DNA from: Candidatus Jettenia sp. AMX2
GTDB lineage: Bacteria > Planctomycetota > Brocadiia > Brocadiales > Brocadiaceae
Direction of reading: 5' to 3'
DNA length: 64,000 nucleotides
Assembly (NCBI GenBank): GCA_030583665.1
Contig: CP129469.1
Location: 2,161,043-2,225,042 of the forward strand
This document shows positions 1 through 64,000 of this stretch, one piece after another; position 1 is the stretch's first letter; each line of letters starts with the position of its first letter. Both the position numbers and the translations under genes were made by a program. The notes below the pieces were generated by a model. That model had not been told where the DNA came from and did not search any database. It worked only from the letters and a program-made list of their open reading frames with translations.

Positions 1-383
1 TCATTTTTTTTAACCAATTCCTTCCCCGCTCTCGATGGAACCTTCCCTACATGCTGGGTACTGCCATGCATTTTTTCCAACAGAGGAATTAAACCTTTCC
101 TGAAAATAGTATAATCCATCGGGCAGCCCAGCCTGCCATGGGAACGAAAATCTATATAGGATAATCCACATACCGGGCAAGCAACCTTAGACATCTCGCT
201 AATTTCCGGTGCAACCTGATTAATCAGACTGGTCAGTATCTCTGTTGGTGAAGGTAATTTGGTAAGCTGTGTATTCATATTCTGTGCACATTCCTCACAA
301 AGGTGTTTTTCCTTCTTTAAGGAACCAACAATCTCTGTTAAATGCACAGTTGCATGCTTTTTATTACAAGATTCACATTTCAT
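1..383 (-). CDS. mcsA: McsA-like zinc-binding UvrB/UvrC-motif family protein (partial, cut by window edge)
   Basis: Reading leftwards from ATG at 383, at least 127 codons are open and the frame runs off the window before a stop. The protein starts MKCESCNKKHATVHLTEI and has CxxC pairs at residues 3-6 and about 30-33, then CPVCG and a GRLGCP block followed by an HVGKVP stretch, the order found in McsA. In McsA this protein binds zinc or heavy metals and activates the arginine kinase McsB, whose substrates go to ClpCP. The last zinc pair is incomplete: the family's GCxxCY reads GCPMDY here, so one Cys is missing. mcsB would be expected beyond the left edge, but this cannot be seen. The missing C-terminus normally carries the UVR motif. 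Confidence 0.8.
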   Translation of the reverse strand, partial: MKCESCNKKHATVHLTEIVGSLKKEKHLCEECAQNMNTQLTKLPSPTEILTSLINQVAPEISEMSKVACPVCGLSYIDFRSHGRLGCPMDYTIFRKGLIPLLEKMHGSTQHVGKVPSRAGKELVKKN

Positions 384-438
384 TATTATTTACCTCAATT
401 GAATCTCTATAATTCTTCAGATTAAAACCACTATGTGA

Positions 439-1725
439 TTATCTCTTTTCCCATCTTAACACATCCATAACTTTTCCTAAAGAACTTTTTTCAGATATTA
501 TTTCTTCGCGAATCCTGTTTTCTCTTTCCAGACAATCCATACCATAATTAACCATAACTTCTGCCTCAGCCGAAGGTACCACCATCAATCCATCATCATC
601 GCCGATAATCCAATCACCCGGATTTATCTGAACTCCTGAAATACGAATCGGTATATTAATCTCCCCGAATCCTCTTGGTTCACCGGCTGCTGGCATTACC
701 AGTTTTGTAAAAGCCGGAAACCGTAATTTTCTTATGTCTGCGATGTCCCGCATTGCCCCGTTCACTACAATACCACTTATCTTTTTTTGTAACGCACTGT
801 GAGTTGCCAGTTCACCCCAGACAGCCGGACCTGTTCCTCCTGCGTCAATTACAATAACGTCTCCCTCTTTTGCAACATCTATGGCCTCAACCGGTTTTGC
901 CCAATCGCCAGGATATGTCCGGACGGTAACTGCGGTGCCTGATAATTTTATATCGTTGTATATCGGATATAGCCCTGTAATACTTTCTGCACGGTGCCTG
1001 CCATCGGAGATATTCGCAGCAGAAAGCTTCGTAAGTGCGTCCCGTATTTCTTTACCTGTTACCCTTTTAAAGAGTGTTGTAGGAATACTCCGGTTCTCGT
1101 TAATCGCATTTTTGATATTCGCCGTTGCTGCTTTTGCATCTTTTGATTTTGTAATATATCCGCCTACAATTATAACAGATGCGCCTGCGTTTACCATATC
1201 TATTACATTCTCGGAATTTACTCCCCCCGCAACAGCAACAGGAACTTTTACTTTCCTGCAAATATCCTGTAATACCGCAAGAGGGGTTTTTCCGCACATC
1301 TGTTCATCTATGGCAGTATGAACGGCAATATAGTCAGCGCCCCACTTTTCTGCCGCAGCAACACGTTCACCCTGAGAAGCGTCCATAAAATCTACGCAAA
1401 CTTTTATGCCATAATTTTTCCCTGCCTGTATGCACTCTTTTACGGTAGAATCTGAAGCATCACCCATTACCACAACGATACCTGCCCCGGCCTTTGCAGC
1501 CATCTCCACTTCAATACGCCCGGCATCCATAGTCTTCATATCCGCGACCAGGGGTATACCGGGAAATATTTGCTTAAAATGACGCACAGCGTTCATCCCC
1601 TCACTCTTAATGAGCGGAGTACCAATCTCAAGCCAATCAACCCCACCTTCAATCGCCTCGCGGGCAACTTTAACAGCCCTGTGGAGGTCAACAAAATCGA
1701 GAGCTACCTGTACTATCACCGCCAT
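439..1725 (-). CDS. 3-hexulose-6-phosphate synthase fused to an RraA-like domain
   Basis: Residues 1-215 form a KGPDC/OMP-decarboxylase-type barrel that matches hexulose-6-phosphate synthase: VALDF at the start, DMKTMDAG near residue 62 as the metal and substrate signature, and a phosphate-binding AGGVN loop. Residues 220-428 match the RraA / demethylmenaquinone-methyltransferase-like fold, with VIDAGGTGPAVWGEL, GAMRDIADI and PGDWIIGDDDG. HPS joins formaldehyde to ribulose-5-phosphate or runs in reverse to make ribulose-5-phosphate; the role of the RraA part in such fusions is not settled. In archaea with this fusion the reverse direction supplies pentose for nucleotides, and the same may hold here (inference). 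No phosphohexulose isomerase gene is adjacent. ATG at 1725 has an AAGGAG ribosome site 7 bases upstream. Confidence 0.88.
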   Translation of the reverse strand: MAVIVQVALDFVDLHRAVKVAREAIEGGVDWLEIGTPLIKSEGMNAVRHFKQIFPGIPLVADMKTMDAGRIEVEMAAKAGAGIVVVMGDASDSTVKECIQAGKNYGIKVCVDFMDASQGERVAAAEKWGADYIAVHTAIDEQMCGKTPLAVLQDICRKVKVPVAVAGGVNSENVIDMVNAGASVIIVGGYITKSKDAKAATANIKNAINENRSIPTTLFKRVTGKEIRDALTKLSAANISDGRHRAESITGLYPIYNDIKLSGTAVTVRTYPGDWAKPVEAIDVAKEGDVIVIDAGGTGPAVWGELATHSALQKKISGIVVNGAMRDIADIRKLRFPAFTKLVMPAAGEPRGFGEINIPIRISGVQINPGDWIIGDDDGLMVVPSAEAEVMVNYGMDCLERENRIREEIISEKSSLGKVMDVLRWEKR

Positions 1726-1737
1726 GCATACTCCTTA

Positions 1738-1751
1738 TAAATACAGATAAA
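1738..1751. repeat. 14-mer repeat, copy 1 (upstream of the HPS-RraA gene)
   Basis: The 14-mer TAAATACAGATAAA lies 13 bases before the HPS-RraA start codon and overlaps the region that would carry its ribosome site or promoter. Two further exact copies are at 32691 and 32983. The function is unknown. Confidence 0.5.
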
Positions 1752-1834
1752 TGATGCGGAAGACTCAAAACTACCATAAACCGCTATCTGTATGATACCA
1801 TTACATCCTTGTAAAATCTTTTGTGAAAGAACCA

Positions 1835-2203
1835 TTATTCTTCGTAATATATCGCCCCACAATGGTCAGTCTCCCAGCTTGTTACCCTGCTAACCGCAAT
1901 GCCGTCAGGCAACCTGTTCTTTAATTCACCATACAGGACTTTTGAAAGATTTTCCGTAGTCGGGTTCAGGATAGTAAATGCCGGAAGTTCATTTAAATAG
2001 GCATGATCGAATTTCCTGACAATATCTTCAACCATAGCCTTTACATCTCTGAAGTCCATAACCATACCCAAAGAATTGAGTTTTTCAGATTTTACAACAA
2101 CCTGAACTTTCCAATTATGACCATGGAGCCTCTCACACTGTCCCTTATATTCTCTCAGATTGTGAGCTGATGAAAAGTCTGTTTCAACAATAAGTTCAAA
2201 CAC
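1835..2203 (-). CDS. queD: 6-carboxy-5,6,7,8-tetrahydropterin synthase / 6-pyruvoyl-tetrahydropterin synthase family
   Basis: This 122-residue protein has the compact size and motifs of the QueD/PTPS T-fold family. His14 (FSSAH), His27 and His29 (CERLHGH) are the zinc ligands, and Cys23 is the usual catalytic residue. MDFRDVK and the DHAYLNE block contribute the catalytic Asp-His pair and the oligomer interface. TENL and WET near the C-terminus form the pterin-anchoring Glu region. QueD makes carboxy-tetrahydropterin from dihydroneopterin triphosphate for queuosine. No other que genes are in the window, so a biopterin or folate-bypass role cannot be excluded. The start is GTG at 2203, with AGGAGG about 10 bases upstream. 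Confidence 0.9.
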   Translation of the reverse strand: MFELIVETDFSSAHNLREYKGQCERLHGHNWKVQVVVKSEKLNSLGMVMDFRDVKAMVEDIVRKFDHAYLNELPAFTILNPTTENLSKVLYGELKNRLPDGIAVSRVTSWETDHCGAIYYEE

Positions 2204-2362
2204 AGATTCTGGACCTCCTGCATATTTTTTGTGTGTTATTGACCGGCACCTGCGAATTAACTTTTTCTAACAAAAGCTTAACAATCAAAAAAATAAAAGT
2301 CAAGCTGATTTTCAACTGGTGGCATAGGCTTAACCTATTACTACAAAAATACATAAGCAGTA

Positions 2363-4225
2363 TTATTTCCTCTTAAATTGTTTTTGTAACTCTTCCAGGG
2401 AAAAACTTAGGGTAGTTGGTCTCCCATGCGGACAACAATTCATATATTCCTGTATCTCTGTTCTCTTTTTCAGAAGTTCCCCGATCTCCTGAGGCTCCAA
2501 TCGCTGACCTGATTTAACGGCGCCTTTGCATGCCATGAGAGTAATAAGCTTATTCAAAAGCTTATCTTTATGCTGCAAGCACTCCTCCCCGCTTAATTCA
2601 GATACCAGATATTCAACAAACTCTTTGGCATTTATCCGTTTGAGTATTTGTGGAAAGGTGCGGATTATGATCGTATTCTGTCCAAATTCTTCAGCCTCGA
2701 TTCCTACCGATTTCAAGTAACCTTTCAGGTTTACAACGGTAAAGAAATCCTTCGGACCCAGTTCAACCAATTCCGGTATCAATAAGTGTTGGCGTACCGG
2801 CATTGAAGCAGATACAGACCTTCCAATTTCATGGTATAGTATTATTTCATGTAAGGCATGCTGGTCTATAATGTTCATACCGTCTTTTGTTTCCTCTATA
2901 ATATACGAGTTATGTATCTGAAAACAGATATTCCTGTTTTTGATGCCATCCGGCAGAAATGCCACTCGCCTGGTATCTTCCTCTGATTGGAAATCCTTGC
3001 CGGATTTTGCTGTCTGGCTGAATCCGGCATTGTCTGTACTTCCTTCACAGGAAGGACCGGTGCGGAAAAAAGTACCGGTATGTTTTTCTCCGGAGAGGTG
3101 ACGTACTGGTGTTTCGTTTCCCTCCTTATGGGAAAAAAGTTCTTCCAGTGATTTTTTCAAATGGCCGACGCCTTCTGTCTTCATTAATTCCCCTTCCGGT
3201 GTATTCACCGGAAGTGCAGCGCTTATGAATTTTGTTGCTGATGTATTCAGGCTGTTTTTTAATGCAGAGAGAACACAACTGTATATTATACCGGGATTTT
3301 GAAAACGTACTTCAGTCTTTGTCGGATGAACATTTACATCAACCCAGGACGGTTCCATTTCCAGAAACAAAAAAACGATGGGATATCTTCTGGGCATAAG
3401 CTTCCCGTGATAAGCTTCCGAAATAGCGCGGAACAAAGCGCCATCCTTAATATAGCGCCCGTTTAAAAAGATAAACTGCATTCGGGCATTGGCTTTATCA
3501 TAAAAAGGTGGCAGCAGGTATCCGGAAAGGGTAAATTTGTCCTCTCTCAGGAATACCGGAATAAGATGTTTTCTCATTTCTTCACCAAAAAACGTCCCGA
3601 TACGTTCGGCCAAATCCTGAACCGGCGGAAGATTAAATATTGTCCTGTTATTATGCATAAGGGTAAAATGAATCTTTGGATAAGAAAGTGAGAATCTCGT
3701 TAATACTTCTGAAATATAAGCTATTTCTGTAGCTACCGTCCTGAGAAACTTTTTCCGCACCGGGGTATTAAAAAACAGTTCCCGGACTTCAACCCGGGTG
3801 CCTTCGGGGGCGCCCCGATCCTTAATTTCCCCAAGAATCCCACCGTCGTTTCCAATCTCTGCCCCATGCAGCGTCCCCCGTGCCCTTGAAACAATACAGG
3901 CACGCGAAACGGCTCCGATACTGGGCAATGCCTCTCCCCGGAAACCCAGTGTCTGTATCGAAAATAAATCATCCGCATCCTTCAGCTTGCTGGTAGCATG
4001 ACTTTTAAATGCAATCGCAATGTCTTCCTTATCCATCCCAATACCATCATCTGTGACCTGTATGAGCTTGCGACCACCATCTTCGAGACAGGCATCTATC
4101 CTTGTCGCCCCTGCATCGATGGCATTTTCAATAAGTTCTTTCACGACAGATGCAGGACGGTCGATTACTTCCCCTGCAGCAATTTTATTAATAACGGTTA
4201 CCGGAAGGATCTTTATGTGCGGCAT
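2363..4225 (-). CDS. mutL: DNA mismatch repair protein MutL
   Basis: The N-terminal GHKL ATPase part shows KELIENAIDAGA, DDGIGM and TLGFRGEALPSI, followed by the S5-like transducer domain (FLNGRYIKD, VDVNVHPTKTEVRF). A poorly conserved linker runs from about residue 330 to 430. The C-terminal dimerisation domain keeps the nuclease-type elements: DQHA at residues 454-457, ACKGAVKSGQ, and CPHGRP near the end. This predicts a nicking MutL, as in bacteria without MutH. In the DQHA(x)2E(x)4E motif the first Glu is Glu460, but the position of the second Glu is His465, with Glu466 next to it. The 620-residue length is usual. ATG at 4225 has GAGGAAC upstream. The downstream gene on this strand is queD. 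Confidence 0.97.
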   Translation of the reverse strand: MPHIKILPVTVINKIAAGEVIDRPASVVKELIENAIDAGATRIDACLEDGGRKLIQVTDDGIGMDKEDIAIAFKSHATSKLKDADDLFSIQTLGFRGEALPSIGAVSRACIVSRARGTLHGAEIGNDGGILGEIKDRGAPEGTRVEVRELFFNTPVRKKFLRTVATEIAYISEVLTRFSLSYPKIHFTLMHNNRTIFNLPPVQDLAERIGTFFGEEMRKHLIPVFLREDKFTLSGYLLPPFYDKANARMQFIFLNGRYIKDGALFRAISEAYHGKLMPRRYPIVFLFLEMEPSWVDVNVHPTKTEVRFQNPGIIYSCVLSALKNSLNTSATKFISAALPVNTPEGELMKTEGVGHLKKSLEELFSHKEGNETPVRHLSGEKHTGTFFRTGPSCEGSTDNAGFSQTAKSGKDFQSEEDTRRVAFLPDGIKNRNICFQIHNSYIIEETKDGMNIIDQHALHEIILYHEIGRSVSASMPVRQHLLIPELVELGPKDFFTVVNLKGYLKSVGIEAEEFGQNTIIIRTFPQILKRINAKEFVEYLVSELSGEECLQHKDKLLNKLITLMACKGAVKSGQRLEPQEIGELLKKRTEIQEYMNCCPHGRPTTLSFSLEELQKQFKRK

Positions 4226-4396
4226 AGAATAATGTTCCTCAAAAGCATCTCCGCTTCTGTGGCAGACAAACGCCTGTCAGCCGGATTCATTCTGTCAGGG
4301 CCTTATTGGTATTAAAAATTAAAATTTATACAACCTTGTTTTCATTATAGTAAATTTCTGTTATATTTGCAGTTATATTTTCACAATGAGAAAAAC

Positions 4397-5647
4397 ATGA
4401 TTACACAACCCCTAGAAGCAGAAATAAACAAATGTGCCAGGTGCGGTAAATGCCGTTCAGTTTGCCCGGTCTTTCTTGAGACAGGAAAAGAATCCACGGT
4501 GGCACGGGGCAGGATCAGCCTTGCGGACGCATTAAAAAAAGGCGAGATTCCGTATACCGGACGACTGAGGGATTATCTGCTCTCCTGCAAAAAATGCCTT
4601 CGGTGTTCCAGCATCTGCCCCTCCGGTGTTGATTATGATCTTATTATCCAGTCGATGCTCGATGATCTGACAAATCACATCGGGATATGGTTTATACCGC
4701 GCATAATATTTACGTTTTTTTTGCCACACCGATGGCTTTTCAATCTGCTTTTAAAAATTGCAGTGACCTTTCAATACGTTATTCCATTAAAACGTCACGG
4801 CACCCTGAGACATTTACCCTTTCTGTTGTTCGAAGGCAGGTGGATCCCAGCATTAGCGGGAAAATCCGTACTAAGCAAATACAAGTATCGGGAAACATTT
4901 CCACCTTCCGCGAAGGGTAGGGGAAAAGATTCAGGAATGAGGGTTGGTTTTTATGTGGGATGTCTTATCAATTATGTCTATACTGACGTTGCTGACGCTG
5001 TGATCGCGGTGCTGAACAGCCTTGGGGCAGAAGTAGTGATTCCCGGAAAGCAGTTGTGTTGTGGGATCCCGGCAAGGTCACTAGGAGACCTAAAAACAGC
5101 AAGAAAATTAGCCGAAGTCAATATAAAGGCATTTGAGGAGGCACGTGTCGACTTCGTCGTTACTGCGTGTGCCACCTGCGGAAGAACGTTAAAAAAAGAC
5201 TATCCTCAGATTGTGGGTAACCGTTCTTTAAAATTCACGGATAAGGTTTATGACATCATTGAATTTATCGAGAAATATTTTAGCCTTGATATAAAACCCC
5301 TTACTACAAAGATAACCTATCATGATCCCTGCCATCTGTCATGGGGGTGGGGCATCTCAAAACAGCCAAGAGACATTTTGAAGCGTTCTGCACAGTTTCA
5401 GGAAATGGAAAATCCGGAAAGGTGCTGTGGTGGCGGCGGGGTGTTTAATTTATTACATTATGATCTGTCGATGAAAATCGGAGAGCATAAGTTCAGGGCA
5501 ATTGAAAACAGCACAGCAGAGACCGTGGCAACCGGCTGCCCGGGATGCCAGTTGCAAATTGAAGATATCCTGGCCTCAAAAGGCTCTGCTATTACCTGCA
5601 CTCATACGATACAGGTGTTAAGAGACGCACTGTCAGCGAATCGCTGA
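4397..5647 (+). CDS. GlcF-like iron-sulfur subunit with two CCG domains (glycolate/lactate oxidase or heterodisulfide-reductase type)
   Basis: Two [4Fe-4S] ferredoxin motifs open the protein (CARCGKCRSVCP and CKKCLRCSSICP). Two cysteine-rich CCG domains follow: LCCGIPARSLG near residue 230 with an upstream GCLIN, and HDPCHLSWG with RCCGGGGVFNL near the C-terminus. This layout is shared by GlcF, LldE/LutA-like and GlpC-like proteins that pass electrons from a flavoprotein to quinones or thiols. The usual FAD-binding partner GlcD is not adjacent, so the substrate is open. A hydrophobic stretch around residues 100-140 may lie on the membrane. The frame extends to TTG at 4367, but ATG at 4397 (MITQPLEAEINKCARC) is the more likely start. 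The gene stands alone, divergent from mutL. Confidence 0.82.
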   Translation: MITQPLEAEINKCARCGKCRSVCPVFLETGKESTVARGRISLADALKKGEIPYTGRLRDYLLSCKKCLRCSSICPSGVDYDLIIQSMLDDLTNHIGIWFIPRIIFTFFLPHRWLFNLLLKIAVTFQYVIPLKRHGTLRHLPFLLFEGRWIPALAGKSVLSKYKYRETFPPSAKGRGKDSGMRVGFYVGCLINYVYTDVADAVIAVLNSLGAEVVIPGKQLCCGIPARSLGDLKTARKLAEVNIKAFEEARVDFVVTACATCGRTLKKDYPQIVGNRSLKFTDKVYDIIEFIEKYFSLDIKPLTTKITYHDPCHLSWGWGISKQPRDILKRSAQFQEMENPERCCGGGGVFNLLHYDLSMKIGEHKFRAIENSTAETVATGCPGCQLQIEDILASKGSAITCTHTIQVLRDALSANR

Positions 5648-5755
5648 AGTTCCCTGATCCAAACGAATTGGAAAAGAAAGCTTTCTGTACTTTTATCTCA
5701 CCCACATACAGGTATTGGAAGTTGGATTATCCACTGCTACCTATCAGATAGTTTT

Positions 5756-5889
5756 ATCTAACGTTTGTCGTCTGCAGCGAGCGAAGCGAGTCTGAAGCAG
5801 AACACTTTGTAATGTTACAGCAAAGAGTTTCGTTAACGACAAAATTTAGTGGCGTGCGGTAACACGTATACTGAAATGACTTGTTATGC
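5756..5889 (-). other. attC-like recombination site behind hicAB
   Basis: On the - strand, 14 bases after the hicB stop, GCATAAC (5889-5883) opens an imperfect inverted repeat that ends in GTTAGAT (5762-5756). GTTAGAT fits the integron core site GTTRRRY exactly, and GCATAAC fits RYYYAAC with one mismatch. The inner arms CTGAAATGAC and CTGCAGACGAC (read towards the core sites) are partly alike, as expected for L boxes. The 134-base length and the position directly after a toxin-antitoxin pair fit a gene-cassette attC. The fold was judged by eye only, and no integrase gene is in the window. Confidence 0.4.
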
Positions 5890-5902
5890 CCATCCCTTCT
5901 CA

Positions 5903-6148
5903 CTATGCAAATGCCAAATTCTCCTCATTTTGAATTATTATCTTCGGGTTGGGATTTCGAGGTGGAATTGGTAAACCTTTTTCTTTTAATAAAACGACAT
6001 GTTCCTTCATTCCCCACTTTGCTTTATAGATACAATCTTCAATAGAATGTCCTATCCCTGAAAAACCTTCTAAATCCGGAGAATAAAAACCAAAGTAATC
6101 AGGTTCTTCTGTTGCCTCAATTATTAACGAGTATTCCAGCTCAATCAT
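5903..6148 (-). CDS. hicB: HicB-family antitoxin
   Basis: This 81-residue protein has the partial RNase-H-like HicB fold: YSLIIEATEEPDYFGFYSPDLEGFSGIGHSIEDCIYKAKWGMKEHV matches the pattern of a central PDLxGxxxxGxxxEEA and the following helix. It is given here with its parts at residues 6-22 and 23-51. A short C-terminal PPRNPNPKIII segment follows, and no separate DNA-binding domain is visible. It should neutralise the HicA toxin encoded 9 bases upstream and may repress the pair. TAGGAGGTAACA directly before ATG at 6148 is a strong ribosome site. An attC-like site follows the stop codon. Confidence 0.85.
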   Translation of the reverse strand: MIELEYSLIIEATEEPDYFGFYSPDLEGFSGIGHSIEDCIYKAKWGMKEHVVLLKEKGLPIPPRNPNPKIIIQNEENLAFA

Positions 6149-6157
6149 TGTTACCTC

Positions 6158-6352
6158 CTATTTCTTCTTCTTTATACCTGCTGCTTTTAGTATGGCATGA
6201 CAAGTCCCTTTAGGCACTTCTTTTGAACCATGATAATCAACACGAATCAATTTATCCCATCCAGATTTCCCATAATATCTTATAGAACCTTTTTCTTTTA
6301 TTATTTTGAATCCATTACCCTCAAGAATTCTAACCAGCTCGTTGAATTTCAT
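6158..6352 (-). CDS. hicA: HicA-family mRNA interferase toxin
   Basis: The 64 residues show the dsRBD-like HicA fold: MKFNELVRILEGNGFKIIKE, a beta strand RYYG, VDYHGSKEVPKGT, and the closing helix AILKAAGIKKKK. HicA toxins cut mRNA independently of ribosomes. The GSH signature that holds the catalytic His in well-studied HicA proteins reads GSI (residues 22-24 region) here, and a His is present instead in VDYHG, so activity cannot be taken for granted. The order toxin then antitoxin, with a 9-base gap to hicB, is canonical. Upstream DNA holds no recognised gene on this strand until the hicB remnant. Confidence 0.85.
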   Translation of the reverse strand: MKFNELVRILEGNGFKIIKEKGSIRYYGKSGWDKLIRVDYHGSKEVPKGTCHAILKAAGIKKKK

Positions 6353-6785
6353 CGGTATTCTCAGTCCCTGGAAAATATCGTTACTTTGATGAAAGAATTT
6401 TGACGTGAAACTATTCCTGTATCTGACTTTTCGAGGATATCACCTTATTTTTAAAATCTTATCATCTTGTTTGCTTAAATCAAATTCAAAAAAACTTCTA
6501 TCTCATCTCAACCTTCTTCATTGCCTTTGGAAATTACTCTTACAGAAGATTTCACAAAGCCTCCATGATAACTGCATCCCTCACGGCTTTTTGAATCAGT
6601 AACTCATCAATAATATGGTTGCAACGCAGCTCCTTTGTTCTGGAGTTGAGCCACCGGTTTTCTTGTGGTACTCGCTGCTAGCGCCATTCGGCTGAAGTGT
6701 TTGGGCACTTTCGGTCAAGGGATGGCAGGCATTTGAACTCTCCCCCTCAGATATGTCTTTTTCATGGAACACCTTGACCTTATTT
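6353..6785 (-). other. Gene-poor stretch with a possible broken reading frame
   Basis: No intact gene is recognised. On the - strand, 6674-6552 is an open frame of about 40 codons ending in TGA, with protein-like composition (ELRCNHIIDELLIQKAVRD), and a second short open stretch follows it. They look like debris of a lost gene, but no family is recognised. The stretch lies between two toxin-antitoxin remnants, in line with an island that turns over quickly. Confidence 0.3.
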
Positions 6786-6999
6786 TATGCAAAGACTAAT
6801 CTACCTTTTGGCTTGGGGATAGGGCGACCTAATTCTTTTGCAGTTTCTATCCACTCATCAACAATGACCTCAACATTGGCAAGAGCCTCACCATGTGTGA
6901 CCCATCTGCTGCACAGCCGGGCAACTCCGGAACTTCTGCAATAAGTGCCTCATCCTCCTGGCTCCAGTAGATTATCACTTCATATTTGTATTTACTCAT
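6786..6999 (-). pseudogene. Frameshifted HicB-type antitoxin remnant
   Basis: From ATG at 6999 the - strand reads MSKYKYEVIIYWSQEDE, then ALIAEVPELPGCAADG, a typical HicB N-terminus. At about 6905 the frame breaks and closes with TAG within 20 codons. Moving one base restores HicB: THGEALANVEVIVDEW, then IETAKELGRPIPKPKGRLVFA (given in two parts), and a TAA at 6786. A one-base deletion explains this. No intact HicA partner is seen on either side. This HicB belongs to a different subtype from the intact one at 5903 (it ends in the PKGRL type tail). Confidence 0.75.
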
Positions 7000-7040
7000 T
7001 GTATATTTTCATTTATACTATAAATGTTTATTACAAAATG

Positions 7041-8066
7041 TTACTGCGAAGCGGTTTCGTCCAACAGCCTCTCAGCAATCTGGATAGCGTTAAGGGCAGC
7101 GCCCTTCCGGATATTATCGCTTACAATCCACATATTGATCCCATTCTCAACAGAGTCATCCTCGCGGATACGCCCTACAAAAACATCGTCTTTGCCTGCT
7201 GCATATGCCGGCAGAGGGTATTCCTGACCGGCAGGATTATCAAGCAGGGTAACGCCGGGGGCTTTTGTAAGAAGTTCTCTCACTTCCTGAGCAGTAATTT
7301 TCTTTTCCGTCTCCACATTAACGGATTCACAGTGACAGCGAACAACGGGGACCCGTACCGTTGTTGCAGTTATTCTTATTCCATCATCACCCATAATCTT
7401 TTTGGTCTCATGTATCATTTTCATCTCCTCGGTTGTATATCCATTGGAAAGAAACGCATTGCCTTGCGGGATTTGCGGTAAAATGTTAAAGGCGATTTGG
7501 TGTGGAAATACATTTCTTGCAAAATCACTCCTGCCGGCAAGGATGCTGGCGGTCTCCCTGAGAAGTTCATCAACCGCTTTCAGTCCCGCACCGGATACAG
7601 CCTGGTATGTTGAAACCACAATCCTTTTTATCCCTGCAGCATCATAAATCGGTTTTAAAGCTACAACCATTTGAATCGTAGAGCAATTAGGGTTGGCAAT
7701 CAAACCATGGTGCCTTGCAATCTCCTGCGGGTTTACTTCGGGTACCACCAAAGGTACGTCGTCATCCATCCGAAAAGCGCTGGAATTATCAACACAAACA
7801 GCCCCGCTCCCGATGGCATAGGGTATATATTCCCTGCTGACATTTGCTCCTGCACTAAAGAGAGCAATATGTATTTCATGGAATGAATGTTTCGTTAGTT
7901 CCTGTACCGTATACTCTGTCCCACGGAATGATATATTTTTTCCGGCAGAATTCTTAGAAGCCAATAATCTCAGTTCCTTTACGGGAAAAGCCCTCTCGTC
8001 CAATATCAGGAGAAACTCCTCACCTACCGCGCCTGTCGCACCTACCACTGCTACATTTACAGCCAT
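7041..8066 (-). CDS. asd: Aspartate-semialdehyde dehydrogenase
   Basis: The N-terminal NADP-binding motif GATGAVGEE (residues 9-17) and the catalytic Cys in NPNCSTIQM (about residue 130) identify Asd, which reduces aspartyl phosphate to the semialdehyde for lysine, threonine and methionine synthesis. YQAVSGAG and RVPVVRCHCESVNVE are also family signatures; the latter holds the substrate-binding Arg and the catalytic His. The 341-residue length is usual. It starts at ATG 8066 and follows the RNase HII-like gene by 19 bases, so the two are probably cotranscribed. Its product would feed the DapL-like aminotransferase at 44.9 kb. Confidence 0.96.
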   Translation of the reverse strand: MAVNVAVVGATGAVGEEFLLILDERAFPVKELRLLASKNSAGKNISFRGTEYTVQELTKHSFHEIHIALFSAGANVSREYIPYAIGSGAVCVDNSSAFRMDDDVPLVVPEVNPQEIARHHGLIANPNCSTIQMVVALKPIYDAAGIKRIVVSTYQAVSGAGLKAVDELLRETASILAGRSDFARNVFPHQIAFNILPQIPQGNAFLSNGYTTEEMKMIHETKKIMGDDGIRITATTVRVPVVRCHCESVNVETEKKITAQEVRELLTKAPGVTLLDNPAGQEYPLPAYAAGKDDVFVGRIREDDSVENGINMWIVSDNIRKGAALNAIQIAERLLDETASQ

Positions 8067-8085
8067 CTTCTTTTAAATGCTCCTT

Positions 8086-9048
8086 TCATTTTATACGTAT
8101 CAAAATATCATCCCGGATTTTTTCTCTTTTCCTGATGTGTTCTATGTCAGACAAAAACCGCTGTGCATCTTCGTAATATCCTGCTGTCGGTTTTAAATCA
8201 GGAAGAAACTGATGCCAGTACTGATTCTCTAACTTTATAAATAGCTCCCTGATATATTTGCTAAAAATAGATGCCAGGGCCACGGACAGGCACCTGGATT
8301 CCCCTTTCTCCACAAAAGATATTTCCATGTCCTTCTGTTTCTCTGAAATCCTGTAATGGGAAATTCCGGCACTTTCATTTACGATTTTTATCTTTGCAGC
8401 AGAGAACTGCCCTTTCAGGAGGTTATAATACTTATCCCTGCCACCATGCTTGTCAATCGTCAATTTTATCCTGCCATCACAACTATTCCATACGTTCGTA
8501 ACAAGCCTTATACAATGCTGAAACAGTACGGAGGCCTTGTTGTTTCCCAATAATCTTACCTGGCTGTTAAATTCCTTTACTGCGACAACGCAACTCTCAG
8601 GGCGCCGGAACCGCACATGCTGCTTATGGAAGACATATTTTAGCAAATCTGCATAATGTAAAACAGCCGGAATATTCGTAGACAATGGCAGGGGATAGTC
8701 CTTTTCTGCATACCATGGATAACCATCGAGTACTCCGGTGTGACAACATGATAAAGCTTCAAGCAACTGCCTGAATGTGGTAACCTTCATGTCCCCTGAC
8801 CGCAAGAAAGGGAAAACTGCATTCTCCAGGAGTTTCAGTCCGTTACGTGCATGATAGAGCCTCTTGCTGTCCATGACAGCGATCCGGTGCTTTCTGCTTT
8901 CCTGTCTACCCGTAACGGCGTCTTTCAATAATTTTTCCAGCGGGCAATCTACGTCCCCTTCCGGCACATCGAAAGCAATGGCTGTAATTACCAAAGGTCC
9001 AAGAACAGGACCGTACCCTGCTTCATCTATCCCTGCGATGATAGCCAT
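8086..9048 (-). CDS. Divergent, enlarged RNase HII-like protein
   Basis: GIDEAGYGPVLGPLV (residues 6-20) resembles the RNase HII start GIDEAGRGPLAGP, with Tyr12 in place of the Arg. Asp8 and Glu9 supply catalytic acids. MDSKRL (Asp60) matches the DSKKL motif, and TIDKHGGRD (Asp199) and SVALASIFSKYIRE (Arg267-Glu268) line up with the third and fourth acidic sites. AGYYEDAQRFL resembles the GYxTxxH closing block. At 320 residues it is over 100 longer than usual; the extra part lies between about residues 65 and 190. RNase HII removes ribonucleotides from DNA. The loss of the Arg that contacts the RNA-DNA junction leaves the substrate uncertain. The gene sits between a carbon-metabolism aldolase and asd. 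Confidence 0.6.
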   Translation of the reverse strand: MAIIAGIDEAGYGPVLGPLVITAIAFDVPEGDVDCPLEKLLKDAVTGRQESRKHRIAVMDSKRLYHARNGLKLLENAVFPFLRSGDMKVTTFRQLLEALSCCHTGVLDGYPWYAEKDYPLPLSTNIPAVLHYADLLKYVFHKQHVRFRRPESCVVAVKEFNSQVRLLGNNKASVLFQHCIRLVTNVWNSCDGRIKLTIDKHGGRDKYYNLLKGQFSAAKIKIVNESAGISHYRISEKQKDMEISFVEKGESRCLSVALASIFSKYIRELFIKLENQYWHQFLPDLKPTAGYYEDAQRFLSDIEHIRKREKIRDDILIRIK

Positions 9049-9065
9049 TGGAGGACAAGAAAATT

Positions 9066-10460
9066 TTATGAAAAGAGGGGTGGATGAGATAATTGAACCT
9101 CAACGGGCTTTATTGTTTTGCTTATCATCTCTCTTGAATGTACAACATTTAACTTCTTAAAGAGAAAATCAAATTTGGCTTCAAGCTCCTCACCAATTTT
9201 ATTCCTTACATCAGAGGGAAGATTCCAGAATCTCTCTTTAAAAGGACCGAAACCCCATTTTCTCATCTTGTAGATAAACTGCTCATCAGTTTCCCCTTCT
9301 TTCCGTTCTGTTGAACAATTCTTTTTCAGAAATTCATAAATCTCGTTTCTAAAATCCCCGGGAAATGAACTGTTTTCATAGATCATATTCTGAAATTCCG
9401 TGGCAAGGTGTACTTCTGCAGTTCCCGTTTCAGGAAACTTATCAAACGCATCACCCGGAAGTGTAGAAGCACCGTGTTGCACTGCCCCGCCAAGATGATA
9501 TTCATCTCTTGCTACCGCTGATAAACTTCTCAAGGTATTAAAATCCAGTTTTACCTGTGCAATAGTTCCGTCAGGCAATGGCACTCCGCCGTGGGTAGTA
9601 CCCGTTTGCACACTGATTTTGCTTATTCCTTTTAGTCCCTTTCCTTTTGCTGCCAGGGTACTATTGTAACCATCCATGAATACCCTCAATTCCTCAACCG
9701 TGCTATTTTTCTTGCCAACCTCCCCTATTTCACCCCCAACGGATATGGTAATCCCTTTTGGCTCCAGTTCCCTTATGTAAGCAGTAAATCCGGCAGCAAA
9801 TTCAAAGTTTAACCGTTGTTGTTCCTTGATATTAGACTTGTTGAGATCCACCAAGGTTGAGGTATCGATGTCTATATTATAAAAACCGGCTTCAATCGCT
9901 TCTTTGATAAGCCCTTTTACTGTCTTCATCTCTGCATCCGGGTCTTTTTCGTATTTCTTCGCATTGATCTGGAAATGATCTCCCTGAATAAATACAGGGC
10001 CATTGTATCCTTCCTTAATAGCAGCAGCAAGAACCACGGATGCATATTCGGCCGGCCTTTGATTCGTATATCCGATCTCAGACCTTGCAATTTCAAAGAT
10101 AAATGCCCCGCAATGATTCTTTTTTGCAGCCCTGAAAACAGAACGTGCAACATCGCAGGTTAATCCTCTGATATTAATAGCGGGTACCGTAAAACCGCCA
10201 TACTGCTTCCTGCCCATCGCCTCATAAAGCGATTGAATTGATGATGATACAGCGGAAAGCTTATTCGCTGCGGTATGAATTAACCATCTTGACGCATCTC
10301 TGATCGCATCTTCCTTATGAAAAACAGCATTATAGACAAGGGTATCAATGTTTTTATTTCTTAACTGATTGATATCAAGCATTTCTATTGTGCCATTTCT
10401 TTGAATATTGATAACGCCTGTGAGGTCTTTCAGCAAATCTTCTTTCGTCTGATAAAGCAT
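9066..10460 (-). CDS. Class II fructose-bisphosphate aldolase-like protein, long form
   Basis: The zinc and substrate sites of class II aldolases are present: IQGDHFQIN (about residue 160), TGTTHGGVP (about 290) and VQHGASTLP (about 330), plus DIDTSTL. The protein has 464 residues against about 300-360 in common class II enzymes, with an N-terminal extension of about 85 residues and a C-terminal extension of about 90. It should cleave or form fructose-1,6-bisphosphate. FBPase follows upstream in the same operon at 10477, which favours the gluconeogenic direction. ATG at 10460 has AAGGAG 12 bases upstream. A related sugar-bisphosphate substrate cannot be excluded. Confidence 0.85.
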   Translation of the reverse strand: MLYQTKEDLLKDLTGVINIQRNGTIEMLDINQLRNKNIDTLVYNAVFHKEDAIRDASRWLIHTAANKLSAVSSSIQSLYEAMGRKQYGGFTVPAINIRGLTCDVARSVFRAAKKNHCGAFIFEIARSEIGYTNQRPAEYASVVLAAAIKEGYNGPVFIQGDHFQINAKKYEKDPDAEMKTVKGLIKEAIEAGFYNIDIDTSTLVDLNKSNIKEQQRLNFEFAAGFTAYIRELEPKGITISVGGEIGEVGKKNSTVEELRVFMDGYNSTLAAKGKGLKGISKISVQTGTTHGGVPLPDGTIAQVKLDFNTLRSLSAVARDEYHLGGAVQHGASTLPGDAFDKFPETGTAEVHLATEFQNMIYENSSFPGDFRNEIYEFLKKNCSTERKEGETDEQFIYKMRKWGFGPFKERFWNLPSDVRNKIGEELEAKFDFLFKKLNVVHSREMISKTIKPVEVQLSHPPLFS

Positions 10461-10476
10461 AAGATATTAACTCCTT

Positions 10477-11493
10477 TTACTGTTTTTGGTTAAAGAACTT
10501 CTCATACATTAACACATCATCCCTGCTTCCGATGGCAAGTGGTACCTTTTGATGGAGTTCGGTTGCCTGAATATCAAGAATGCGTTCTTTTCCTGTAGAT
10601 GCGATACCGCCGGCACATTCAACAATAAAGGCAAGGGGGTCGGCTTCATAAAGCAACCTCAGCTTTGCCTTTGGTTTTTCAGGATCTTTATAATCCGCAG
10701 GATACAGAAAAATACCCCCGTAGAGCAGGTTTCTGTGAAAATCTGCCACCAATGAACCGATATATCTCAAAGAATAAGGCCTTCCTGTTGACGGGTCGCG
10801 TTCCTTCAGATAGGCAATATACTTCCTTGTCCCTTCGTCCCATGTATTTGCATTCCCCTCGTTAATACTATATATTTTTCCTTTTGGCGGAATTTGAATG
10901 TTCTCATGCGAGAGCAGGAATTCCCCGATACCCGGATCTAAAGTAAAACCGTGAACACCCTGTCCGGTAGTATAGACCATCATGGTACTGGACCCATAAA
11001 TAATATATCCTGCTGCAACCTGCTCTGTGCCCTTTCTCAGACAGTCTTCAAGGGAGGCATCCTTCCCTGTTGTCTTTTTCCGGTATATTGAAAATATCGT
11101 TCCAACACATACATTGGCTTCGATGTTGGAGGAGCCATCCAAAGGATCAAAAATAAGGACATATTTACCCTTGGGAAATTCTTCCGGTATCGGAATAATG
11201 TCTTCATTTTCCTCGGATGCCATAATACAGAGATGCCCGCCGTGTTCCATCGATTTGCAAATTTTTTCATTCGCATAAACGTCTAATTTCTTTACCATTT
11301 CGCCATGGATATTGTTCTCCCCTGTGAGGCCTAAAACATCAACAAGACCCGCCATATTCACTTCCCGAGAAATGGTCTTTGCAGCAAGGGTGAGATCCCA
11401 CAAAAGGCCGGTAAAATCCCCTGTAGCCTTTGGATGTAATCTTTCCTGCTCAACTATATGTCTTTGTATAGTAACAACTTTACTTTGGTTCAT
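10477..11493 (-). CDS. fbp: Fructose-1,6-bisphosphatase, class I
   Basis: The protein hydrolyses fructose-1,6-bisphosphate to fructose-6-phosphate. The metal-binding motif [13 protein letters not shown] (about residues 115-127) and the preceding ASEENED block are diagnostic of class I FBPase. [21 protein letters not shown] holds the AMP/substrate contact region (given within residues 238-258). ATG at 11493 is preferred: it follows AGGAGGAACAAAAGGC and gives 338 residues, the usual length. The frame stays open to 11637, but the extra 48 residues are not family-like. The aldolase gene starts 16 bases after the stop, so the two probably act together in gluconeogenesis or carbohydrate storage (compare glgC at 60.7 kb). 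Confidence 0.96.
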
Positions 11494-11637
11494 GCCTTTT
11501 GTTCCTCCTGTAACATTATCCTTTATCCTTGTTAGACGGCTGTTCCCAGCTTTCCTGTATTCCCATTCCCATAAGAGGAAAAAACTCAAATATTCACATT
11601 TCCCGTCCGCCTCACAATGTATACCGCGGTAATTCAC

Positions 11638-12156
11638 TTATTCAGCTTTGTAATGAGTCATGAAAGCAGAGAAGAGAAAATCAACAAGACGAGAAACGTT
11701 GTCATCCACAGGAAAAAAGGGGATATCGATTTCCGGTTTTTTGTCTCCGACAACTGCAATCAGATTCTTATCATCTTTACATACCAATTCAGTACTGATT
11801 TCTGTGCGAAAAACCTCTATCTTTGGAATTGCTTCTGTCTTATAACCTTCAACAACAATAATATCCATGTCTTTAAAATACCTGCCAATGATTTCTGACA
11901 GCAGCGGTTCTCTCTCTTTCGGGCAAAGAATAATGCCCGTCATTGTCCTGGAAACCACAGCGACCGCATCCGCTCCTGCCTGCGTATGCAACCAGCTGTC
12001 CTTACCTTTTGTATCCAGGTCTACTCCGTGGTGACTGTGTTTGATGGTAGCAACTTTGTAGCCTCTTGATTTCAACTCTTTAATAAGTCTCACCAGAAGG
12101 GTAGTTTTGCCGCTCCCCGACCTTCCTACAACAGATATAAAAAAGTTTGTTGCCAT
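11638..12156 (-). CDS. mobB: Molybdopterin-guanine dinucleotide biosynthesis protein MobB
   Basis: A P-loop GRSGSGKTTLL stands at the N-terminus, followed by KVATIKHSHHG, the MobB signature, and VVEGYK in the middle. MobB is a GTPase that helps insert guanine nucleotide and cofactor into molybdoenzymes. The start at ATG 12156 (MATNFF) gives 172 residues. No ribosome site precedes it, but TATAAT stands 9 bases upstream, so the mRNA may be nearly leaderless (inference). The moaA and moaC genes at 19-20.5 kb belong to the same cofactor pathway. Confidence 0.93.
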   Translation of the reverse strand: MATNFFISVVGRSGSGKTTLLVRLIKELKSRGYKVATIKHSHHGVDLDTKGKDSWLHTQAGADAVAVVSRTMTGIILCPKEREPLLSEIIGRYFKDMDIIVVEGYKTEAIPKIEVFRTEISTELVCKDDKNLIAVVGDKKPEIDIPFFPVDDNVSRLVDFLFSAFMTHYKAE

Positions 12157-12246
12157 AGTACATACATTATAATAAAAATATTTTAAAAACAAACCAATTC
12201 TCTTACTCTGTTATGAAATTCAGGAGGGCAAGGAAGGTATTTCACC

Positions 12247-12275
12247 TTGACAACCATTTTTTGTTGAAGTAAACT
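12247..12275 (+). promoter_or_regulatory. Probable sigma-70-type promoter of the ferredoxin-mrp genes
   Basis: TTGACA (12247-12252) and TAAACT (12270-12275) are separated by exactly 17 bases. This places the transcript start near 12282, about 50 bases before the ferredoxin gene. The -35 box is a full match and the -10 box matches four of six. Confidence 0.5.
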
Positions 12276-12330
12276 TTCTTTCATATATTACTACCTGTAA
12301 GGAATCCTTACTCTTTCACGAAAATTCATT

Positions 12331-12918
12331 ATGGCTCATGCAGAAAAAGAATTAAACAGACGGCAGCTTTTTAAAGATTTGGCTCTTTTTGTCGGCAATA
12401 CCATTGCAGATTATGCACAGAAAAAGGTAGATCATGTAATGCCGAAGGGAGATTATTTGCGTCCACCCGGGGCAGTTGAAGAGCCGGAATTTCTTTCCCT
12501 GTGTTCCCGCTGTGATGAGTGTATCAAGATATGTCCGGCAAAAGCGATAAAGAGGTCCGGCGGACTGGCAGACATCGCCATAGGAACTCCCGTTATTATC
12601 CCCAAAGAAAATCCTTGCGTCTTGTGCAACGGGCTTCTATGTATCACGGCCTGTAAAGAAGGAGCTTTAAAACCTGTTGATGGTGTCGATAAGGTTAAGA
12701 TCGGTATCGCAAAGATTAATCAGCCGCATTGTTTGGCATGGGAAGGACAGGACTGCCAGCTTTGCTTTATAAAATGCCCTTTACAGGGAGATGCAATCTA
12801 TCAGGAGGACGGTAAACCAGTAATAAATCCTGAAAAATGTACAGGCTGCGGAATTTGTGAACACGTATGTAATACAATCAATAATACGTGTGCAATTAAG
12901 ATTGCACCAAAAAGATAG
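12331..12918 (+). CDS. Four-cluster ferredoxin of the MauM/NapG type
   Basis: Four cysteine motifs can be read: CSRCDECIKICP (residues 58-69), CVLCNGLLCITAC (96-108), CLAWEGQDCQLCFIKCP (134-150) and CTGCGICEHVC (170-180). The spacing matches NapG/MauM-like proteins that carry four [4Fe-4S] clusters. NapG moves electrons from menaquinol towards periplasmic nitrate reductase with NapH. Here neither napH nor napA is near, so the partner is unknown. RRQLFKDLALF at residues 10-20 recalls a twin-arginine signal, but the following hydrophobic segment is weak. An Mrp-type cluster carrier follows 48 bases later, which suggests a shared need for iron-sulfur assembly. Confidence 0.85.
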   Translation: MAHAEKELNRRQLFKDLALFVGNTIADYAQKKVDHVMPKGDYLRPPGAVEEPEFLSLCSRCDECIKICPAKAIKRSGGLADIAIGTPVIIPKENPCVLCNGLLCITACKEGALKPVDGVDKVKIGIAKINQPHCLAWEGQDCQLCFIKCPLQGDAIYQEDGKPVINPEKCTGCGICEHVCNTINNTCAIKIAPKR

Positions 12919-12966
12919 TTTTTATTTTTTTAAATACCATACAATATCCGGTATAAGGGGGATTAA

Positions 12967-13941
12967 ATGCAGGATTGTAAAATTCCATTTACGTGCGAAC
13001 TTTGTGAAAAACAGTTATCTTGTCAGCTGGACCAGATAGAACATAATAAGTGGGTAATTGCTCAACGTATGAAAGAAATCACCCACAAAATTGTTATTAT
13101 GAGCAACAAGGGTGGTGTTGGGAAGAGTACCGTAACAACAAACCTTGGCGTGTCGTTGGCTAAAAAAGGCTATAACGTGGGTATTGCAGATGCGGACATC
13201 CATGGCCCGAATATTCCGATTATGCTGGGAGTTGAGGGGAAGAGGCTGAAAAGCAGTACTGGTGGTATATTGCCGCTGGAAGTATTGCCAAATTTAAAAG
13301 TAGCATCCCTCTCTTTTTTAATAGAAAATCCAGCAATGCCGGTCATTTGGAGGGATTCTGCAAAGTGGGATTTTCTTTGTGAATTGATGGGAAGCGTATG
13401 CTGGGGCAATCTGGATTACCTTTTGGTAGATTTACCGCCGGGAACCGGAAACGAAGCCATTTCAATTATAGAACTTATCGGGAAGGTGGATGGCTCCATA
13501 ATAGTAACTACTCCACAGGATGTTGTTCTGTTAGATGTGAAAAAAGCAGTGCTTTTTTCCAGGGACAGCAATGTGCCGATCATCGGAGTCGTGGAGAACA
13601 TGAGTAACATGATCTGCCCGCACTGCTCCAAACATATCGATGTGTTTAAAACCGGTGGTGGGGAAAAAGTTTGCGCAGAACTGGGAGTTCCTTTTCTCGG
13701 TAAAATACCATTAGACCCGGGAATTACGGAAAAATGCGATACCGGCGAGGCCTTTGTATCTGCATATCCGGATTCTGATGCTACAAAGGCATTTAACGAA
13801 ATAGTCGGGAAGTGTGATACCTTTGTGAAAACCTATAAAGAAGAGATGGATAAAATCACCGAGTTTAAAGATATCCCTTTTCTGGGGAAGGTACCGGTAG
13901 ATCCAAATTTTGCTGAAGATTTCAAGGGTTTCTCGTCCTGA
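12967..13941 (+). CDS. mrp: Mrp/ApbC/Nbp35-family iron-sulfur cluster carrier ATPase with N-terminal Cys motif
   Basis: The deviant Walker A motif SNKGGVGKSTVTTNLG (about residues 46-61), DADIHGPNIP, DLPPGTGNE and the cluster-binding CPHC (about residue 218) identify an Mrp/NBP35-type P-loop ATPase that carries [4Fe-4S] clusters. The first 19 residues hold Cys4, Cys10, Cys13 and Cys19 (CX5CX2CX5C), reminiscent of the N-terminal cluster site of eukaryotic Nbp35 (CX13CX2CX5C). Near the C-terminus the block PFLGKIPLDP (about 240) recurs as PFLGKVPVDP about 75 residues later. The usual bacterial N-terminal MIP18/DUF59 domain is absent. The start follows AAGGGGGATTAA. It sits next to a four-cluster ferredoxin. 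Confidence 0.92.
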   Translation: MQDCKIPFTCELCEKQLSCQLDQIEHNKWVIAQRMKEITHKIVIMSNKGGVGKSTVTTNLGVSLAKKGYNVGIADADIHGPNIPIMLGVEGKRLKSSTGGILPLEVLPNLKVASLSFLIENPAMPVIWRDSAKWDFLCELMGSVCWGNLDYLLVDLPPGTGNEAISIIELIGKVDGSIIVTTPQDVVLLDVKKAVLFSRDSNVPIIGVVENMSNMICPHCSKHIDVFKTGGGEKVCAELGVPFLGKIPLDPGITEKCDTGEAFVSAYPDSDATKAFNEIVGKCDTFVKTYKEEMDKITEFKDIPFLGKVPVDPNFAEDFKGFSS

Positions 13942-14094
13942 AACATACTGAATAATTTGCATTTTACTTGTCAGAAGAATTTCGATCACTTCCTTTTATC
14001 TTCCGGCGTGTCCTTCCAGGTTTGCATCAGGAAGAAATTACAAGCAACAAACAGATTCGAAAATTTAAGGTAACATACAATCATACGGTGCAAC

Positions 14095-17000
14095 ATGTTC
14101 CGTTCAATCAAGAACAAATTAATTTTCCTCCTTCTGATTGCAGTACTGACACCACTTTTGGTAATGCGGCTCATTGCATATCCTACGGCACAAAAAGCTT
14201 TTCAGGAAACAACTCTCAATAATCTACAATTAGCTGGCTCTAAAAGGGTATTCCAAATAAACGACTGGTTAAAAAAACTGAAAGATGATGCCGGGCATAT
14301 TGCACATAACACGTTTGTAGCAGCCGCAACCAGTATGATAAATGCAGATAAGAACACGAATGCCCAATATGTAGCCAGGATACCCTATACTGAAAATTTT
14401 CAGGGGTTCATTATTGGCGATTTGTCCGGTATCATCAGAATATCCACTGATGATAGTCTCATAGGGCAGGATTTAACTGAATATGAAGGTTTTCGCCGTG
14501 CCATCAAGGGGGTAGTTTCTGTTACCGAAGAACCGTTTCTGGCAATGCACATTTCATACGATCTGGTACATCCAATAATGGGATCATCCGTTTATATTGC
14601 TTCACCTGTAAGAACTACCCGGGGTACCATATCGGGAGTTATCATGCTTAAAATCGATTTATCCTCACTTACCCACGAATACCGGGAAATACCGTACAGC
14701 GACAGGTATGACACCTATATTGTTAACCGGCAGGGAATAATGGTCCATCATTTTAATCATGAGAAGCAGCTAATAGCCGCAAAGAACCTGAAAGAGCAAA
14801 TGGAGCAAAAATTGATCGTTGTTGAACCTCACACTTCAAAATTCACGAAGAGTGTGGATTCCTCCCTGAAAGGAATCAACGGGTCTGACATAGATGGTTA
14901 CATCAATCATGAAGGAGAAAAAGTACTGGGTGCGTGGTTCTGGATTCCGGAACTTGAATGGGGGGTTATTACAGAAATCAGTGTCAACAGGGTATCGCTG
15001 GCAATGAACGACTTAAAGAATCCTATTGCAAAGATACTCTCTTATCTGACTGTTTCAGGGGTAATTTTAGCATTAACCGGTATTGTCTTTGCCTTTTTCA
15101 TTGGTGAGAAAATTGCCAATCCTATTGTGGGGTTGATAACAGCAACGCGCAAAATGTCTGCCGGAGACTTATCACAGCGGGTGGTAATAAAGACCCATGA
15201 TGAACTGCAGGAATTGGTCGATGCATTCAATGTGATGGCTGAATCTGTACAGGAAAAAACTTCGAAACTTCAGGAAACGACGAATTTCCTCAACAACATT
15301 CTGATCAGCTCTACGGAACATTCGATTATTGCAAGCGACCTCCAGGGAACCATACTTGCATTCAATGAAGGTGCAAAAAGGATGTTTGGGTATGAGCCTG
15401 AGGAATTAATCAATAAATCAGGCATTGAAATAGTATATACAAAAAGCGATGTCGCATCGGGTAAGGTTCAGGAAATACTGGAAACAACACTCTTAAACGG
15501 AAGATATAAACATGAAGTGCAACTGGTACGTAAAAACGGAGAAGTATTCACCGGATACAGCACATTTACCACAAGACAGTCCAGCGATGAAAAACCTATC
15601 GGTTTTGTTATGATCGTAAGAGATATCACCGAGCAAAAGCAATTGGAACAAATACTTCATAATTATACCGTACAACTGGAAAAAATCCTTGAAGAAAGAA
15701 CTCAGAAATTAAGGATTTCGGAAGAGAAATACCGAAGGCTTTTTGAATCGAGTAAAGACGTTGTTTTCTTTTGCGATATCGAATGTCAGTTCGTAGACAT
15801 CAATCAGGCAGCGGTAGATTTGTTCGGTTATGAATCGAAAAGCGAAATTTTAAAACTGAACCTCATTCAACATCTGTTTTTCAGCATATCAGAAGGAAAA
15901 GCAACAAGGGGAATCGTATATAAAAACGGCTTTATTAAGGATTATGAGGTAGAGTTGAAGAAGAAGGACGGTTCCAAAATCTTTTGCCTCATGACAAGTA
16001 ATCTTCGGAGGGATGAACGGAATAGTGTTATTGGTTACGAAGGAATCATTATTGATCAAACGGAACGAAAGCGGATCGAACAGGAAAAGGACATCATGAA
16101 CAACATCAACAAGATCCTGGCATCCAAGCTTGATTTTCGGGAGGTATTTAAATCTCTCAGTGCAGAGCTGAATAAAGTTGTCGACTTTGACCGTATGAGT
16201 ATAGCCCTTCTTAACGAAAAGAGAGAGGAGTTTTTAACCTATGCGGTATCAAAAGACTATGGGATTTCCAGGCTTGAAGAAGGCGTGCAGTACTCTAAAC
16301 ACGGAACCCTGGCCGGAAAGGTTGTAGAAAATGGCAAGGTCTATATGGTTAACGATACTTCCCGGGGGCCTTTCTTAACCGACCCCATTCTGTATCATGA
16401 AGGCATTAAGTCCCGATCGGCCTTCCCCTTACTATCCAAAGGAGAAATTATCGGCAGTGTCAATTTCGGAAGCAGAAAAGCTCATAATTTTTCAGAAAAT
16501 CAATTTGATTTTATTAATAAAATTACACCGCAACTGGCTATTGCAATTGACAATACACGGTTATTTGATAAAATCAAAGAGTCTGAAGAAAAGTACAGAA
16601 ATCTTGTTGAAGATATTGAAGATGTAATCTTCAGGCTGGATAAAACAGGAAGGTATTTATTTCTCAACAGCGCACTGAAAAATGTAACCGGATACCGTCC
16701 TCAGGAATTTTATGATAACCCCTCCATTGTCAAGGAAATAATTAATAAGAACGATATGCCATTGGTTAAAGAAACCATGCAAAAAGTTCTTAACGGCAAT
16801 TTAAAGGTTTCAAAAGATCTGGAGTATAGAATTTTTTGTAAAAACGGGGAAGAACTCTGGGTATCTCAAAACACTTATCCTATCAAGGACAAGAAAGCAA
16901 AGATTATAGGTTTAGAAGGAATTATCCGGGATATTACCGACAGGAAAAGAATTGAAGAACAAATAAGGCGTTCTGAAAGATTGGCCTCAATTGGAGAATT

Positions 17001-17676
17001 AGCCGCCTCGATTGCCCACGAGATACGCAATCCGCTTGGTGCCATATCCAATTCTGTATGCATGCTGAAAAGAGATCTGGCCCTGAACGGCGACGATCAA
17101 AAATTATTTGATATGGTTGTCGAAGAAACCGACCGTCTCAATAGTATAATTACCAGCTTTCTTACCTTTGCACATCCTGCAGAGTATCATTTTATGAAAA
17201 GTAATATTATTGATATTATAGACGAAACGTTGTTCTTGTTGGAGCAGGATGCAAGGTTTCATGACGAAATTAAGATTATCAGATCTTATAACGGCACGAT
17301 CCCTAAAATTTATGCAGACAGAAATTGGATCAGAAAGGTTTTCTGGAATTTACTTATTAACTCGGTCGACGCTATGCCTGATGGCGGGAAAATCCTCATT
17401 CGTGTCAAGAGAATAAGGACGCCAGACCACGACGAAATCGAGATCATCGTCGCTGATCAAGGCAATGGAATCCCTCCTGAAAATATAAGAAAGATATTTG
17501 AACCCTTCTTCACGACAAAAAAATCAAAGGGGACAGGGTTGGGGCTTTCTATTGTCCATCGTATCGTAGATAATCATGGTGGCACAATAGACGTAAAGAG
17601 CGCCCAGGGTAAAGGAACGGTATTTACCATCCGGTTGCCGGTAAAAAATAAACAAGTAAAAACCCTTTCAGTATAG
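14095..17676 (+). CDS. Membrane sensor histidine kinase (dCache-like, HAMP, three PAS, GAF, HisKA, HATPase)
   Basis: The 1193 residues divide as follows: a first membrane helix at about 9-29, an extracytoplasmic sensor of about 280 residues (dCache-like), a second helix at about 314-338, HAMP to about 392, PAS at 400-520 and 543-663, GAF at 670-825, and a third PAS at 829-950. The kinase core has SIAHEIRNPLG with phosphoacceptor His975, then NLLINSVDAM, DQGNGI, FFTTK and GTGLGLSIV. The core resembles NtrB/ZraS-type kinases, and the NtrC-type regulator begins 13 bases after its stop, so the two form one phosphorelay. The extracytoplasmic signal cannot be told from sequence. Multiple PAS/GAF units suggest more than one input, possibly redox or a small ligand. 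Confidence 0.93.
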   Translation: MFRSIKNKLIFLLLIAVLTPLLVMRLIAYPTAQKAFQETTLNNLQLAGSKRVFQINDWLKKLKDDAGHIAHNTFVAAATSMINADKNTNAQYVARIPYTENFQGFIIGDLSGIIRISTDDSLIGQDLTEYEGFRRAIKGVVSVTEEPFLAMHISYDLVHPIMGSSVYIASPVRTTRGTISGVIMLKIDLSSLTHEYREIPYSDRYDTYIVNRQGIMVHHFNHEKQLIAAKNLKEQMEQKLIVVEPHTSKFTKSVDSSLKGINGSDIDGYINHEGEKVLGAWFWIPELEWGVITEISVNRVSLAMNDLKNPIAKILSYLTVSGVILALTGIVFAFFIGEKIANPIVGLITATRKMSAGDLSQRVVIKTHDELQELVDAFNVMAESVQEKTSKLQETTNFLNNILISSTEHSIIASDLQGTILAFNEGAKRMFGYEPEELINKSGIEIVYTKSDVASGKVQEILETTLLNGRYKHEVQLVRKNGEVFTGYSTFTTRQSSDEKPIGFVMIVRDITEQKQLEQILHNYTVQLEKILEERTQKLRISEEKYRRLFESSKDVVFFCDIECQFVDINQAAVDLFGYESKSEILKLNLIQHLFFSISEGKATRGIVYKNGFIKDYEVELKKKDGSKIFCLMTSNLRRDERNSVIGYEGIIIDQTERKRIEQEKDIMNNINKILASKLDFREVFKSLSAELNKVVDFDRMSIALLNEKREEFLTYAVSKDYGISRLEEGVQYSKHGTLAGKVVENGKVYMVNDTSRGPFLTDPILYHEGIKSRSAFPLLSKGEIIGSVNFGSRKAHNFSENQFDFINKITPQLAIAIDNTRLFDKIKESEEKYRNLVEDIEDVIFRLDKTGRYLFLNSALKNVTGYRPQEFYDNPSIVKEIINKNDMPLVKETMQKVLNGNLKVSKDLEYRIFCKNGEELWVSQNTYPIKDKKAKIIGLEGIIRDITDRKRIEEQIRRSERLASIGELAASIAHEIRNPLGAISNSVCMLKRDLALNGDDQKLFDMVVEETDRLNSIITSFLTFAHPAEYHFMKSNIIDIIDETLFLLEQDARFHDEIKIIRSYNGTIPKIYADRNWIRKVFWNLLINSVDAMPDGGKILIRVKRIRTPDHDEIEIIVADQGNGIPPENIRKIFEPFFTTKKSKGTGLGLSIVHRIVDNHGGTIDVKSAQGKGTVFTIRLPVKNKQVKTLSV

Positions 17677-17689
17677 GTTTACTCCAGCT

Positions 17690-19072
17690 ATGTTTACTAT
17701 TCTGGTTGTTGAAGATCAAAAAAACATGCGTGAATCCCTGGTTATCGCATTTAAGAGAGCCGGATATGCCGTTGATAGTGCTGACAATGGCGAAAATGCT
17801 ATAGAATTACAAAAGATACATTCCTATGATTTAGCCGTTGTTGATTTGAAGATGGAAACCATGGACGGGATTGAGGTTCTTATGCATATCAAGGATATTA
17901 ATCCTGCAACGAAAGTTGTTGTTATGACTGCATTTGGCACGATCGATAGCGCAATTCAGGCAATGAGAAAGGGAGCTTATGATTATATTACCAAACCTTT
18001 TCAACTTGCCGATATGCTTTCCGTAGTGAAACGGGCATTAGAGAGAAGCTTTTTATCTGGCAGACTTATTATTCCACGGGAGGAAACGAAAAAGGAATAT
18101 AAGTTTGATGGTATTATGGGCAGCTCACCCGCCATGAGATATATATTCAATATTCTTACGGAAATAACCAATAACGAAAGTACCGTTCTCATAACCGGAG
18201 AAAGCGGGACCGGAAAGGAACTCGTTGCACGTGCTATTCATAACAACAGCGGCAGGAACAACAAACCTTTTGTGGCAGTAAATTGTGGAGCATTACCTGA
18301 AAATCTGCAGGAAAGCGAAATGTTTGGCCATGCTATGGGTTCTTTTACCGGTGCCGTAAAAGATAAAAAAGGAATATTTTTAGAAGCACAGGGGGGTACA
18401 TTATTTTTAGATGAAATTGGTGAGACATCCCTTTCAACCCAGGTAAAACTCCTCCGGTTTCTGCAAAATGGTGAAATACGAAAAATCGGGGACAATAAAC
18501 CCGTTTACCTCAATGTTCGTGTTATCGTTGCGACAAATAAAGATCTTAACGAAGCAACAAAAAACGGTTCTTTTAGAAAAGACTTATTTTACCGGCTAAA
18601 TGTTATCAGAATCCACTTACCGTCGCTTCGTGAGAGAAAAGAAGATATTCCCGTTCTGGCAAATTATTTCATAAACAAATTTTCCGGCAGGTTAAAGAAA
18701 AGACCGCTGGAATTATCCGGAGATGTGCTGAACCTTCTCTTACATTATCCATGGCCTGGCAATATCAGAGAATTAGAAAATGTTATTGAAAGGTCCGTTA
18801 CCCTGGCAAAGGGTAATCTGATTACGGCAACTGATCTGGCATTGCAAAACAGTTCTGCAGAAGATACCGTGACTGGTATGATGGAGACGGGCGGAATTCG
18901 TGCTGCTTTGGCGCAACAGGAAAGAAAAACCATAATTGAATCCCTGCGAAAACACGCCGGGAACCGCAAACAGGCGGCAAATAATCTGGGAATCTCTACA
19001 ACTACCTTGTGGAGAAAAATGAGGGAATATCAAATTATTCCCAAAACAAGCTATAATATAGAAAATACCTGA
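17690..19072 (+). CDS. NtrC-family sigma-54-dependent response regulator
   Basis: The receiver domain spans about residues 1-115 with acidic pocket Glu8-Asp9 and phospho-acceptor Asp52 (VVDLKME). A sigma-54 AAA+ domain follows, with Walker A GESGTGKELVARAIH, the sigma-contact loop GSFTGA (GAFTGA with Ala to Ser), GTLFLDEIGE and an arginine-finger region FYRLNVIRIHLP. A Fis-type helix-turn-helix closes it (NRKQAANNLGISTTTLWRKM). It should be phosphorylated by the kinase at 14095 and activate RpoN promoters. Two -24/-12-like sites lie 5-9 kb downstream before amt1 and the dihaem gene, but nothing in the sequence proves they are its targets. moaA starts 15 bases after the stop. Confidence 0.96.
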   Translation: MFTILVVEDQKNMRESLVIAFKRAGYAVDSADNGENAIELQKIHSYDLAVVDLKMETMDGIEVLMHIKDINPATKVVVMTAFGTIDSAIQAMRKGAYDYITKPFQLADMLSVVKRALERSFLSGRLIIPREETKKEYKFDGIMGSSPAMRYIFNILTEITNNESTVLITGESGTGKELVARAIHNNSGRNNKPFVAVNCGALPENLQESEMFGHAMGSFTGAVKDKKGIFLEAQGGTLFLDEIGETSLSTQVKLLRFLQNGEIRKIGDNKPVYLNVRVIVATNKDLNEATKNGSFRKDLFYRLNVIRIHLPSLRERKEDIPVLANYFINKFSGRLKKRPLELSGDVLNLLLHYPWPGNIRELENVIERSVTLAKGNLITATDLALQNSSAEDTVTGMMETGGIRAALAQQERKTIIESLRKHAGNRKQAANNLGISTTTLWRKMREYQIIPKTSYNIENT

Positions 19073-20056
<984 letters not shown>

Positions 20057-20073
20057 CCTGGCGAGGTAAACAT

Positions 20074-20553
20074 ATGACACCATTAACTCATTTTGATGAA
20101 CAAGGCGCTTCCCGCATGGTAGATATCGGTAACAAGGGAATAACCGAAAGGATTGCTCTTGCACATGCAAAAATCACCATGAAACCGGAAACCTTCCAAT
20201 TGATCATGGATAAGAAAATTCAGAAGGGAGATGTACTTGAGATAGCCCGAATAGCAGGTATTATGGCTGCAAAACAAACCCCTGGTTTAATTCCGTTGTG
20301 TCATTCGCTTAATTTAACAAGCGTAAAAATTGATTATACAAACAACTCTCTGGATACGGTCAATATATTCTCAGAAGTTAAAGTAACAGGGGCAACCGGA
20401 GTGGAAATGGAAGCTATGACCGCAGCGACCCTCTGTGCAATCACGATATATGATATGTGCAAATCTGTTGACAAAAAAATGGTAATCAGCGATATTCACC
20501 TCGTTAAAAAATCAGGCGGCAAAAGCGGAACATTTGTTTTTTCAGAAACGTAG
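20074..20553 (+). CDS. moaC: Cyclic pyranopterin monophosphate synthase MoaC
   Basis: The 159 residues carry the MoaC signatures RMVDIGNK, AGIMAAKQTPGLIPLCHSL (active-site region), VKVTGATGVEMEAMTAAT and a C-terminal VKKSGGKSG that supplies catalytic Lys residues. MoaC converts the MoaA product, 3',8-cyclo-GTP, to cyclic pyranopterin monophosphate. The gene follows moaA by 17 bases, and CGAGGTAAAC serves as its ribosome site. It ends two bases before the convergent phosphoesterase gene ends, so transcripts from both sides may interfere. No moaE, moaD or moeA is in the window. Confidence 0.97.
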   Translation: MTPLTHFDEQGASRMVDIGNKGITERIALAHAKITMKPETFQLIMDKKIQKGDVLEIARIAGIMAAKQTPGLIPLCHSLNLTSVKIDYTNNSLDTVNIFSEVKVTGATGVEMEAMTAATLCAITIYDMCKSVDKKMVISDIHLVKKSGGKSGTFVFSET

Positions 20554-20554
20554 A

Positions 20555-21478
20555 TTAAACACCTTTTATTATTCTCTGAGCCAATTCGTTTGGTAGTTTC
20601 GCATCTTTTATTTTTTCTGCTGCCGCTTCTGTATTATAAGGTGCCCGCTTTAAGGCGAGATATTTTGAAGCAGAATCAAACACAACGTAACATCCGGAAG
20701 GATTTCCATCTCTTGGTTGTCCCACAGAACCCACATTGATATAATATTTCCACTCCTTTTCCACATTAACCGTAAAAGCATCCATCCTGTTTGAAGATTG
20801 CCTTTCCACAAGCATAAGCCTCATATCATAACTATCAGCAGGAATTAAAACCGAAGCGTTTACCGTCCTCGTTTCTTTTGTATATATATAGGCCGCCGGG
20901 CGGTGGGTATGTCCCCCAAAGGTTATCTTTGACCAAAGGGTTTTATATTTCAGTACACCTGCATTTCTGGCATATTCATATCCCTCCGGGTAAGCAGGCG
21001 TTGCATGTACGATTTCAAATCCCTCCCTGCCAAATTTCTTTCTGAATGGAAGATGCCATAAAAATTTCACATTTCTCTTCGTCAACACACCTTTTGTCCA
21101 GTTTATGGCAACCCTTGCTACAGGATTCATCTCTGAGGTAAGGGATGGTTCATCAACAGCCTCTTTATCATGATTTCCGCCAATGGCTAAACCTTTCCTT
21201 TCAAATAATTTCATAGCATTCAGCCAGTGATCTCTTTGTGATTTCTCAATATAAGATTGAGACACTATCTTATAGATATCAGATAAGGGCACCTCCCTTT
21301 TGCCATATATGAAAAATCGTATGAGGTCACAGCACTCATTCGGTGATGCACCATAACCAACAATATCACCAGCAATTATTATGCAATCAACGCCTTCTTC
21401 TTTATCAGCAATTTCCTTCATTACCGATAAGAAGGCATCCACATTGCCATGTATATCTGACAAAACAATATATTTCAT
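20555..21478 (-). CDS. Calcineurin-like metallophosphoesterase
   Basis: All dinuclear-metal motifs are present: SDIHGN (residues 8-13), GDIVGYG, GGNHDKEA and FGGHTHRPA. SVGQPRDGNPSGCYVVFD in the C-terminal third is common in the YfcE/ApaH-like bacterial subgroup. An insertion around residues 60-105 is charged. The substrate cannot be inferred from the motifs; protein phosphate or nucleotides are both possible. ATG at 21478 is preferred over TTG at 21481. The upstream gene on the same strand, 15 bases away, is a Ser/Thr kinase-like protein, so this may be a matched kinase-phosphatase pair. Confidence 0.88.
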   Translation of the reverse strand: MKYIVLSDIHGNVDAFLSVMKEIADKEEGVDCIIIAGDIVGYGASPNECCDLIRFFIYGKREVPLSDIYKIVSQSYIEKSQRDHWLNAMKLFERKGLAIGGNHDKEAVDEPSLTSEMNPVARVAINWTKGVLTKRNVKFLWHLPFRKKFGREGFEIVHATPAYPEGYEYARNAGVLKYKTLWSKITFGGHTHRPAAYIYTKETRTVNASVLIPADSYDMRLMLVERQSSNRMDAFTVNVEKEWKYYINVGSVGQPRDGNPSGCYVVFDSASKYLALKRAPYNTEAAAEKIKDAKLPNELAQRIIKGV

Positions 21479-21493
21479 CAAAACACGATTCGC

Positions 21494-22303
21494 CTAAATT
21501 ATGCAATTGAGTTCTTTCTTAAGCTCCCCTGCCGAGGATAACCTCAGAGAAACATCCGGCTCTAAGAGCCCTATCATGATTTCTTCAAGTTCGGGAGGAA
21601 TACGCCTGTTTATTCGGCATGGCAAAACCTTCTCTACCTGCCATAATCTTTTCGTCAGTATCTGATATAAGATAAGGCCAAGAGAATAAAGATCAGTCCG
21701 GACATCCAAACGTACAGGGGCAGATATATCTTCGTAACTAATTTTTCCCGGAAGGTTCCTAAGATATACACGCATCTGCAATTGCTCCGGCGATGCATAT
21801 GCTTTACTGATTCCTTTCATAATTCCACCAATTTTAATAGCTAATTCAAAATCAATAATGTATACTAACCCTGTTTTTTTATTAAGAATTAAATGTCCGG
21901 GTTTCAAATCACAATGAATATAATTTTTACTGTGAATATAAGACAGGGGATCACAGGCTGTAATAAAATATTTAATAATTTCTTCAATAATCTTATTATT
22001 TGTTACATCTTTTTGCATGAAGTAATTAACAAGATCACAACCATCGATATGTTGTAATATAATAAAGTTCTGTCTGATTAAAAATTTTCCGTTCTTAAAT
22101 AATTCACCCTGTCCAAAGTCATAAGCAGCTGGAATTTGAATATGGTCGAATCCTTTCAACAAATAATATTCATCGGAGAATTCAAAATCCGGAGCATATT
22201 TTATCCCTCGCTCCGGCATGTCAATTAAAAGAGCATAGTTGGATCTGTGCAGGTTCTCTTTGGATTTAAAATTATTAAAATAATACTTGTGAATTCTATA
22301 CAT
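21494..22303 (-). CDS. Atypical Hanks-type Ser/Thr protein kinase
   Basis: The C-lobe pattern of a eukaryotic-like kinase is clear: IHCDLKPGHLIL (HRDLKPxN with Arg to Cys and Asn to His), IIDFELAIKIGG (DFG read as DFE), KAYASPEQL (APE-like), RTDLYSLGLILYQILT and a closing PDVSLRLSSAGEL. The catalytic Asp is kept. The N-lobe is short: no glycine-rich loop is evident, and the ATP-anchoring Lys is not clear. Loss of the Asn and of the DFG Gly suggests weak or altered catalysis. The length of 269 residues leaves no room for a sensor, and no membrane segment is seen. A phosphoesterase gene follows 15 bases downstream. Confidence 0.82.
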   Translation of the reverse strand: MYRIHKYYFNNFKSKENLHRSNYALLIDMPERGIKYAPDFEFSDEYYLLKGFDHIQIPAAYDFGQGELFKNGKFLIRQNFIILQHIDGCDLVNYFMQKDVTNNKIIEEIIKYFITACDPLSYIHSKNYIHCDLKPGHLILNKKTGLVYIIDFELAIKIGGIMKGISKAYASPEQLQMRVYLRNLPGKISYEDISAPVRLDVRTDLYSLGLILYQILTKRLWQVEKVLPCRINRRIPPELEEIMIGLLEPDVSLRLSSAGELKKELNCII

Positions 22304-22663
22304 AAAGACAGTTTCCTTATCAAAAATGGGATTTTGTGATTATAACCCAATATATCGATAAAACAAAGAATTTAAGTTTGAATACCGAATTTTGCAAAAA
22401 ACGCACATAATGGTGGAAATAAGCCTGTTGATATTTTTCCGTTAATTTATCTTTAAAATTTATAAATTTTATTTTACTGGCAACTTATAAAAAACAGAAC
22501 AATAAATATTGGAAAATTAGCAACAATGCCAATTTCAGAAAACAGCTTAGTACGATACAAAGTTAGATTTGCTTAAAATAAGTTGTATCTCCAGGCATGG
22601 CAGAAATTATCAATATAAAACAAGATTGATGTAATTTAAATAATATAATATTTTATAGACTAT
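22304..22663. other. A+T-rich divergent intergenic DNA
   Basis: This stretch separates the kinase gene from the ammonium region. It is strongly A+T-rich and no gene or RNA is recognised. It should hold the kinase promoter on the - strand and could hold activator sites for the sigma-54-like element that follows. Confidence 0.5.
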
Positions 22664-22678
22664 GGGAACGATAATTGC
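22664..22678 (+). promoter_or_regulatory. Candidate sigma-54 (-24/-12) promoter of amt1
   Basis: GGGAACG-N4-TTGC compares well with the RpoN consensus TGGCACG-N4-TTGC. The essential GG (22665-22666) and GC (22677-22678) have the exact spacing. The predicted start lies near 22690, about 175 bases before amt1. Two positions of the -24 box deviate. Confidence 0.5.
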
Positions 22679-22767
22679 TGCTTTTCGATAAGCTTAGTTT
22701 ATGTTTTTATTGGTGTGATTGTATAATTACTGAATAGTACTTCTAAAACTTTTTGCAAAGAAAGGAG

Positions 22768-22863
22768 GTGAAGGGGAAAAAGATACCTGGTTTATTTATA
22801 ATCATTTTAGTATTGTATTTAATCCGTATAAGAGGTAGTATTTTACGAGGAGAAGAGAAATAA
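22768..22863 (+). CDS. Possible 31-residue membrane leader peptide before amt1
   Basis: GTG at 22768 opens 31 codons that end in TAA one base before the amt1 ATG (TAATATG). The peptide would be MKGKKIPGLFIIILVLYLI plus a basic RIRGSILRGEEK tail, so one hydrophobic helix between positive ends. AAAGGAGG directly abuts the GTG, which is too close for a normal ribosome site and weakens the call. If translated, it would couple to amt1. Confidence 0.25.
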   Translation: MKGKKIPGLFIIILVLYLIRIRGSILRGEEK

Positions 22864-22864
22864 T

Positions 22865-24433
22865 ATGAAATGTGTTTCAGGTAAAATGAGGTTTAATATA
22901 TTATTATTGTTAATAACCTTGGGGATATTTACGGTAGAAACGGGAATTGTTCATGCTTCGGATCCTGTCGGTGACCGTACGTATTCAGATAGCATTGAAG
23001 GATTAAAATATGCTATAAATTTCACATGGACATTAACAGCTGCCTTTCTGGTATTCATTATGCAGGCTGGATTTACTTTTTTAGGCGGATTCCTGAGAGC
23101 AAAAAACATGCTCAGCTATATGTCCCATTGTTTTATTGATTCTACACTTGGGGCAATTGTTTTTTTCCTTTTTGGATTTGCCCTCATGTATGGCGGTTCC
23201 CAACTGGCTCCCGGACTTGAATACGGTAATGTCTTGATTGGCTGGGGTGGTTTCCTTCTTCATGGGAAAGCATATGACGTTCAAACAATCATGTTTTGGC
23301 TTTTTCAAATGATGTTTGTCACAAAAACGGTTTCAATTGTCGCCGGTGGTGTAGCAGAAAGGCTTAAGTTTACACCGTATATTATTTATAGCTTTCTGGT
23401 AGCAGGTATAATTTATCCGATTTTTGGAAATTGGGTATGGGGAGGTGGTTGGTTAAGCACCCTGCCATTCGGAGGTGGTGTAAAAGACTTTGCCGGCTGC
23501 GCTACTGTCCATACTGTAGGGGGCGTGCTGGCATTCGTCGGGGCATGGGCATTGGGGCCGAGAAATGGTAAATATAATCCCGATGGTACACCCAACGCTA
23601 TTCCAGGCCACAACCTTGTCTATGTAGTAATAGGAACCTTCATTCTTGCTTTCGGCTGGTTTGGTTTTAATGCCGGAAGCACCCTGGCAGCAACTGATTT
23701 ACGTATCTCTGTTATTGCAACCAATACCTTTATAGCTGCTGCAGCAGGTGCAGTTGTTATGATCCTTTTTACCAAACTTAATATGGGTGTTATTGATTTA
23801 GCTTTTATTTGCAACGGCGCGCTCGGTGGGCTGGTTGCTATTACAGCACCCTGCGCTTATGTATCACCATGGGCAGCCGCAGTGATTGGACTTCTCGGCG
23901 GACTGGTAATGAGGGGTGCATTCTGGCTGGTTGAGGCCAAATTCAGGGTTGATGACCCGCTCGGTGCAGTAGCTGTACATGCAGCCAATGGTATATGGGG
24001 TATGATTGCTGTGGGAATCTTTGCAGACGGTACTTACGGTGGTGTATATGGCTTAATTACCGGTTCTGGCTGGCAATTAATCTCACAAATCATAGGCACT
24101 ATAGTAGCTATTGCATGGGCATTCGCCTGGGGAGTTGCCATATTTTTTGGTTTAAAATATACGATAGGGATTAGAGTATCGGATGTTGTTGAACATGAAG
24201 GAGTTGATGTCCACATCCACGGATCTTCTTGTTATCCTCTGGAAACCAAATTTATTGATCCTCTTTTGGAGAAAGAAGAACCGGCAGAACTCTTAAAAGA
24301 GGAAGAACAGATATCTTTGCTTGAGGAAGCATTAAGCAAGGATGCCTTTAGGGAAAAAATCTATTCGGACAAACTTGGCCGGTGGGTATACGCAGTACGC
24401 AAACAAGAGGATACAAAAAGCAAGAAAAGGTAA
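22865..24433 (+). CDS. amt: Ammonium transporter 1 with long C-terminal extension
   Basis: A signal-peptide-like start (residues 1-32, ending VHA-SDP) precedes the 11 membrane segments of the Amt/MEP/Rh fold. The twin pore histidines are in ATVHTVGG and AVHAANGIWG. FGWFGFNAGSTLAATD and GALGGLVAITAPCAYV are Amt signatures. The cytoplasmic tail contains VDVHIHGSSCY and then extends by about 68 charged residues (about 455-522) rich in Glu, Lys and Leu, probably helical. The tail is where GlnK docks and gates Amt, and the extension is absent from the two other Amt proteins nearby. Ammonium or ammonia uptake or sensing is the expected role. GAGGAG precedes ATG at 22865. glnK1 follows 58 bases downstream. 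Confidence 0.96.
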   Translation: MKCVSGKMRFNILLLLITLGIFTVETGIVHASDPVGDRTYSDSIEGLKYAINFTWTLTAAFLVFIMQAGFTFLGGFLRAKNMLSYMSHCFIDSTLGAIVFFLFGFALMYGGSQLAPGLEYGNVLIGWGGFLLHGKAYDVQTIMFWLFQMMFVTKTVSIVAGGVAERLKFTPYIIYSFLVAGIIYPIFGNWVWGGGWLSTLPFGGGVKDFAGCATVHTVGGVLAFVGAWALGPRNGKYNPDGTPNAIPGHNLVYVVIGTFILAFGWFGFNAGSTLAATDLRISVIATNTFIAAAAGAVVMILFTKLNMGVIDLAFICNGALGGLVAITAPCAYVSPWAAAVIGLLGGLVMRGAFWLVEAKFRVDDPLGAVAVHAANGIWGMIAVGIFADGTYGGVYGLITGSGWQLISQIIGTIVAIAWAFAWGVAIFFGLKYTIGIRVSDVVEHEGVDVHIHGSSCYPLETKFIDPLLEKEEPAELLKEEEQISLLEEALSKDAFREKIYSDKLGRWVYAVRKQEDTKSKKR

Positions 24434-24491
24434 TACATAACTCAGTGTTTTAATATCATTAGATCGTATTCTACGGATGGAGGTTTTTTTC

Positions 24492-24830
24492 ATGAAAAAA
24501 ATCGAAGCAATAATCAGGCCTGAAAAATTTAATATCGTCAGGGATGCCTTAACAGAACTGGGTTATCCGGGAATGACTGTTACCGAAGTAAAGGGTCATG
24601 GAAGCCAGAAGGGTATCAGCGAAGTATGGCGTGGCAGAAGATATCGCATTGACCTGATCTCGAAGATCAAGATTGAAATTGTTGCAAATGAAGATGAGGT
24701 AGAAAGGATTGTAAATACCATCATAAACGAATCCCAGACCGGGAGTATCGGAGACGGGAAGATATTTATCTTTACGGTAGATAATGTTTATCGGATCCGC
24801 ACAAAAGAAACCGGAAAAACGGCAATTTAA
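24492..24830 (+). CDS. glnK: PII signal protein GlnK 1 (Tyr51 present)
   Basis: This 112-residue PII protein reads MKKIEAIIRPEKFNIVRDAL and has the T-loop KGHGSQKGISEVWRGRRY, where Tyr51 is the site that GlnD uridylylates. The B-loop TGSIGDGKIFIF binds ATP/ADP and 2-oxoglutarate. Residue 46 is Trp, where many enteric PII proteins have Tyr. ATG at 24492 is chosen because GGAGG stands 9 bases upstream; the frame is open from 24477. PII proteins block Amt channels when ammonium is plentiful, and this gene lies between amt1 and amt2, so it probably serves one of them. No glnD or glnA lies in the window. Confidence 0.96.
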   Translation: MKKIEAIIRPEKFNIVRDALTELGYPGMTVTEVKGHGSQKGISEVWRGRRYRIDLISKIKIEIVANEDEVERIVNTIINESQTGSIGDGKIFIFTVDNVYRIRTKETGKTAI

Positions 24831-24855
24831 AAGAATTATCTTTTAAGCTTTTTAT

Positions 24856-24890
24856 GCTGATGTTGTCTCCGTTTGCGGGACAACATCAGC
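24856..24890 (+). promoter_or_regulatory. Perfect 12-bp stem-loop just before amt2
   Basis: GCTGATGTTGTC (24856-24867) and GACAACATCAGC (24879-24890) are exact inverse complements with an 11-base loop. No T-run follows, so it is not a standard terminator. It ends 8 bases before the amt2 start and would cover the ribosome-binding region, so it may limit amt2 translation or protect the upstream mRNA end. Confidence 0.6.
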
Positions 24891-24898
24891 AATTTATT

Positions 24899-26275
24899 AT
24901 GAAAACAAAATTAATCCGATATTATTTTTGGTTCATTGTGTTTACCGGATTCTGTATCCTGTACGATAAAAATGTGTTTGCCGGTGACCCAAGTGGTATT
25001 GCTACCTACACGGACAGCATATCAGGTCTAAAATTCTCAGTAAACTTTGCATGGACGTTACTCTGTGCATTTTTAGTTTTTAATATGCAGGCAGGGTTTG
25101 CATTCCTCGGTGCAGGATTTCTTCAGAAAAAAAATACCTTGAATTTTATGGCGATGAGTTTTGCAGATTTTTGTGTGGGAGCACTTGTATTCTGGCTATT
25201 TGGCTTTGCATTAATGTTTGGTGGCTCAAATCTGGCACCTGGACTTTCCAGTGGAAATAAATTTATCGGCTATAGTGGATTTTTATTGGGAGGCAACGCC
25301 TATGATGTAACCACTTCAGCACTTTGGATGTTTCAAATGATGTTTGCCGCCTCTGCCTGCACCATTGTAGCAGGCACAGTTGCAGAAAGGGTTAGATTTC
25401 ATGTCCACATTGTTTACAGTATTTTCTTATGCGGCATACTTTATCCTCTTTTCGGACATTGGATGTGGGGCGAGGGATGGCTGGAATCACTGCCTTTTGG
25501 CGTTGGGGCAAGGGACTTTGCTGGTTCTGGCGTAGTTCACGGAATGGGTGGCTTAGTAGCATTTATTGCTGCATGGGTTGTTGGGCCCCGTTTTGGTAAA
25601 TACAATCCTGACGGGAGTCCTAATGTAATTCACGGCCATAATGTACTCTTTATTGTTGTGGGTACCCTTACCCTCATGTTTGGATGGTTTGGTTTTAATG
25701 CGGGCAGTACACTTGCAGTCACAGAACTCAGGGTAGCAGTTGTAGGGGTAAATACTTTTCTGTCTGCAACGGCGGGAGCTGTCACCCTCTTGTACTTTTC
25801 TTATTATAAAACCGGAAAGTCGGATGTTATCATGATGTGCAATGGGGCCTTGGCAGGATGTGTGGCAATCACGGCATCCGGTGCTTATGTACCCCATTGG
25901 GCAGCAATCATCATCGGGATACTTGCAAGTTTAATTACAAAAAGTTCACTCTATTTCATAGAAAGCAAGTTAAGAATTGACGACCCTGTTGGTGCCATAT
26001 CGGTGCATGGAGCAAATGGAATATGGGGATTGCTTTCGGTTGGAATTTTTTCTGACGGAACTTATGGTGGTGTAAAAGGTTTAATCGCAGGATCCGCATG
26101 GCAATTACTAGCCCAATTTATTGCCTGTATCACTCTCATATCCTGGTGTTTTTTTGCCGGGTATGCTTTTTTTTCTCTTCTCAGGTGTTTTGTTAAATTA
26201 AGGGTTCCCGTAAACGATGAACGCTCCGGCCTGGATATTTATGAACATGGTATAAATTGTTATCCGGGGTCATGA
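24899..26275 (+). CDS. amt: Ammonium transporter 2
   Basis: The 458-residue protein starts with a signal-like segment (MKTKLIRYYFWFIVFTGFC, ending near VFA-GDP) and shows the Amt fold with twin His in GVVHGMGGL and SVHGANGIWG, FGWFGFNAGSTLAVTELR and GALAGCVAITASGAYV. It resembles amt1 closely over the membrane part but has the short normal tail ending DIYEHGINCYPGS. The frame opens at 24854, but ATG 24899 gives the signal peptide. The start has no clear ribosome site and lies directly behind a strong stem-loop, so translation may be controlled. It is the last gene of the amt1-glnK1-amt2 set. Confidence 0.95.
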   Translation: MKTKLIRYYFWFIVFTGFCILYDKNVFAGDPSGIATYTDSISGLKFSVNFAWTLLCAFLVFNMQAGFAFLGAGFLQKKNTLNFMAMSFADFCVGALVFWLFGFALMFGGSNLAPGLSSGNKFIGYSGFLLGGNAYDVTTSALWMFQMMFAASACTIVAGTVAERVRFHVHIVYSIFLCGILYPLFGHWMWGEGWLESLPFGVGARDFAGSGVVHGMGGLVAFIAAWVVGPRFGKYNPDGSPNVIHGHNVLFIVVGTLTLMFGWFGFNAGSTLAVTELRVAVVGVNTFLSATAGAVTLLYFSYYKTGKSDVIMMCNGALAGCVAITASGAYVPHWAAIIIGILASLITKSSLYFIESKLRIDDPVGAISVHGANGIWGLLSVGIFSDGTYGGVKGLIAGSAWQLLAQFIACITLISWCFFAGYAFFSLLRCFVKLRVPVNDERSGLDIYEHGINCYPGS

Positions 26276-26718
26276 TAAAAATTTATGAAAAGTTATCGCT
26301 ACAGATCTAACAGTTGAACAAAAAATTTTAGTGAAAATTCATTAAAAAAAAGTACAATGCAAGCGTATTGTTGAAATAAGTTTAGGCACTCTCGCTTTAC
26401 GGCAAAAACTTTCCCGATATTACAAGGAATTACTGCCGTGTAACTTAATTAACCACTCAGGTTACGTTATATACTATGCTTAAATCAACAAAACCTTTAT
26501 TGACCAAATTTACTTATCCTCTTCCGCTTCCTTTCCTGAGTATATATTTTTTTACCTCACTTACTTTAGAAATACTAAATTGTTACATTTGCAATTACTT
26601 TGGTTTTAATCAACCAAGCTAGCAAATATCATGCATATATATGCCTGTATAATATAAATATATTATATACTTTCTTAATTCCGTTACTTACAATATTATA
26701 TTTTATACTATATTAATA
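26276..26718. other. A+T-rich intergenic DNA before the dihaem cytochrome gene
   Basis: About 440 bases hold no recognised gene. The last 130 bases consist almost wholly of A and T with several TATATA stretches, typical of a bendable upstream region for a sigma-54 promoter, which follows directly. Confidence 0.5.
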
Positions 26719-26733
26719 TGGCACGACAAATGC
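26719..26733 (+). promoter_or_regulatory. Candidate sigma-54 (-24/-12) promoter of the dihaem cytochrome - amt3 - glnK2 set
   Basis: TGGCACG-ACAA-ATGC matches the RpoN consensus TGGCACG-N4-TTGC at all positions but one, with exact GG/GC spacing (GG 26720-26721, GC 26732-26733). The start would fall near 26745, about 90 bases before the cytochrome gene. Confidence 0.65.
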
Positions 26734-26836
26734 GCAGATTTGGAACTTTGTGTTTCTACTGCTCTTCGTATATCAATCAATACTTACAGTTTTGGTTAGA
26801 ATCAAAATATTTATTGCAGGAAACAGGAACTATCCA

Positions 26837-27820
26837 ATGATTAAAAAAAATAAAATATATTTTTACTGTTCGATACTTTTTATTATAAATTGTTTATTGT
26901 CTTTTTCCGCATTTTCACAGAATTACATAATAAACGGTATCCCGGAACGGGACTACACGAAAACAGAAATCAGGGATAGCATCGTACGAAAAGAATCCTT
27001 GGTTCTTAAAGATAACCGAGTGTACATTCAAATACTGCTTGACAGAGGAGCGAAGAACATAACTGATCATACAAGATACAAAGAAATGTTTTATTCGCTT
27101 CCCGAACAAATTTTTTATGATGAGGCAACGAACCGCATTTTATATGATACAGGAACCGAAGAAATTGAAGTGGGAAAGGTCAAAAGTTTCTTAGGTCTTA
27201 TGCCCTCTATTGTTTTAAGTGAAGGCGTAATAATAGTAAGTTCTCCTAACGATGCCAAATTATTAATCTCATCCTTTAATAACAACGGCACATTTCCCTT
27301 ATCCATTATCCATTCAGAAGAAAGTATGGAAATAACTTTGAGTAGAAAATGCGGGCAATGCCATATACTCGATTACCTTTTTTCGCATAAAAAATGGACA
27401 GAAGAAGACATAATACATGTGTTTAACAGGTTACAAATGGAAAAAGGAGAGCAATTTACTGCAGATGAGCAGGCAATCATTGATCTCTTTAAACAGTATC
27501 AGAGGGGAGAAATAGACAAGGAGAAACTTTCCGAGTTCAAAACATTAAAAGAAATGGAAAAAAAAGATGTCAATACCTTTACAGAAGATATCTATACAAA
27601 TACCTGTGTGCCTTGCCATAACCCATCGGCAATTTCAGATATACCATCATTATATACCAAACGCAGATGCAAAAGCATAGCCGGCTGGATAAAAGAAAAA
27701 GAGCCATTACTCTTTCTGCAGAAAGACCTTGATAGCCTGGCTGGCTATTTATGGGAAATAAAACTGAGACCGCATAACCATTCAATCTGTTTCCGCGAGA
27801 AAGGAGGTGATATTCAGTAA
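26837..27820 (+). CDS. Periplasmic dihaem c-type cytochrome of unknown family, inside the ammonium region
   Basis: The 327-residue product has a signal peptide (MIKKNKIYFYCSILFIINCL, cleaved near FSA-FSQ) and two haem c motifs, CGQCH at residues 172-176 and CVPCH at 257-261. Residues 30-165 have mixed strand and helix character and match no family I recognise. A charged helical region of about 80 residues joins the two haem sites. It would sit outside the cytoplasmic membrane or in the anammoxosome lumen. It lies between amt2 and amt3, and a sigma-54-like promoter stands upstream, so it seems to be controlled with ammonium uptake. ATG at 26837 has AGGAAC upstream; the open frame from 26750 is not used. 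Its redox partner is unknown. Confidence 0.8.
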   Translation: MIKKNKIYFYCSILFIINCLLSFSAFSQNYIINGIPERDYTKTEIRDSIVRKESLVLKDNRVYIQILLDRGAKNITDHTRYKEMFYSLPEQIFYDEATNRILYDTGTEEIEVGKVKSFLGLMPSIVLSEGVIIVSSPNDAKLLISSFNNNGTFPLSIIHSEESMEITLSRKCGQCHILDYLFSHKKWTEEDIIHVFNRLQMEKGEQFTADEQAIIDLFKQYQRGEIDKEKLSEFKTLKEMEKKDVNTFTEDIYTNTCVPCHNPSAISDIPSLYTKRRCKSIAGWIKEKEPLLFLQKDLDSLAGYLWEIKLRPHNHSICFREKGGDIQ

Positions 27821-27940
27821 GACGAGGGAGGTTTTTTTCTGAAGTACATGTGTCACCGGTTGAAACAGTTCGTAAATAAGTAGTGGTATGTGTAGTTTAA
27901 GATGGGAAGGTTGTTAACTATTACTTGAAAGGAGATAGCT

Positions 27941-29260
27941 ATGAGAAGAGGAGTCCTCGTGGGCGTTTCATCGATCTTTGTATTATCGATGTTTGCGCTA
28001 TTTGTTTCTACTGCTATGGCAGGTGATGTACCGGAAATTGATACAGGGGATAATGCGTGGATGCTTATGTCTGCAGCATTGGTACTTTTTATGACACCCG
28101 GACTTGCCCTGTTTTATGGAGGTATGGTAAGGTCAAAAAATATGGTAAACACCATATGGATGAGCTTCATTTGTATGTGCATAGCAACCATGACGTGGGT
28201 ACTTTGGGGGTATAGCCTGGCATTCGCTCCGGGCAACTGGTTTATTGGGGGTCTCCAGTGGTGCGGATTAGGTCTGGGGGCCGTTGGACAAACGCCACTC
28301 GAAGGGTCAACAATTCCGCATTTAACATTTATGGTATTTCAGGGCATGTTTGTTATTATTACCACTGCAATTATGAGTGGTGCTTTCGTAGAGCGCTTTA
28401 AATTTAATGCATGGATGTTACTGATACTTTTGTGGACAACCATAGTTTACCCGCCAATAGCATATTGGGTATGGGCAGATGGCTGGCTGGGAGCCATCGG
28501 AAAATTGGATTTTGCAGGTGGTACTGTAGTTCACATATGTTCTGGCGCCTCAGCCCTGGCAATCCTTCTTGTTGTGGGGAAGCGAAAAGAAGTCAGACCT
28601 CCACATAATTTACCACTCATGATGCTGGGAACCGGTATGCTATGGTTTGGATGGTTCGGTTTCAACGCAGGGAGTGCAGGAGCAGCGGATGGTCTTGCTG
28701 CAAGCGCATTTGTTGTTACGAATATCTCCGCAGCTGCAGGTGGACTTGCATGGTCTATTTTAGAGTGGATATACCATAAGAAACCTACCATACTTGGCGC
28801 TTGTTCAGGTGTAGTTGCAGGTTTGGTCGGTATTACACCATGCGCAGGATATGTAGGACCCATGGCATCAATTTTTGTAGGCGTTATTGCTGGAATAATA
28901 TGTTTCTATTGCGTAACAAAACTGAAACCAATCATTGGTTACGATGATGCATTGGATGTATTAGGTATACATGCGTATGGTGGAACCTGGGGAGGATTGG
29001 CAGTCGGTATCTTTGCAAGCACATCGGTAAATCCTGGTGGCGCTGATGGTGCAATTTATGGAAATTTCACCCAATTGGGAATACAAGCAATTGGCGTTCT
29101 GGTTGGATGGGCATGGGCATTTGGAATTACCTTGCCGCTGGCTCTCTTTGTTAATTGGGTGATCGGCTTACGGCCCAGTGAAGCTGATGAAACTATCGGT
29201 ATGGACCAAACCCAGCATAAAGAAATTAGTTATCATATTTTTGAGGCAGAACAGACTTAA
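27941..29260 (+). CDS. amt: Ammonium transporter 3 (classical AmtB type)
   Basis: A signal peptide (ending AMA-GDV) precedes a textbook AmtB body: GDNAWMLMSAALVLFMTPGLALF, given here only by its position 34-56, then MVRSKNM, the twin His in VVHICSGASAL and GIHAYGGTWGG, WFGWFGFNAGSAG, and the tail GLRPSEADETIGMD. At 439 residues it is shorter than amt1 and closer to enteric AmtB than amt1 and amt2 are. It should conduct ammonium and be gated by GlnK. GAAAGGAGATAGCT directly before ATG 27941 is a strong ribosome site. The glnK2 gene follows 93 bases downstream. Confidence 0.97.
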   Translation: MRRGVLVGVSSIFVLSMFALFVSTAMAGDVPEIDTGDNAWMLMSAALVLFMTPGLALFYGGMVRSKNMVNTIWMSFICMCIATMTWVLWGYSLAFAPGNWFIGGLQWCGLGLGAVGQTPLEGSTIPHLTFMVFQGMFVIITTAIMSGAFVERFKFNAWMLLILLWTTIVYPPIAYWVWADGWLGAIGKLDFAGGTVVHICSGASALAILLVVGKRKEVRPPHNLPLMMLGTGMLWFGWFGFNAGSAGAADGLAASAFVVTNISAAAGGLAWSILEWIYHKKPTILGACSGVVAGLVGITPCAGYVGPMASIFVGVIAGIICFYCVTKLKPIIGYDDALDVLGIHAYGGTWGGLAVGIFASTSVNPGGADGAIYGNFTQLGIQAIGVLVGWAWAFGITLPLALFVNWVIGLRPSEADETIGMDQTQHKEISYHIFEAEQT

Positions 29261-29320
29261 TTATTTACCGTAAAAAACATACATTCTAAGGGAAGAATCT
29301 TAATCATTGATTTTCATTAA

Positions 29321-29692
<372 letters not shown>

Positions 29693-29750
29693 TTAATGTA
29701 ACAATCAGCAATTTTTGTAGTTATATACAAAAGTTCCGCAATGTAGTAAA

Positions 29751-29790
29751 AGGGCGTTGGATTTATATAAATCCAATGCCCTCATTTTTT
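29751..29790 (+). terminator. Rho-independent terminator closing the amt3-glnK2 unit
   Basis: A 15-bp stem (29751-29765 with 29768-29782, one G-T pair) is followed by CA and six T. It lies 58 bases after glnK2. Only two bases separate the arms, so the top pairs must open to form the loop. Confidence 0.85.
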
Positions 29791-29807
29791 ATATCTTATA
29801 AAATATT

Positions 29808-30623
29808 ATGATTAAAAAAAGCATAGACTCTGTTCCGTTACTATTTTTTAAGAATCTGTCAAAAAACAGGGAAATTAAACATTTTGTATCAACAAGGATT
29901 GGCGGATTTAGTAATCAGCCATATCATTCTCTCAATCTGGGATTTCATACCGGAGATAATCCTGCGGCAGTACTCAAAAATCGTAAGCAGCTTGCCCTTA
30001 TGCTTGGAGTTCCATTACACAATTTTGTTACCGCTAAACAAGTTCACGGTTCCCAAATAAGAATCATCACAAGAGGCTCCCGGGGGCAAGGGGCATTTGA
30101 TTATGACACGGCAACACCCCTTACTGATGCAATGGTAACAGACGTTACAAACATCGTCCTGATGGTATTGCAGGCTGATTGTGTCCCCGTTCTGCTGTTT
30201 GATGCAAGGAGGAAGGTCATTGGTATTATCCATGCGGGATGGAAAGGCACAGTCAAAAAAATATCAAAGGATACGATACTTGTCTTAAAGGAAAAATTTG
30301 GCTGTCTTCCGGCTGATATCCTTGCTGGAATCGGACCGTCAATCGGTCCGTGTTGCTATGAGATTGGCCCGGAAATCATTGCTGAAATCAGTAATGTGTT
30401 TTACCTTAAAAGTAAATGCCGCAACCAAAACACTGCATCCGGCAAAAATTTTTTCGATTTATGGAAGGCAAATAAAATGCAGCTTATGGAAGCGGGGGTG
30501 CCGGAAGAAAATATAGAAACTGCCGGAATCTGTACCTATTGTAATCATCATCTTTTTTTCTCTCATCGCAATTGCACTACAGGAACAGGTAGATTCGGAG
30601 CCGGCATAATGCTTAGAGATTAA
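29808..30623 (+). CDS. YfiH / LACC1-family purine nucleoside phosphorylase-like protein
   Basis: The 271-residue protein has the multicopper-polyphenol-oxidase-like fold of YfiH/YlmD: STRIGGFSNQPYHSLNLGFHTGD (residues 28-50), KQVHGSQI, the zinc site His-Cys in LQADCVPVLLFD and IHAGWKGT, and CTYC near the C-terminus. Family members act on adenosine, inosine and methylthioadenosine. The older laccase name is not supported by these motifs. It stands alone behind the amt terminator and convergent to the GltB-like gene. No ribosome site is clear before ATG 29808. Confidence 0.9.
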   Translation: MIKKSIDSVPLLFFKNLSKNREIKHFVSTRIGGFSNQPYHSLNLGFHTGDNPAAVLKNRKQLALMLGVPLHNFVTAKQVHGSQIRIITRGSRGQGAFDYDTATPLTDAMVTDVTNIVLMVLQADCVPVLLFDARRKVIGIIHAGWKGTVKKISKDTILVLKEKFGCLPADILAGIGPSIGPCCYEIGPEIIAEISNVFYLKSKCRNQNTASGKNFFDLWKANKMQLMEAGVPEENIETAGICTYCNHHLFFSHRNCTTGTGRFGAGIMLRD

Positions 30624-30632
30624 TTCACAGGC

Positions 30633-30656
30633 AGGGGCGCGCGGTAACGCACCCCT
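30633..30656. terminator. Possible bidirectional terminator between convergent genes
   Basis: AGGGGCGCG (30633-30641) and CGCACCCCT (30648-30656) pair with one mismatch around a 6-base loop. A pyrimidine-rich tail follows on the + strand without a pure T-run. The position between two converging genes fits. Confidence 0.45.
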
Positions 30657-30672
30657 CTATTATACTTTCCCT

Positions 30673-32397
30673 TTATTTCCTTCCCTTACCCTTCCCTTTC
30701 GGTTTTGGAATTGGTTTTGTAGGTTTTGGTTTTGATATGGTTTTTTGCTTTGCTGCAATTTTTGATTTTGCAGCTGCAGCTACTTTCTGTTTTGCCGCTG
30801 TTTTGGTAATGTTTTTTTCTTTCCCCGCAAGAATTAGTTCTGCCTGTTCAGCATCAGCATCCATAATGTACCTTAAACCAGTTATGTCAGCTGCTTCCCG
30901 GGTAAGGCTTACAACATCATCTCTTGTAAGATAGCGCAATGCAAACTTTCTTGAACCGCACATTAATTGCCTTAGACCCTGAGACAGACGCTGATAATAC
31001 GAATAAACACCTATCGCTCCGGGAGGTACTTTCCTGCCATTATCATTGAATAGCCTCTCTACTTTGGACGACAATACAAAGATCTCATCCATTGTTTTCC
31101 CATACATCTCTATCGTCCTGTCGATATTCTTTGTCTCAATCTGTTCACCAAGCAGTTTTCCGACATGTGCAGCACAAATTGCCGGACGTGCCATTCCTAC
31201 GGCCTTCACATAGGGCGCACCCAGTGCAATAGCCTTGAAAATATCGTCTTCAAATGCAAACCCGCCGGCAAGGATAATATCCGGAACATGTTTTCCTTTC
31301 GATGCTAATTTGTGCACATACTTATAGGTAAGGGCAGATATATATAAGGTTGGGATTCCCCATTCATTCATCATATGCCAGGGACTCATACCGGTCCCCC
31401 CGCCGGCGCCATCAACCGTTAATACGTCTACTCCTGCAAGCGAACAATAATAAACCGCCCTTGCAAGATCCGCCGGCCTGTAAGCACCTGTTTTCAGGAA
31501 GATATGTTTGGCGCCCATTTTCCGTAATTCTTCAACCCTTTTAACAAACCCCTGTTCCGTGACCATTCCAACCCTGGAATGCCGTTCAAATTCCTTGAAC
31601 GACTTTCCAAAAACGGATGTAACATTATCCTCATAAGGATCAGGTAATACAATATACCCCCGGTCTCTCAGCATTCTTGCCTTTTCCAGGCTATCAATCT
31701 TTACCTCTCCACCGATATCCTTGGCACCCTGACCCCATTTCATTTCAACGGCGTCAACACCTAATTTGTTTATACCGTATTCAATTACTCCCAACCGGTT
31801 ATCTTCTACATTTTCCTGCAATATTATTGTTCCATAACCATCCTGTTGCCAATCTTTAAAGGCTCTTACCCGGTATTCCAGATCAGGACAGTGAACAACT
31901 TTTCCTTTCTCAAATTTCGAATTGGGGTCCATACCTGCAACATTTTCACCAATAGTTAAACCTGTTCCTGAAATCGCAGAACCAATGGCTAATCCATCCC
32001 AGTGCGTCTTTGCAATCCTTGTTGAACCCAGCCCCGGAACTACAACAGGAAACCTTAATTTAACACCCCTATTCTTCCCCAGGAATGCTTCCGTATTGAC
32101 ATTTTCAAAAATTGCCTTGTCACTATCAGCCTCAATTCCAACAGCCCCGACAGCTGTCCCCATGATATTCAAATGTGAGAAATCTGCAGGGTATTCCTTG
32201 TCTGCACCTGCAGTAAGGGTCCCGAATGGCTGCGGATACAAGTTTTCGGATGCCCTAAAGGCAGACCTTCCAATCTCACACAGACCAGGACACTCATCCA
32301 CGCAAATCGAACACATGCCACTGGCAGGTGTCCTGTCGTTGGGTGTTCTATTTCTTGAACGCGTCGCTACAGATGCATTCGGTTTTGAAAATGACAT
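30673..32397 (-). CDS. GltB-like FMN-binding glutamate synthase family protein with Lys/Ala/Pro-rich tail
   Basis: The body matches the central FMN-barrel of glutamate synthase in its archaeal, stand-alone form: MKWGQGAKDIGGEV, KTGAYRPADLA, VDGAGGGTGMSPWHM and ILAGGFAFEDDIFKAIALGA (FMN phosphate site). An N-terminal CSICVDECPGLC (about residues 28-39) may bind an iron-sulfur cluster. No glutaminase (GATase) domain is present. The last about 50 residues are almost only Lys, Ala, Pro, Gly and Ile (AAAAKSKIAAKQK, KPKGKGKGRK), like a histone H1 tail. Glutamate synthesis would fit the ammonium region next door, but other substrates are known for this family. ATG 32397 has AAGGGG upstream. Confidence 0.82.
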   Translation of the reverse strand: MSFSKPNASVATRSRNRTPNDRTPASGMCSICVDECPGLCEIGRSAFRASENLYPQPFGTLTAGADKEYPADFSHLNIMGTAVGAVGIEADSDKAIFENVNTEAFLGKNRGVKLRFPVVVPGLGSTRIAKTHWDGLAIGSAISGTGLTIGENVAGMDPNSKFEKGKVVHCPDLEYRVRAFKDWQQDGYGTIILQENVEDNRLGVIEYGINKLGVDAVEMKWGQGAKDIGGEVKIDSLEKARMLRDRGYIVLPDPYEDNVTSVFGKSFKEFERHSRVGMVTEQGFVKRVEELRKMGAKHIFLKTGAYRPADLARAVYYCSLAGVDVLTVDGAGGGTGMSPWHMMNEWGIPTLYISALTYKYVHKLASKGKHVPDIILAGGFAFEDDIFKAIALGAPYVKAVGMARPAICAAHVGKLLGEQIETKNIDRTIEMYGKTMDEIFVLSSKVERLFNDNGRKVPPGAIGVYSYYQRLSQGLRQLMCGSRKFALRYLTRDDVVSLTREAADITGLRYIMDADAEQAELILAGKEKNITKTAAKQKVAAAAKSKIAAKQKTISKPKPTKPIPKPKGKGKGRK

Positions 32398-32690
32398 TTA
32401 CAAACCCCTTTCTAATAAATTTACAAGCTATGTTATTTATGATTAATGCTTACTGGTGTATTAATTTTTTTCATTGAACAATGCGTTGTTTCAGCCACTC
32501 ATATGGCTCATAAAAGCACTGTTTTCATGCTATCACACGGTAAATAAGCAACCCGGTAACACCGATAAGAGACGCTGAATCGCCCTGCAGGCAGACAAAA
32601 CTTAAAGGACTGTCATGCTAAAAAACATATGAGCATTTAAAATTTAGCATATGGTATACCAACAAAAAAATATACACACAAATAATACGG

Positions 32691-32704
32691 TAAATACAGA
32701 TAAA
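32691..32704. repeat. 14-mer repeat, copy 2
   Basis: Exact TAAATACAGATAAA, followed by ATAATTATATATA. The same A+T-rich continuation follows copy 3 in slightly shorter form. Confidence 0.5.
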
Positions 32705-32982
32705 ATAATTATATATATTTATTTAAAATCTGTGATTGTCGTTACAACACTCTTTGGTGTGCTGGCTGACTAAAACCAAAATACTTACCTGTCAGGTTAA
32801 TTTCTGCATCCTTTTGGTATCATGACGTAAAGAGAAACGAACCGTTAAGGTTTTCCCTTCCCGTTTTTTTAAAGTTTTCTGCAAGCATACCTTATATACC
32901 TATTTTCAAATTCACTGTCAATAAAATTTTAGTAATGGCCTTGTTTGTCAGATTCTTCTGTCAACAAAACACAATTTATTTG

Positions 32983-32996
32983 TAAATACAGATAAA
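32983..32996. repeat. 14-mer repeat, copy 3 (upstream of moxR)
   Basis: Exact TAAATACAGATAAA, followed by TTATATATAATAG, 95 bases before the MoxR start codon. It could be part of a promoter or a binding site. Confidence 0.5.
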
Positions 32997-33090
32997 TTAT
33001 ATATAATAGCTGAAAATATCAGACCCCTTAAAAAGGGCAAGACAGATACATATCATCAGCGATTTCTCACTTGCGATAAGGGTTAAATTT

Positions 33091-34083
33091 ATGAAATTAC
33101 GCACAAAAACAACAAACCAAAGAGAGCTTATTAAAGAAAAGGTTGGAAAGATAAAAAGCGAGGTTGCCAAGGTCATTGTCGGCCAGGAAGAAATGATAGA
33201 AGGTATTATTATTGCGCTTTTATCAGATGGCCATATCCTTTTGGAAGGCTATCCCGGATTAGGTAAAACGATGACTGTAAAGACAGTCGCTCGGGTACTG
33301 GGTGCAAAGTTTCATCGGATTCAGTTTACACCAGACCTCATTCCTGGTGATATTACCGGCTTTGAGATATGGGATCCTGCTACAAAAAAAACTAAAATTC
33401 AGAAAGGCCCCGTATTTACCAATTTATTACTTGCAGACGAAATTAATCGGTCTCCGGCAAAGGTACAAAGCGCACTTCTCGAAGCTATGCAGGAAAAGCA
33501 AGTAACGATAGGCCGCGAAACACATTCTCTGGAAAAACTATTCCTCGTATTGGCAACACAAAACCCCATCGAAATTTCCGGAACCTATTTATTACCCGAG
33601 GCCGAAATAGACCGTTTCCTGTTTAAATTAAAAGTGCGTTATCCCTCATATGATGATGAAAGAACGATTACCGAAAGACAAATTCTTGATACCGAAACAA
33701 CCGTGGACACCGTCTTAACACAAGAAGAGATATTGTCATTGAGGCATACGATTATAGAATGGTTACCTTTGTATGAAACATCTCCTATTGTAAAATATAT
33801 AACACGGCTTGTCAGGGCGACAAGGCCCGAAAATAATAACGGCGAATTAACAAATCTGGTAATGTATGGAGCATCGCCCAGGGCAACTATAGCCTTAGCA
33901 AAGGCATCACGTGTGTATGCCTTTCTTCGCGGAGACGACATCCTGGAACCAGAACACGTACAAAAAATGGCTTATCCCGCTCTCCGTCACAGAATAATCC
34001 TTACCCATGAAGCAGAATCCGAAGGTATCGACCCCGATGATATTATTAAAAAAATACTTCACCGGGTTACAAGGCTGGAATAA
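33091..34083 (+). CDS. moxR: MoxR-family AAA+ ATPase
   Basis: The 330 residues show Walker A GYPGLGKTMTV (about residues 54-64), the Walker B motif LLADEINRSPAKVQSALLEAMQE, given by position 112-134, and sensor 1 LATQNPIE. RPENNN, GASPRATIALAKASR and a C-terminal lid are typical of MoxR. MoxR ATPases work with VWA proteins to insert cofactors or remodel proteins. It leads a set with DUF58, BatD-like, two VWA and a TPR protein, the Bat layout, that runs on into nrfHA. No clear ribosome site precedes ATG 33091. Confidence 0.96.
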   Translation: MKLRTKTTNQRELIKEKVGKIKSEVAKVIVGQEEMIEGIIIALLSDGHILLEGYPGLGKTMTVKTVARVLGAKFHRIQFTPDLIPGDITGFEIWDPATKKTKIQKGPVFTNLLLADEINRSPAKVQSALLEAMQEKQVTIGRETHSLEKLFLVLATQNPIEISGTYLLPEAEIDRFLFKLKVRYPSYDDERTITERQILDTETTVDTVLTQEEILSLRHTIIEWLPLYETSPIVKYITRLVRATRPENNNGELTNLVMYGASPRATIALAKASRVYAFLRGDDILEPEHVQKMAYPALRHRIILTHEAESEGIDPDDIIKKILHRVTRLE

Positions 34084-34185
34084 ACAAAACACTCAAGGGG
34101 AAACCCAAAAAAGTTCTTTTGGTAGCCATTGAGATTATAGAATAGCGAAACATGTTATTACCGGGTCTTTCTTCATATTGATCAG

Positions 34186-35040
34186 ATGAAAAAAAGAATA
34201 AAACTTTCTTTACAACGATTACTTGGGAATTTATTTGACGGGATTTTTCCAAGTTATTTAAATGCCCCCCACGGACTGGAACTTGATGAAATCCGTCAGT
34301 ATCAGCCCGGTGATGATTTCAGATCCATCGATTGGAAAACAACCGCAAGAACAGGGAAATTGCACGTACGCATAAAATTGGTTGATAAACGCGTAACGAT
34401 TTTATTCCTGGTTGACAAAAGCCGGTCGGGAAAATTCGGGTCTTTCATAAACACAAAAGAATGCCTTCAATCAAGCGTCCTCCTGCTTCTGGTTCATGCT
34501 GCATCAGAAACAGGAAATGAAATAGGATTTATTACATTTACCGATAGAATAGAAACCTATATTCAACCCAAAACGGGTGAAAAAGAAGCGCTGAAAAATG
34601 TTAAAAATATTTTACAGACAAGACCAACCAGCTACTTCACTGATTTAAATAATGCGTTTACGTTTGTAAACGAAAGACCTTATATCCCATCGCTTGTCTT
34701 TATTCTGTCTGATTTTTTATCCCCTTACAATTACGAACAATCACTTAAAACCCTTTCCTATTTACATGAGGTAATACCCATCATTATCTCTGACAGAACG
34801 GAAATAAGCCTGCCAAATAAAAAGGGATTTCTGTCAGTTCAGGATATGGAAACAGGCATAACAAAAGTGGTGGATACTTCTACAGCACTGGCAAAACCAG
34901 CACCTTATCTGTTTTTATTTAAAAAATTAAATCTGGACCACCTTGCGTTATCTGCGGAAGAAGATGAAGAAATATGGATAAAAAAAGTATCGGAATTTTT
35001 TGACCAGCGTATAAGAAGAGGGAGAAGAAGGAGACGATGA
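34186..35040 (+). CDS. DUF58 protein (VWA-like, Bat operon)
   Basis: The DUF58 signature LDEIRQYQPGDDFRSIDWK is present (about residues 28-46), followed by a VWA-like region TILFLVDKSRSGKFGS with an incomplete MIDAS and FILSDFLSP. DUF58 proteins regularly accompany MoxR and are thought to link it to membrane VWA partners. No membrane segment is seen. The C-terminus is a run of Arg and Gly. The stop overlaps the BatD-like start (ATGA at 35037), so translation is coupled. The start, ATG at 34186, has a poor ribosome site 102 bases after moxR. Confidence 0.92.
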   Translation: MKKRIKLSLQRLLGNLFDGIFPSYLNAPHGLELDEIRQYQPGDDFRSIDWKTTARTGKLHVRIKLVDKRVTILFLVDKSRSGKFGSFINTKECLQSSVLLLLVHAASETGNEIGFITFTDRIETYIQPKTGEKEALKNVKNILQTRPTSYFTDLNNAFTFVNERPYIPSLVFILSDFLSPYNYEQSLKTLSYLHEVIPIIISDRTEISLPNKKGFLSVQDMETGITKVVDTSTALAKPAPYLFLFKKLNLDHLALSAEEDEEIWIKKVSEFFDQRIRRGRRRRR

Positions 35041-36431
35041 AATACATTTTTATAAGTTTGTTTATGATAACCCTTTTTTTGGGAACAAATTCTATCCCGT
35101 TGCAGGCACAGGAACAATGGCCGGCACAGGAATTTGCGGAAACGGAACAGACACTTCTGTTAACAGACAAGCCGCTTGAAATCTGGACATTTATCAATGA
35201 TTACCGGTTAATTACCGGCAGGGTATTACATGTAACGGTTCAGATTATCTGGAAACTGGGAATAACCGTAAATCTGGAAGATATCAGAAAAGCAGACCTC
35301 CGCCCTTTTACAATAGAAAGCATTACCATTGGAGAAAGACAGATTTTTGATAACGAGCATGATTATCTCATAGTTACCTATGCACTTTCCCTGCCTCCCG
35401 ATCTCAAAGACGGCATTTATTCTATTCCTTCATTCTCCCTTTCATACACAAATGAAGTTGATAAAACGGAAGGAAAAGCCGTATCTTCACCCATTGCAAT
35501 CCGAAAGACCCCTATCCTCGTAGAAGGAAAGGTAGACAAAGACGTTATTTCAATAGGAGACAGGATTACCTATACACTCACCATCAGACATGAAAAAAAT
35601 GTTAAATTATTATGGGAAAATATCGAGAAATTGAATTTCTCCCCTTTTGAAATAGTAAGTAAGCATCTGGAGAAGCAGACAAAAGGAAACATTAATAAGA
35701 TAGTAATCACCTATACACTTGCAATGTTCGAGCTGGGTGAAAAAAAGAAAGTACCCGAGATTCCTATGCTATCGATCCTGTATTATCTGGAAAACGATAC
35801 CCGGTACAACAGAAAAACGGATACTGCAGCTATTGAAACAAAAGAAGCAAAAATTAGCCCTGTACCCATTGTTATGAATAGCCTTCTTAAGACCGTAGAT
35901 GTCCCTCTGGAAGGAATTAAAGGCCCCTTGTATCTATCAAAAAAATTTGCCTGTTTTTATGGATATTTACCAATAGGCATGGGAACTGTTTTCTTATTAT
36001 TCCTGGGAGGGCTGTTTGTTCAGTCTCGTGCAAAAAGATTTTCCGCTGTTAAGCCAGCATTAGTCTCTGAGACACCGCAAATCACACGACAAAGACTAAA
36101 AGATGCCCTGGCATCATTCCGGTATTCCAGTGAGGATTCCGAAAACCGGAATAATATCCATGATATTGATAAGGCATTAAGGATATATTTAGGTACGCTT
36201 ATGGGAATCTCAGGTGAAACGGCACAATCTGTTACAACATCACAATTTTTGAGCTACAATACGCGGCAAACATTACCGGAAGAAACATCCGCAATAATTC
36301 AAACGGTATTGAAACAGCTCGATCTTCTTATTTTTGGAAGGCAGATTGACAAAGAAATAATGGACAACATCGTGCAAGGGGCAGACGAAATCATAAGAAA
36401 GACGGCTCATCTCCAAAATAATTGGGAGTAG
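35037..36431 (+). CDS. BatD-like membrane protein
   Basis: A signal peptide (residues 1-25, MKYIFISLFMITLFLGT then SIPLQAQ) is followed by an extracytoplasmic region of beta-rich domains (residues 30-300; VDKDVISIGDRITYTLTI is typical of the BatD immunoglobulin-like units). One membrane helix follows at about 306-326 (IGMGTVFLLFLGGLFV), then a cytoplasmic helical domain of about 130 residues. In Bat operons BatD is the partially understood large partner of the VWA proteins. The ATGA overlap with the DUF58 gene and the shared strand show one operon. Function is inferred from context. Confidence 0.78.
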   Translation: MKYIFISLFMITLFLGTNSIPLQAQEQWPAQEFAETEQTLLLTDKPLEIWTFINDYRLITGRVLHVTVQIIWKLGITVNLEDIRKADLRPFTIESITIGERQIFDNEHDYLIVTYALSLPPDLKDGIYSIPSFSLSYTNEVDKTEGKAVSSPIAIRKTPILVEGKVDKDVISIGDRITYTLTIRHEKNVKLLWENIEKLNFSPFEIVSKHLEKQTKGNINKIVITYTLAMFELGEKKKVPEIPMLSILYYLENDTRYNRKTDTAAIETKEAKISPVPIVMNSLLKTVDVPLEGIKGPLYLSKKFACFYGYLPIGMGTVFLLFLGGLFVQSRAKRFSAVKPALVSETPQITRQRLKDALASFRYSSEDSENRNNIHDIDKALRIYLGTLMGISGETAQSVTTSQFLSYNTRQTLPEETSAIIQTVLKQLDLLIFGRQIDKEIMDNIVQGADEIIRKTAHLQNNWE

Positions 36432-36494
36432 AACTGAAAAGGCTAATGTTGTTTATTATTTATTGAAGACCATGAATAAAAATTGGTGTATACA

Positions 36495-37514
36495 ATGACC
36501 TTCTCAAACCCATGGCTGTTTCTTTTGTTGATTCCTTTTGTTCTTTTCTATTTTTTGTGGAAAGAAAAAAAGTTTATCGGATATTCAAGCCTTTACTTTC
36601 TTTGTGAGCCAGGAGGCCGGAACGGGATTATACCCCAACTTTTTAAACCAGTACTTTTCGGGTCTGTATTTTTTTTGATCGTAGCCATAGCACATCCCCA
36701 GACAAAATATTATGAAGAAAAAACAATCGTGAAGGGAAGGGAAATTGCCCTCGCAATAGATACCTCATTCAGCATGACAGGAGCAGCTATTGAAACCATC
36801 AAGGAAATTGTCAGGGATTTTATAAAAAGAAGACCACACGACTTGATTAGTATTACTATCTTTGGTACTGATGCAGCCCTTATTGTTATGCCTACCATGG
36901 AAACCCAGTTACTTGAAAAATCCCTGGAACGGGTACAAGCATCACAGGTCGGTTATCAAACATCGATAGGCGAGGGGCTTTTTACTGCAATCGCATCAAT
37001 CTTTGAAAAAGATATGGAGAAGAAATTTACTGTTAAAGAACTCAGAAAAGGTATTAATAAAGAATACCTTGATGATTATGCCATTTCTTTTGTTAAAGAG
37101 ATGGAAAAAAAGGATGCAATTAAAAATAAACTGGTTATTCTTTTTACTGATGGAATATATAATATTGGCATCTCACCCACCAGGCCGTTACGCTTGTTAA
37201 AGAGAATGGGGATAAAGGCATATGTAGTAGCTGTCACGGCATCAGATGTTACCGGTGTTGATCCAGAAGTTGCAGCAGAACACATCGAGGAATTAAAAGA
37301 AGCTATCGAATCAACGGGAGGCAAGTATTATTTTGCAGAGAATTTTGATGAAGTTGCCAGGTTTTATCATGAGATTGATAAGATTGAAAAAAATAAGATC
37401 CTTGTTGAGAGTGTCACAAAAAAAAGGGACCTTTTTCTTTATCCAACAGTCATTAGCCTGTCTTTGCTTTTAATCTCTATTTTTATTGAAAATATTTGGA
37501 TACGAATTCCATAA
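36495..37514 (+). CDS. batA: VWA-domain membrane protein (BatA-like)
   Basis: Membrane helices stand near residues 8-24 and 45-65 and at the C-terminus (LFLYPTVISLSLLLISIF). Between them is a von Willebrand A domain with MIDAS residues in AIDTSFSMTG (DxSxS) and LFTDGIYN. A charged insert of about 50 residues rich in Lys and Glu precedes the TDG motif. The protein should present its VWA face to the periplasm or to the cytoplasmic MoxR, depending on topology. The frame is open from TTG 36483, but ATG 36495 (MTFSNPWLFLLL) fits BatA proteins best. The TPR gene follows 82 bases downstream. Confidence 0.9.
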   Translation: MTFSNPWLFLLLIPFVLFYFLWKEKKFIGYSSLYFLCEPGGRNGIIPQLFKPVLFGSVFFLIVAIAHPQTKYYEEKTIVKGREIALAIDTSFSMTGAAIETIKEIVRDFIKRRPHDLISITIFGTDAALIVMPTMETQLLEKSLERVQASQVGYQTSIGEGLFTAIASIFEKDMEKKFTVKELRKGINKEYLDDYAISFVKEMEKKDAIKNKLVILFTDGIYNIGISPTRPLRLLKRMGIKAYVVAVTASDVTGVDPEVAAEHIEELKEAIESTGGKYYFAENFDEVARFYHEIDKIEKNKILVESVTKKRDLFLYPTVISLSLLLISIFIENIWIRIP

Positions 37515-37596
37515 ACTTTGTATGCGGACGAAAATCTGCGGCTGACAAACCTGAAATTAATTTGTAAGCTTTCTGTAAGCTCGTGCGGGAGGAGTT

Positions 37597-38181
37597 ATGT
37601 CTAAAAAAAATCTTATAACATTATTTCTTTTTATCCTGGCTTGTTTCCTGATAGTATTCGGGTATTCATACCATAAGAAATATCTTACCATAAAAAGTTT
37701 AGAAGAAAAGATTGCCATGGGAAGATACCAGGAAGCATTGCTTGCTGTCCAACAACTCCAGGATTCGCTTCCATTTAAAACCATGCACATAGCAGGAAAG
37801 GAAGATCCGCTGATTTCCTATAACAAAGGAGTGTTATATTCCCTTCTGGATGACAGGAAAAAAGCAAGTGCAGAATATCGGAAGGCAATGGAGGCAGATA
37901 ATCCGGTAATAAAGGCAAGGGCGATTTACAACAATGCCAATCTTCTTGCAACTGATATGGATTTTTCCACTGCAGCCCTACAGTATGCAGAGGTATTAAA
38001 GATAGATGCCAACGATTTTCAGGCAAAGAAAAACCTGGAGAGGATGCGATTGGGAGAACAACAGTTCAACACCATGTTTAGCCCGGAACAACAAGAACGT
38101 GAAGACAGAATCGAGGCCCTGAAACTCCTCCCCTGGGGTACAAAGTATAAATACAGCGGTGAACAAAAAATCCGCTGGTGA
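37597..38181 (+). CDS. TPR protein with N-terminal membrane anchor (BatC-like)
   Basis: One membrane helix (about residues 6-24, ITLFLFILACFLIVFGYS) is followed by tetratricopeptide-like repeats: YNKGVLYSLLDDRKKASAEYRKAM and YNNANLLATDMDFSTAALQYAEVL (positions 69-92 and 108-131), then a third, weaker unit. At 194 residues it is shorter than many BatC/BatE proteins. It probably offers a scaffold between the two VWA proteins. GGGAGGAG directly before ATG 37597 is a strong ribosome site. The gene is followed by a 26-base palindrome and then the second VWA gene. Confidence 0.8.
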   Translation: MSKKNLITLFLFILACFLIVFGYSYHKKYLTIKSLEEKIAMGRYQEALLAVQQLQDSLPFKTMHIAGKEDPLISYNKGVLYSLLDDRKKASAEYRKAMEADNPVIKARAIYNNANLLATDMDFSTAALQYAEVLKIDANDFQAKKNLERMRLGEQQFNTMFSPEQQEREDRIEALKLLPWGTKYKYSGEQKIRW

Positions 38182-38197
38182 TAATTATATAACAAAA

Positions 38198-38223
38198 TTG
38201 AGCCGTAAAATTTTGCGGCTCAA
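38198..38223. promoter_or_regulatory. 26-base palindrome between the TPR and second VWA genes
   Basis: TTGAGCCG-TAAAATTTTG-CGGCTCAA is self-complementary over its full 26 bases, with one T-G pair. No T-run follows, so it is not an evident terminator. It may be an operator or an mRNA processing hairpin. Confidence 0.5.
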
Positions 38224-38250
38224 CGAAAGATTGTGGGTTGCAAATACACC

Positions 38251-39261
38251 ATGTTATTTTTTTATTACGAACAATACAAGATCATCGTTTACACCCTGTC
38301 GGGACTGATTTTCATCCTGTACCTGGTTCTTCACCTGAGGAAGAATGCCTGGCTTAAGGCCTTTGGCCAAAGGTCGCTCATAAACAGATTTAGCAGGATA
38401 CCCGGTATCCATCGAAACCTTTTAAAAGGAATGAGTATCAGCGCCGCCTTTTGTGCCATGAGCCTTGTAATCCTGCAGCCCAAATGGCAAACAACGCAGG
38501 ATTATTACGAAAAGGAAGGCCTGGAAATTGTATTTGTTCTTGACGTCTCGGTCAGTATGCTTGCGGAAGATGTGAAACCTAACCGGTTACAGCGTGCAAA
38601 AATGGAAATAACGAATCTTGTTCGTGAATTAGAGGAAGACCGCGTGGGTTTAGTCGTCTTTGCTGCACGTGCATTTTCACTTTTACCTTATCCCACAAAG
38701 GATTACGAGCGGGTTTTCCTCCGTATACTGAACATGGTAAACGAAAGTTACGTAAGATTTGTCCCTTACGGAACCAATATCGGCAATGCCCTAATCTTGG
38801 CTATGAATTCGTACAGCAAAGAGAATGCAAAGAAAGTTATGATATTTCTTACGGACGGTGAAGAACAAATTATCACACGAAGCCAGGTTGCAGAGGCTGT
38901 AAAACTGCTGTTGGAGAGAAAAGATATCGCTATTTATATCATTGGCATCGGGGATCCCCTGAAAGCATCGCCAATACCTAAAAAAGATAAAGACGGGAAT
39001 GTAATCGGTTACGAAGTCACAGAAGATGAAGAAATTATCACTACAAAACCTGACCCGAAATTCCTGGCAGAAATAGCACAAATGGTAGGCGGTACCTACC
39101 AGCACGATGCAACGGGTAATGAACTGAAACATATCTTCAGGCAGGTCATTGAACAGAACAGAAACATCGCCGGCATTCACAAAAAAAATATCATGAAAGA
39201 TATTTCACTGTATTTTCTGGGTGGAGCGCTCGCACTCCTGACGATCTATTTTCTCCTCTGA
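38251..39261 (+). CDS. batB: VWA-domain membrane protein (BatB-like)
   Basis: Two helices near residues 9-27 and 58-76 and a third at the C-terminus (ISLYFLGGALALLTIYFLL) flank a VWA domain. MIDAS residues are in VLDVSVSMLAEDV (DxSxS), the Thr in YGTNIGNAL and LTDGEEQ. GIGDPLKASPIPKKDKDGN contains a small charged loop common in BatB. ATG 38251 is preferred to GTG 38233, although neither has a good ribosome site. The stop is only 9 bases before nrfH, closer than the gaps between most genes inside the Bat part, so this gene and nrfHA almost surely share an mRNA. Confidence 0.9.
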   Translation: MLFFYYEQYKIIVYTLSGLIFILYLVLHLRKNAWLKAFGQRSLINRFSRIPGIHRNLLKGMSISAAFCAMSLVILQPKWQTTQDYYEKEGLEIVFVLDVSVSMLAEDVKPNRLQRAKMEITNLVRELEEDRVGLVVFAARAFSLLPYPTKDYERVFLRILNMVNESYVRFVPYGTNIGNALILAMNSYSKENAKKVMIFLTDGEEQIITRSQVAEAVKLLLERKDIAIYIIGIGDPLKASPIPKKDKDGNVIGYEVTEDEEIITTKPDPKFLAEIAQMVGGTYQHDATGNELKHIFRQVIEQNRNIAGIHKKNIMKDISLYFLGGALALLTIYFLL

Positions 39262-39270
39262 AAAATCAGC

Positions 39271-39738
39271 ATGAAACCACAAAAAACCCTGAATATCACG
39301 GCCATTATTCTGTATAGCAGCTTCGGTGTCTTTATTGGCCTGAGTTCCTACACATTTTATTATGCGCAAGGGTCATCCTATCTTTCAAACGATCCCGCTG
39401 CCTGTGTCAATTGTCATATTATGCGCGAACAGTACGATGGCTGGCAAAAAGCCAGTCATCATGCAGTTGCGACATGCAATGATTGCCATATACCGCATGA
39501 ACCGGTATTAAAATATGTAACAAAGCTAAAAAACGGTTTCTTACATTCAAAAAGTTTTACCTTCCAGGATTTTCATGAACCGGTGCGCATTCACCCTGGC
39601 AACCGCACTATCCTGCAGAAAAACTGTCTTTTTTGCCATGGAGAATTTGTAAGCCAGATTGCTACCCTTCCCGGAAATGATCAGAAAATGCTCAATTGTA
39701 TCCACTGCCACAGAACGGTTGGTCACGGCCCGGGATAA
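39271..39738 (+). CDS. nrfH: Tetrahaem membrane cytochrome NrfH (NapC/NirT family)
   Basis: One membrane helix (about residues 9-28) anchors a small periplasmic part with four haem c motifs: CVNCH (45-49), CNDCH (68-72), CLFCH (118-122) and CIHCH (142-146). The first reads CxxCHxM, with Met51 placed as the unusual axial ligand known in NrfH. The 155-residue length is typical. NrfH takes electrons from menaquinol and passes them to NrfA, whose gene follows 41 bases downstream. It begins 9 bases after a VWA (BatB-like) gene. Confidence 0.95.
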   Translation: MKPQKTLNITAIILYSSFGVFIGLSSYTFYYAQGSSYLSNDPAACVNCHIMREQYDGWQKASHHAVATCNDCHIPHEPVLKYVTKLKNGFLHSKSFTFQDFHEPVRIHPGNRTILQKNCLFCHGEFVSQIATLPGNDQKMLNCIHCHRTVGHGPG

Positions 39739-39779
39739 TCTATGGTTCATACTGATTTAAGGAAAGATTAGGAGGAACA

Positions 39780-41207
39780 ATGGAAAACGGAAACCAGAGA
39801 AACCGGAAAGTTATTTACCTTCTCCTTGTTGCCGTAGTTACAACCGCAACGGTAGGGGTTGTATTGCTTCTTGAAAATATTAGCCGGCGGAAAAGAGAGG
39901 CGCAAGAACGTGTATTTCGTGTTGTGGAAATAACCGAATACACAATCGATCCGGCTATCTGGGGGAAAAATTTCCCGCGACAATATGATGGATATCTCCG
40001 GACAGTCGATATTGAACGGACCAGGCATGGCGGAAGTGAAGCCTTTGATAAGCTGGAAGAAACGCCTGTCTGGCGTACCATCTTTAAAGGATATGCCTTC
40101 AGTGTGGATTATCGCGAGGAAAGAGGCCATGCCTACATGCTGTCGGATCAGGATATAACAGAACGTATCAAAATAGTTCAGCAACCGGGAGCGTGCCTGC
40201 ACTGCCACTCATCTGTTCTTCCTGCCTATCTGGAGGCAGCAAAAAATGCCGGTATGACTGAAGATGATGCCCGCCGGCAGGAACAGATCATGAAAGGCTT
40301 TGAAATCGTTTGTGCCATGCCCTATCAGGAAGCCCGCAGGATGGTTTCCCACCCTGTATCCTGCGTAGATTGTCATGATCCGGAAACGATACAAATACGG
40401 GTAACCCGCCCCGGCTTTCTCAACGCAATTCAGGCACTGGCCAAATCTGATTACCCGCTACCACACTTACCGAGCATTGAGCGATGGCGTAAAAACGGAC
40501 GAAAAGGAGAGTATGACGTTAATACCATGGCAACACGGCAGGAAATGCGGTCATTCGCCTGCGGCCAGTGCCACGTGGAATACTATTTTCAAGGTGAAGG
40601 CAAACTTCTGGTTTATCCGTGGCAGAAGGGACTGGGGATGGAAGAGATTGAAAACTATTATAACGAAACATCCTTTCGTGATTGGATTCACGAAGACACC
40701 GGTGCACCAGTACTAAAAGCACAACATCCTGAATTTGAGATGTGGAGTCAGGGAATTCATGCACGCAGCGGTGTTGCATGTGCAGACTGCCATATGCCTT
40801 ATAAGCGCGAAGGTGCAATCAAAATCAGCGATCACCATGTACGGAGTCCGCTGCTGAACATAGCCAATGCATGTCAAACATGTCATCACTATAGCGAAAA
40901 GGAACTTAAGGAACGTGCAGAAACGATTCAGAACCGTACCAAAGCATTAATGAACCGTGCAGAAGAAGCAGTCATCGGCCTTATTCTGGATTTGCAAAAG
41001 GCAAGGGAGTTTGGCATTCCTGACGGACAACTGAAAACAGCGCAGGATCTGCACCGGAAAGCACAATGGCGGCTGGATTTCGTTGCAGCAGAAAATTCAA
41101 TGGGTTTCCATGCCCCGCAGGAAGCTGCACGTATTCTTGGAGAGGCGATTGACTATGCACGGCAAGGCCAAATCGAGGTAACGAAACTGCCGGTTACTGC
41201 ACAATGA
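39780..41207 (+). CDS. nrfA: Pentahaem cytochrome c nitrite reductase NrfA with CxxCH at haem 1
   Basis: Five haem c motifs are read: CLHCH (139-143), CVDCH, CGQCH, CADCH and CQTCH. Sequence around them matches NrfA: QCHVEYYF (calcium and catalytic Tyr region), KAQHPEFEMW with the active-site His, and HHVRSPL. The enzyme reduces nitrite to ammonium with six electrons. In classical NrfA the catalytic haem 1 is held by CxxCK, with Lys as axial ligand; here the fifth residue is His143. NrfA with CxxCH is known from some lineages, so this is a variant and not a loss. A membrane helix at about 13-30 serves as signal or anchor. AGGAGGAACA precedes the start. In an anammox cell it could make ammonium from nitrite. 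Confidence 0.95.
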   Translation: MENGNQRNRKVIYLLLVAVVTTATVGVVLLLENISRRKREAQERVFRVVEITEYTIDPAIWGKNFPRQYDGYLRTVDIERTRHGGSEAFDKLEETPVWRTIFKGYAFSVDYREERGHAYMLSDQDITERIKIVQQPGACLHCHSSVLPAYLEAAKNAGMTEDDARRQEQIMKGFEIVCAMPYQEARRMVSHPVSCVDCHDPETIQIRVTRPGFLNAIQALAKSDYPLPHLPSIERWRKNGRKGEYDVNTMATRQEMRSFACGQCHVEYYFQGEGKLLVYPWQKGLGMEEIENYYNETSFRDWIHEDTGAPVLKAQHPEFEMWSQGIHARSGVACADCHMPYKREGAIKISDHHVRSPLLNIANACQTCHHYSEKELKERAETIQNRTKALMNRAEEAVIGLILDLQKAREFGIPDGQLKTAQDLHRKAQWRLDFVAAENSMGFHAPQEAARILGEAIDYARQGQIEVTKLPVTAQ

Positions 41208-41253
41208 AGTGCATTACTTACAAAATTTCAGAAACAACCAAACGTTTTGCATA

Positions 41254-41895
41254 TCATATGCTACGGTATGTTTTATCCGGTGACCTGCACCATTTTTCCA
41301 CAACACATATCCTGCAGAGTGGTTTCCTTGCAATGCAGGTACGGCGACCATGCGTTCCAAGCACATGACATGCCTTTGTCCACTTCCCGTGAGGTATAAT
41401 GCTGCATAACTCCTGCTCAACCTTATCAGGATCGTTGGATTTTGCCAATTCCAGTCGCAGGGCAACACGAAAAACATGTGTATCCACAGCAATGGCCTGT
41501 TGTCCAAATACATTCCCTAATAATACGTTAGCCGTCTTCCTCCCTACCCCTGGCAGGACGAGAAGATCCTCCATCGTATCGGGAACCTTTCCACCGAATC
41601 GCCCTGCTAACAGAGCACAACAAGCGATAATATTCTTTGCCTTATTTTTGTAGAAACCGGTAGAACGAATCTCCTGCTCAAAGACATCCTGTTTTGCATG
41701 TGCATATTCCTGCACCGTCCTGTATTTCTGAAATAATTTTTCTGTCACCTTGTTAACCCGCTCATCAGTACATTGTGCAGAAAGTATGGTAGCAACAAGT
41801 AATTCCAAAGGGTTCCGGTAAGTGAGATATATCCTTGCATCGGGATATGCCTTTTCAAGGAGTGACAGTATCTTTTTTACACGTTCTTCTGACAT
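41254..41895 (-). CDS. nth: Endonuclease III
   Basis: The 213 residues hold the helix-hairpin-helix LPGVGRKTANVLL with catalytic Lys in GRK, the catalytic Asp in VDTHVFRV, and the C-terminal [4Fe-4S] motif CIARKPLCRICVVEKWC (CX6CX2CX5C). LSAQCTDERVN is the usual base-recognition block. The enzyme removes oxidised pyrimidines and nicks the DNA. The gene ends 46 bases from the convergent nrfA stop, and argS lies upstream with a 25-base gap, which suggests one transcript. Confidence 0.97.
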   Translation of the reverse strand: MSEERVKKILSLLEKAYPDARIYLTYRNPLELLVATILSAQCTDERVNKVTEKLFQKYRTVQEYAHAKQDVFEQEIRSTGFYKNKAKNIIACCALLAGRFGGKVPDTMEDLLVLPGVGRKTANVLLGNVFGQQAIAVDTHVFRVALRLELAKSNDPDKVEQELCSIIPHGKWTKACHVLGTHGRRTCIARKPLCRICVVEKWCRSPDKTYRSI

Positions 41896-41920
41896 GGCAC
41901 AGTTTTTATGTGTATGATAT

Positions 41921-43618
41921 TTACATTCGTTCAGGATGGTGCATCCCGAGAATACAAAGACAGTTTCTTATTACTTGCCTGGTAGAATCTGTCAGCAATA
42001 TCCTCGCCTTTGTCAGTTCTTCATTATCGGATAAAACACGGTGGGTATTATAAAACCGGTTAAGACTGCCACAAACATCAACAAGATAACCGGAAATCAG
42101 GAAAGGTTCATAAAACGCCGCAGCCTTCAGAATAACGGAGGGAAATTGTGACAAATTCCTTATAAGGGCAAATGTCTCGTCCTCCTTCAACAGTTCATAG
42201 TCTATCTCTGTTGCTACAGGTTTGTCATATTTTCTCAGGATACTGCAAAGACGGGCATGGGTATACTGTACATAAGGACCCGTTTCTCCTTCAAAATTCA
42301 GGACTGCCTCCCAGTCAAAAATCACATCCTTGTTACGTCTGGTACTTAAATCGGCAAAGATAACAGCACCGATGCCTACCTCTTTCGCTACGGTATCTTT
42401 ATTTTCCAGGGACGGATTTTTTTCTCCTATGATTTTTTTCACACGCTCCACAGCTTCATGTAACAAGTCTTCCAGCAAAACAACCCTGCCTTTACGGGTA
42501 GACATTTTGCCATCTTTAAACTTCATGAGGCCGAAATCCGCATGCACACAACGGTTTGTCCATTCATATCCCATCAATTCCAGAACCTTAAAGACTTGTT
42601 TAAAATGTAACTTTTGCTCGGAGCCGACAACGTAAACCATTTTATCAAACTGATACCTTTTCATACGATATTCAGCAGCAGCAATATCACGGGTGGCATA
42701 AAGAGTAGTATCATCTTTTTTACGCAAAAGGCACGGCGGCATGTTGTAAGGTTCCAGATCAACAATTAATGCGTCTTCACTCATCGTCGCCAGCCCCTTT
42801 TCCTTAATCCTCCTTATCGTGTCCTCCACCATCGTATTATAAAAACTCTCGCCAATACATGCATCAAAATGTATCCCCAGCATATCGTAAATCTTCTGGA
42901 ATTCTTTTAAACTAATGTCCTTGAATCGTTGCCACAACCCTTTTGCTTCGGGGTCATTGGCTTCCAGTCTTTTAAACCAATCTCTTGCCTCGTCTTCCAA
43001 AGCAGGGTTCTTTTCTGTTTCCTGATGAAATCTTACATAAAGATTATTCAGGTCAGTAACCGTATAAGATTTGCCGGCATTTTCATCTCCCCATCGTTTA
43101 TAAGCAACAATCAGTTGTCCGAACTGTGTTCCCCAGTCACCAAGGTGATTAATCCCGACACAATTATACCCCAGGGTTTTATAGATTTGGCAAATTGCAC
43201 TTCCGATCAATGCAGAACGGAGATGATGGACAGCAAGATGTTTGGCAATGTTGGGTGAGGAATAATCAACAACTACCGTTTTCCCCCTGCCTGTATCAGC
43301 ACGGCCATAAGCATCCCCCTCTTCGTGGATTCGTTTCATTACTAACATTGCGAATATTGCTTTATCCACAAAGAAATTTACGTAAGAACCAACGGCCCGT
43401 ATCTCTGTAATCGGGCTTACAGGATGTATAGTCACGGCTAACTCTTCAGCAACCGTGTTTGGCGGTTTTTGCAGTATTTTTGAGAGGGAGTAACAGGGAA
43501 ATGCGTAATCACCCATTTTGGAGGAAGGGGGTATTTCGATAAGTTTTTCTAACTCATCTTCCTGAAGGTTTGTATTGTCTTTTAATAAAGATAAAATACT
43601 TTTTATAAAATAATCCAT
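41921..43618 (-). CDS. argS: Arginyl-tRNA synthetase
   Basis: An N-terminal Arg-specific additional domain (residues 1-85) is followed by the class I core: YSSPNIAKHLAVHHLRSALIG (residues 117-137) and KMSTRKGRVVLLEDLL (KMSK-like, as usual for ArgS). The C-terminal DALR anticodon domain has GPYVQYTHARLCSIL. The HIGH motif, which reads H(I/V)GH in most ArgS enzymes, is AVHH here. The length of 565 residues is normal. It charges tRNA-Arg. It precedes nth on the same strand. Confidence 0.97.
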   Translation of the reverse strand: MDYFIKSILSLLKDNTNLQEDELEKLIEIPPSSKMGDYAFPCYSLSKILQKPPNTVAEELAVTIHPVSPITEIRAVGSYVNFFVDKAIFAMLVMKRIHEEGDAYGRADTGRGKTVVVDYSSPNIAKHLAVHHLRSALIGSAICQIYKTLGYNCVGINHLGDWGTQFGQLIVAYKRWGDENAGKSYTVTDLNNLYVRFHQETEKNPALEDEARDWFKRLEANDPEAKGLWQRFKDISLKEFQKIYDMLGIHFDACIGESFYNTMVEDTIRRIKEKGLATMSEDALIVDLEPYNMPPCLLRKKDDTTLYATRDIAAAEYRMKRYQFDKMVYVVGSEQKLHFKQVFKVLELMGYEWTNRCVHADFGLMKFKDGKMSTRKGRVVLLEDLLHEAVERVKKIIGEKNPSLENKDTVAKEVGIGAVIFADLSTRRNKDVIFDWEAVLNFEGETGPYVQYTHARLCSILRKYDKPVATEIDYELLKEDETFALIRNLSQFPSVILKAAAFYEPFLISGYLVDVCGSLNRFYNTHRVLSDNEELTKARILLTDSTRQVIRNCLCILGMHHPERM

Positions 43619-43761
43619 AATATCGTAGAATTAATTATCATGTCAGGTTATCTTTTAACAAAGAAAGACTTCGTACCTCCAAATTTCCCCTTACCAAAGG
43701 AGAATTTTAGGGGGTTCTCGTAAAACCGATTTAATACAATGAAAATTCCTATACAATCAGG

Positions 43762-44739
43762 TTATATTAAACCCATCTGCCTTCTCACCTCTTCCATAGT
43801 AACTTCTGCGATTTTCTTACATTTTTTTGCACCGGCATTCAGAATGTCTGACAGATAATCCGGGTCCTTAATAAGTTGCTCATATCTAAGACGGATAGGG
43901 ATAAGTTCCTTAATCATGTTCTCCGATAAAATCTTTTTACATTCAATACAACCAATTTCTGCACTACGGCATACGACATTAATATACTCTATTTGCTCCC
44001 TTTGGGAAAAATATTTATGCAGGGTAAATAAATTACAAATATCCGGGTTGCCGGTGTCCGTGCGTCTCTTTCTGTTTTCATCAGTTACTGCTGTTGACAG
44101 TTTCTTCCATATGGATTCAGGGTTTTCTACAAGTGATATATAATTTCCAAGACTTTTGCTCATCTTCGCCTTGCCGTCGAGTCCCATTATCCGCGGGGCT
44201 TCGGAAAGGATTTCCTTCGGTTCCGGGAAAATCTCTCCGTATCGCATATTGAATTTTCTCGTAATCTCCCTTGCAAGTTCAATATGCTGGACCTGATCTT
44301 CACCTATCGGCACTGCAACACTTTTATAAAGCAATATATCAGCAGCCTGCAGGACAGGATAATTAAACAATCCTGCGTTAATATTTTCTGCATGCTGCCT
44401 TGCCTTATCTTTAAACTGGGTCATACGTTCCAGATGACCAATTGGGGTTACGGTATTTAATATCCATGCAAGCTCGGTATGTTCCGGTACGTAGGATTGT
44501 ACAAAAACAGAGCATCGGTCCGGATCCAAACCTGCCGCAATATTGACAGCCGCCGCATTGAGGATTCTTTTTTGCATATCCTTTGTATTGTATTCAACGG
44601 TTATCGCATGATAATCCACAATACAAAAAATACAATCATACTGGTCAATGAGCCTTACCCAATTTCTGATAGCCCCTAAATAATTACCAATATGCACATC
44701 ACCGCTGGGCTGAATACCGCTAAATAAACGCTTTCTCAT
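43762..44739 (-). CDS. trpS: Tryptophanyl-tRNA synthetase
   Basis: The 325-residue class I enzyme shows SGIQPSGDVHIGNYLGAI at the start (HIGN form of HIGH), the tryptophan pocket region AADILLYK, GEDQVQHIELAREI and GKAKMSKSLGN (KMSKS). It charges tRNA-Trp. The length and motifs are standard. A 143-base gap without a recognised feature separates it from argS downstream on this strand. Confidence 0.97.
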   Translation of the reverse strand: MRKRLFSGIQPSGDVHIGNYLGAIRNWVRLIDQYDCIFCIVDYHAITVEYNTKDMQKRILNAAAVNIAAGLDPDRCSVFVQSYVPEHTELAWILNTVTPIGHLERMTQFKDKARQHAENINAGLFNYPVLQAADILLYKSVAVPIGEDQVQHIELAREITRKFNMRYGEIFPEPKEILSEAPRIMGLDGKAKMSKSLGNYISLVENPESIWKKLSTAVTDENRKRRTDTGNPDICNLFTLHKYFSQREQIEYINVVCRSAEIGCIECKKILSENMIKELIPIRLRYEQLIKDPDYLSDILNAGAKKCKKIAEVTMEEVRRQMGLI

Positions 44740-44859
44740 GAAACTATCCTTATTTATTCCTCACAGAATTCACAGGTTTTTCTTCGTGAACCTTGTTTGC
44801 TTCGTAGTTAAAAACCTTTGGTTGTGGCTACTCCACGCTGTAAAATCTTTGGTTTCACT

Positions 44860-46047
44860 TTATAGAATCTTCGGCAGCATATTCTTTATCCTTCGTGCCG
44901 CTTCCCGGGTATTTTTTATACCAGGCACCAGGGCAAAACGTACGTAACCTTCACCTGGATTTAGACCGTCTGCCGTCATGTCACTGATCCAGGCACCAGG
45001 AGTTGCCACGATCGCAATATCAGGTGTAAGAAGTTTCTTTGCAAAATCAACGGAAGAGATACCATGAGGTACTTTTTGCCACAGATAAATAGTTGCATCG
45101 GGGGTACAATCAGGGAAATTGATATCTTTAAATGCACTGACCAGTAAATCCCTTTTCATCCTGTACTCATCCCGCATCTTTTCGACGTGGGTTTCGTCGC
45201 CAAGGGCAGCTATCGCCCCATCCTGGATAAATGTTGCCGTACCTGAATCAATATTCGTTTTTACCTTCTTGAATATGTCTATAATCCGCTTATCTCCGGC
45301 TACCCATCCTATGCGGTAACATGTCATTGCACTCCTCTTTGATAAAGAATTAAAGACAATAACCCCCTCTTTGGAAACTTCCAGGATACTGTGTGGAGGT
45401 TCATTGAAGTATATCTCGCTGTAGGCCTCATCTGAGGCAATGATAATATTATACTTTCTGCCAAACTCTACAACCTCTCTCAGATATGATAGAGGAGCTA
45501 CAGCTCCGCTGGGGCTGTTTGGATAGTTAATCCACATGATTTTTGTCTTCCTGCAAATATCCTCCGGAATAGATTTCAAATCTATAAGAAAATTGTTCTC
45601 TGCAAGAAGCGGCACATAATAAGGAATACCCTCGGCAAATAAAGTACCGCGTGTGTATGGAGGATATCCTGGTGTGGGTATAATCACATAATCTCCCGGG
45701 TCAACAATTCCTTCCGGAAAGTTAAACACAGCTTCCTTTGAGCCGATGGTGGAGGATATCTCGGTAAGCGGATCCATTGGTACGCCAAACCTTTTCTGCA
45801 TCCACCGGGCAACAGCTTCCCGGAATTCAAGGGCACCAATATAGCTGGGATAACCTGACGATTTGCGAAGTGTTATTCCTTTCTGGGTTGCCTTTCGTAC
45901 AATTTCCGGCGTCGGCACCGTAGGGTCACCTACGCCAAAATCAATCGGGGTAATGCCTGCTGACTTTAACTTCTGAACTTCATTGTCAACCTCAGCAAAG
46001 GCATATGCTCCAATAGACTGTAATCGCTTTGATGCGGTAATCTCCAT
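44860..46047 (-). CDS. DapL-like PLP aminotransferase (LL-diaminopimelate aminotransferase family)
   Basis: This fold type I aminotransferase has PTPGYPPY, NYPNSPSGAVA (substrate and PLP contacts), ASDEAYSEIYF and the Schiff-base Lys in FNSLSKRSAMTCYRIGWVAGD (residues about 229-249). The N-terminal IDFGVGDPTVPTPE and a close overall match favour the DapL group, which makes LL-diaminopimelate from tetrahydrodipicolinate in one step; other aminotransferases of this group act on aspartate or aromatic acids. DapL is the usual lysine route in planctomycetes. ATG 46047 is chosen; a GTG at 46053 is also possible, and AAAGGA stands before both. Confidence 0.8.
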   Translation of the reverse strand: MEITASKRLQSIGAYAFAEVDNEVQKLKSAGITPIDFGVGDPTVPTPEIVRKATQKGITLRKSSGYPSYIGALEFREAVARWMQKRFGVPMDPLTEISSTIGSKEAVFNFPEGIVDPGDYVIIPTPGYPPYTRGTLFAEGIPYYVPLLAENNFLIDLKSIPEDICRKTKIMWINYPNSPSGAVAPLSYLREVVEFGRKYNIIIASDEAYSEIYFNEPPHSILEVSKEGVIVFNSLSKRSAMTCYRIGWVAGDKRIIDIFKKVKTNIDSGTATFIQDGAIAALGDETHVEKMRDEYRMKRDLLVSAFKDINFPDCTPDATIYLWQKVPHGISSVDFAKKLLTPDIAIVATPGAWISDMTADGLNPGEGYVRFALVPGIKNTREAARRIKNMLPKIL

Positions 46048-46097
46048 AAACACATCATCCTTTCGTAATTTTACAAAACATTACACTTTCCTTCTTT

Positions 46098-46619
46098 CTA
46101 CTTCCCTGAAGCGTCTGTAACCACAGATATGGCAGGACTTCTTTTCCCTGTCACTTCTCCAATTTCTATCTTAAGTACATTTGTCCTGTTCAGCATGGCC
46201 CCGGTAAACGGGACTTTGGGATTTTGAGGTGCATACTTATCGGCAAGTTTTTCAAGAGCACTATTCTTGGCTTCCCTGTCGGTAACTATCTCTATAAGAC
46301 CAAACACAATAACAGACCTGTACGCAACGGAGGAACCACAGGTAGGCTGCCTTACCATAACGTTCTTAACATCTTCCACTTCGAAACAAACATTCCGGTT
46401 AGTTCTGATATTATCTAATTTTCTTCCTTCGTTTGCACAATGAAGGAATATGCTGGAAGTCTCTTTATCATACGTAAAATTCACCGGAACAATATAAGGA
46501 ATCCCCTGAGCACAGGTACCCAACCTTCCTACGAGAGCGGTTGTGAGTATCTCTTCGATCTCATTTCTATCTGTTATCTCTTTGTCTTTCCTTCTCACGA
46601 GGTTATATTGTTCTTCCAA
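46098..46619 (-). CDS. NimA-like flavin-binding split-barrel protein
   Basis: The 173-residue protein matches the pyridoxamine-phosphate-oxidase-like split barrel: ILTTALVGRLGTCAQGIPYIVPVNF (residues 24-48), FLHCANEGRKLDNIRTN and VCFEVED, the block seen in NimA (nitroimidazole resistance) and related FMN proteins. Enzymatic role is open. The frame begins with TTG at 46619 inside the aroF end (17-base overlap), and GTG at 46598 is the alternative. The overlap shows that it is translated from the DAHP synthase mRNA. Confidence 0.82.
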   Translation of the reverse strand: MEEQYNLVRRKDKEITDRNEIEEILTTALVGRLGTCAQGIPYIVPVNFTYDKETSSIFLHCANEGRKLDNIRTNRNVCFEVEDVKNVMVRQPTCGSSVAYRSVIVFGLIEIVTDREAKNSALEKLADKYAPQNPKVPFTGAMLNRTNVLKIEIGEVTGKRSPAISVVTDASGK

Positions 46620-47619
46620 CAGCCTCTGCTACAGGCTTTAATTCCTGCATAAGTTCCTCAAACGCCTCAAGGGTAATTGTCTGAGGTCCATCCACAAAAG
46701 ACTTTTCGGGTTCAGGGTGGGTCTCGATGAGCAGACCGTCAGCACCAACAGCCAGAGAACCTTTTGACATCGGGTTAACCAGGTTTCTCTTTCCTGTTCC
46801 GTGGCTTGGATCTACAATGATGGGAAGGTGTGTCATTTCTTTAAGTTGCGGAACAATGCTTAACGAGAGGGTAAAACGAGTATGCGTCTCAAATGTCCTG
46901 ATTCCCCTTTCACACAGAATTACATTTGGGTTGTTCTGTGCCAGAATATATTCTGCTGCTAAAAGAAATTCTTCAACGGTAGCAGACATTCCGCGCTTTA
47001 ATATTACGGGCTTCCCGGACTCACCTACTGCACGCAGAAGCAGAAAATTTTGCATGTTACGGGTGCCAACTTGTAATATGTCGCTATATTTGCTTACCAA
47101 TTTCACGTGTTCAGGCGTGAGCACCTCAGTAACAATGGGTAAACCAGATACCTCCCTGGCACGTGCCAGATGTACCAGGCCGTCCTCCATGAGACCCTGG
47201 AAACTATATGGATTGGTGCGGGGTTTAAACGCACCGCCCCGTAATGCGGTTGCACCTGCATCCCTTACCCTATGAGCAATTTCAATAATTTGTTCTTTGC
47301 TCTCTATTGCACAGGGACCTGCAATAACAGCAATATGTTCCCCTCCGATTTTTTTCCCATTGCTGAGATGGATAACTGTCTTAAAATCTTTTCCTTCTTT
47401 ACTCGCCAATTTATAGGGCACAAGAATTGGGACTGATCGTTCTACACCAGGCATAACGTCCCAATAATCCTTCGGCACAATCCTTTCATCCCCAATAACG
47501 GCAATCACATTCCGGTTGGTTCCCTGTAGAAGAATCCCTTTTAATCCGGCTTTTTCTATATTTTCAAGAATATGATCTACGTCTTTTCTTGTAGATTCAG
47601 CTTTCATTACAATAATCAT
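46603..47619 (-). CDS. aroF: 3-deoxy-7-phosphoheptulonate synthase (KDO8P-synthase-like type)
   Basis: An N-terminal ferredoxin-like regulatory domain (about 70 residues, MIIVMKAESTRKDVDHIL) precedes the barrel with AGPCAIES, LRGGAFKPRTNPYSFQG, LKRGMSATVEEFL, ERGIRTFE and DPSHGTGKR. This is the type I-beta DAHP synthase that starts aromatic amino acid synthesis from PEP and erythrose-4-phosphate. ATG 47619 has GGAGG 10 bases upstream and gives 338 residues. A terminator hairpin stands in its leader 29 bases before the start. The NimA-like gene overlaps its end by 17 bases. Confidence 0.96.
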   Translation of the reverse strand: MIIVMKAESTRKDVDHILENIEKAGLKGILLQGTNRNVIAVIGDERIVPKDYWDVMPGVERSVPILVPYKLASKEGKDFKTVIHLSNGKKIGGEHIAVIAGPCAIESKEQIIEIAHRVRDAGATALRGGAFKPRTNPYSFQGLMEDGLVHLARAREVSGLPIVTEVLTPEHVKLVSKYSDILQVGTRNMQNFLLLRAVGESGKPVILKRGMSATVEEFLLAAEYILAQNNPNVILCERGIRTFETHTRFTLSLSIVPQLKEMTHLPIIVDPSHGTGKRNLVNPMSKGSLAVGADGLLIETHPEPEKSFVDGPQTITLEAFEELMQELKPVAEAVGRTI

Positions 47620-47647
47620 TTCCTGCACCTCCACAAAATTTGCGGGC

Positions 47648-47677
47648 AAAAAAACCCTAAAACAATTCGTTTTAGGG
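47648..47677 (-). terminator. Terminator hairpin in the aroF leader (probable attenuator)
   Basis: Read on the - strand, CCCTAAAAC (47677-47669), loop GAATT, GTTTTAGGG (47663-47655) and then seven T (47654-47648). The stem is 9 bp and perfect. No gene lies upstream on this strand before the divergent GAF gene, so the hairpin can only stop leader transcripts before aroF. Confidence 0.75.
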
Positions 47678-48264
47678 CAAACAGATAATATCCGGCATTC
47701 TCATATCAGACACTAAATTACCCTTGTTTATAATACTATCGGAATGGAATATAACAGAACCTTATACCACCTCGACATACATCTTTTTCCCATAGAATCA
47801 TAATACACATGACAGGGTGTTAGGTACTTGGCATGTAAACATCGACAATTATTTTGACGGTAAGATAAAATTATCACGTCAGCCGGTGACGGTAAACCCA
47901 CCATAGATACATTCGCTGGTAAGGCAAGCGTCCCCCTTTTCATAATGGCGATTCTTTAGTTTATTCCCTGTTAGCAAAATAAATATCGGGTGCATACCAC
48001 GCGCCTGTTAAAACCCTACCAGCATGCAGGGCAAACCTTTCAGATTGCAAATACAGGTTTCGCAGGGACATGCCTGCTATTACCGCCCCGCTTTCCCGAT
48101 GATACACTTCAGCGGTAATCCGGAAAAAACACCTGATCCCTGGTCAAGCCCGCAATAACAAACAATTATAACCATAGACCGTTTATGTATAGCTTCTCAT
48201 TTTTAAATTGTAAAGTTTACAGAACAGGATATCTGTTGTCAAGCGGAATCTTACCGGTTACAAT
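47678..48264 (-). other. Long leader/divergent region of aroF with degenerate repeats
   Basis: No convincing gene is seen. A 71-codon - strand frame (47943-47728) lacks a ribosome site and family likeness. On the + strand 47878-47904 resembles the GTCAACC-GGGGAC-GGTTGAC element (22 of 28 bases), and 47918-47936 resembles the GGTAGGACATGCGTC element; both look decayed. The aroF promoter should lie here. Confidence 0.4.
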
Positions 48265-48762
48265 ATGGTATGTACCTTTATAAATCAGGATATTCTGAAT
48301 ATGGGATCAAACGAAAAAAAACTCTACCAGCGTCTTAAATTCCTTTCAGATGTCTTTCTTCTCTCTTCCGGGCCTACGGATCATACATCATACCTGCGTA
48401 CGGTAACGAAATACTTCAAACAATTTACCGGCGCAGATGCATCCGTACTTATCTTTAACGATAAAAACGGTTTTCTTTCGCCTGTCTTTTCCCTGGGAAT
48501 TCCTTTCAACAAAATAAAAAATACCCGCATGCCGTCGTCTACCCGGCTAAAGGATATTCTTGCCCATCCCGTACTGGATTTGAGATACGCCTCTTTTATG
48601 AACACTCCTTTTATTCACAACCGGAAACTTCTTGGCCTGTCTGCTGTATTCAGTACTGTACCGGAAAAGTTCCTTCTGTTTGAACAGGATAAATATGAAA
48701 ATCTCCTCCTTGCCATGCTGGCCAGTTATACAGCAGTAATGATTGAAAATTTAAAGATTTGA
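48265..48762 (+). CDS. Small GAF-domain-like protein
   Basis: The 165-residue protein is a single GAF-like unit: FKQFTGADASVLIFNDKNGFLSPVF and a closing helix LAMLASYTAVMIENLKI are typical, and KLLGLSAVFSTVPEKFLLFE fits the late GAF strand pattern (described by position 56-80, 148-164 and 120-139). It has no output domain, so it may act through a partner. The next gene, a PTS IIA-like protein, starts 65 bases after its stop. ATG 48265 or ATG 48301 are both possible starts. Ligand and role are unknown. Confidence 0.6.
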   Translation: MVCTFINQDILNMGSNEKKLYQRLKFLSDVFLLSSGPTDHTSYLRTVTKYFKQFTGADASVLIFNDKNGFLSPVFSLGIPFNKIKNTRMPSSTRLKDILAHPVLDLRYASFMNTPFIHNRKLLGLSAVFSTVPEKFLLFEQDKYENLLLAMLASYTAVMIENLKI

Positions 48763-48827
48763 TTTTTTTCAATCTTAAATTACAATATAAGTTTAGGCAA
48801 AAGATTATTGGAGAAAAGGAAGTGCAT

Positions 48828-49286
48828 ATGAAACTCTCAGAGGTATTAACAAAAGAACGTATTGTTATCAATATAGACGGTAAGGATAAATATGATCTCC
48901 TGGGAAGGCTGGTAACCCTGGCTAAAACATCAAACAAAGTAACAGATGAAACAGATTTGTTACAAAAGATACTTGAACGGGAGAAAATCAAGAGTACCGG
49001 AATTGGTGGTGGAATTGGAATTCCACACGCACAAAGTTCCGGAGTAACGGACAATATTGCATGTCTGGGGGTTTCACAACAGGGAGTCGAGTTCAACGCT
49101 GCAGACGGAAAACCGGTTTATCTGGTTTTCTTAATTGCCGCAAAGGAGCAGGCAAATAGTGCATACCTTGGGCTTTTAAGCCGGATAGCCCGTTTGCTCA
49201 TAGATGAATCATTCAAACAAAAGATCATCAAATCTGCCTCTCCGGATGATATTATGAATCTTATTATAGAAAAAGAAAAAGAATAA
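48828..49286 (+). CDS. PTS IIA-like protein (fructose/nitrogen-PTS type)
   Basis: The 152-residue protein shows the mannitol/fructose IIA fold with the phosphorylated His in GIGIPHAQSSGV (about residue 66). No IIB, IIC or HPr gene is near, which favours a PtsN-type regulatory role over sugar transport. AKEQANSAYLGLLSRIARL is the usual helix after the active site. It shares a unit with the GAF protein upstream and the CNNM/CBS membrane protein 13 bases downstream. ATG 48828 has AAAAGGA upstream; the frame is open from 48759 but that start is not family-like. Confidence 0.88.
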   Translation: MKLSEVLTKERIVINIDGKDKYDLLGRLVTLAKTSNKVTDETDLLQKILEREKIKSTGIGGGIGIPHAQSSGVTDNIACLGVSQQGVEFNAADGKPVYLVFLIAAKEQANSAYLGLLSRIARLLIDESFKQKIIKSASPDDIMNLIIEKEKE

Positions 49287-49299
49287 AAGAGGTTTTTTT

Positions 49300-50319
49300 A
49301 TGAGTTCCATAGATTTCTCACCGGTAACGATTGTTTTCATGTTAACCCTGTTTTTTATCCTCCTTATCATCTCTGCCTTCTTTTCACTAACCGAAACATC
49401 ACTTTTTTCTATCAACAAAATACGGTTGGATTTTTTGCTGAAACAGCAGAACAGGAAAGCCATATCAATCCATAATATTATTAACGAACCAGACAGGCTT
49501 CTCAGTACCATCCTCACCGGAAATAATATAATTAATACAGCAATGACTACCATCGGCACAACTGTTTCGATCTATTATCTTGGTGAATGGGGTGTGGTAG
49601 CAGCGACATTTCTTGTAACTGCTTTATTACTTCTCTTCAGTGAAACATTCCCAAAAGTACTGGCAACTCAGTTTCCGGACCAATTATCATTCCGGATCGT
49701 CAAACCATATGAATGGGTGCGGTGGTTCTTGTCCCCTATTGTTACCTTTATCACTTATATTACCTATCTGTCTTTCAATTTATTCGGTATAAAAATCGAA
49801 TACAAAAGAACAATTTTCAGCCGCGAGGAGGTAAAACATATCATCAGGGAAAGCGGGGAAACGGGTGCATTGGTAGATGGTGAACATAACCTCCTGCATA
49901 AGGTATTTGAATTAAATGACCGTCTTGCTAAAGAAATCATGGTACCAAGAAACAAGATTGTCGCCATAAATGCAGATATGGAACCGGAAAAGATTATCAG
50001 AATTATTACAGAAGAAGGTTATACAAGGTATCCGGTATACCGAAATTGTATTGACAACATAATTGGTATAATTCACACAAAAACAATTATCAATATCCTG
50101 GTAAATAATCAGCTCTTTGTTCTTGAAGATCTTATCATAAAACCCTATTTCGTCTTCGAGGAAGAAAAAATAAGCAAGATACTCAAAGAATTTAAGCAAA
50201 AAGAATTGCATATTGCCATGGTCAGAAACAGCAGGGGAATTATTTCGGGTTTAATTGAAATAAAAGATATTTTGAAAGTTATTTTTGGAGAGTTAAGAGA
50301 AAAAACGGTTCCTGTTTAA
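49300..50319 (+). CDS. CNNM (DUF21) membrane protein with two CBS domains
   Basis: Three to four membrane helices form the DUF21/CNNM domain (residues 1-185, with SAFFSLTETSLFSINKIRL and ILTGNNIINTAM, its signatures). A pair of CBS domains follows (EIMVPRNKIVAI, RYPVYRNCIDNIIGIIHTK, ISGLIEIKDILKVI). The C-terminal CorC/HlyC transporter-associated domain is absent, as the protein ends at residue 339. Family members move or sense magnesium, and cobalt efflux and hemolysin names also circulate. AGAGG stands before ATG. The gene follows the IIA gene closely. Confidence 0.9.
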   Translation: MSSIDFSPVTIVFMLTLFFILLIISAFFSLTETSLFSINKIRLDFLLKQQNRKAISIHNIINEPDRLLSTILTGNNIINTAMTTIGTTVSIYYLGEWGVVAATFLVTALLLLFSETFPKVLATQFPDQLSFRIVKPYEWVRWFLSPIVTFITYITYLSFNLFGIKIEYKRTIFSREEVKHIIRESGETGALVDGEHNLLHKVFELNDRLAKEIMVPRNKIVAINADMEPEKIIRIITEEGYTRYPVYRNCIDNIIGIIHTKTIINILVNNQLFVLEDLIIKPYFVFEEEKISKILKEFKQKELHIAMVRNSRGIISGLIEIKDILKVIFGELREKTVPV

Positions 50320-50437
50320 TCCGTATAGAGAGATAAAATAAAGCCATCCCGCTGATCGCAATAAATGTATTTAATGAAACACCACCTGCAACTCTTAACT
50401 GAAGAGAGAACAAACAAGTCCGCTCTACCGGGAGGAG

Positions 50438-50497
50438 ATGGCGAGTGCGTTAATATTAGAAAACCTTATTTATTGGACTATAGTAAACCATCGATGA
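50438..50497 (+). CDS. Possible 19-codon upstream ORF overlapping the rlmI start
   Basis: ATG at 50438 opens MASALILENLIYWTIVNHR, closing with TGA that overlaps the rlmI ATG (ATGA at 50494). GGGAGG stands only a few bases before its ATG. If translated, it could couple ribosomes to rlmI, which lacks its own ribosome site. Confidence 0.25.
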   Translation: MASALILENLIYWTIVNHR

Positions 50498-51684
50498 AAT
50501 TACCGGTCATTTCATTAAAGGCAAAAAGGAATTCCCTCCATCCCTGGATATTTAACCGGATGATTCGTCATCCCCAAAAGCGCTTAAAACCTGGTACATT
50601 AGTAGAGGTTGTCTCCAAAGAAGGAGCATTTCTCGGCAGGGGTATCTATAATTTTAACAGTAATATCGGGATCCGTCTGTTAACTGAAAATATCTCAGAG
50701 CATTTAGATAAGGAATTTTTTTTCAAAAAGCTTGAACAGGCCAAGGAGCTTCGTGAAGAAATTCTGAGTATACACAGGACTTCGGATTGCTACCGTCTGA
50801 TACATGGAGAAGCCGACGGTCTTTCCGGTCTGATTATTGATAAATTTGCAGACGTATTTGTTATAGAACCGTATTCTGCCGGTTATCTTGAAATAATGGA
50901 CTGGATTGTATCATCCCTGCAAACCCTCTATCCGGGGACAAAGATTATGGTTCGCCCTGATGAACGGAACGCAGCAAAGGAAGGCGTGGATTTTTCAAGG
51001 ATTGCACTTGACTACCCCGGCCCGGATATCGTTGAGATCAAAGAGCATCAGTTACGAATGAAGGTAAATCTCAAAACGGGACATAAAACAGGCTTTTTTC
51101 TTGATCAGCGTGATAATCGCTTACTCTTGTCACAATACTGCACGGATAGAGAAGTACTCGATTGTTTTTGCTATACAGGAGGATTTGCCATCTCGGCAAT
51201 GCTGAGGGGGGCAAAATCTGCTGTCGGTCTGGATTTAGATGAAGAAGCGCTGAAAGTGGCACAGGAAAATGCCCAAAAAAACTTGGTAAAGGTAATTTTC
51301 AGGCATGTCAACGTATTTGATTATTTGCGGGCAATGATTCAGAAAAACGAAAAAACCGATGTTATGATTCTTGATCCCGCAAAACTTGCAGGCAGTAAGG
51401 AAGAGATCGGGAGGGCTTACCGGACTTACGGGGATATCAACCGTCTTGGTATGCAAACCATCAGGCCGGGAGGCATACTGTTAACCTGTTCCTGCTCAGG
51501 TCTTGTTTCGGAACGGGAATTCCTCTCCATACTAACCCGTTCAGCCGCAGAGGCAGGGGTTATATTGCAAATTTTCAGGGTTGCCGGCACATCACCTGAT
51601 CACCCCTTTTCTTCCATTTTTCCGGAAGGGCGATATCTCAAGGCTGTCTTTGCCAGGGTTTTCCCTTACGGAAAGATGGAATAG
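50494..51684 (+). CDS. rlmI: RlmI-like 23S rRNA (cytosine-C5) methyltransferase
   Basis: An N-terminal PUA domain (VISLKAKRNSLHPWIFNRMI, RGIYNFNSNIGIRLL) is followed by an EEHEE-type linker (YRLIHGEADGLSGLIIDKFAD) and a Rossmann methyltransferase with VLDCFCYTGGFAISAM, VGLDLDEEAL and MILDPAKLAGS. RlmI methylates C1962 of 23S rRNA in E. coli. ATG 50494 gives 396 residues, the usual family length. The frame is open to ATG 50365, but that extension is not family-like and has no ribosome site. Confidence 0.88.
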   Translation: MKLPVISLKAKRNSLHPWIFNRMIRHPQKRLKPGTLVEVVSKEGAFLGRGIYNFNSNIGIRLLTENISEHLDKEFFFKKLEQAKELREEILSIHRTSDCYRLIHGEADGLSGLIIDKFADVFVIEPYSAGYLEIMDWIVSSLQTLYPGTKIMVRPDERNAAKEGVDFSRIALDYPGPDIVEIKEHQLRMKVNLKTGHKTGFFLDQRDNRLLLSQYCTDREVLDCFCYTGGFAISAMLRGAKSAVGLDLDEEALKVAQENAQKNLVKVIFRHVNVFDYLRAMIQKNEKTDVMILDPAKLAGSKEEIGRAYRTYGDINRLGMQTIRPGGILLTCSCSGLVSEREFLSILTRSAAEAGVILQIFRVAGTSPDHPFSSIFPEGRYLKAVFARVFPYGKME

Positions 51685-51944
51685 CAGTCTCTTGCAATAA
51701 TCATGAATATCCCTCCGGGATGAAGGAAAACATTGCAAGGTAATTTCCCGAACCAAAAGAACTTGCATTTTTTGATTTTTTATTGCATCGCGGATATCTT
51801 CTTTTATAATGGCATTTTCATAGTTTTGGAAACGTGCGCGAAAAGGACCATCTTTTGTGTCTTTCATATCTTCTATGCAAGATGCAAGACCTGGTCCCCT
51901 CCGCACTTCCTATACAATTCAATCAACCGGAGGGCAAATAATTT

Positions 51945-52724
51945 ATGACCTATTTGGAAGCCTTAATCCTTGCCATCGTCGAGGGAATGACTGAATTTTT
52001 GCCTGTTTCATCAACCGGCCATATGGTCATTGCTTCCACATTTATGGGTATCAGTGAAAATACGCTGGTAAAGGATTTTAACGTTATAATCCAGTTCGGC
52101 GCCATCCTGTCCGTGGTAGTACTCTACTGGCGTAAATTTTTTACCTCTTTTCGCCTTTACCCGAAACTGGCATTTGCATTTCTCCCTGCCGCAGTTTTCG
52201 GAGTTTTATTCAGCAGTAATATTGATAGTCTGCTATCAAATATCTGGGTAGTAATTACAGCACTTTTTTTGGGAGGCATCATTCTGGTTTTTGTAGATAA
52301 ATGGTTCAAACATGCCAATGAGGTAAAAGAGCAGGAAGTATCCTGGAGCCAGAGCCTCAAAATAGGATTTTTTCAATGTCTTGCAATGATTCCCGGGGTG
52401 TCACGATCGGCAGCTTCAATCATTGGTGGAATGGGTACAGGACTTAACCGCAGAACTGCAGCAGAATTTTCCTTTTTACTGGCAGTACCAACCATGCTGG
52501 GCGCCACGACAAAAAAACTCATGGATTCTTATACAGTCATTCAGCCGTATGATATAAAAATCCTGTTATTTGGAAGTTTTGTGGCATTTATTGTGGCGAT
52601 GGTTGCCATAAAAGCCTTGTTAAATTTTCTGAAACAGTACGGTTTCAAATGGTTTGGGTACTATCGTATCCTCCTTAGTATGGTACTGGCCATTATTACC
52701 ATTCTTGTGGAAATACGGCTATAA
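51945..52724 (+). CDS. uppP: Undecaprenyl-diphosphatase UppP/BacA
   Basis: The eight-helix membrane protein carries both family motifs, IVEGMTEFLPVSSTGHM at residues 11-27 and FFQCLAMIPGVSRSAASIIGG at about 143-163, with the catalytic Glu and His in the first and Arg in the second. It recycles the lipid carrier for peptidoglycan, which ties in with MurJ at 62.0 kb. GGAGGGC stands 13 bases before ATG 51945. It converges on the NDH-2 gene with a 13-base gap. Confidence 0.96.
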   Translation: MTYLEALILAIVEGMTEFLPVSSTGHMVIASTFMGISENTLVKDFNVIIQFGAILSVVVLYWRKFFTSFRLYPKLAFAFLPAAVFGVLFSSNIDSLLSNIWVVITALFLGGIILVFVDKWFKHANEVKEQEVSWSQSLKIGFFQCLAMIPGVSRSAASIIGGMGTGLNRRTAAEFSFLLAVPTMLGATTKKLMDSYTVIQPYDIKILLFGSFVAFIVAMVAIKALLNFLKQYGFKWFGYYRILLSMVLAIITILVEIRL

Positions 52725-52737
52725 AAATCATGGAACA

Positions 52738-53997
52738 TCAGCGCCTTTCAGGCTCTTCTTCTTTTGCACCCTGGGTAATAATGCGCACCTGCTTTTTAAA
52801 GAAAAAATAGTCATATGCCCAATTCAGGAGTACTACAAGCCTGTTGCGAAAACCAATCAGGAAAAACAGATGCAGTACTAGCCAGATAAGCCATGCAGGA
52901 AACCCTGAGAAGTTAAGATTTTGAATATTTGCAACTGCCGCCCCACGGCCAATTGTTGCCATTGAACCTCTGTCCTGGTACCGGAACGGCTTAATTGGTT
53001 TGCCATTTTCACCGCGAAGAATTGCCCTTCCGGCATATTCACCTTGTTGCATTGCCACCGGGGCAGTCAAAGGCAATGGTTGACCATCCTGTTCGAAGTA
53101 AGCCATATCGCCAATTACAAAGACTTCAGGATGATTTCCAATCGTTAAGTTCTGATTCACAACGATACGGCTCCCCTTTACCTTCATTACCGGCAATGCA
53201 TCTGCTAATGAGGCAGCACATACGCCCGCCGCCCAAAAAAGCGTATAAGAAGAAATCCACGTTCCGTCCCGTAACAACACACGGCTGGGCTCTGCCCCGC
53301 TTACTGCCGTTCCAGGCCGCACCTCGACACCTATTTGCCTGAGTCTCAGAGCGGTATATTCCTGGAGTTTCTTTGGGAAGGACGGTAAAAGGCTACTGCC
53401 GGCCTCAACAAGAATAATCCTCACATCCTTTACCTGTAACTCCGGATAGTCCTTTGACAACACGTGATGAACTAACTCCGATAATGCTCCGGCAAACTCA
53501 ACACCGGTTGGTCCCCCGCCAACAATTACAAAGGTAAGTAATGCCTCACGCTCCGGCAGATTCTGTTTCTGCGCCGCACGTTCAAAAACATATAAAATAT
53601 GACTTCGTAACATTACTGCATCACTGAGATACTTAAGATCATAACCATAGCGCTTCACGGTATCCATACCAAAATAATTCGTTATGCTTCCAGCAGCAAG
53701 TATGAGATAGTCATAATCAATAGCAGTCTCAGACGTCAATATCTGCCGCCGTTCAAGGTCGATGTTGCGTACCTCGGCAAGTTGAAATCGTATTCCTTCC
53801 CAATGCCGGATAATCTCCCGCACAGGATAGACAATTGATTCTTGCTCCAGTATTGCCGTTGCTACCTGATATAACAAGGGCTGGAAGAGATGGTAATTAT
53901 TCCGGTCAACCAATAACACATCAAGTCCCTTGCCGGACAATGCACGGGCTGCCCTGAGTCCTCCAAAACCTACGCCAACAATTACAACCCGTTTCAT
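52738..53997 (-). CDS. ndh: Type II NADH dehydrogenase (NDH-2)
   Basis: Two Rossmann motifs are seen: GVGFGGLRAARALSG for FAD at the N-terminus and VIVGGGPTGVEFAGAL for NADH at about residue 160. YHLFQPLLYQVATAIL and VFVIGDMAYFEQ, LTAPVAMQQGEY are typical of NDH-2. A hydrophobic C-terminal stretch (WLIWLVLHLFFLIGFRN) anchors it to the membrane. It oxidises NADH with quinone without pumping protons. ATG 53997 is chosen; the frame also has ATG 54030. Confidence 0.95.
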   Translation of the reverse strand: MKRVVIVGVGFGGLRAARALSGKGLDVLLVDRNNYHLFQPLLYQVATAILEQESIVYPVREIIRHWEGIRFQLAEVRNIDLERRQILTSETAIDYDYLILAAGSITNYFGMDTVKRYGYDLKYLSDAVMLRSHILYVFERAAQKQNLPEREALLTFVIVGGGPTGVEFAGALSELVHHVLSKDYPELQVKDVRIILVEAGSSLLPSFPKKLQEYTALRLRQIGVEVRPGTAVSGAEPSRVLLRDGTWISSYTLFWAAGVCAASLADALPVMKVKGSRIVVNQNLTIGNHPEVFVIGDMAYFEQDGQPLPLTAPVAMQQGEYAGRAILRGENGKPIKPFRYQDRGSMATIGRGAAVANIQNLNFSGFPAWLIWLVLHLFFLIGFRNRLVVLLNWAYDYFFFKKQVRIITQGAKEEEPERR

Positions 53998-54049
53998 ACC
54001 CTTATCTGTAGACCCTCCGAAACGTAACATTTACGGTAAAATCACCATA

Positions 54050-54071
54050 TCAACCGGGGACAGTTGACCTA
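54050..54071. repeat. Palindromic repeat, GTCAACC/GGTTGAC family, copy overlapping a stop codon
   Basis: TCAACCGGGGACAGTTGACC is closely alike to the element at 63865. Here it supplies the TAG stop of the AmpG-like gene (54071-54069), so insertion or spread of the repeat may have altered that C-terminus. Confidence 0.65.
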
Positions 54072-55319
54072 TTGCGAAACCTGCAATTCCAGGAAATACG
54101 ATTCCCTGTGCCAGGAATTATAACGAACAAGAAAAACCAGTCCTGGAATAGCAGCTAATGTACAGAAGATGAAAAAATAATTCCAACCCAGAAACTCAGC
54201 AATATATCCGGCAGGCGAGGAAACGATTACCCTGGGAATACCCATAAGGCTGCTCAGAAGCGCATATTGTGTGGCCGTAAATCTTTTGTTACAAATGCTT
54301 GCCATAAAAGCGGTGAAGGCAGAAACCCCCATACCACTGGTTAAATTTTCAAAGGCTATCGTAAAAACCAGGAGAGAATAATATGCCCCCACTGAAGCGA
54401 GTACGGAAAACGACAGGGTGGAAACAGCCTGGAGGATTCCAAAAATCCAAAGAGATTTATGAAGTCCGAGCCGTATCAAAAAAATGCCCCCGATCAGCCC
54501 GCCTGCAATCGTGGCAAAGATGCCAAAGGTCTTTGCAATCACGGCCAGTTCCGTCTTGGTGAACCCCATCTTCAGAATAAAGGGAGTTGTCATATTAGCC
54601 GCCATAATATCACCAATCTTATAAAGAAGGATAAATGCCAAAACCTCAAAAGCCCCTCTCCTCTGAAAATAATCAACAAATGGTTTTATAACAGCTTCAC
54701 GAAGGGATTTTGGAGGAATTATCAGGCCTTCAGGATTTGGCCCGAAAAGTGTCGCAGCAATACCAATAAACAGTGATGCAGCAAGCAGTGGATAAACGTA
54801 ATTCCATGAAATATGATCAGCTAAAAACAAGGCAAATGCTCCTGAAATAAGCATGCCTGTGCGATACCCGTTTACGGCAAGAGAAGACCCAAAACCTAAT
54901 TCCTCATCGCGCAAGAGTTCCCGCCGGTAAGCATCAACAACAACATCCTGGCTTGCACTGAAGAACGATACCAGTACGGCTAAAAAAGCAGCAATCCACG
55001 GGGATTCTGCCGGCCTCACAAAATAAAACATCCCGATAGAAACCATAAGAAGTATCTGGGAAACAAGCATCCAGCCCCGCCTCCTGCCCAGGAATGAAGG
55101 TACGTACCTGTCCAGAACGGGCGCCCACAGGAATTTGACCGTGTAGGGAAGACCTACAAGGGAAAACAACCCGATCACCGCAAGATCAATCTTTTCTTCC
55201 GTCATCCATGCCTGAAGTGTGGAACCGGTAACTAACAGGGGAATGCCTGAACTTATCCCAAGAAAGAAGATAACAAGCATCCGCCAGTTGATAATGGTAC
55301 TTAAAAGAGGGCTTTGCAT
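54069..55319 (-). CDS. AmpG-like MFS transporter
   Basis: Twelve hydrophobic segments fill 416 residues. GLPYTVKFLWAPVLDRYVPSF with loop FLGRRRGWML (residues 56-76 and 76-85) and FFSASQDVVVDAYRRELL are signatures of the AmpG/PAT (muropeptide or acetyl-CoA permease) group. Import of cell-wall turnover products is the most likely role, and UppP lies two genes away. FTIAFENLTSGMGVSAFTAF is the matching second-half block. The stop codon is supplied by a palindromic repeat. Confidence 0.88.
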   Translation of the reverse strand: MQSPLLSTIINWRMLVIFFLGISSGIPLLVTGSTLQAWMTEEKIDLAVIGLFSLVGLPYTVKFLWAPVLDRYVPSFLGRRRGWMLVSQILLMVSIGMFYFVRPAESPWIAAFLAVLVSFFSASQDVVVDAYRRELLRDEELGFGSSLAVNGYRTGMLISGAFALFLADHISWNYVYPLLAASLFIGIAATLFGPNPEGLIIPPKSLREAVIKPFVDYFQRRGAFEVLAFILLYKIGDIMAANMTTPFILKMGFTKTELAVIAKTFGIFATIAGGLIGGIFLIRLGLHKSLWIFGILQAVSTLSFSVLASVGAYYSLLVFTIAFENLTSGMGVSAFTAFMASICNKRFTATQYALLSSLMGIPRVIVSSPAGYIAEFLGWNYFFIFCTLAAIPGLVFLVRYNSWHRESYFLELQVSQ

Positions 55320-55347
55320 ACTATTTTCAGGTATAAAGCATTATTCC

Positions 55348-57390
55348 TTATTTCGCATGGACAGATTGAGCCTGAGCAATCACGGACTGCATAAGATGTG
55401 CAGGAACAATATCATAGTGCGAATGCTCCATGGTAAATGACCCCTGTCCCGCAGTCATGGATTTAAGTTCTGCTTCATAATTTGCTACGGATGCAAGGGG
55501 AATAGCGGCATAAACAACCTGCATATCGCCCATTGCTTCCATTCCTTTTATATGGCCACGATGGCTGGAAAGGTTTCCGGTAATTTCTCCCATAAATTTA
55601 GCAGGAACAGTGACCTCAATATTTACAACTGGTTCAAGAAGCACAGGCCTGGCGCGATGAAAGGCGTCACGAAATGCGTGTGAGGCCGCTATCTTAAAAG
55701 ATGCCTCGGAGGAATCCACATCATGATAAGATCCATAGTGTAACCGCACCCGAAGATCTACAATGGGATGCCCAATCAATATCCCCTTATCCATGGCTTC
55801 CCGGATACCCTTCTCAACAGCAGGAATGTATTGGCGCGGGATGACTCCGCCTGCAATCTCATCTACAAATTCAAACCCGGCGCCTCTCGGAAGCGGCTCT
55901 ACCTTAATGTGTACCTCACCGTATTGTCCATGCCCCCCCGTTTGCTTTTTGTGTTTATATTGTGCCTGAACACTTGCGGTAATAGTTTCCTTATAGGGAA
56001 TCTTGGGAACATGCGTCTCTACTTCAATTCCGAATCTACGCCTTAACCGGCTTATCATTACCTGCAAATGGAGATTGCTCATACCTGTAATAACCAATTC
56101 ATTCGTCAGGGTATCATAGGAAACCTTGAAAGTCTTGTCCTCTTCGGCAAGTTTATGGAGGCATTCATTGATCTTTTTCTCAGCACCTTTGCTTTTTGGA
56201 ACTACAGCAAGCGAAGACATGGGAATTGGAAAGGCAATCTCCGGAAATTTTACAGGATGCCCGGGGTCACAAATTGTATCGGAAATATGGAGGTCGTCCA
56301 GTTTAGACAGAGCTACAATATCCCCCGGAACAGCTCTTGAAACTGGCCGTTGTTCCTTTCCAAAGATCCTGTATATATGTCCTGCCTTCTCCGTCTTTCC
56401 GCTTGAAGCGTGATAAAATACCATTTCGCTGTCCAGTTTGCCGGAAAAAATCCTGAAATAACTAAGCTTGCCGACAAAGGGATCAATTACCAGTTTAAAA
56501 ACCATGGCACTGAAAGGAGCATCCGCTGATGCCTTCACAGGAATCTCCAGATTTGTTTTTATGACAGTTGCCGTACGGGCTACTCCTTCAGATGGGGATG
56601 GGGAAAGGTCGGCAATCGCATCCAGCACCTCCTTAATCCCGGAAAGATTCCTGTTTGAACAACAGAGTACCGGTACAAGGTGCCCTTCTGTTACTGCCTT
56701 TACAAAACAGGCGAGTAAAACAGACCTGTCAATTTCTTTTCCATCGAGATAGCGTTCCATCAATGTATCATCAGAAGAAACAATCGTTTCGATTAAAGAA
56801 TCACGCATGCGTTTCGCATCACCTGCAATCCCGTCAGGAAATGAATCCGGCAATTCCAACAGGTTAGCGACACCCTGAACATTATGCCCGGTTCCGATGG
56901 GTAAGACTATTGGCACGCAGATATCTCCGAAGGTACTCTTCACCGAGTCAACCAATGCCTGAAAATCAATATTTTCACTGTCAATTTTTGTTATGACGAG
57001 TATCTTCGCCAGTCTTTTCTGGCAGGCCATATCCCAGAGCTTTCTGGTGTTGACCTGAATTCCTTCCGTTGCAGAGAGCGTAATAAGGACTGTTTCAACG
57101 GATGCGAGGGAGGTAATTGTATCGCGGATAAAATCAGGATAACCCGGCGTATCAATAAGATTAATTTCGCACCCCTTCCAGGTCAGATAAAGCACCGAAG
57201 AATCAATCGTATGCTTCTTCTCTCTTGATTCAGCATCGTGATCGGCAACCGATGTGCCATCTTCAACACTTCCCAGGCGCGTAGTCGCCCCTGATGTAAA
57301 GAGCATAGCTTCTGCCAGCGAAGTCTTTCCTGAAGCACCGTGTCCCAGTAATGCAATGGTCCGAATATTTTCTGTCTCATAGGAAATCAT
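55348..57390 (-). CDS. EF-G-like GTPase (EF-G2 type)
   Basis: The G domain has GHGASGKTSLAEAML, DTPGYPDF and ITKIDSE (TKxD). Domains II-V follow: QTGGHGQYGEVHIKVEP in domain IV, IPYKETI, RRFGIEVETHVP and MTAGQGSFTMEHSHYDIVP at the end. The 680-residue protein is like the second, non-essential EF-G paralogues rather than the ribosomal-operon EF-G: it lacks the usual switch I sequence and has Thr for Asn in NKxD. Such proteins may act in ribosome recycling or stress. ATG 57390 with GGAGGG upstream is the start; the frame is open to 57471. Confidence 0.9.
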   Translation of the reverse strand: MISYETENIRTIALLGHGASGKTSLAEAMLFTSGATTRLGSVEDGTSVADHDAESREKKHTIDSSVLYLTWKGCEINLIDTPGYPDFIRDTITSLASVETVLITLSATEGIQVNTRKLWDMACQKRLAKILVITKIDSENIDFQALVDSVKSTFGDICVPIVLPIGTGHNVQGVANLLELPDSFPDGIAGDAKRMRDSLIETIVSSDDTLMERYLDGKEIDRSVLLACFVKAVTEGHLVPVLCCSNRNLSGIKEVLDAIADLSPSPSEGVARTATVIKTNLEIPVKASADAPFSAMVFKLVIDPFVGKLSYFRIFSGKLDSEMVFYHASSGKTEKAGHIYRIFGKEQRPVSRAVPGDIVALSKLDDLHISDTICDPGHPVKFPEIAFPIPMSSLAVVPKSKGAEKKINECLHKLAEEDKTFKVSYDTLTNELVITGMSNLHLQVMISRLRRRFGIEVETHVPKIPYKETITASVQAQYKHKKQTGGHGQYGEVHIKVEPLPRGAGFEFVDEIAGGVIPRQYIPAVEKGIREAMDKGILIGHPIVDLRVRLHYGSYHDVDSSEASFKIAASHAFRDAFHRARPVLLEPVVNIEVTVPAKFMGEITGNLSSHRGHIKGMEAMGDMQVVYAAIPLASVANYEAELKSMTAGQGSFTMEHSHYDIVPAHLMQSVIAQAQSVHAK

Positions 57391-57539
57391 AGGAACCCTC
57401 CAACCAGAATAAAGTAAATTGTTGGAATAGTTACCACAGAGACTTACAAAATTCCATTGAATTAAGACCACGATCCGGAAGTGAAAAGATCCCTCAGCTA
57501 TCTGGTATCTTAATTCCTGATATGCTATCCTTCGCAGTA

Positions 57540-58277
57540 TTATTCCGTCTTTTCCGTGGCGTTAATAGTACATAACTGTTTGGCCTTCGAAAGTTTAATA
57601 TGTCCTGTATACAGGGCCTTGCCGATAATCATACCTGCAATATTCAGGCGGCTCAGCGCCTCAACATCCTTCAGCGAAGAAATGCCACCGGAGGCAATAA
57701 CAGGAGTCTTTACGACCCGCAGGAGTCCTTGCAAGCCTTGAATATCCGGACCTTGCAACATTCCATCCTTTGAAATATCTGTATAAATTATGACAGAGGG
57801 TGATGCCTTTTCGATCTCGCTTGCAAAATCCTCAACCGTCCATTCACAGAGGGCGGTCCAGCCTTTAACGGCAACCGTACCGTTCTTTGCATCAATTCCA
57901 ATCGCAATACGGCCGGGAAAAGCCGCACAGAGATCATGTACCCATACGGGTGAATCGACTGCCTTCGTTCCTATAATTACGCGGTCTACCCCCAGGTCAA
58001 GCACCGCTTTGACAGCATGGGAAGTCCTCAAACCCCCACCAAATTCAACAGGAATTTTAATTCGTGTAATAATCTTTTCGACGAGGGCAAGGTTTTTCGG
58101 AACACCTTCAAAAGCCCCGTCTAAATCAACCAGATGCAAATAGTCGGCACCCTGATCCTGCCAGGTTTTGGCCATATCAACGGGATCATGAGAGAAAATT
58201 GTCTCCGCCTCTTTTTGCCCCTGCGTCAGCCGTACACATTTACCATCTCTTAAATCTATAGCCGGAATAATAAGCAT
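57540..58277 (-). CDS. hisA: Phosphoribosylformimino-5-aminoimidazole carboxamide ribotide isomerase HisA
   Basis: The 245-residue barrel has IIPAIDLRDGKCVRLTQG with catalytic Asp8, LHLVDLDGAFEG, VEFGGGLRT, the second catalytic Asp in IYTDISKDGM, and ASGGISSL. HisA isomerises ProFAR in histidine synthesis. ATG 58277 matches the family start; the frame extends to GTG 58295. HisH, which acts next with HisF, is encoded 95 bases upstream. Confidence 0.97.
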   Translation of the reverse strand: MLIIPAIDLRDGKCVRLTQGQKEAETIFSHDPVDMAKTWQDQGADYLHLVDLDGAFEGVPKNLALVEKIITRIKIPVEFGGGLRTSHAVKAVLDLGVDRVIIGTKAVDSPVWVHDLCAAFPGRIAIGIDAKNGTVAVKGWTALCEWTVEDFASEIEKASPSVIIYTDISKDGMLQGPDIQGLQGLLRVVKTPVIASGGISSLKDVEALSRLNIAGMIIGKALYTGHIKLSKAKQLCTINATEKTE

Positions 58278-58372
58278 CTTATCAGACCTAAACACAGAAA
58301 AACATTTCAGGAAATATCATTATTTTCCATCATACAATACAAACCGCCATTCGTAAATTGAAAAGTATGGTT

Positions 58373-58996
58373 TTACAAATCACCAAAATTTTTCAGCATC
58401 GTCAGACCATTCTGCTGGCTTTTCTCGGGGTGGAATTGCGTAGCAAAGATGTTCCGGTGCCAGATCATAGAGGTAAACCGGATACCATAATCTGTCTCCG
58501 TGGCAATGACATTTTCATCTTCCGGACAGACATAGTATGAATGCACAAAATACACATAGGCATTATCAGGCACATCCTTCAACAGCGGCACATCCTGTTT
58601 CTTAAGATTAATTTGATTCCAGCCCATATGCGGAATCTTCAACCCCGCATGTTCCTTCTTTCCGGAGAAATCAAACCGGACTACCTTACCGGGAATAATA
58701 CCCAAACCTTCATGCTCACCATCCTCATAACTTTTCGAAAACAATAATTGCAATCCAAGACATATCCCCAGAAATGGCTTTCCTGATTTAATCCAGTCCA
58801 CAATGGGCCCGGTCAATCCCCTCTGCCTCAAACCTTCCATTGCATCCCGAAAGGCGCCAACCCCGGGAAGCACCAGTTTGTCCGCATTTCTGATTTCTGT
58901 AAGATTATCAGTAACCTTCACATTGAAACCGAACCGTTCAAAACCTTTCTCTACACTACGAAGGTTTCCCATTCCGTAATCAACGATAACGATCAT
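58373..58996 (-). CDS. hisH: Imidazole glycerol phosphate synthase glutaminase subunit HisH
   Basis: Class I glutamine amidotransferase of 207 residues. Catalytic triad: Cys in [11 protein letters not shown], His in [11 protein letters not shown] and the following Glu. [15 protein letters not shown] opens the protein and YFVHSYY is also conserved. It supplies ammonia to HisF for IGP and AICAR formation. hisF is not in the window. AGAGAGG precedes ATG 58996. hisA follows in the same direction. Confidence 0.97.
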
Positions 58997-59430
58997 AATG
59001 AATTACCTCTCTTATCGTCCATTTCAGGAATTGAACCCGGTAAATAACCTGGCGCGGCCTTTGGCCGCAACCAAATTAGAAATTTGAATTTCGAAATACG
59101 AAACAATTTCAAATGCGTTCTTTGCACCTTTTCGATGAACTATTACGATTTATTTTTTGTTTTCTAATCCCGAAGGGATGTCATGATTATAGCAAAAGTC
59201 ATACAAAAGATTTCTAACCCCGAAGGGGTGACATAGAAAACCCACGATCATCTTACAATCATGCCACCCCTTCGGGGTTGTTGGTTTTTGCTTGTTCATT
59301 TACTATAATCATGTCAGCCCTTCGGGCTTGGCGCAACCAAATTCGAATTTCGAAATTCGAAATAATTTTAAATGACAAATACTCAAAGCTCTAAACTATA
59401 CGTAATCCTTATCTAATTAATGCCTTACGG
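58997..59430. repeat. Repeat-rich intergenic region with two long direct repeats around CCGAAGGGG hairpins
   Basis: An imperfect direct repeat of about 45 bases starts at 59069 and 59332 (GCAACCAAATT, then AATTTCGAAAT and ATTT-AAATG). Between them are four CCGAAGGG units: ATCCCGAAGGGATGTCATG (59167), ACCCCGAAGGGGTGACAT (59217), and two in inverse orientation (59264, CACCCCTTCGGGGTTG; 59316, CAGCCCTTCGGGCTTG). Each forms a short hairpin, and the first and last are joined to TATAATCATG or its inverse. No gene is seen. Confidence 0.75.
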
Positions 59431-60327
59431 TTATGTATTTTGGAAAACATGCAAAAAAAACAAGAAATTGATGGATAGTAGTACAGAGAAAACCTGAATA
59501 TACATATTCATGAGTCTTATGAAATAATCCTGGCAGAGAATACATACAAGTGTTGCTAATGATAAAAAGGGGCCATAAGGAATCAGATGTCTCTTCTTAA
59601 CCAGCAATACCGGAATGGCCATAAGAAGTCCAAAGAATGGTGCAAGAAAAAAGATTGCCACAGACAATTTCCAGCCAACGATGCCTCCTATCATACCCAT
59701 GAGTTTCACATCACCAAAACCCATGGCGTCTTTTTTAAAAGCCCATTTTCCCAGAATGCTGCATAAAAATGTAAGACCTCCACCAACGGCCAGCCCTGCC
59801 AGGGAAGCAATGAATGCATCAAACCGTTCAAAGCCAGTAAGCAAAAAATCCCTCAATGTATGTGGCTCAATATGCAAACCCGGATATACCAGACTCAAAA
59901 CAAGAGCAAGCGGCATACCGGTAAATGTAATTTCATTGGGAATGATATATGATTCAAGATCTATGAAGGTTGCTATAATAAGAGCACAGCAGAGAGCAAG
60001 ATAAATAAATAAAACGGAAAAAGATTCCTGCCTTGCCTGGATAAAAACAGAATAAAAATGTACGAATACATAGCCTGTCAGCAACTCTATAACCGGATAG
60101 CGTATTGATATCTTATCCCCGCAACTCCGGCATCGCCCCCCCAGCACGAGATAACTAATGACAGGGATGTTGTTATACCATCTGACAGGGATGCTGCAAT
60201 TCGGACAAAATGAGCCAGGCGATAGCAAGGAAAGTTGTCTGGGTATCCGGTAGATACAAACATTCAGAAAACTCCCTACTATAAGCCCTGCAATAAAAAA
60301 CATCAGAAATGAACTTGGACTGACCAT
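59431..60327 (-). CDS. Type IV prepilin peptidase / N-methyltransferase
   Basis: The protein cleaves and methylates prepilins of type IV pili and type II secretion. IVGSFLNVCIYRIPR (start of the N-terminal domain), CPNCSIPVRWYNNIPVISYLVLGGRC with zinc-binding CxxC pairs (59-84 by frame), and CRSCG are typical. The aspartate protease residues are in FIDLESYIIPNE and GFGDVKLMGMIGG. About eight membrane helices follow. ATG 60327 gives 298 residues; a TTG at 60360 is the alternative. No pilin gene lies in the window, so its substrates are elsewhere. Confidence 0.93.
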   Translation of the reverse strand: MVSPSSFLMFFIAGLIVGSFLNVCIYRIPRQLSLLSPGSFCPNCSIPVRWYNNIPVISYLVLGGRCRSCGDKISIRYPVIELLTGYVFVHFYSVFIQARQESFSVLFIYLALCCALIIATFIDLESYIIPNEITFTGMPLALVLSLVYPGLHIEPHTLRDFLLTGFERFDAFIASLAGLAVGGGLTFLCSILGKWAFKKDAMGFGDVKLMGMIGGIVGWKLSVAIFFLAPFFGLLMAIPVLLVKKRHLIPYGPFLSLATLVCILCQDYFIRLMNMYIQVFSVLLSINFLFFLHVFQNT

Positions 60328-60464
60328 ATCCAGGAAATCTTTACTATCAGTACCCTTCAAAGCAGCAATTATTTCAAGTATTACTGTTAAAATAATTTAT
60401 GGAATAGTATCAAAACAGGCTTCCCATTGCAAGATAAAAGCCCGTAATTGTTTTGTTAATTATC

Positions 60465-60492
60465 TTGAATATGTGAGATTTTATGTTACACT
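60465..60492 (+). promoter_or_regulatory. Possible sigma-70-type promoter of glgC-murJ
   Basis: TTGAAT (60465-60470), 16 bases, TACACT (60487-60492). It lies about 205 bases before glgC. The rest of 60328-60697 shows no recognised feature. Confidence 0.3.
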
Positions 60493-60697
60493 ACTTCTAC
60501 ATTTCAGCATTGAATACTGTTTGTTAGGACTTTACCGCACATATAACAAAAAACCCTTACAAAGTTGCTCTGTACATACCTTTTAAAAACGGAGTTCATG
60601 AGAAACCGTAACGTTTTCTAAATCTATTAAATTCAAGAGTACATCTTAATCAAATCATTCCCTCTTGTTTTCAAGATAATAATTATGGAGTAAACAC

Positions 60698-61978
60698 ATG
60701 GATAGCGTAATTTGTGTAATTCTTGGCGGCGGACGCGGAGAAAGGCTTTATCCTTTAACAAAAGAAAGGTCAAAACCTGCAGTCCCCCTTGCCGGCAAAT
60801 ACAGAATCATTGACATTCCTATAAGTAATTGCCTGCATTCTGATCTCAACAAGATTTATGTACTCACACAATTCAATTCTGCATCTCTTCACCGGCATAT
60901 AACAAGGGCATACAAATTTGACAATTTCTCAAAAGGCTTTATTGAGATCCTGGCGGCAAGCCAAACTACGGAAAATATGAATTGGTATCAGGGTACTGCT
61001 GATGCCGTACGTCAAAACCTTCGTTTTTTTAATCAACCGAATATTGATTTTGCTCTGATCCTCTCCGGCGACCAGCTCTACCGGATGAATTATCAGGAGT
61101 TCATTAAAGAGCATATCAGGAACAATGCAGAAGTAACCGTATCGACCATCCCTATCGGGAGGGAAAGTGTTCAGCATTTTGGTGTTTTAAAAGTAGATGA
61201 GCAAGGATGCATCAGCGATTTTGTTGAAAAGCCAAAAGATGAAAAGGTTATCGATGATTTTTCAATACCAGCGTCTACCTTTGACAGGCATGGCATTAAA
61301 GCCGGAAACCGTACCCTTTTGGCTTCTATGGGCATTTACCTGTTCAATATTGATGTACTGAACGAGGTGCTCAAAGAAACAAAAAAACCAGACTTTGGCA
61401 AGGAAATTATCCCTGATATTATTAAAAAAAGGCGTGTATATGCGTATTTTTTTGACGGCTACTGGGAGGATATCGGAACAATAAAATCATTTTACGAAGC
61501 CAACCTGAAACTCACCTCTCTCACCCCGAGTTTTAACTTCTTTAATGAAAAGGTACCTATTTACACAAACCCCCTTTTTTTACCGGGGTCCACCATTCAT
61601 ACATGTCAGGCCATCCAGTCTATCATTGCAGATGGCTGTATTATCAACAAAGCAGAAATTCAAAATTCTGTTATAGGAATAAGGAGTATTATTGGCAGCA
61701 ATGTGTTTGTAAAAAATGCTATCATTATGGGCGCTGATTACTATGAATCGGAATCCAATATCCGGTCAAACCGGTCCAAAAGGATACCGGACATAGGTAT
61801 AGGAAATAATTCCCATATAGAAAAAGCGATCATTGATAAGAATGTACATATCGGAGAAAACGTTACCATTAAAAACAGAGAGAACCGCGAACATTTTGAT
61901 GCGGATAATTATATGATCCGCGACCATATCGTTATCGTGCCCAAAGGCAGCGTTATACCGTCAAACACTGTTATATAG
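60698..61978 (+). CDS. glgC: Glucose-1-phosphate adenylyltransferase GlgC
   Basis: The 426-residue enzyme shows ILGGGRGERLYPLTKERSKPA (nucleotide-binding loop at residues 8-28), WYQGTADAVRQNL, LILSGDQLYRM, and DFVEKPKDE, followed by a left-handed beta-helix with regularly spaced I/V residues. It makes ADP-glucose for glycogen. Planctomycetes, including anammox bacteria, store glycogen. GGAG stands before ATG 60698. murJ begins 2 bases after the stop, so the two are cotranscribed. Fbp and the aldolase at 9-11 kb would feed the same pool. Confidence 0.97.
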   Translation: MDSVICVILGGGRGERLYPLTKERSKPAVPLAGKYRIIDIPISNCLHSDLNKIYVLTQFNSASLHRHITRAYKFDNFSKGFIEILAASQTTENMNWYQGTADAVRQNLRFFNQPNIDFALILSGDQLYRMNYQEFIKEHIRNNAEVTVSTIPIGRESVQHFGVLKVDEQGCISDFVEKPKDEKVIDDFSIPASTFDRHGIKAGNRTLLASMGIYLFNIDVLNEVLKETKKPDFGKEIIPDIIKKRRVYAYFFDGYWEDIGTIKSFYEANLKLTSLTPSFNFFNEKVPIYTNPLFLPGSTIHTCQAIQSIIADGCIINKAEIQNSVIGIRSIIGSNVFVKNAIIMGADYYESESNIRSNRSKRIPDIGIGNNSHIEKAIIDKNVHIGENVTIKNRENREHFDADNYMIRDHIVIVPKGSVIPSNTVI

Positions 61979-61980
61979 CC

Positions 61981-63600
61981 ATGTCTGATTCGTACAGCCT
62001 GTTCCGCTCAGTAAGAATCATCAGTATCTGTACTTTCTCAAGCCGCATACTTGGCCTTGCAAGGGATATGATTTGCGCCAGTATTTTTGGAACGGGCATG
62101 GTCTGGGATGCCTTTACGGTAGCCTTCAAGATCCCCAACCTCTTCCGGCGCCTCTTTGGAGAAGGGGCTCTCAGTGCAGCCTTTATCCCTGTCTTTACCG
62201 AACACATTGAAAAGCAGGGTAAGGAAGAGGCATGGAGATTTGCCCATATTATAGCCACCCTGCTTATCATCGTCCTGGGAGGGATCGTATTGCTGGGTGA
62301 AGGGTATTTCTTCCTCATTCCCAAACTGGTTCATCTGCAAGAAAAATGGCAACTCATTTATAACCTGCTCATTATTATGTTTCCTTATGTGCTCTTTATC
62401 TGTTTAGTAGCATTTATTGGTGCTGTTCTGAATACCGTTCACCATTTTTTTATGCCTGCATTCGCGCCCGTCGTCATGAATGTATGCTGGATTCTGGGGG
62501 CTGTCCTGTCTCCCTATCTGGGGAATACCCTGGAAAAGATGGTCTATGCAGTTGCTGTCTCAACATTTCTGTCAGGACTGATACAGATACTTATTCATAT
62601 TCCTGTACTAAAAAAGAAAAACATCCTCTACCGCCCTGTTCTCCGGTTTTCACATCCGGGTTTAAAACTGGTTTTAACCCGTATGGCGCCGATTGTCTTT
62701 GGGCTCGCCATTGTCCAGGTCAATGTTTTACTTGACAGTATTATTGCCGTTGGTTTTTCCACTCCGCTGGGCAGGCAAGATTATTTTTCTCTTGCAGGAA
62801 TTGCCATCCCTTATCCTCTCAGGACCGGCGCTGCATCCGTGCTGTACTACAGCGACCGGCTGATTCAGTTTCCCCTGGGTGTGTTTGGCATTGCCATGGC
62901 TACGGCCGTATTCCCCCTCTTTTCTACCCATGCCGTACGTGGAGACTGGAGTAATTTTTCAACTACCTTCAACAAGGCATTAAAATATATCCTCTTTATC
63001 GGCATCCCTGCCTCTTTGGGAATCATTATGCTCCGCGAGCCTATCGTCGATCTCCTTTACCGGAGAAATCAATTCGATGCAGAATCTGCATACAGGACAT
63101 CACAGGTTATTTTTTTCTACGGCATGGCTATATGGGCATACTGCGGACTGCATATACTGATCCGTGCATTTTATTCCGTCAAAGACACGGTTACCCCGGT
63201 AAAAGTCGGTGCAGCGTGTGTTGGTGTTAACCTCGTTTTAAATCTCACGCTGATCTGGGTGCTGGAGGAAGGTGGTTTGGCCCTTTCCACCGCTATCAGT
63301 GCCATGGTACAAATCATTGTTTTAACCATCCTGTTACAAAAAAGACTCCGTATCAAAATCAGAAGCGAAGTTGCCGTTTGCTTACAAAAAACGGTATTGG
63401 CTTCGATAATAATGGCAGTTACATGCTGGTTTGTCCTTAAGTTGTTTCCTGATCTTAACGGAGCTGGCAGTCTCTATTTCAAAGGATTTCGTTTATTTAT
63501 TCCCATGCTATCTGCGGCAACAGCTTTCTGTGCAACCTCTTTTCTCCTCAGATCGGAAGAATTCCGTGATATGGTCAGGCTTTCATTAAGAAAGACATAA
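61981..63600 (+). CDS. murJ: Lipid II flippase MurJ (MviN)
   Basis: The 539-residue membrane protein has about 14 helices and the MurJ signatures: FSSRILGLARDM (read as TFSSRILGLARDMICA), FKIPNLFRRLFGEGALSAAFIPVF (residues 50-73) and RRNQFDAESAYRTSQVIFFY. It flips the peptidoglycan precursor across the membrane. It supports the view that the organism builds peptidoglycan, as later shown for anammox planctomycetes. It directly follows glgC (2-base gap). Confidence 0.96.
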   Translation: MSDSYSLFRSVRIISICTFSSRILGLARDMICASIFGTGMVWDAFTVAFKIPNLFRRLFGEGALSAAFIPVFTEHIEKQGKEEAWRFAHIIATLLIIVLGGIVLLGEGYFFLIPKLVHLQEKWQLIYNLLIIMFPYVLFICLVAFIGAVLNTVHHFFMPAFAPVVMNVCWILGAVLSPYLGNTLEKMVYAVAVSTFLSGLIQILIHIPVLKKKNILYRPVLRFSHPGLKLVLTRMAPIVFGLAIVQVNVLLDSIIAVGFSTPLGRQDYFSLAGIAIPYPLRTGAASVLYYSDRLIQFPLGVFGIAMATAVFPLFSTHAVRGDWSNFSTTFNKALKYILFIGIPASLGIIMLREPIVDLLYRRNQFDAESAYRTSQVIFFYGMAIWAYCGLHILIRAFYSVKDTVTPVKVGAACVGVNLVLNLTLIWVLEEGGLALSTAISAMVQIIVLTILLQKRLRIKIRSEVAVCLQKTVLASIIMAVTCWFVLKLFPDLNGAGSLYFKGFRLFIPMLSAATAFCATSFLLRSEEFRDMVRLSLRKT

Positions 63601-63772
63601 GCTCAGGTGTCTTTTCCTTTTTCTTATCAATATATTTCTCTCTGTTTTTCTAAATCTATTGCTAAATTATCCTGTATCTTCTATTTCAGAGAATATGAGC
63701 CGGTATTTTCAGGAACTGGGTTTGCTCTCCGGATTCATCCTCTAATCCTTCGGCTGTGCAGGCATAAATATT

Positions 63773-63798
63773 GGTAGGACATGCGTCTCGCTTGTCCG
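63773..63798 (+). repeat. Palindromic repeat, GGACA-tGCG family, copy 1
   Basis: GGTAGGACATGCGTCTCGCT then TGTCCG. The core GGACA-t-GCG-TCT-CGC-t-TGTCC is self-complementary except for one T-T pair and the 3-base loop. Confidence 0.75.
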
Positions 63799-63802
63799 CA
63801 TT

Positions 63803-63830
63803 GGTAAAACATGCGTCCCCGCTTGTCCAT
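63803..63830 (+). repeat. Palindromic repeat, GGACA-tGCG family, degenerate copy 2
   Basis: GGTAAAACATGCGTCCCCGC then TTGTCCAT. It differs from copy 1 in the left arm (AAAACA for AGGACA) and by one extra base in the loop. Confidence 0.65.
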
Positions 63831-63864
63831 GATAAAAAACTTCCTTTAAGGCAAAATCATTAAT

Positions 63865-63884
63865 GTCAACCGGGGACGGTTGAC
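63865..63884 (+). repeat. Palindromic repeat, GTCAACC/GGTTGAC family, best copy
   Basis: GTCAACC-GGGGAC-GGTTGAC is a perfect 7-bp inverted repeat with a 6-base loop, followed by CTACCATG. A close copy lies at 54050 and a decayed one at 47878. Confidence 0.75.
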
Positions 63885-63934
63885 CTACCATGAATTACCC
63901 GCAATCACCAATCCACAATCCAAAATCGCAACAT

Positions 63935-63960
63935 GGTAGGACATGCGTCTCGCTTGTCCG
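63935..63960 (+). repeat. Palindromic repeat, GGACA-tGCG family, copy 3
   Basis: Identical to copy 1 over 26 bases (GGTAGGACATGCGTC, then TCGCTTGTCCG). The whole of 63601-64000 holds no recognised gene. Confidence 0.75.
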
Positions 63961-64000
63961 TGATGGTTATTTTCATTTCACCGGTAACTACCGTACAATA

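Follow-up and report, generated by a model that had tools for sequence, protein, structure and literature searches.

In Proteobacteria, the Ntr regulon places glnK-amtB and glnA under the control of the NtrB/NtrC two-component system and sigma-54, and NtrC recognizes sites of the form TGCACC-N5-GGTGCA. The anammox bacterium Kuenenia raises amt_1-3, nrp1, nrp2, hzsB and hzsC under ammonium limitation; in the accessible text of this study on K. stuttgartiensis, neither sigma nor NtrC occurs (PMC7438415). The hydrazine synthase (hzs) cluster of Kuenenia, kuste2854-2861, comprises an activator gene (kuste2857, annotated as a sigma-54 response regulator), a gene for a small unknown protein and then the hzs genes, and the accessible parts of the relevant papers mention neither a promoter nor a binding site, nor do they connect the cluster with ammonium transporters (PMC12053348, PMC6423088). 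A sigma-54 regulon survey from 2025, which covers the Planctomycetia, does not mention anammox, Kuenenia or amtB in the text available (PMC12316311). In addition, among the openly licensed PMC papers listed (12-20 of up to 342), no title or abstract opening puts forward a promoter or regulator of hydrazine synthase.

Here, we describe a window, that is, the whole analysed stretch of 64,000 nucleotides, from the genome of Candidatus Jettenia sp. AMX2 with two ammonium units, amt1-glnK1-amt2 and dihaem-amt3-glnK2 (Table 1). Like the proteobacterial Ntr regulon, it has predicted sigma-54 promoters and distant dyads in front of amt/glnK genes, and activators of the REC-AAA-Fis type are encoded in the genome. 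Unlike in the Ntr regulon, the dyad differs in sequence from the NtrC site and is also present at hydrazine synthase, and neither of the two activators considered below passes the NtrC model. The hzs locus itself shows the same gene order as in Kuenenia. With a shared dyad and sigma-54 promoter linking amt-glnK to hydrazine synthase, the central anammox enzyme would have a concrete circuit that can be tested.

Table 1. Genes and predicted regulatory elements of the ammonium units and of associated loci (window positions unless another contig is given).
Feature	Position	Strand	Remarks
Sigma-54 activator with GSFTGA loop (17690 regulator)	17690..19072	+	originally proposed regulator; not the favoured activator
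Putative activator dyad of amt1, TGGTGGAAATAAGCCT	22411..22426	+	238 bp before GG; 2 mismatches to TGGYT-N6-ARCCA
Conserved AAATAAGTTGTATCT	22576..22590	+	between amt1 dyad and promoter
Predicted sigma-54 promoter of amt1-glnK1-amt2, GGGAACG-ATAA-TTGC	22664..22678	+	GG 22665-22666, GC 22677-22678
amt1, ammonium transporter	22865..24433	+	
glnK1, PII protein	24492..24830	+	
amt2, ammonium transporter	24896..26275	+	ORF extends back to 24854; choice of start codon uncertain
Putative activator dyad of dihaem unit, TGGTTTTAATCAACCA	26601..26616	+	103 bp before GG
Second conserved element GCA-N7-TGC	26622..26634	+	after dihaem dyad; conservation by eye
Predicted sigma-54 promoter of dihaem-amt3-glnK2, TGGCACG-ACAA-ATGC	26719..26733	+	GG 26720-26721, GC 26732-26733
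Dihaem c-type protein	26837..27820	+	CGQCH, CVPCH
amt3, ammonium transporter	27941..29260	+	
glnK2, PII protein	29354..29692	+	
Glutamate-synthase-like FMN protein, under third sigma-54 site	30673..32397	-	PF01645, E 4e-17
Third sigma-54 site, TGGTATACCATATGC	32647..32661	-	top match in window to family matrix
Dyad of glutamate-synthase-like gene, TGGTTTTAGTCAGCCA	32763..32778	-	
hzs-linked activator, kuste2857-like	G000:C1:1137176-1138564		directly upstream of hydrazine synthase operon

Results and Discussion

Predicted sigma-54 promoters of the ammonium units

The original prediction had placed a sigma-54-like promoter with exact GG/GC spacing upstream of each ammonium unit. Both sites were found there, in intergenic positions 5' of the respective unit and with the exact GG-N10-GC spacing; they match 9 (amt1) and 10 (dihaem gene) of 11 consensus bases. 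The motif alone is no proof of a promoter, because matches to this proteobacterial consensus occur at chance level: with up to two mismatches to TGGCACG-N4-TTGC, the window holds 13 matches versus 12.4 expected from shuffles, and a scan of the whole genome gave 680 versus 601 for the reversed pattern. Counts of this kind, in the genome or in the window, were rejected as evidence.

More informative is the conservation in relatives. At amt1, GG-N10-GC is kept in 18 of 19 relatives and the remaining one has GT. After removal of 3 of 20 sequences for exceeding 85% similarity, the remaining 17 were aligned; average conservation is 0.99 in the six GG/TTGC columns and 0.68 in the 147 columns around them. 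Considered as a block of 15 bp, the site comes 13th of 310, and the leader block 22809-22831 is among those ahead of it. Upstream of the dihaem gene, 23 of 27 relatives show GG-N10-GC and three more GG-N10-GT, and no site could be anchored in one. The site follows the dyad at 102-114 bp in 26 of these 27 relatives, within a search that permitted only distances of 100-116 bp, and this dyad test is partly circular, as a loose dyad served as the anchor for finding the sites. An amt1-like gene of Scalindua (L209) has neither dyad nor sigma-54 site. A public contig from outside the compared set (L282) bears a perfect dyad and the promoter at amt1; it may come from one of the relatives included above.

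The genome also encodes the sigma factor, whose absence would have spoken against the original prediction. Its rpoN gene is complete (482 aa) with all three sigma-54 domains (PF00309, PF04963, PF04552) and a TIGR02395 score over the cut-off, and 16 strong genes for sigma-54 activators were detected. As judged from sequence, we are highly confident that the amt1 and dihaem sites are sigma-54 promoters, and both ammonium units are very likely under sigma-54 control.

A dyad shared with hydrazine synthase

Upstream of these promoters lies the dyad TGGYT-N6-ARCCA. The copy at amt1 is weak in the window itself, and in most relatives a TGGCTGAAATAAGCCA-like dyad stands at this place: 16 of 19 sequences match with at most one mismatch and 18 with at most two (shuffles 0.1 and 1.2), in an interval that was picked after matches had been seen. 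In each of five control intervals, 0 or 1 of the 19 matched with up to one mismatch. At the dyad spacing of the other promoters, amt1 has no dyad (1, 1 and 2 of 20). The dyad of the dihaem gene, in turn, is conserved in the family and is the sole copy with at most one mismatch to TGGTTTWAATCAACCA in the genome of 3.46 Mb. The dihaem protein has no match in Pfam or NCBIfam and was matched in 29 of 33 genomes of the family.

A search for the dyad combined with a suitably spaced promoter gave two matches in the window versus 0.02 expected, and six in the own genome (five before genes, one inside a gene) versus one for the reversed pattern. The combination is also found before hydrazine synthase, a small-cytochrome cluster and the glutamate-synthase-like gene. 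In the two relatives in which the latter gene was found, a sigma-54 site of this type is kept in both and no dyad was seen. NaxLS as the cytochrome target found no support; the second gene of the cytochrome cluster matches PDB 6r6m, 'Small soluble cyt c', and the first has no match at E 0.001, with only weak unrelated ones up to 10.

The identity of hydrazine synthase is clear from matches to PDB 5c2v (beta 5.9e-200, gamma 9.7e-200), and both proteins exceed their NCBIfam cut-offs. At this operon of the own genome, activator gene, dyads and sigma-54 site lie in line. The best site within a fixed 80-bp interval has GG-N10-GC in all 25 loci, and the dyad is present with at most one mismatch in 19 and with at most two in all 25 (shuffles 0.19 and 1.43), 94-109 bp away from the sigma-54 site. 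The dyad of the ammonium units thus recurs at the hydrazine synthase operon, where another activator gene is the neighbour, which suggests that these units are controlled jointly with the catabolic pathway. We consider it likely that the ammonium units and hydrazine synthase form a shared regulon; import of ammonium would then probably be turned on along with the central anammox enzyme. Such a regulon would represent catabolic control, unlike the classical Ntr system. The published Kuenenia transcriptomes, in which amt_1-3, their PII genes and hzsBC go up when ammonium is limiting, agree with a shared regulon (PMC7438415).

The hzs-linked activator and the proposed circuit

From these elements we infer one sigma-54 regulon of both ammonium units and hydrazine synthase. 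An activator of the NtrC family would bind TGGYT-N6-ARCCA on the upstream side of the promoter, at a distance of some 85-115 bp or, for amt1, about 235 bp. It would reach the waiting sigma-54 polymerase through DNA looping and thereby raise ammonium transporters, PII proteins and hydrazine synthase jointly, most likely in response to scarce ammonium. The best candidate for binding the dyad would be the activator encoded directly 5' of the hydrazine synthase operon; the balance tips slightly towards this kuste2857-like protein being the activator. The explanation as a whole, from promoters and shared regulon to activator and mechanism, is favoured by a small measure as well.

The protein combines receiver (PF00072), AAA+ (PF00158) and Fis-type HTH (PF02954) domains. 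Across the 18 relatives that have it in full length, identity is 74-85%, and the C-terminal segment GLTRGTFRYRL is unchanged in 19 of 19 full copies. The position of the GAFTGA loop reads GAFTSA in 11 of these (own genome included), GAFTGA in five and GAFTNA in three. In the receiver domain, the lysine before proline is replaced by T or A in all 20 copies that cover the position. Regulators of the AtoC/ZraR type are among the best NCBIfam matches of both this activator and the 17690 regulator, though below the cut-offs, as both proteins stay below those of all 25 families shown for each; the hzs-linked protein differs from them in lacking the usual lysine. A tentative idea is that the protein acts as a dedicated master switch of anammox catabolism via sigma-54, possibly without ordinary phosphorylation given the missing lysine, and coordinates hydrazine synthase, ammonium importers and PII with small cytochromes, the glutamate-synthase-like enzyme and a cation antiporter of the Mnh type.

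At E<=1e-150, 9 of 33 genomes, all fragmented, gave no match to the hzs-linked activator. Eight of the nine also have no match to the adjacent hzs leader gene, G002 has a fragment of the activator, and several of the nine still keep the dihaem dyad. A comparison of the activators with the earlier relative loci gave no match at E<=1e-30. In Kuenenia, kuste2857 is lowered along with the hzs genes upon hydrazine exposure, according to the accessible part of the study (PMC12053348), which fits co-control and does not address causality.

Alternative readings

The dyad might instead be bound by another of the 16 strong activators, or by a protein of the CRP/FNR type that works alongside sigma-54, which we regard as possible and less probable than binding by the hzs-linked protein. 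CRP sites have a 5-N6-5 geometry, and TGGTT-N6-AACCA shares it. However, the distance between dyad and sigma-54 site is narrow at both the dihaem gene and hzs, as is typical of enhancer sites, and the dyad sequence presumably differs from the CRP and FNR consensus. A CRP homolog has been reported in Brocadia, in a paper whose accessible text mentions neither hydrazine nor amt (PMC8510549).

A less likely candidate is the regulator at 17690, an activator with GSFTGA loop at distances of 3.6 and 7.6 kb from the promoters; together with the neighbouring kinase 14095 (dCache-HAMP-PAS-GAF architecture), it could bind the dyad and control the ammonium units. In those g2, g6, g8 and g11 genomes for which the region was retrieved, its gene adjoins the amt cluster; in one g9 genome the two are about 14 kb apart. 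Orthologs of 73-81% identity occur in 32 of 33 genomes (the window's own counted), a wide distribution that counts against the hzs-linked activator, and in G022 the ortholog and the dihaem gene are both absent. Nevertheless, the ortholog is apart from the amt cluster in all eight g3 genomes examined; the distance is 29 kb in G006 and about 500 kb in G004. The gene resides in a conserved ferredoxin-Mrp-kinase-regulator-moaA-moaC cluster, in which the mrp, moaA and moaC genes are its constant neighbours, and no dyad with at most one mismatch lies near it. Furthermore, no 17690 ortholog was found in G022 (99% complete, 60 contigs), yet its hzs operon has an activator gene, a sigma-54 site and a dyad, TGGTGGATAACAACCA. 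An NtrC-type nitrogen controller is also not indicated by the NCBIfam NtrC model (cut-off 558.6 bits), against which two of the 16 activators were scored, the 17690 regulator with 423 and the hzs-linked activator with 418 bits. Of the proposed RpoN-dependent nitrogen control, the sigma-54 promoters are strongly supported by conservation and rpoN, while a proteobacteria-like control through the 17690 regulator found no support.

It is very improbable that the two sites match by chance and that transcription of the units begins at ordinary sigma-70 promoters instead: the consensus counts and a sigma-70-like TTGTAA-N17-TAGTAT just before amt1, which exceeds the sigma-54 block in conservation, speak for it, but the conserved GG/TTGC columns, the narrow dyad spacing and the repetition of the dyad-site pair at hzs speak against it, and the sigma-70-like element might serve as an additional promoter in tandem.

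Leaders and additional elements

No Rfam family explains the leaders, as a scan of 22000-30000 gave no match. The amt1 leader of the window contains a small ORF that stops one base short of amt1; it was discarded, since no counterpart was seen in those leaders of relatives that were inspected by eye. Likewise, AAATAAGTYRTATCT was rejected as a regulon motif: it has matches in 33 of 33 genomes and is too weak to define a regulon, since most counts resemble the control. By eye, an element resembling AAATAAGTTGTATCT, namely AAATAAGT-TA, is seen in many promoters of the dihaem gene.

The two promoter sites and the sigma-54 machinery

The two sigma-54-like sites predicted upstream of the amt1-glnK1-amt2 and dihaem-amt3-glnK2 units were found at the expected coordinates with exact GG-N10-GC spacing. 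They look like members of a sigma-54 regulon common with hydrazine synthase (hzs), for which we infer binding, activator identity and signal. The window lies on a single contig of 3.46 Mb. The source organism is an anammox bacterium, since hydrazine synthase is encoded in its genome; the beta and gamma subunits matched PDB 5c2v at 5.9e-200 and 9.7e-200, respectively, and both exceeded the NCBIfam cut-offs. A single rpoN gene (482 aa) comprises the activator-interaction, core-binding and DNA-binding domains, and the sigma-54 activator domain gave 16 strong and 4 weak matches in this genome.

Motif strength by itself says little about the two sites. Consensus matches with up to two mismatches numbered 13 in the window versus 12.4 expected, and the whole-genome scan gave 680 matches versus 601 for the reversed pattern. 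With a matrix built from 69 relatives' sites, the glutamate-synthase-like site ranked first in the window, followed by the amt1 site in fourth and the dihaem site in seventh place.

Conservation among relatives

For comparison, 33 genomes of the family were available. A GGAATAATAATTGC-like site precedes amt1 in 19/19 relatives, ending in GC in 18 and in GT in one (L050). Seventeen sequences were aligned, the window and 16 others, with 3 of 20 left out for similarity above 85%. Mean conservation was 0.99 over the six GG/TTGC columns versus 0.68 over 147 other columns. The sigma-54 block ranked 13th among 310 15-bp windows, and AAATAAGTTGTATCT and a block in the leader were equally or more conserved.

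The dihaem protein was matched in 29 of the 33 genomes, and larger regions around its gene were taken for 27 relatives. The order amt1-glnK1-amt2-dihaem was present in 22 of these; in L045, L048, L057, L058 and L059 no amt1-glnK1-amt2 unit lies directly upstream. GG-N10-GC precedes the dihaem gene in 23/27 relatives, with GT instead in three (L034-L036), and one of the 27 (L057) had no dyad-anchored site there.

A dyad shared with hydrazine synthase

Upstream of the dihaem site lies TGGTTTAAATCAACCA (window version TGGTTTTAATCAACCA), a form of the putative activator site TGGYT-N6-ARCCA. TGGTTTAAATCAACCA occurs once in the own genome at up to one mismatch and in at least one copy in 24/33 genomes, in some cases elsewhere than before the dihaem gene. 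The gap between dyad and GG measures 103 bp in the window and ranges from 102 to 114 bp across 26 relatives. In two loci of genus g7 (L058, L059), dyad and site keep a spacing of 109-110 bp but are set back from the gene by hundreds of additional bases. The pair is also present, 110 bp apart, in a third g7 genome (L077), where the dihaem protein was not found.

The fetched activator loci of the own genome were scanned for the dyad. At the hydrazine synthase locus (L097), a perfect copy is located 97 bp before TGGTATAGATTATGCT, with a one-mismatch copy further upstream. Before them lies a sigma-54 activator gene and after them genes for a small protein and hydrazine synthase, a gene order that matches the Kuenenia cluster as given in excerpts of PMC12053348 and PMC6423088, namely kuste2857 (sigma-54 regulator), kuste2858 (unknown) and kuste2859-2861 (hzsCBA). 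Among 25 of 26 returned small-protein loci (L151, a partial second match, was left out), GG-N10-GC was present in all 25, taken as the best site within a fixed 80-bp interval. A dyad copy free of mismatches was present in 5 of these loci, one with ≤1 mismatch in 19 and one with ≤2 in all 25 (shuffled means 0.01, 0.19 and 1.43).

At amt1, the spacing of the other promoters gave nothing special (1, 1 and 2 of 20). A wider search revealed TGGCTGAAATAAGCCA-like copies, most of them 228-244 bp upstream of the GG. Within an interval chosen from that search (n=19; L047 left out, contig end), the dyad was found in 8, 16 and 18 of 19 at 0, ≤1 and ≤2 mismatches, compared with shuffled means of 0.007, 0.1 and 1.2 and with 0-1, 0-1 and 0-2 of 19 in five control intervals. 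The window's own copy, TGGTGGAAATAAGCCT, has two mismatches and is too weak to stand alone. A public contig new to the comparison (L282), possibly from a relative already counted, carries a perfect amt1 dyad and TGGAATAGATATTGCT; a Scalindua contig (L209) showed neither dyad nor sigma-54 site.

Further candidate members of the proposed regulon

The pattern dyad-N80-110-GG-N10-GC gave six matches in the own genome versus one for its reverse, and two in the window versus 0.02 expected, one of the two being the source site of the pattern. The glutamate-synthase-like gene has an ortholog in 2/13 fetched regions, both from genus g6; both retain a TTGGTATGTATTATGC site, and neither has a dyad within two mismatches at 75-260 bp.

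Features and pattern matches in the window and elsewhere in the own genome
Feature	Location	Strand	Pattern match
amt1-glnK1-amt2 site	22664-22678		
dihaem unit site	26719-26733		yes
Third sigma-54 site with the same dyad, before a glutamate-synthase-like FMN protein gene	32647-32778	minus	yes
Hydrazine synthase			yes
Dyad and sigma-54 site before an operon with Na+/H+ antiporter (Mnh) subunits E, F, G (Pfam)	L153, G000:C1:1457079		yes
Small-cytochrome cluster			yes
Inside a coding gene			yes
amt1 dyad TGGTGGAAATAAGCCT	22411		
AAATAAGTTGTATCT block	near 22576		
AAATAAGT-TA element	22576-22590		
AAGGAGGTG element	22761-22770		
Conserved leader block	22809-22831		
Sigma-70-like element	22813-22841		
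AAAGGAGGTG before amt3	27800-27809		
Ferredoxin-Mrp-kinase-activator-moaA-moaC cluster	12331-20553		
Activator gene 17690	17690-19072		
hzs-linked activator	L097:5177-6565		
Second hydrazine synthase gamma gene	L096:2576-3598		

Candidate activators and physiology

Nitrogen control by RpoN as in proteobacteria had been proposed; the sigma-54 part very probably holds, and classical Ntr control through 17690 probably does not apply. The alternative activator, encoded directly upstream of hydrazine synthase, adjoins dyads in the own genome, and in relatives it adjoins hzs with dyads. It is full-length in 18/20 fetched relatives (74-85% identity; L192 and L196 truncated), with GLTRGTFRYRL identical in 19/19 full copies. 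The usual receiver lysine is missing in 20/20 copies spanning that position, including the own protein, which has DYLTTP and in which GAFTSA replaces GAFTGA; the loop reads GAFTSA in 11, GAFTGA in 5 and GAFTNA in 3 of the 19 full copies. Against its role count the lack of a strong match in nine family genomes and the presence of 17690 orthologs in 32/33 genomes. Genome G022 has no 17690 ortholog, yet it carries the hzs-linked activator and the hzs sigma-54 site, preceded by a dyad at a calculated distance of 125 bp. This pattern favours the hzs-linked protein, although it comes from a single genome in 60 contigs.

The cluster containing 17690 is retained in the genomes examined from five other genera (g2, g6, g8, g9 and g11), the fetched g9 stretch stopping within the kinase; in the g3 genomes examined it lies apart from amt.

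According to PMC7438415, amt_1, amt_2, amt_3, nrp1 and nrp2 of K. stuttgartiensis rise under ammonium versus nitrite limitation, and under ammonium limitation so do all hzsB and hzsC copies and one hzsA copy, with reads that could not separate the three hzs copies. This expression fits joint activation under ammonium scarcity. The paper also describes overlapping reads that link amt_1 to amt_3; if the genes are ordered there as in the window, this would fit transcription that starts at the amt1 promoter and continues into the dihaem unit.

Other elements

The AAATAAGT-TA element lies between dyad and -24 site at amt1 and in relatives' dihaem-gene promoters. A highly conserved sigma-70-like element, TTGTAA-N17-TAGTAT in relatives and with TTGTAT in the window, is located in the amt1 leader just before the start codon and may be a tandem second promoter. 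Conserved AAGGAGGTG is found in the amt1 leader, some 100 bases ahead of where the gene begins and not closely followed by any start codon, and AAAGGAGGTG also precedes amt3. The second hydrazine synthase gamma gene scored above the NCBIfam cut-off and is located near two activator genes.

Follow-up and report, generated by a model that had tools for sequence, protein, structure and literature searches.

Described Amt systems and the Jettenia locus

PII proteins control ammonium transporters (Amt) from the cytoplasmic side, and we know of no haem protein that acts on an Amt from the non-cytoplasmic side; limited searches of open papers likewise found none acting from that face. The well-described AmtB-GlnK pair resembles the locus reported here in having an amt gene followed by glnK, sigma-54/NtrC-type regulation and a response to ammonium limitation, but our locus adds a predicted exported haem protein (CYT) on the side of the membrane opposite PII. 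A second precedent is Ks-Amt5 (kuste3690), an Amt-histidine kinase fusion of Kuenenia and thus, like the putative CYT-AmtC pair, an anammox Amt with a signalling partner, although CYT is a separate exported haem protein and not a cytoplasmic kinase. The nearest relative of the gene cluster itself is amt_1-nrp_1-amt_2-nrp_2-amt_3 of K. stuttgartiensis (kustc1009-1015), which is probably one operon and whose amt_1 to amt_3 genes rise together with the PII genes under ammonium limitation (PMC7438415). Its amtA-glnK-amtB part is orthologous to ours, whereas its amt_3 belongs to a sister clade (AmtC2) and is not accompanied by a cytochrome.

We analysed a 64,000-nucleotide stretch (the window) of the single-contig 3.46 Mb genome of Candidatus Jettenia sp. 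AMX2, an anammox bacterium of the Brocadiales. The window carries the order amtA-glnK-amtB-CYT-amtC-glnK on the + strand. Two Amt genes, amtA (amt1, 22865..24433; PF00909) and amtB (amt2, 24899..26275; PF00909, E ≤ 1e-113), enclose the first PII gene (glnK, 24489..24830; PF00543, 6e-32) and are followed by CYT (26837..27820), which encodes a predicted exported dihaem cytochrome of 327 amino acids. After a gap of 120 bp comes amtC (amt3, 27941..29260), assigned by our Amt tree to a CYT-linked subfamily, and then the second glnK (29354..29692), a PII gene 88% identical to the first PII group across relatives. With 417.6 bits against a cut-off of 23.2 (5.6e-125), AmtC is a member of the Amt/Mep/Rh family PF00909, and it retains both pore histidines, its segments VHICSG and GIHAYGG matching the His segments of Af-Amt1 in an alignment.

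CYT combines a predicted all-beta domain with a divergent dihaem domain

The initial annotation described a 327-residue protein with a signal peptide and the motifs CGQCH and CVPCH between the second and third amt genes, and the open reading frame, which opens with ATG and recurs in relatives, agrees with this. The gene is real, since orthologues at 41-65% identity are present in 35 other genomes (two of them fragments or contig-end cuts). The hydrophobic N-terminus of CYT ends ...SFSAFS/QNYIINGI, which we read as a signal peptide of residues 1-27 (26837..26917, +) cleaved near FS/QN; residues 2-22 form a hydrophobic helix in the structure model, and an FSQN(Y/F) motif at the cleavage region is retained among relatives.

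Behind the signal peptide, residues 28-150 (26918..27286, +) make up a predicted all-beta domain (residues ~27-150 in the model, with pLDDT 86.5 and pTM 0.80), which is conserved at a mean column identity of 73% in 26 sequences. These residues have no match in Pfam, NCBIfam or PHROGs, as was anticipated by the suggestion that the N-terminal part fits no known family; a match to a family of unrelated role, named as an outcome that would refute the reading, did not turn up. Structure prediction, proposed at the same time as a check, returned a confident all-beta domain with no clear match in the PDB: fold searches that used either the whole CYT model or just the beta domain reached a best Z of 4.2 and Foldseek E ≥ 0.46. 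The matches at this top Z, the beta barrels of Cas12, SmpB and alpha-crystallin, do not rise above noise, so that the searches neither assign a fold to the domain nor exclude one. Weak N-terminal matches in two genomes (G057 and G008) lie inside unrelated proteins and were set aside.

The domain recurs on a transporter. At L134:3077-4873 (-), in genome G011 of family f3, a CYT-type beta domain (hhalign probability 96.2, E 2e-9; E 4e-5 in a single-sequence search) forms the N-terminal part of a Na+/H+ exchanger, whose transport part is recognised by PF00999 (1.3e-34) and whose N-terminus is lipoprotein-like. This single fusion suggests that the beta domain may be a module placed outside the membrane on transporters.

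The second half of CYT holds the two haem c motifs, CGQCH (residues 172-176; 27350..27364, +) and CVPCH (residues 257-261; 27605..27619, +), whose residues C172, C175, H176, C257, C260 and H261 are invariant in 28/28 CYT sequences. Neither motif is followed by an invariant methionine of the kind that serves as distal residue in class I cytochromes c (PF13442/PF00034): of the 28 sequences, 20 have Met199 and 24 have Met285, the latter being Ile in the window protein. His184, His194 and Cys278 are present in all 28 relatives, so far as we are aware form no part of the description of the quinohemoprotein amine dehydrogenase family, and make bis-His or His/Cys ligation of the haems possible. The structure model of this half is poor, pLDDT staying below 50 over most of it. 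Of 19 members, 18 match PF13442 at E ≤ 0.1 (best 2e-8) and 5 match the dihaem domain PF09098 (best 1e-6), while the window protein (E 0.004) stays below the curated cut-offs of both PF09098 (17.2 bits against 25.2) and TIGR03908 (14.2 against 274); PF09098 reaches 29 bits only in the distant copy at locus L072. These profile matches make the haem half a divergent dihaem domain of class-I type, whose nearest counterpart is found in quinohemoprotein amine dehydrogenase. In the alpha subunit of this enzyme (PF09098; PDB 1jmx) a class-I-like dihaem domain likewise carries two CXXCH motifs, but CYT lacks the enzyme's other domains and adds a separate N-terminal beta domain.

This weak similarity, and the fact that CYT adjoins ammonium transporters, could be taken to mean that CYT helps to oxidise ammonium or amines at the membrane, as the initial annotation had also proposed. 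We found nothing to sustain this part of the proposal and regard such a role as very improbable: the haem domain alone is shared (14 versus 274 bits for the amine dehydrogenase model), there are only two haems and no catalytic module, and the protein is missing from K. stuttgartiensis (G033) and from most genomes of Scalindua, both anammox bacteria.

A 247-aa protein (G000:C1:2688691-2689101 (-), L007) and similar ones match CYT residues 157-307 at E ~1e-3. We rejected a kinship, as they carry three haems in another context and share with CYT a generic haem repeat alone. The 247-aa protein is itself exported and occurs in several relatives, encoded beside hemC-like and DsbD-like genes.

CYT is kept in front of amtC while the surroundings change

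Orthologues of CYT were searched for in 62 Brocadiales genomes and found in 36 (window genome and fragments counted), with one further distant, truncated CYT-like copy in G060. The neighbourhood was surveyed over up to 20 kb around each orthologue, with window genes mapped by tblastn and three copies at contig ends (G007, G034 and G042) left out of the count. CYT immediately precedes a co-directional amtC in 31 of the 33 testable genomes (30 relatives and the window), the gap among relatives being 111-315 bp (median 169). The two remaining orthologues, in Scalindua sediminis (L061, 61% identity) and G061 (L069, 41%), do not adjoin an amt gene, so that AmtC is not indispensable for CYT to function or to be retained. 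Across 84,980 species genomes a pattern scan returned 27 loci, every one in Brocadiales, and a profile of the CYT N-terminus had no match outside this order among 392 Planctomycetota genomes.

Whether relatives keep the gene beside amt or carry it mostly elsewhere had been named as a check on the original reading, and the survey shows the former. The conserved placement across the order suggests a redox protein that works together with ammonium uptake, and the earlier proposal of such a tie is strongly supported by the linkage to one Amt subfamily. An exported two-haem gene kept in front of one Amt gene across Brocadiales has hitherto been undescribed; it is retained in Brocadia and Jettenia cultures, and its absence from the model species K. 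stuttgartiensis may explain why it escaped notice.

The linkage spans two bacterial families (f1 and f3) whose clusters otherwise differ. Family f3 (L063, L067) has the order ntrC-glnK-glnK-amtA-BBP2 porin-CYT-amtC, and K. hertensis (L062) and G032 (L064) carry AmtC2 plus, ~7 kb or more away, a CYT-amtC-glnK unit, so that the pair has been kept while its surroundings change. In these last two genomes a GAF/PAS histidine kinase and a response regulator are encoded directly behind the unit (L062:5302-7360 and L064:12608-14677); the kinase is thus a separate protein, in contrast to the fused kinase of Ks-Amt5.

The porin gene that immediately precedes CYT in family f3 would suggest the cell envelope as the compartment of CYT, whereas three of four K. 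stuttgartiensis Amts were assigned to the anammoxosome membrane by a computational study (PMC2881027). The porin gene also raises an alternative, in which CYT would partner the porin and not the Amt and would sense or assist the passage of nutrients across the outer membrane and envelope. The truncated copy in G060 (L072:4398-5051, 31% identity) would fit, as it sits between phoU and two OprP-type porin genes. Taken together the two contexts hint that CYT-like proteins accompany the uptake of nutrients through the envelope. A porin as the partner is nonetheless improbable, because family f1 has no porin gene beside CYT, amtC adjoins CYT in both families, and the L072 copy has half a beta domain and no in-frame signal peptide. 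The cluster around that copy is a phosphate uptake cluster, pstSCAB-phoU-OprP-OprP, with the CYT-like gene behind the phosphate ABC transporter.

CYT goes with one of two sister Amt clades

A tree of 114 Amt proteins separates the CYT-linked AmtC proteins from their sister clade AmtC2 (12 members, 98% SH-aLRT), of which 0/12 are encoded beside CYT. The closed 4.4 Mb genome G033, from the genus group of K. hertensis, has the order amtA-glnK-amtB-glnK-amtC2 without CYT; this is the order given for K. stuttgartiensis (PMC7438415), and it is from this order that we take G033 as that species. K. stuttgartiensis, so named, therefore lacks both CYT and the CYT-linked AmtC subfamily. Both genes are also missing from G001 and G017, a joint loss less telling than that of Kuenenia because the whole cluster is gone there, and the contig of G025 ends inside amtC, where CYT would come next.

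Sixteen positions are conserved within, yet differ between, CYT-linked and CYT-free AmtC proteins, and most of the discriminating residues are common to both CYT-linked families. Amt proteins have an N-out arrangement. On a hydropathy-derived topology that assumes it, 8 of the 16 positions fall in extracytoplasmic loops, compared with 40 of 178 conserved columns (Fisher p = 0.011), namely 97, 117, 121, 123 and 127 between TM2 and TM3 and 364, 373 and 375 between TM10 and TM11. Control comparisons (AmtA versus AmtB and two others) gave no loop excess (p 0.23, 0.23 and 0.51). The enrichment at the outer face of AmtC is suggestive of a contact with CYT but does not decide the matter.

A sigma-54-type site precedes CYT

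A sigma-54-type (-24/-12) site, TGGCACGACAAATGC (26719..26733, +), with one mismatch to TGGCACG-N4-TTGC, lies ~105 bp before the ATG of CYT, and another (22664..22678, +) lies upstream of amtA, where such a site is found ~200 bp before the gene in most Brocadiaceae. Over the whole window matches with at most two mismatches occur at chance level (13 versus 12.4 expected). Support for the site at 26719 comes from its position and from relatives: such a site precedes CYT in 15 of the 28 upstream regions from Brocadiaceae, each at p < 0.05 against dinucleotide shuffles, and over 32 loci a Wilcoxon test gave p = 1e-5, uncorrected for relatedness. What the initial annotation called a strong site is thus a good one that relatives back. 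The genome also encodes RpoN, so that both the -24/-12 element and its sigma factor are found and CYT has a predicted promoter of the sigma-54 regulon. By analogy with K. stuttgartiensis, CYT may rise with the amt cluster under ammonium limitation.

If regulation were the whole of the connection, CYT would be a cytochrome that carries electrons or handles NO, sharing only its regulation with ammonium uptake and needing no contact with AmtC; ammonium shortage would then leave surplus electrons and nitrite-derived NO for CYT to take up. Such a carrier is a serious possibility, though still one we hold to be doubtful. It agrees with the sigma-54-type regulation, with a class-I-type dihaem domain typical of electron-transfer proteins, with a possibly open haem site where no methionine ligand is invariant, and with the two genomes in which CYT has no amt neighbour. 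Co-regulation alone, however, fails to explain why the linkage is to one Amt subfamily but not to its sister clade, why CYT strictly precedes amtC, and why a second conserved domain recurs on a transporter.

CYT as a candidate partner of AmtC

We tentatively prefer, at a little short of an even chance, the reading that CYT is made when ammonium is limiting and partners AmtC on the extracytoplasmic side, with its beta domain docking on AmtC and its haems sensing or relaying redox state or NO. Ammonium limitation would, via RpoN and an NtrC-type activator, switch on CYT-amtC(-glnK) as a single transcription unit; the beta domain would bind AmtC from outside, docking at the loops TM2-3 and TM10-11; the two haems would sense or relay the redox state (or NO) of the compartment outside, and the resulting signal would adjust ammonium uptake or ammonium signalling. 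A partner of AmtC is favoured by the linkage in 31 of 33 genomes, the persistence of the pair in changing clusters, the joint loss in K. stuttgartiensis, AmtC2 without CYT, the loop enrichment, the exchanger fusion, the sigma-54 sites and the induction reported in PMC7438415, and weakened by the two orthologues without an amt neighbour, a loop statistic of 16 positions on a hydropathy-derived topology, a poorly modelled haem half and an antiporter fusion seen once. Among the two roles first suggested, sensor and oxidation component, that of sensor is the likelier.

A bolder version, which we consider rather unlikely, is that CYT, docked via its new beta domain on the outer face of a dedicated Amt trimer, responds to the redox or NO state of the compartment by gating transport or by making the Amt a sensor, so that the supply of ammonium is matched to the synthesis of hydrazine. 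Should a haem protein indeed act on an Amt from the non-cytoplasmic side, anammox bacteria would possess a direct link between redox state and the uptake of their own energy substrate, and there would be a reason for their multiple Amt paralogues.

Two further gene groups of the window deserve mention. A dCache/PAS/GAF histidine kinase and an NtrC-type sigma-54 activator are encoded at 14095-19072, ~4-9 kb upstream of amtA (3.8 kb at the nearest), and are possible regulators of the amt cluster. At 39271-41207 a NapC/NirT-type gene (NrfH-like, PF03264) adjoins a gene for a cytochrome c552 (NrfA-like, PF02335, 8e-128), a pair that probably encodes an ammonia-forming nitrite reductase.
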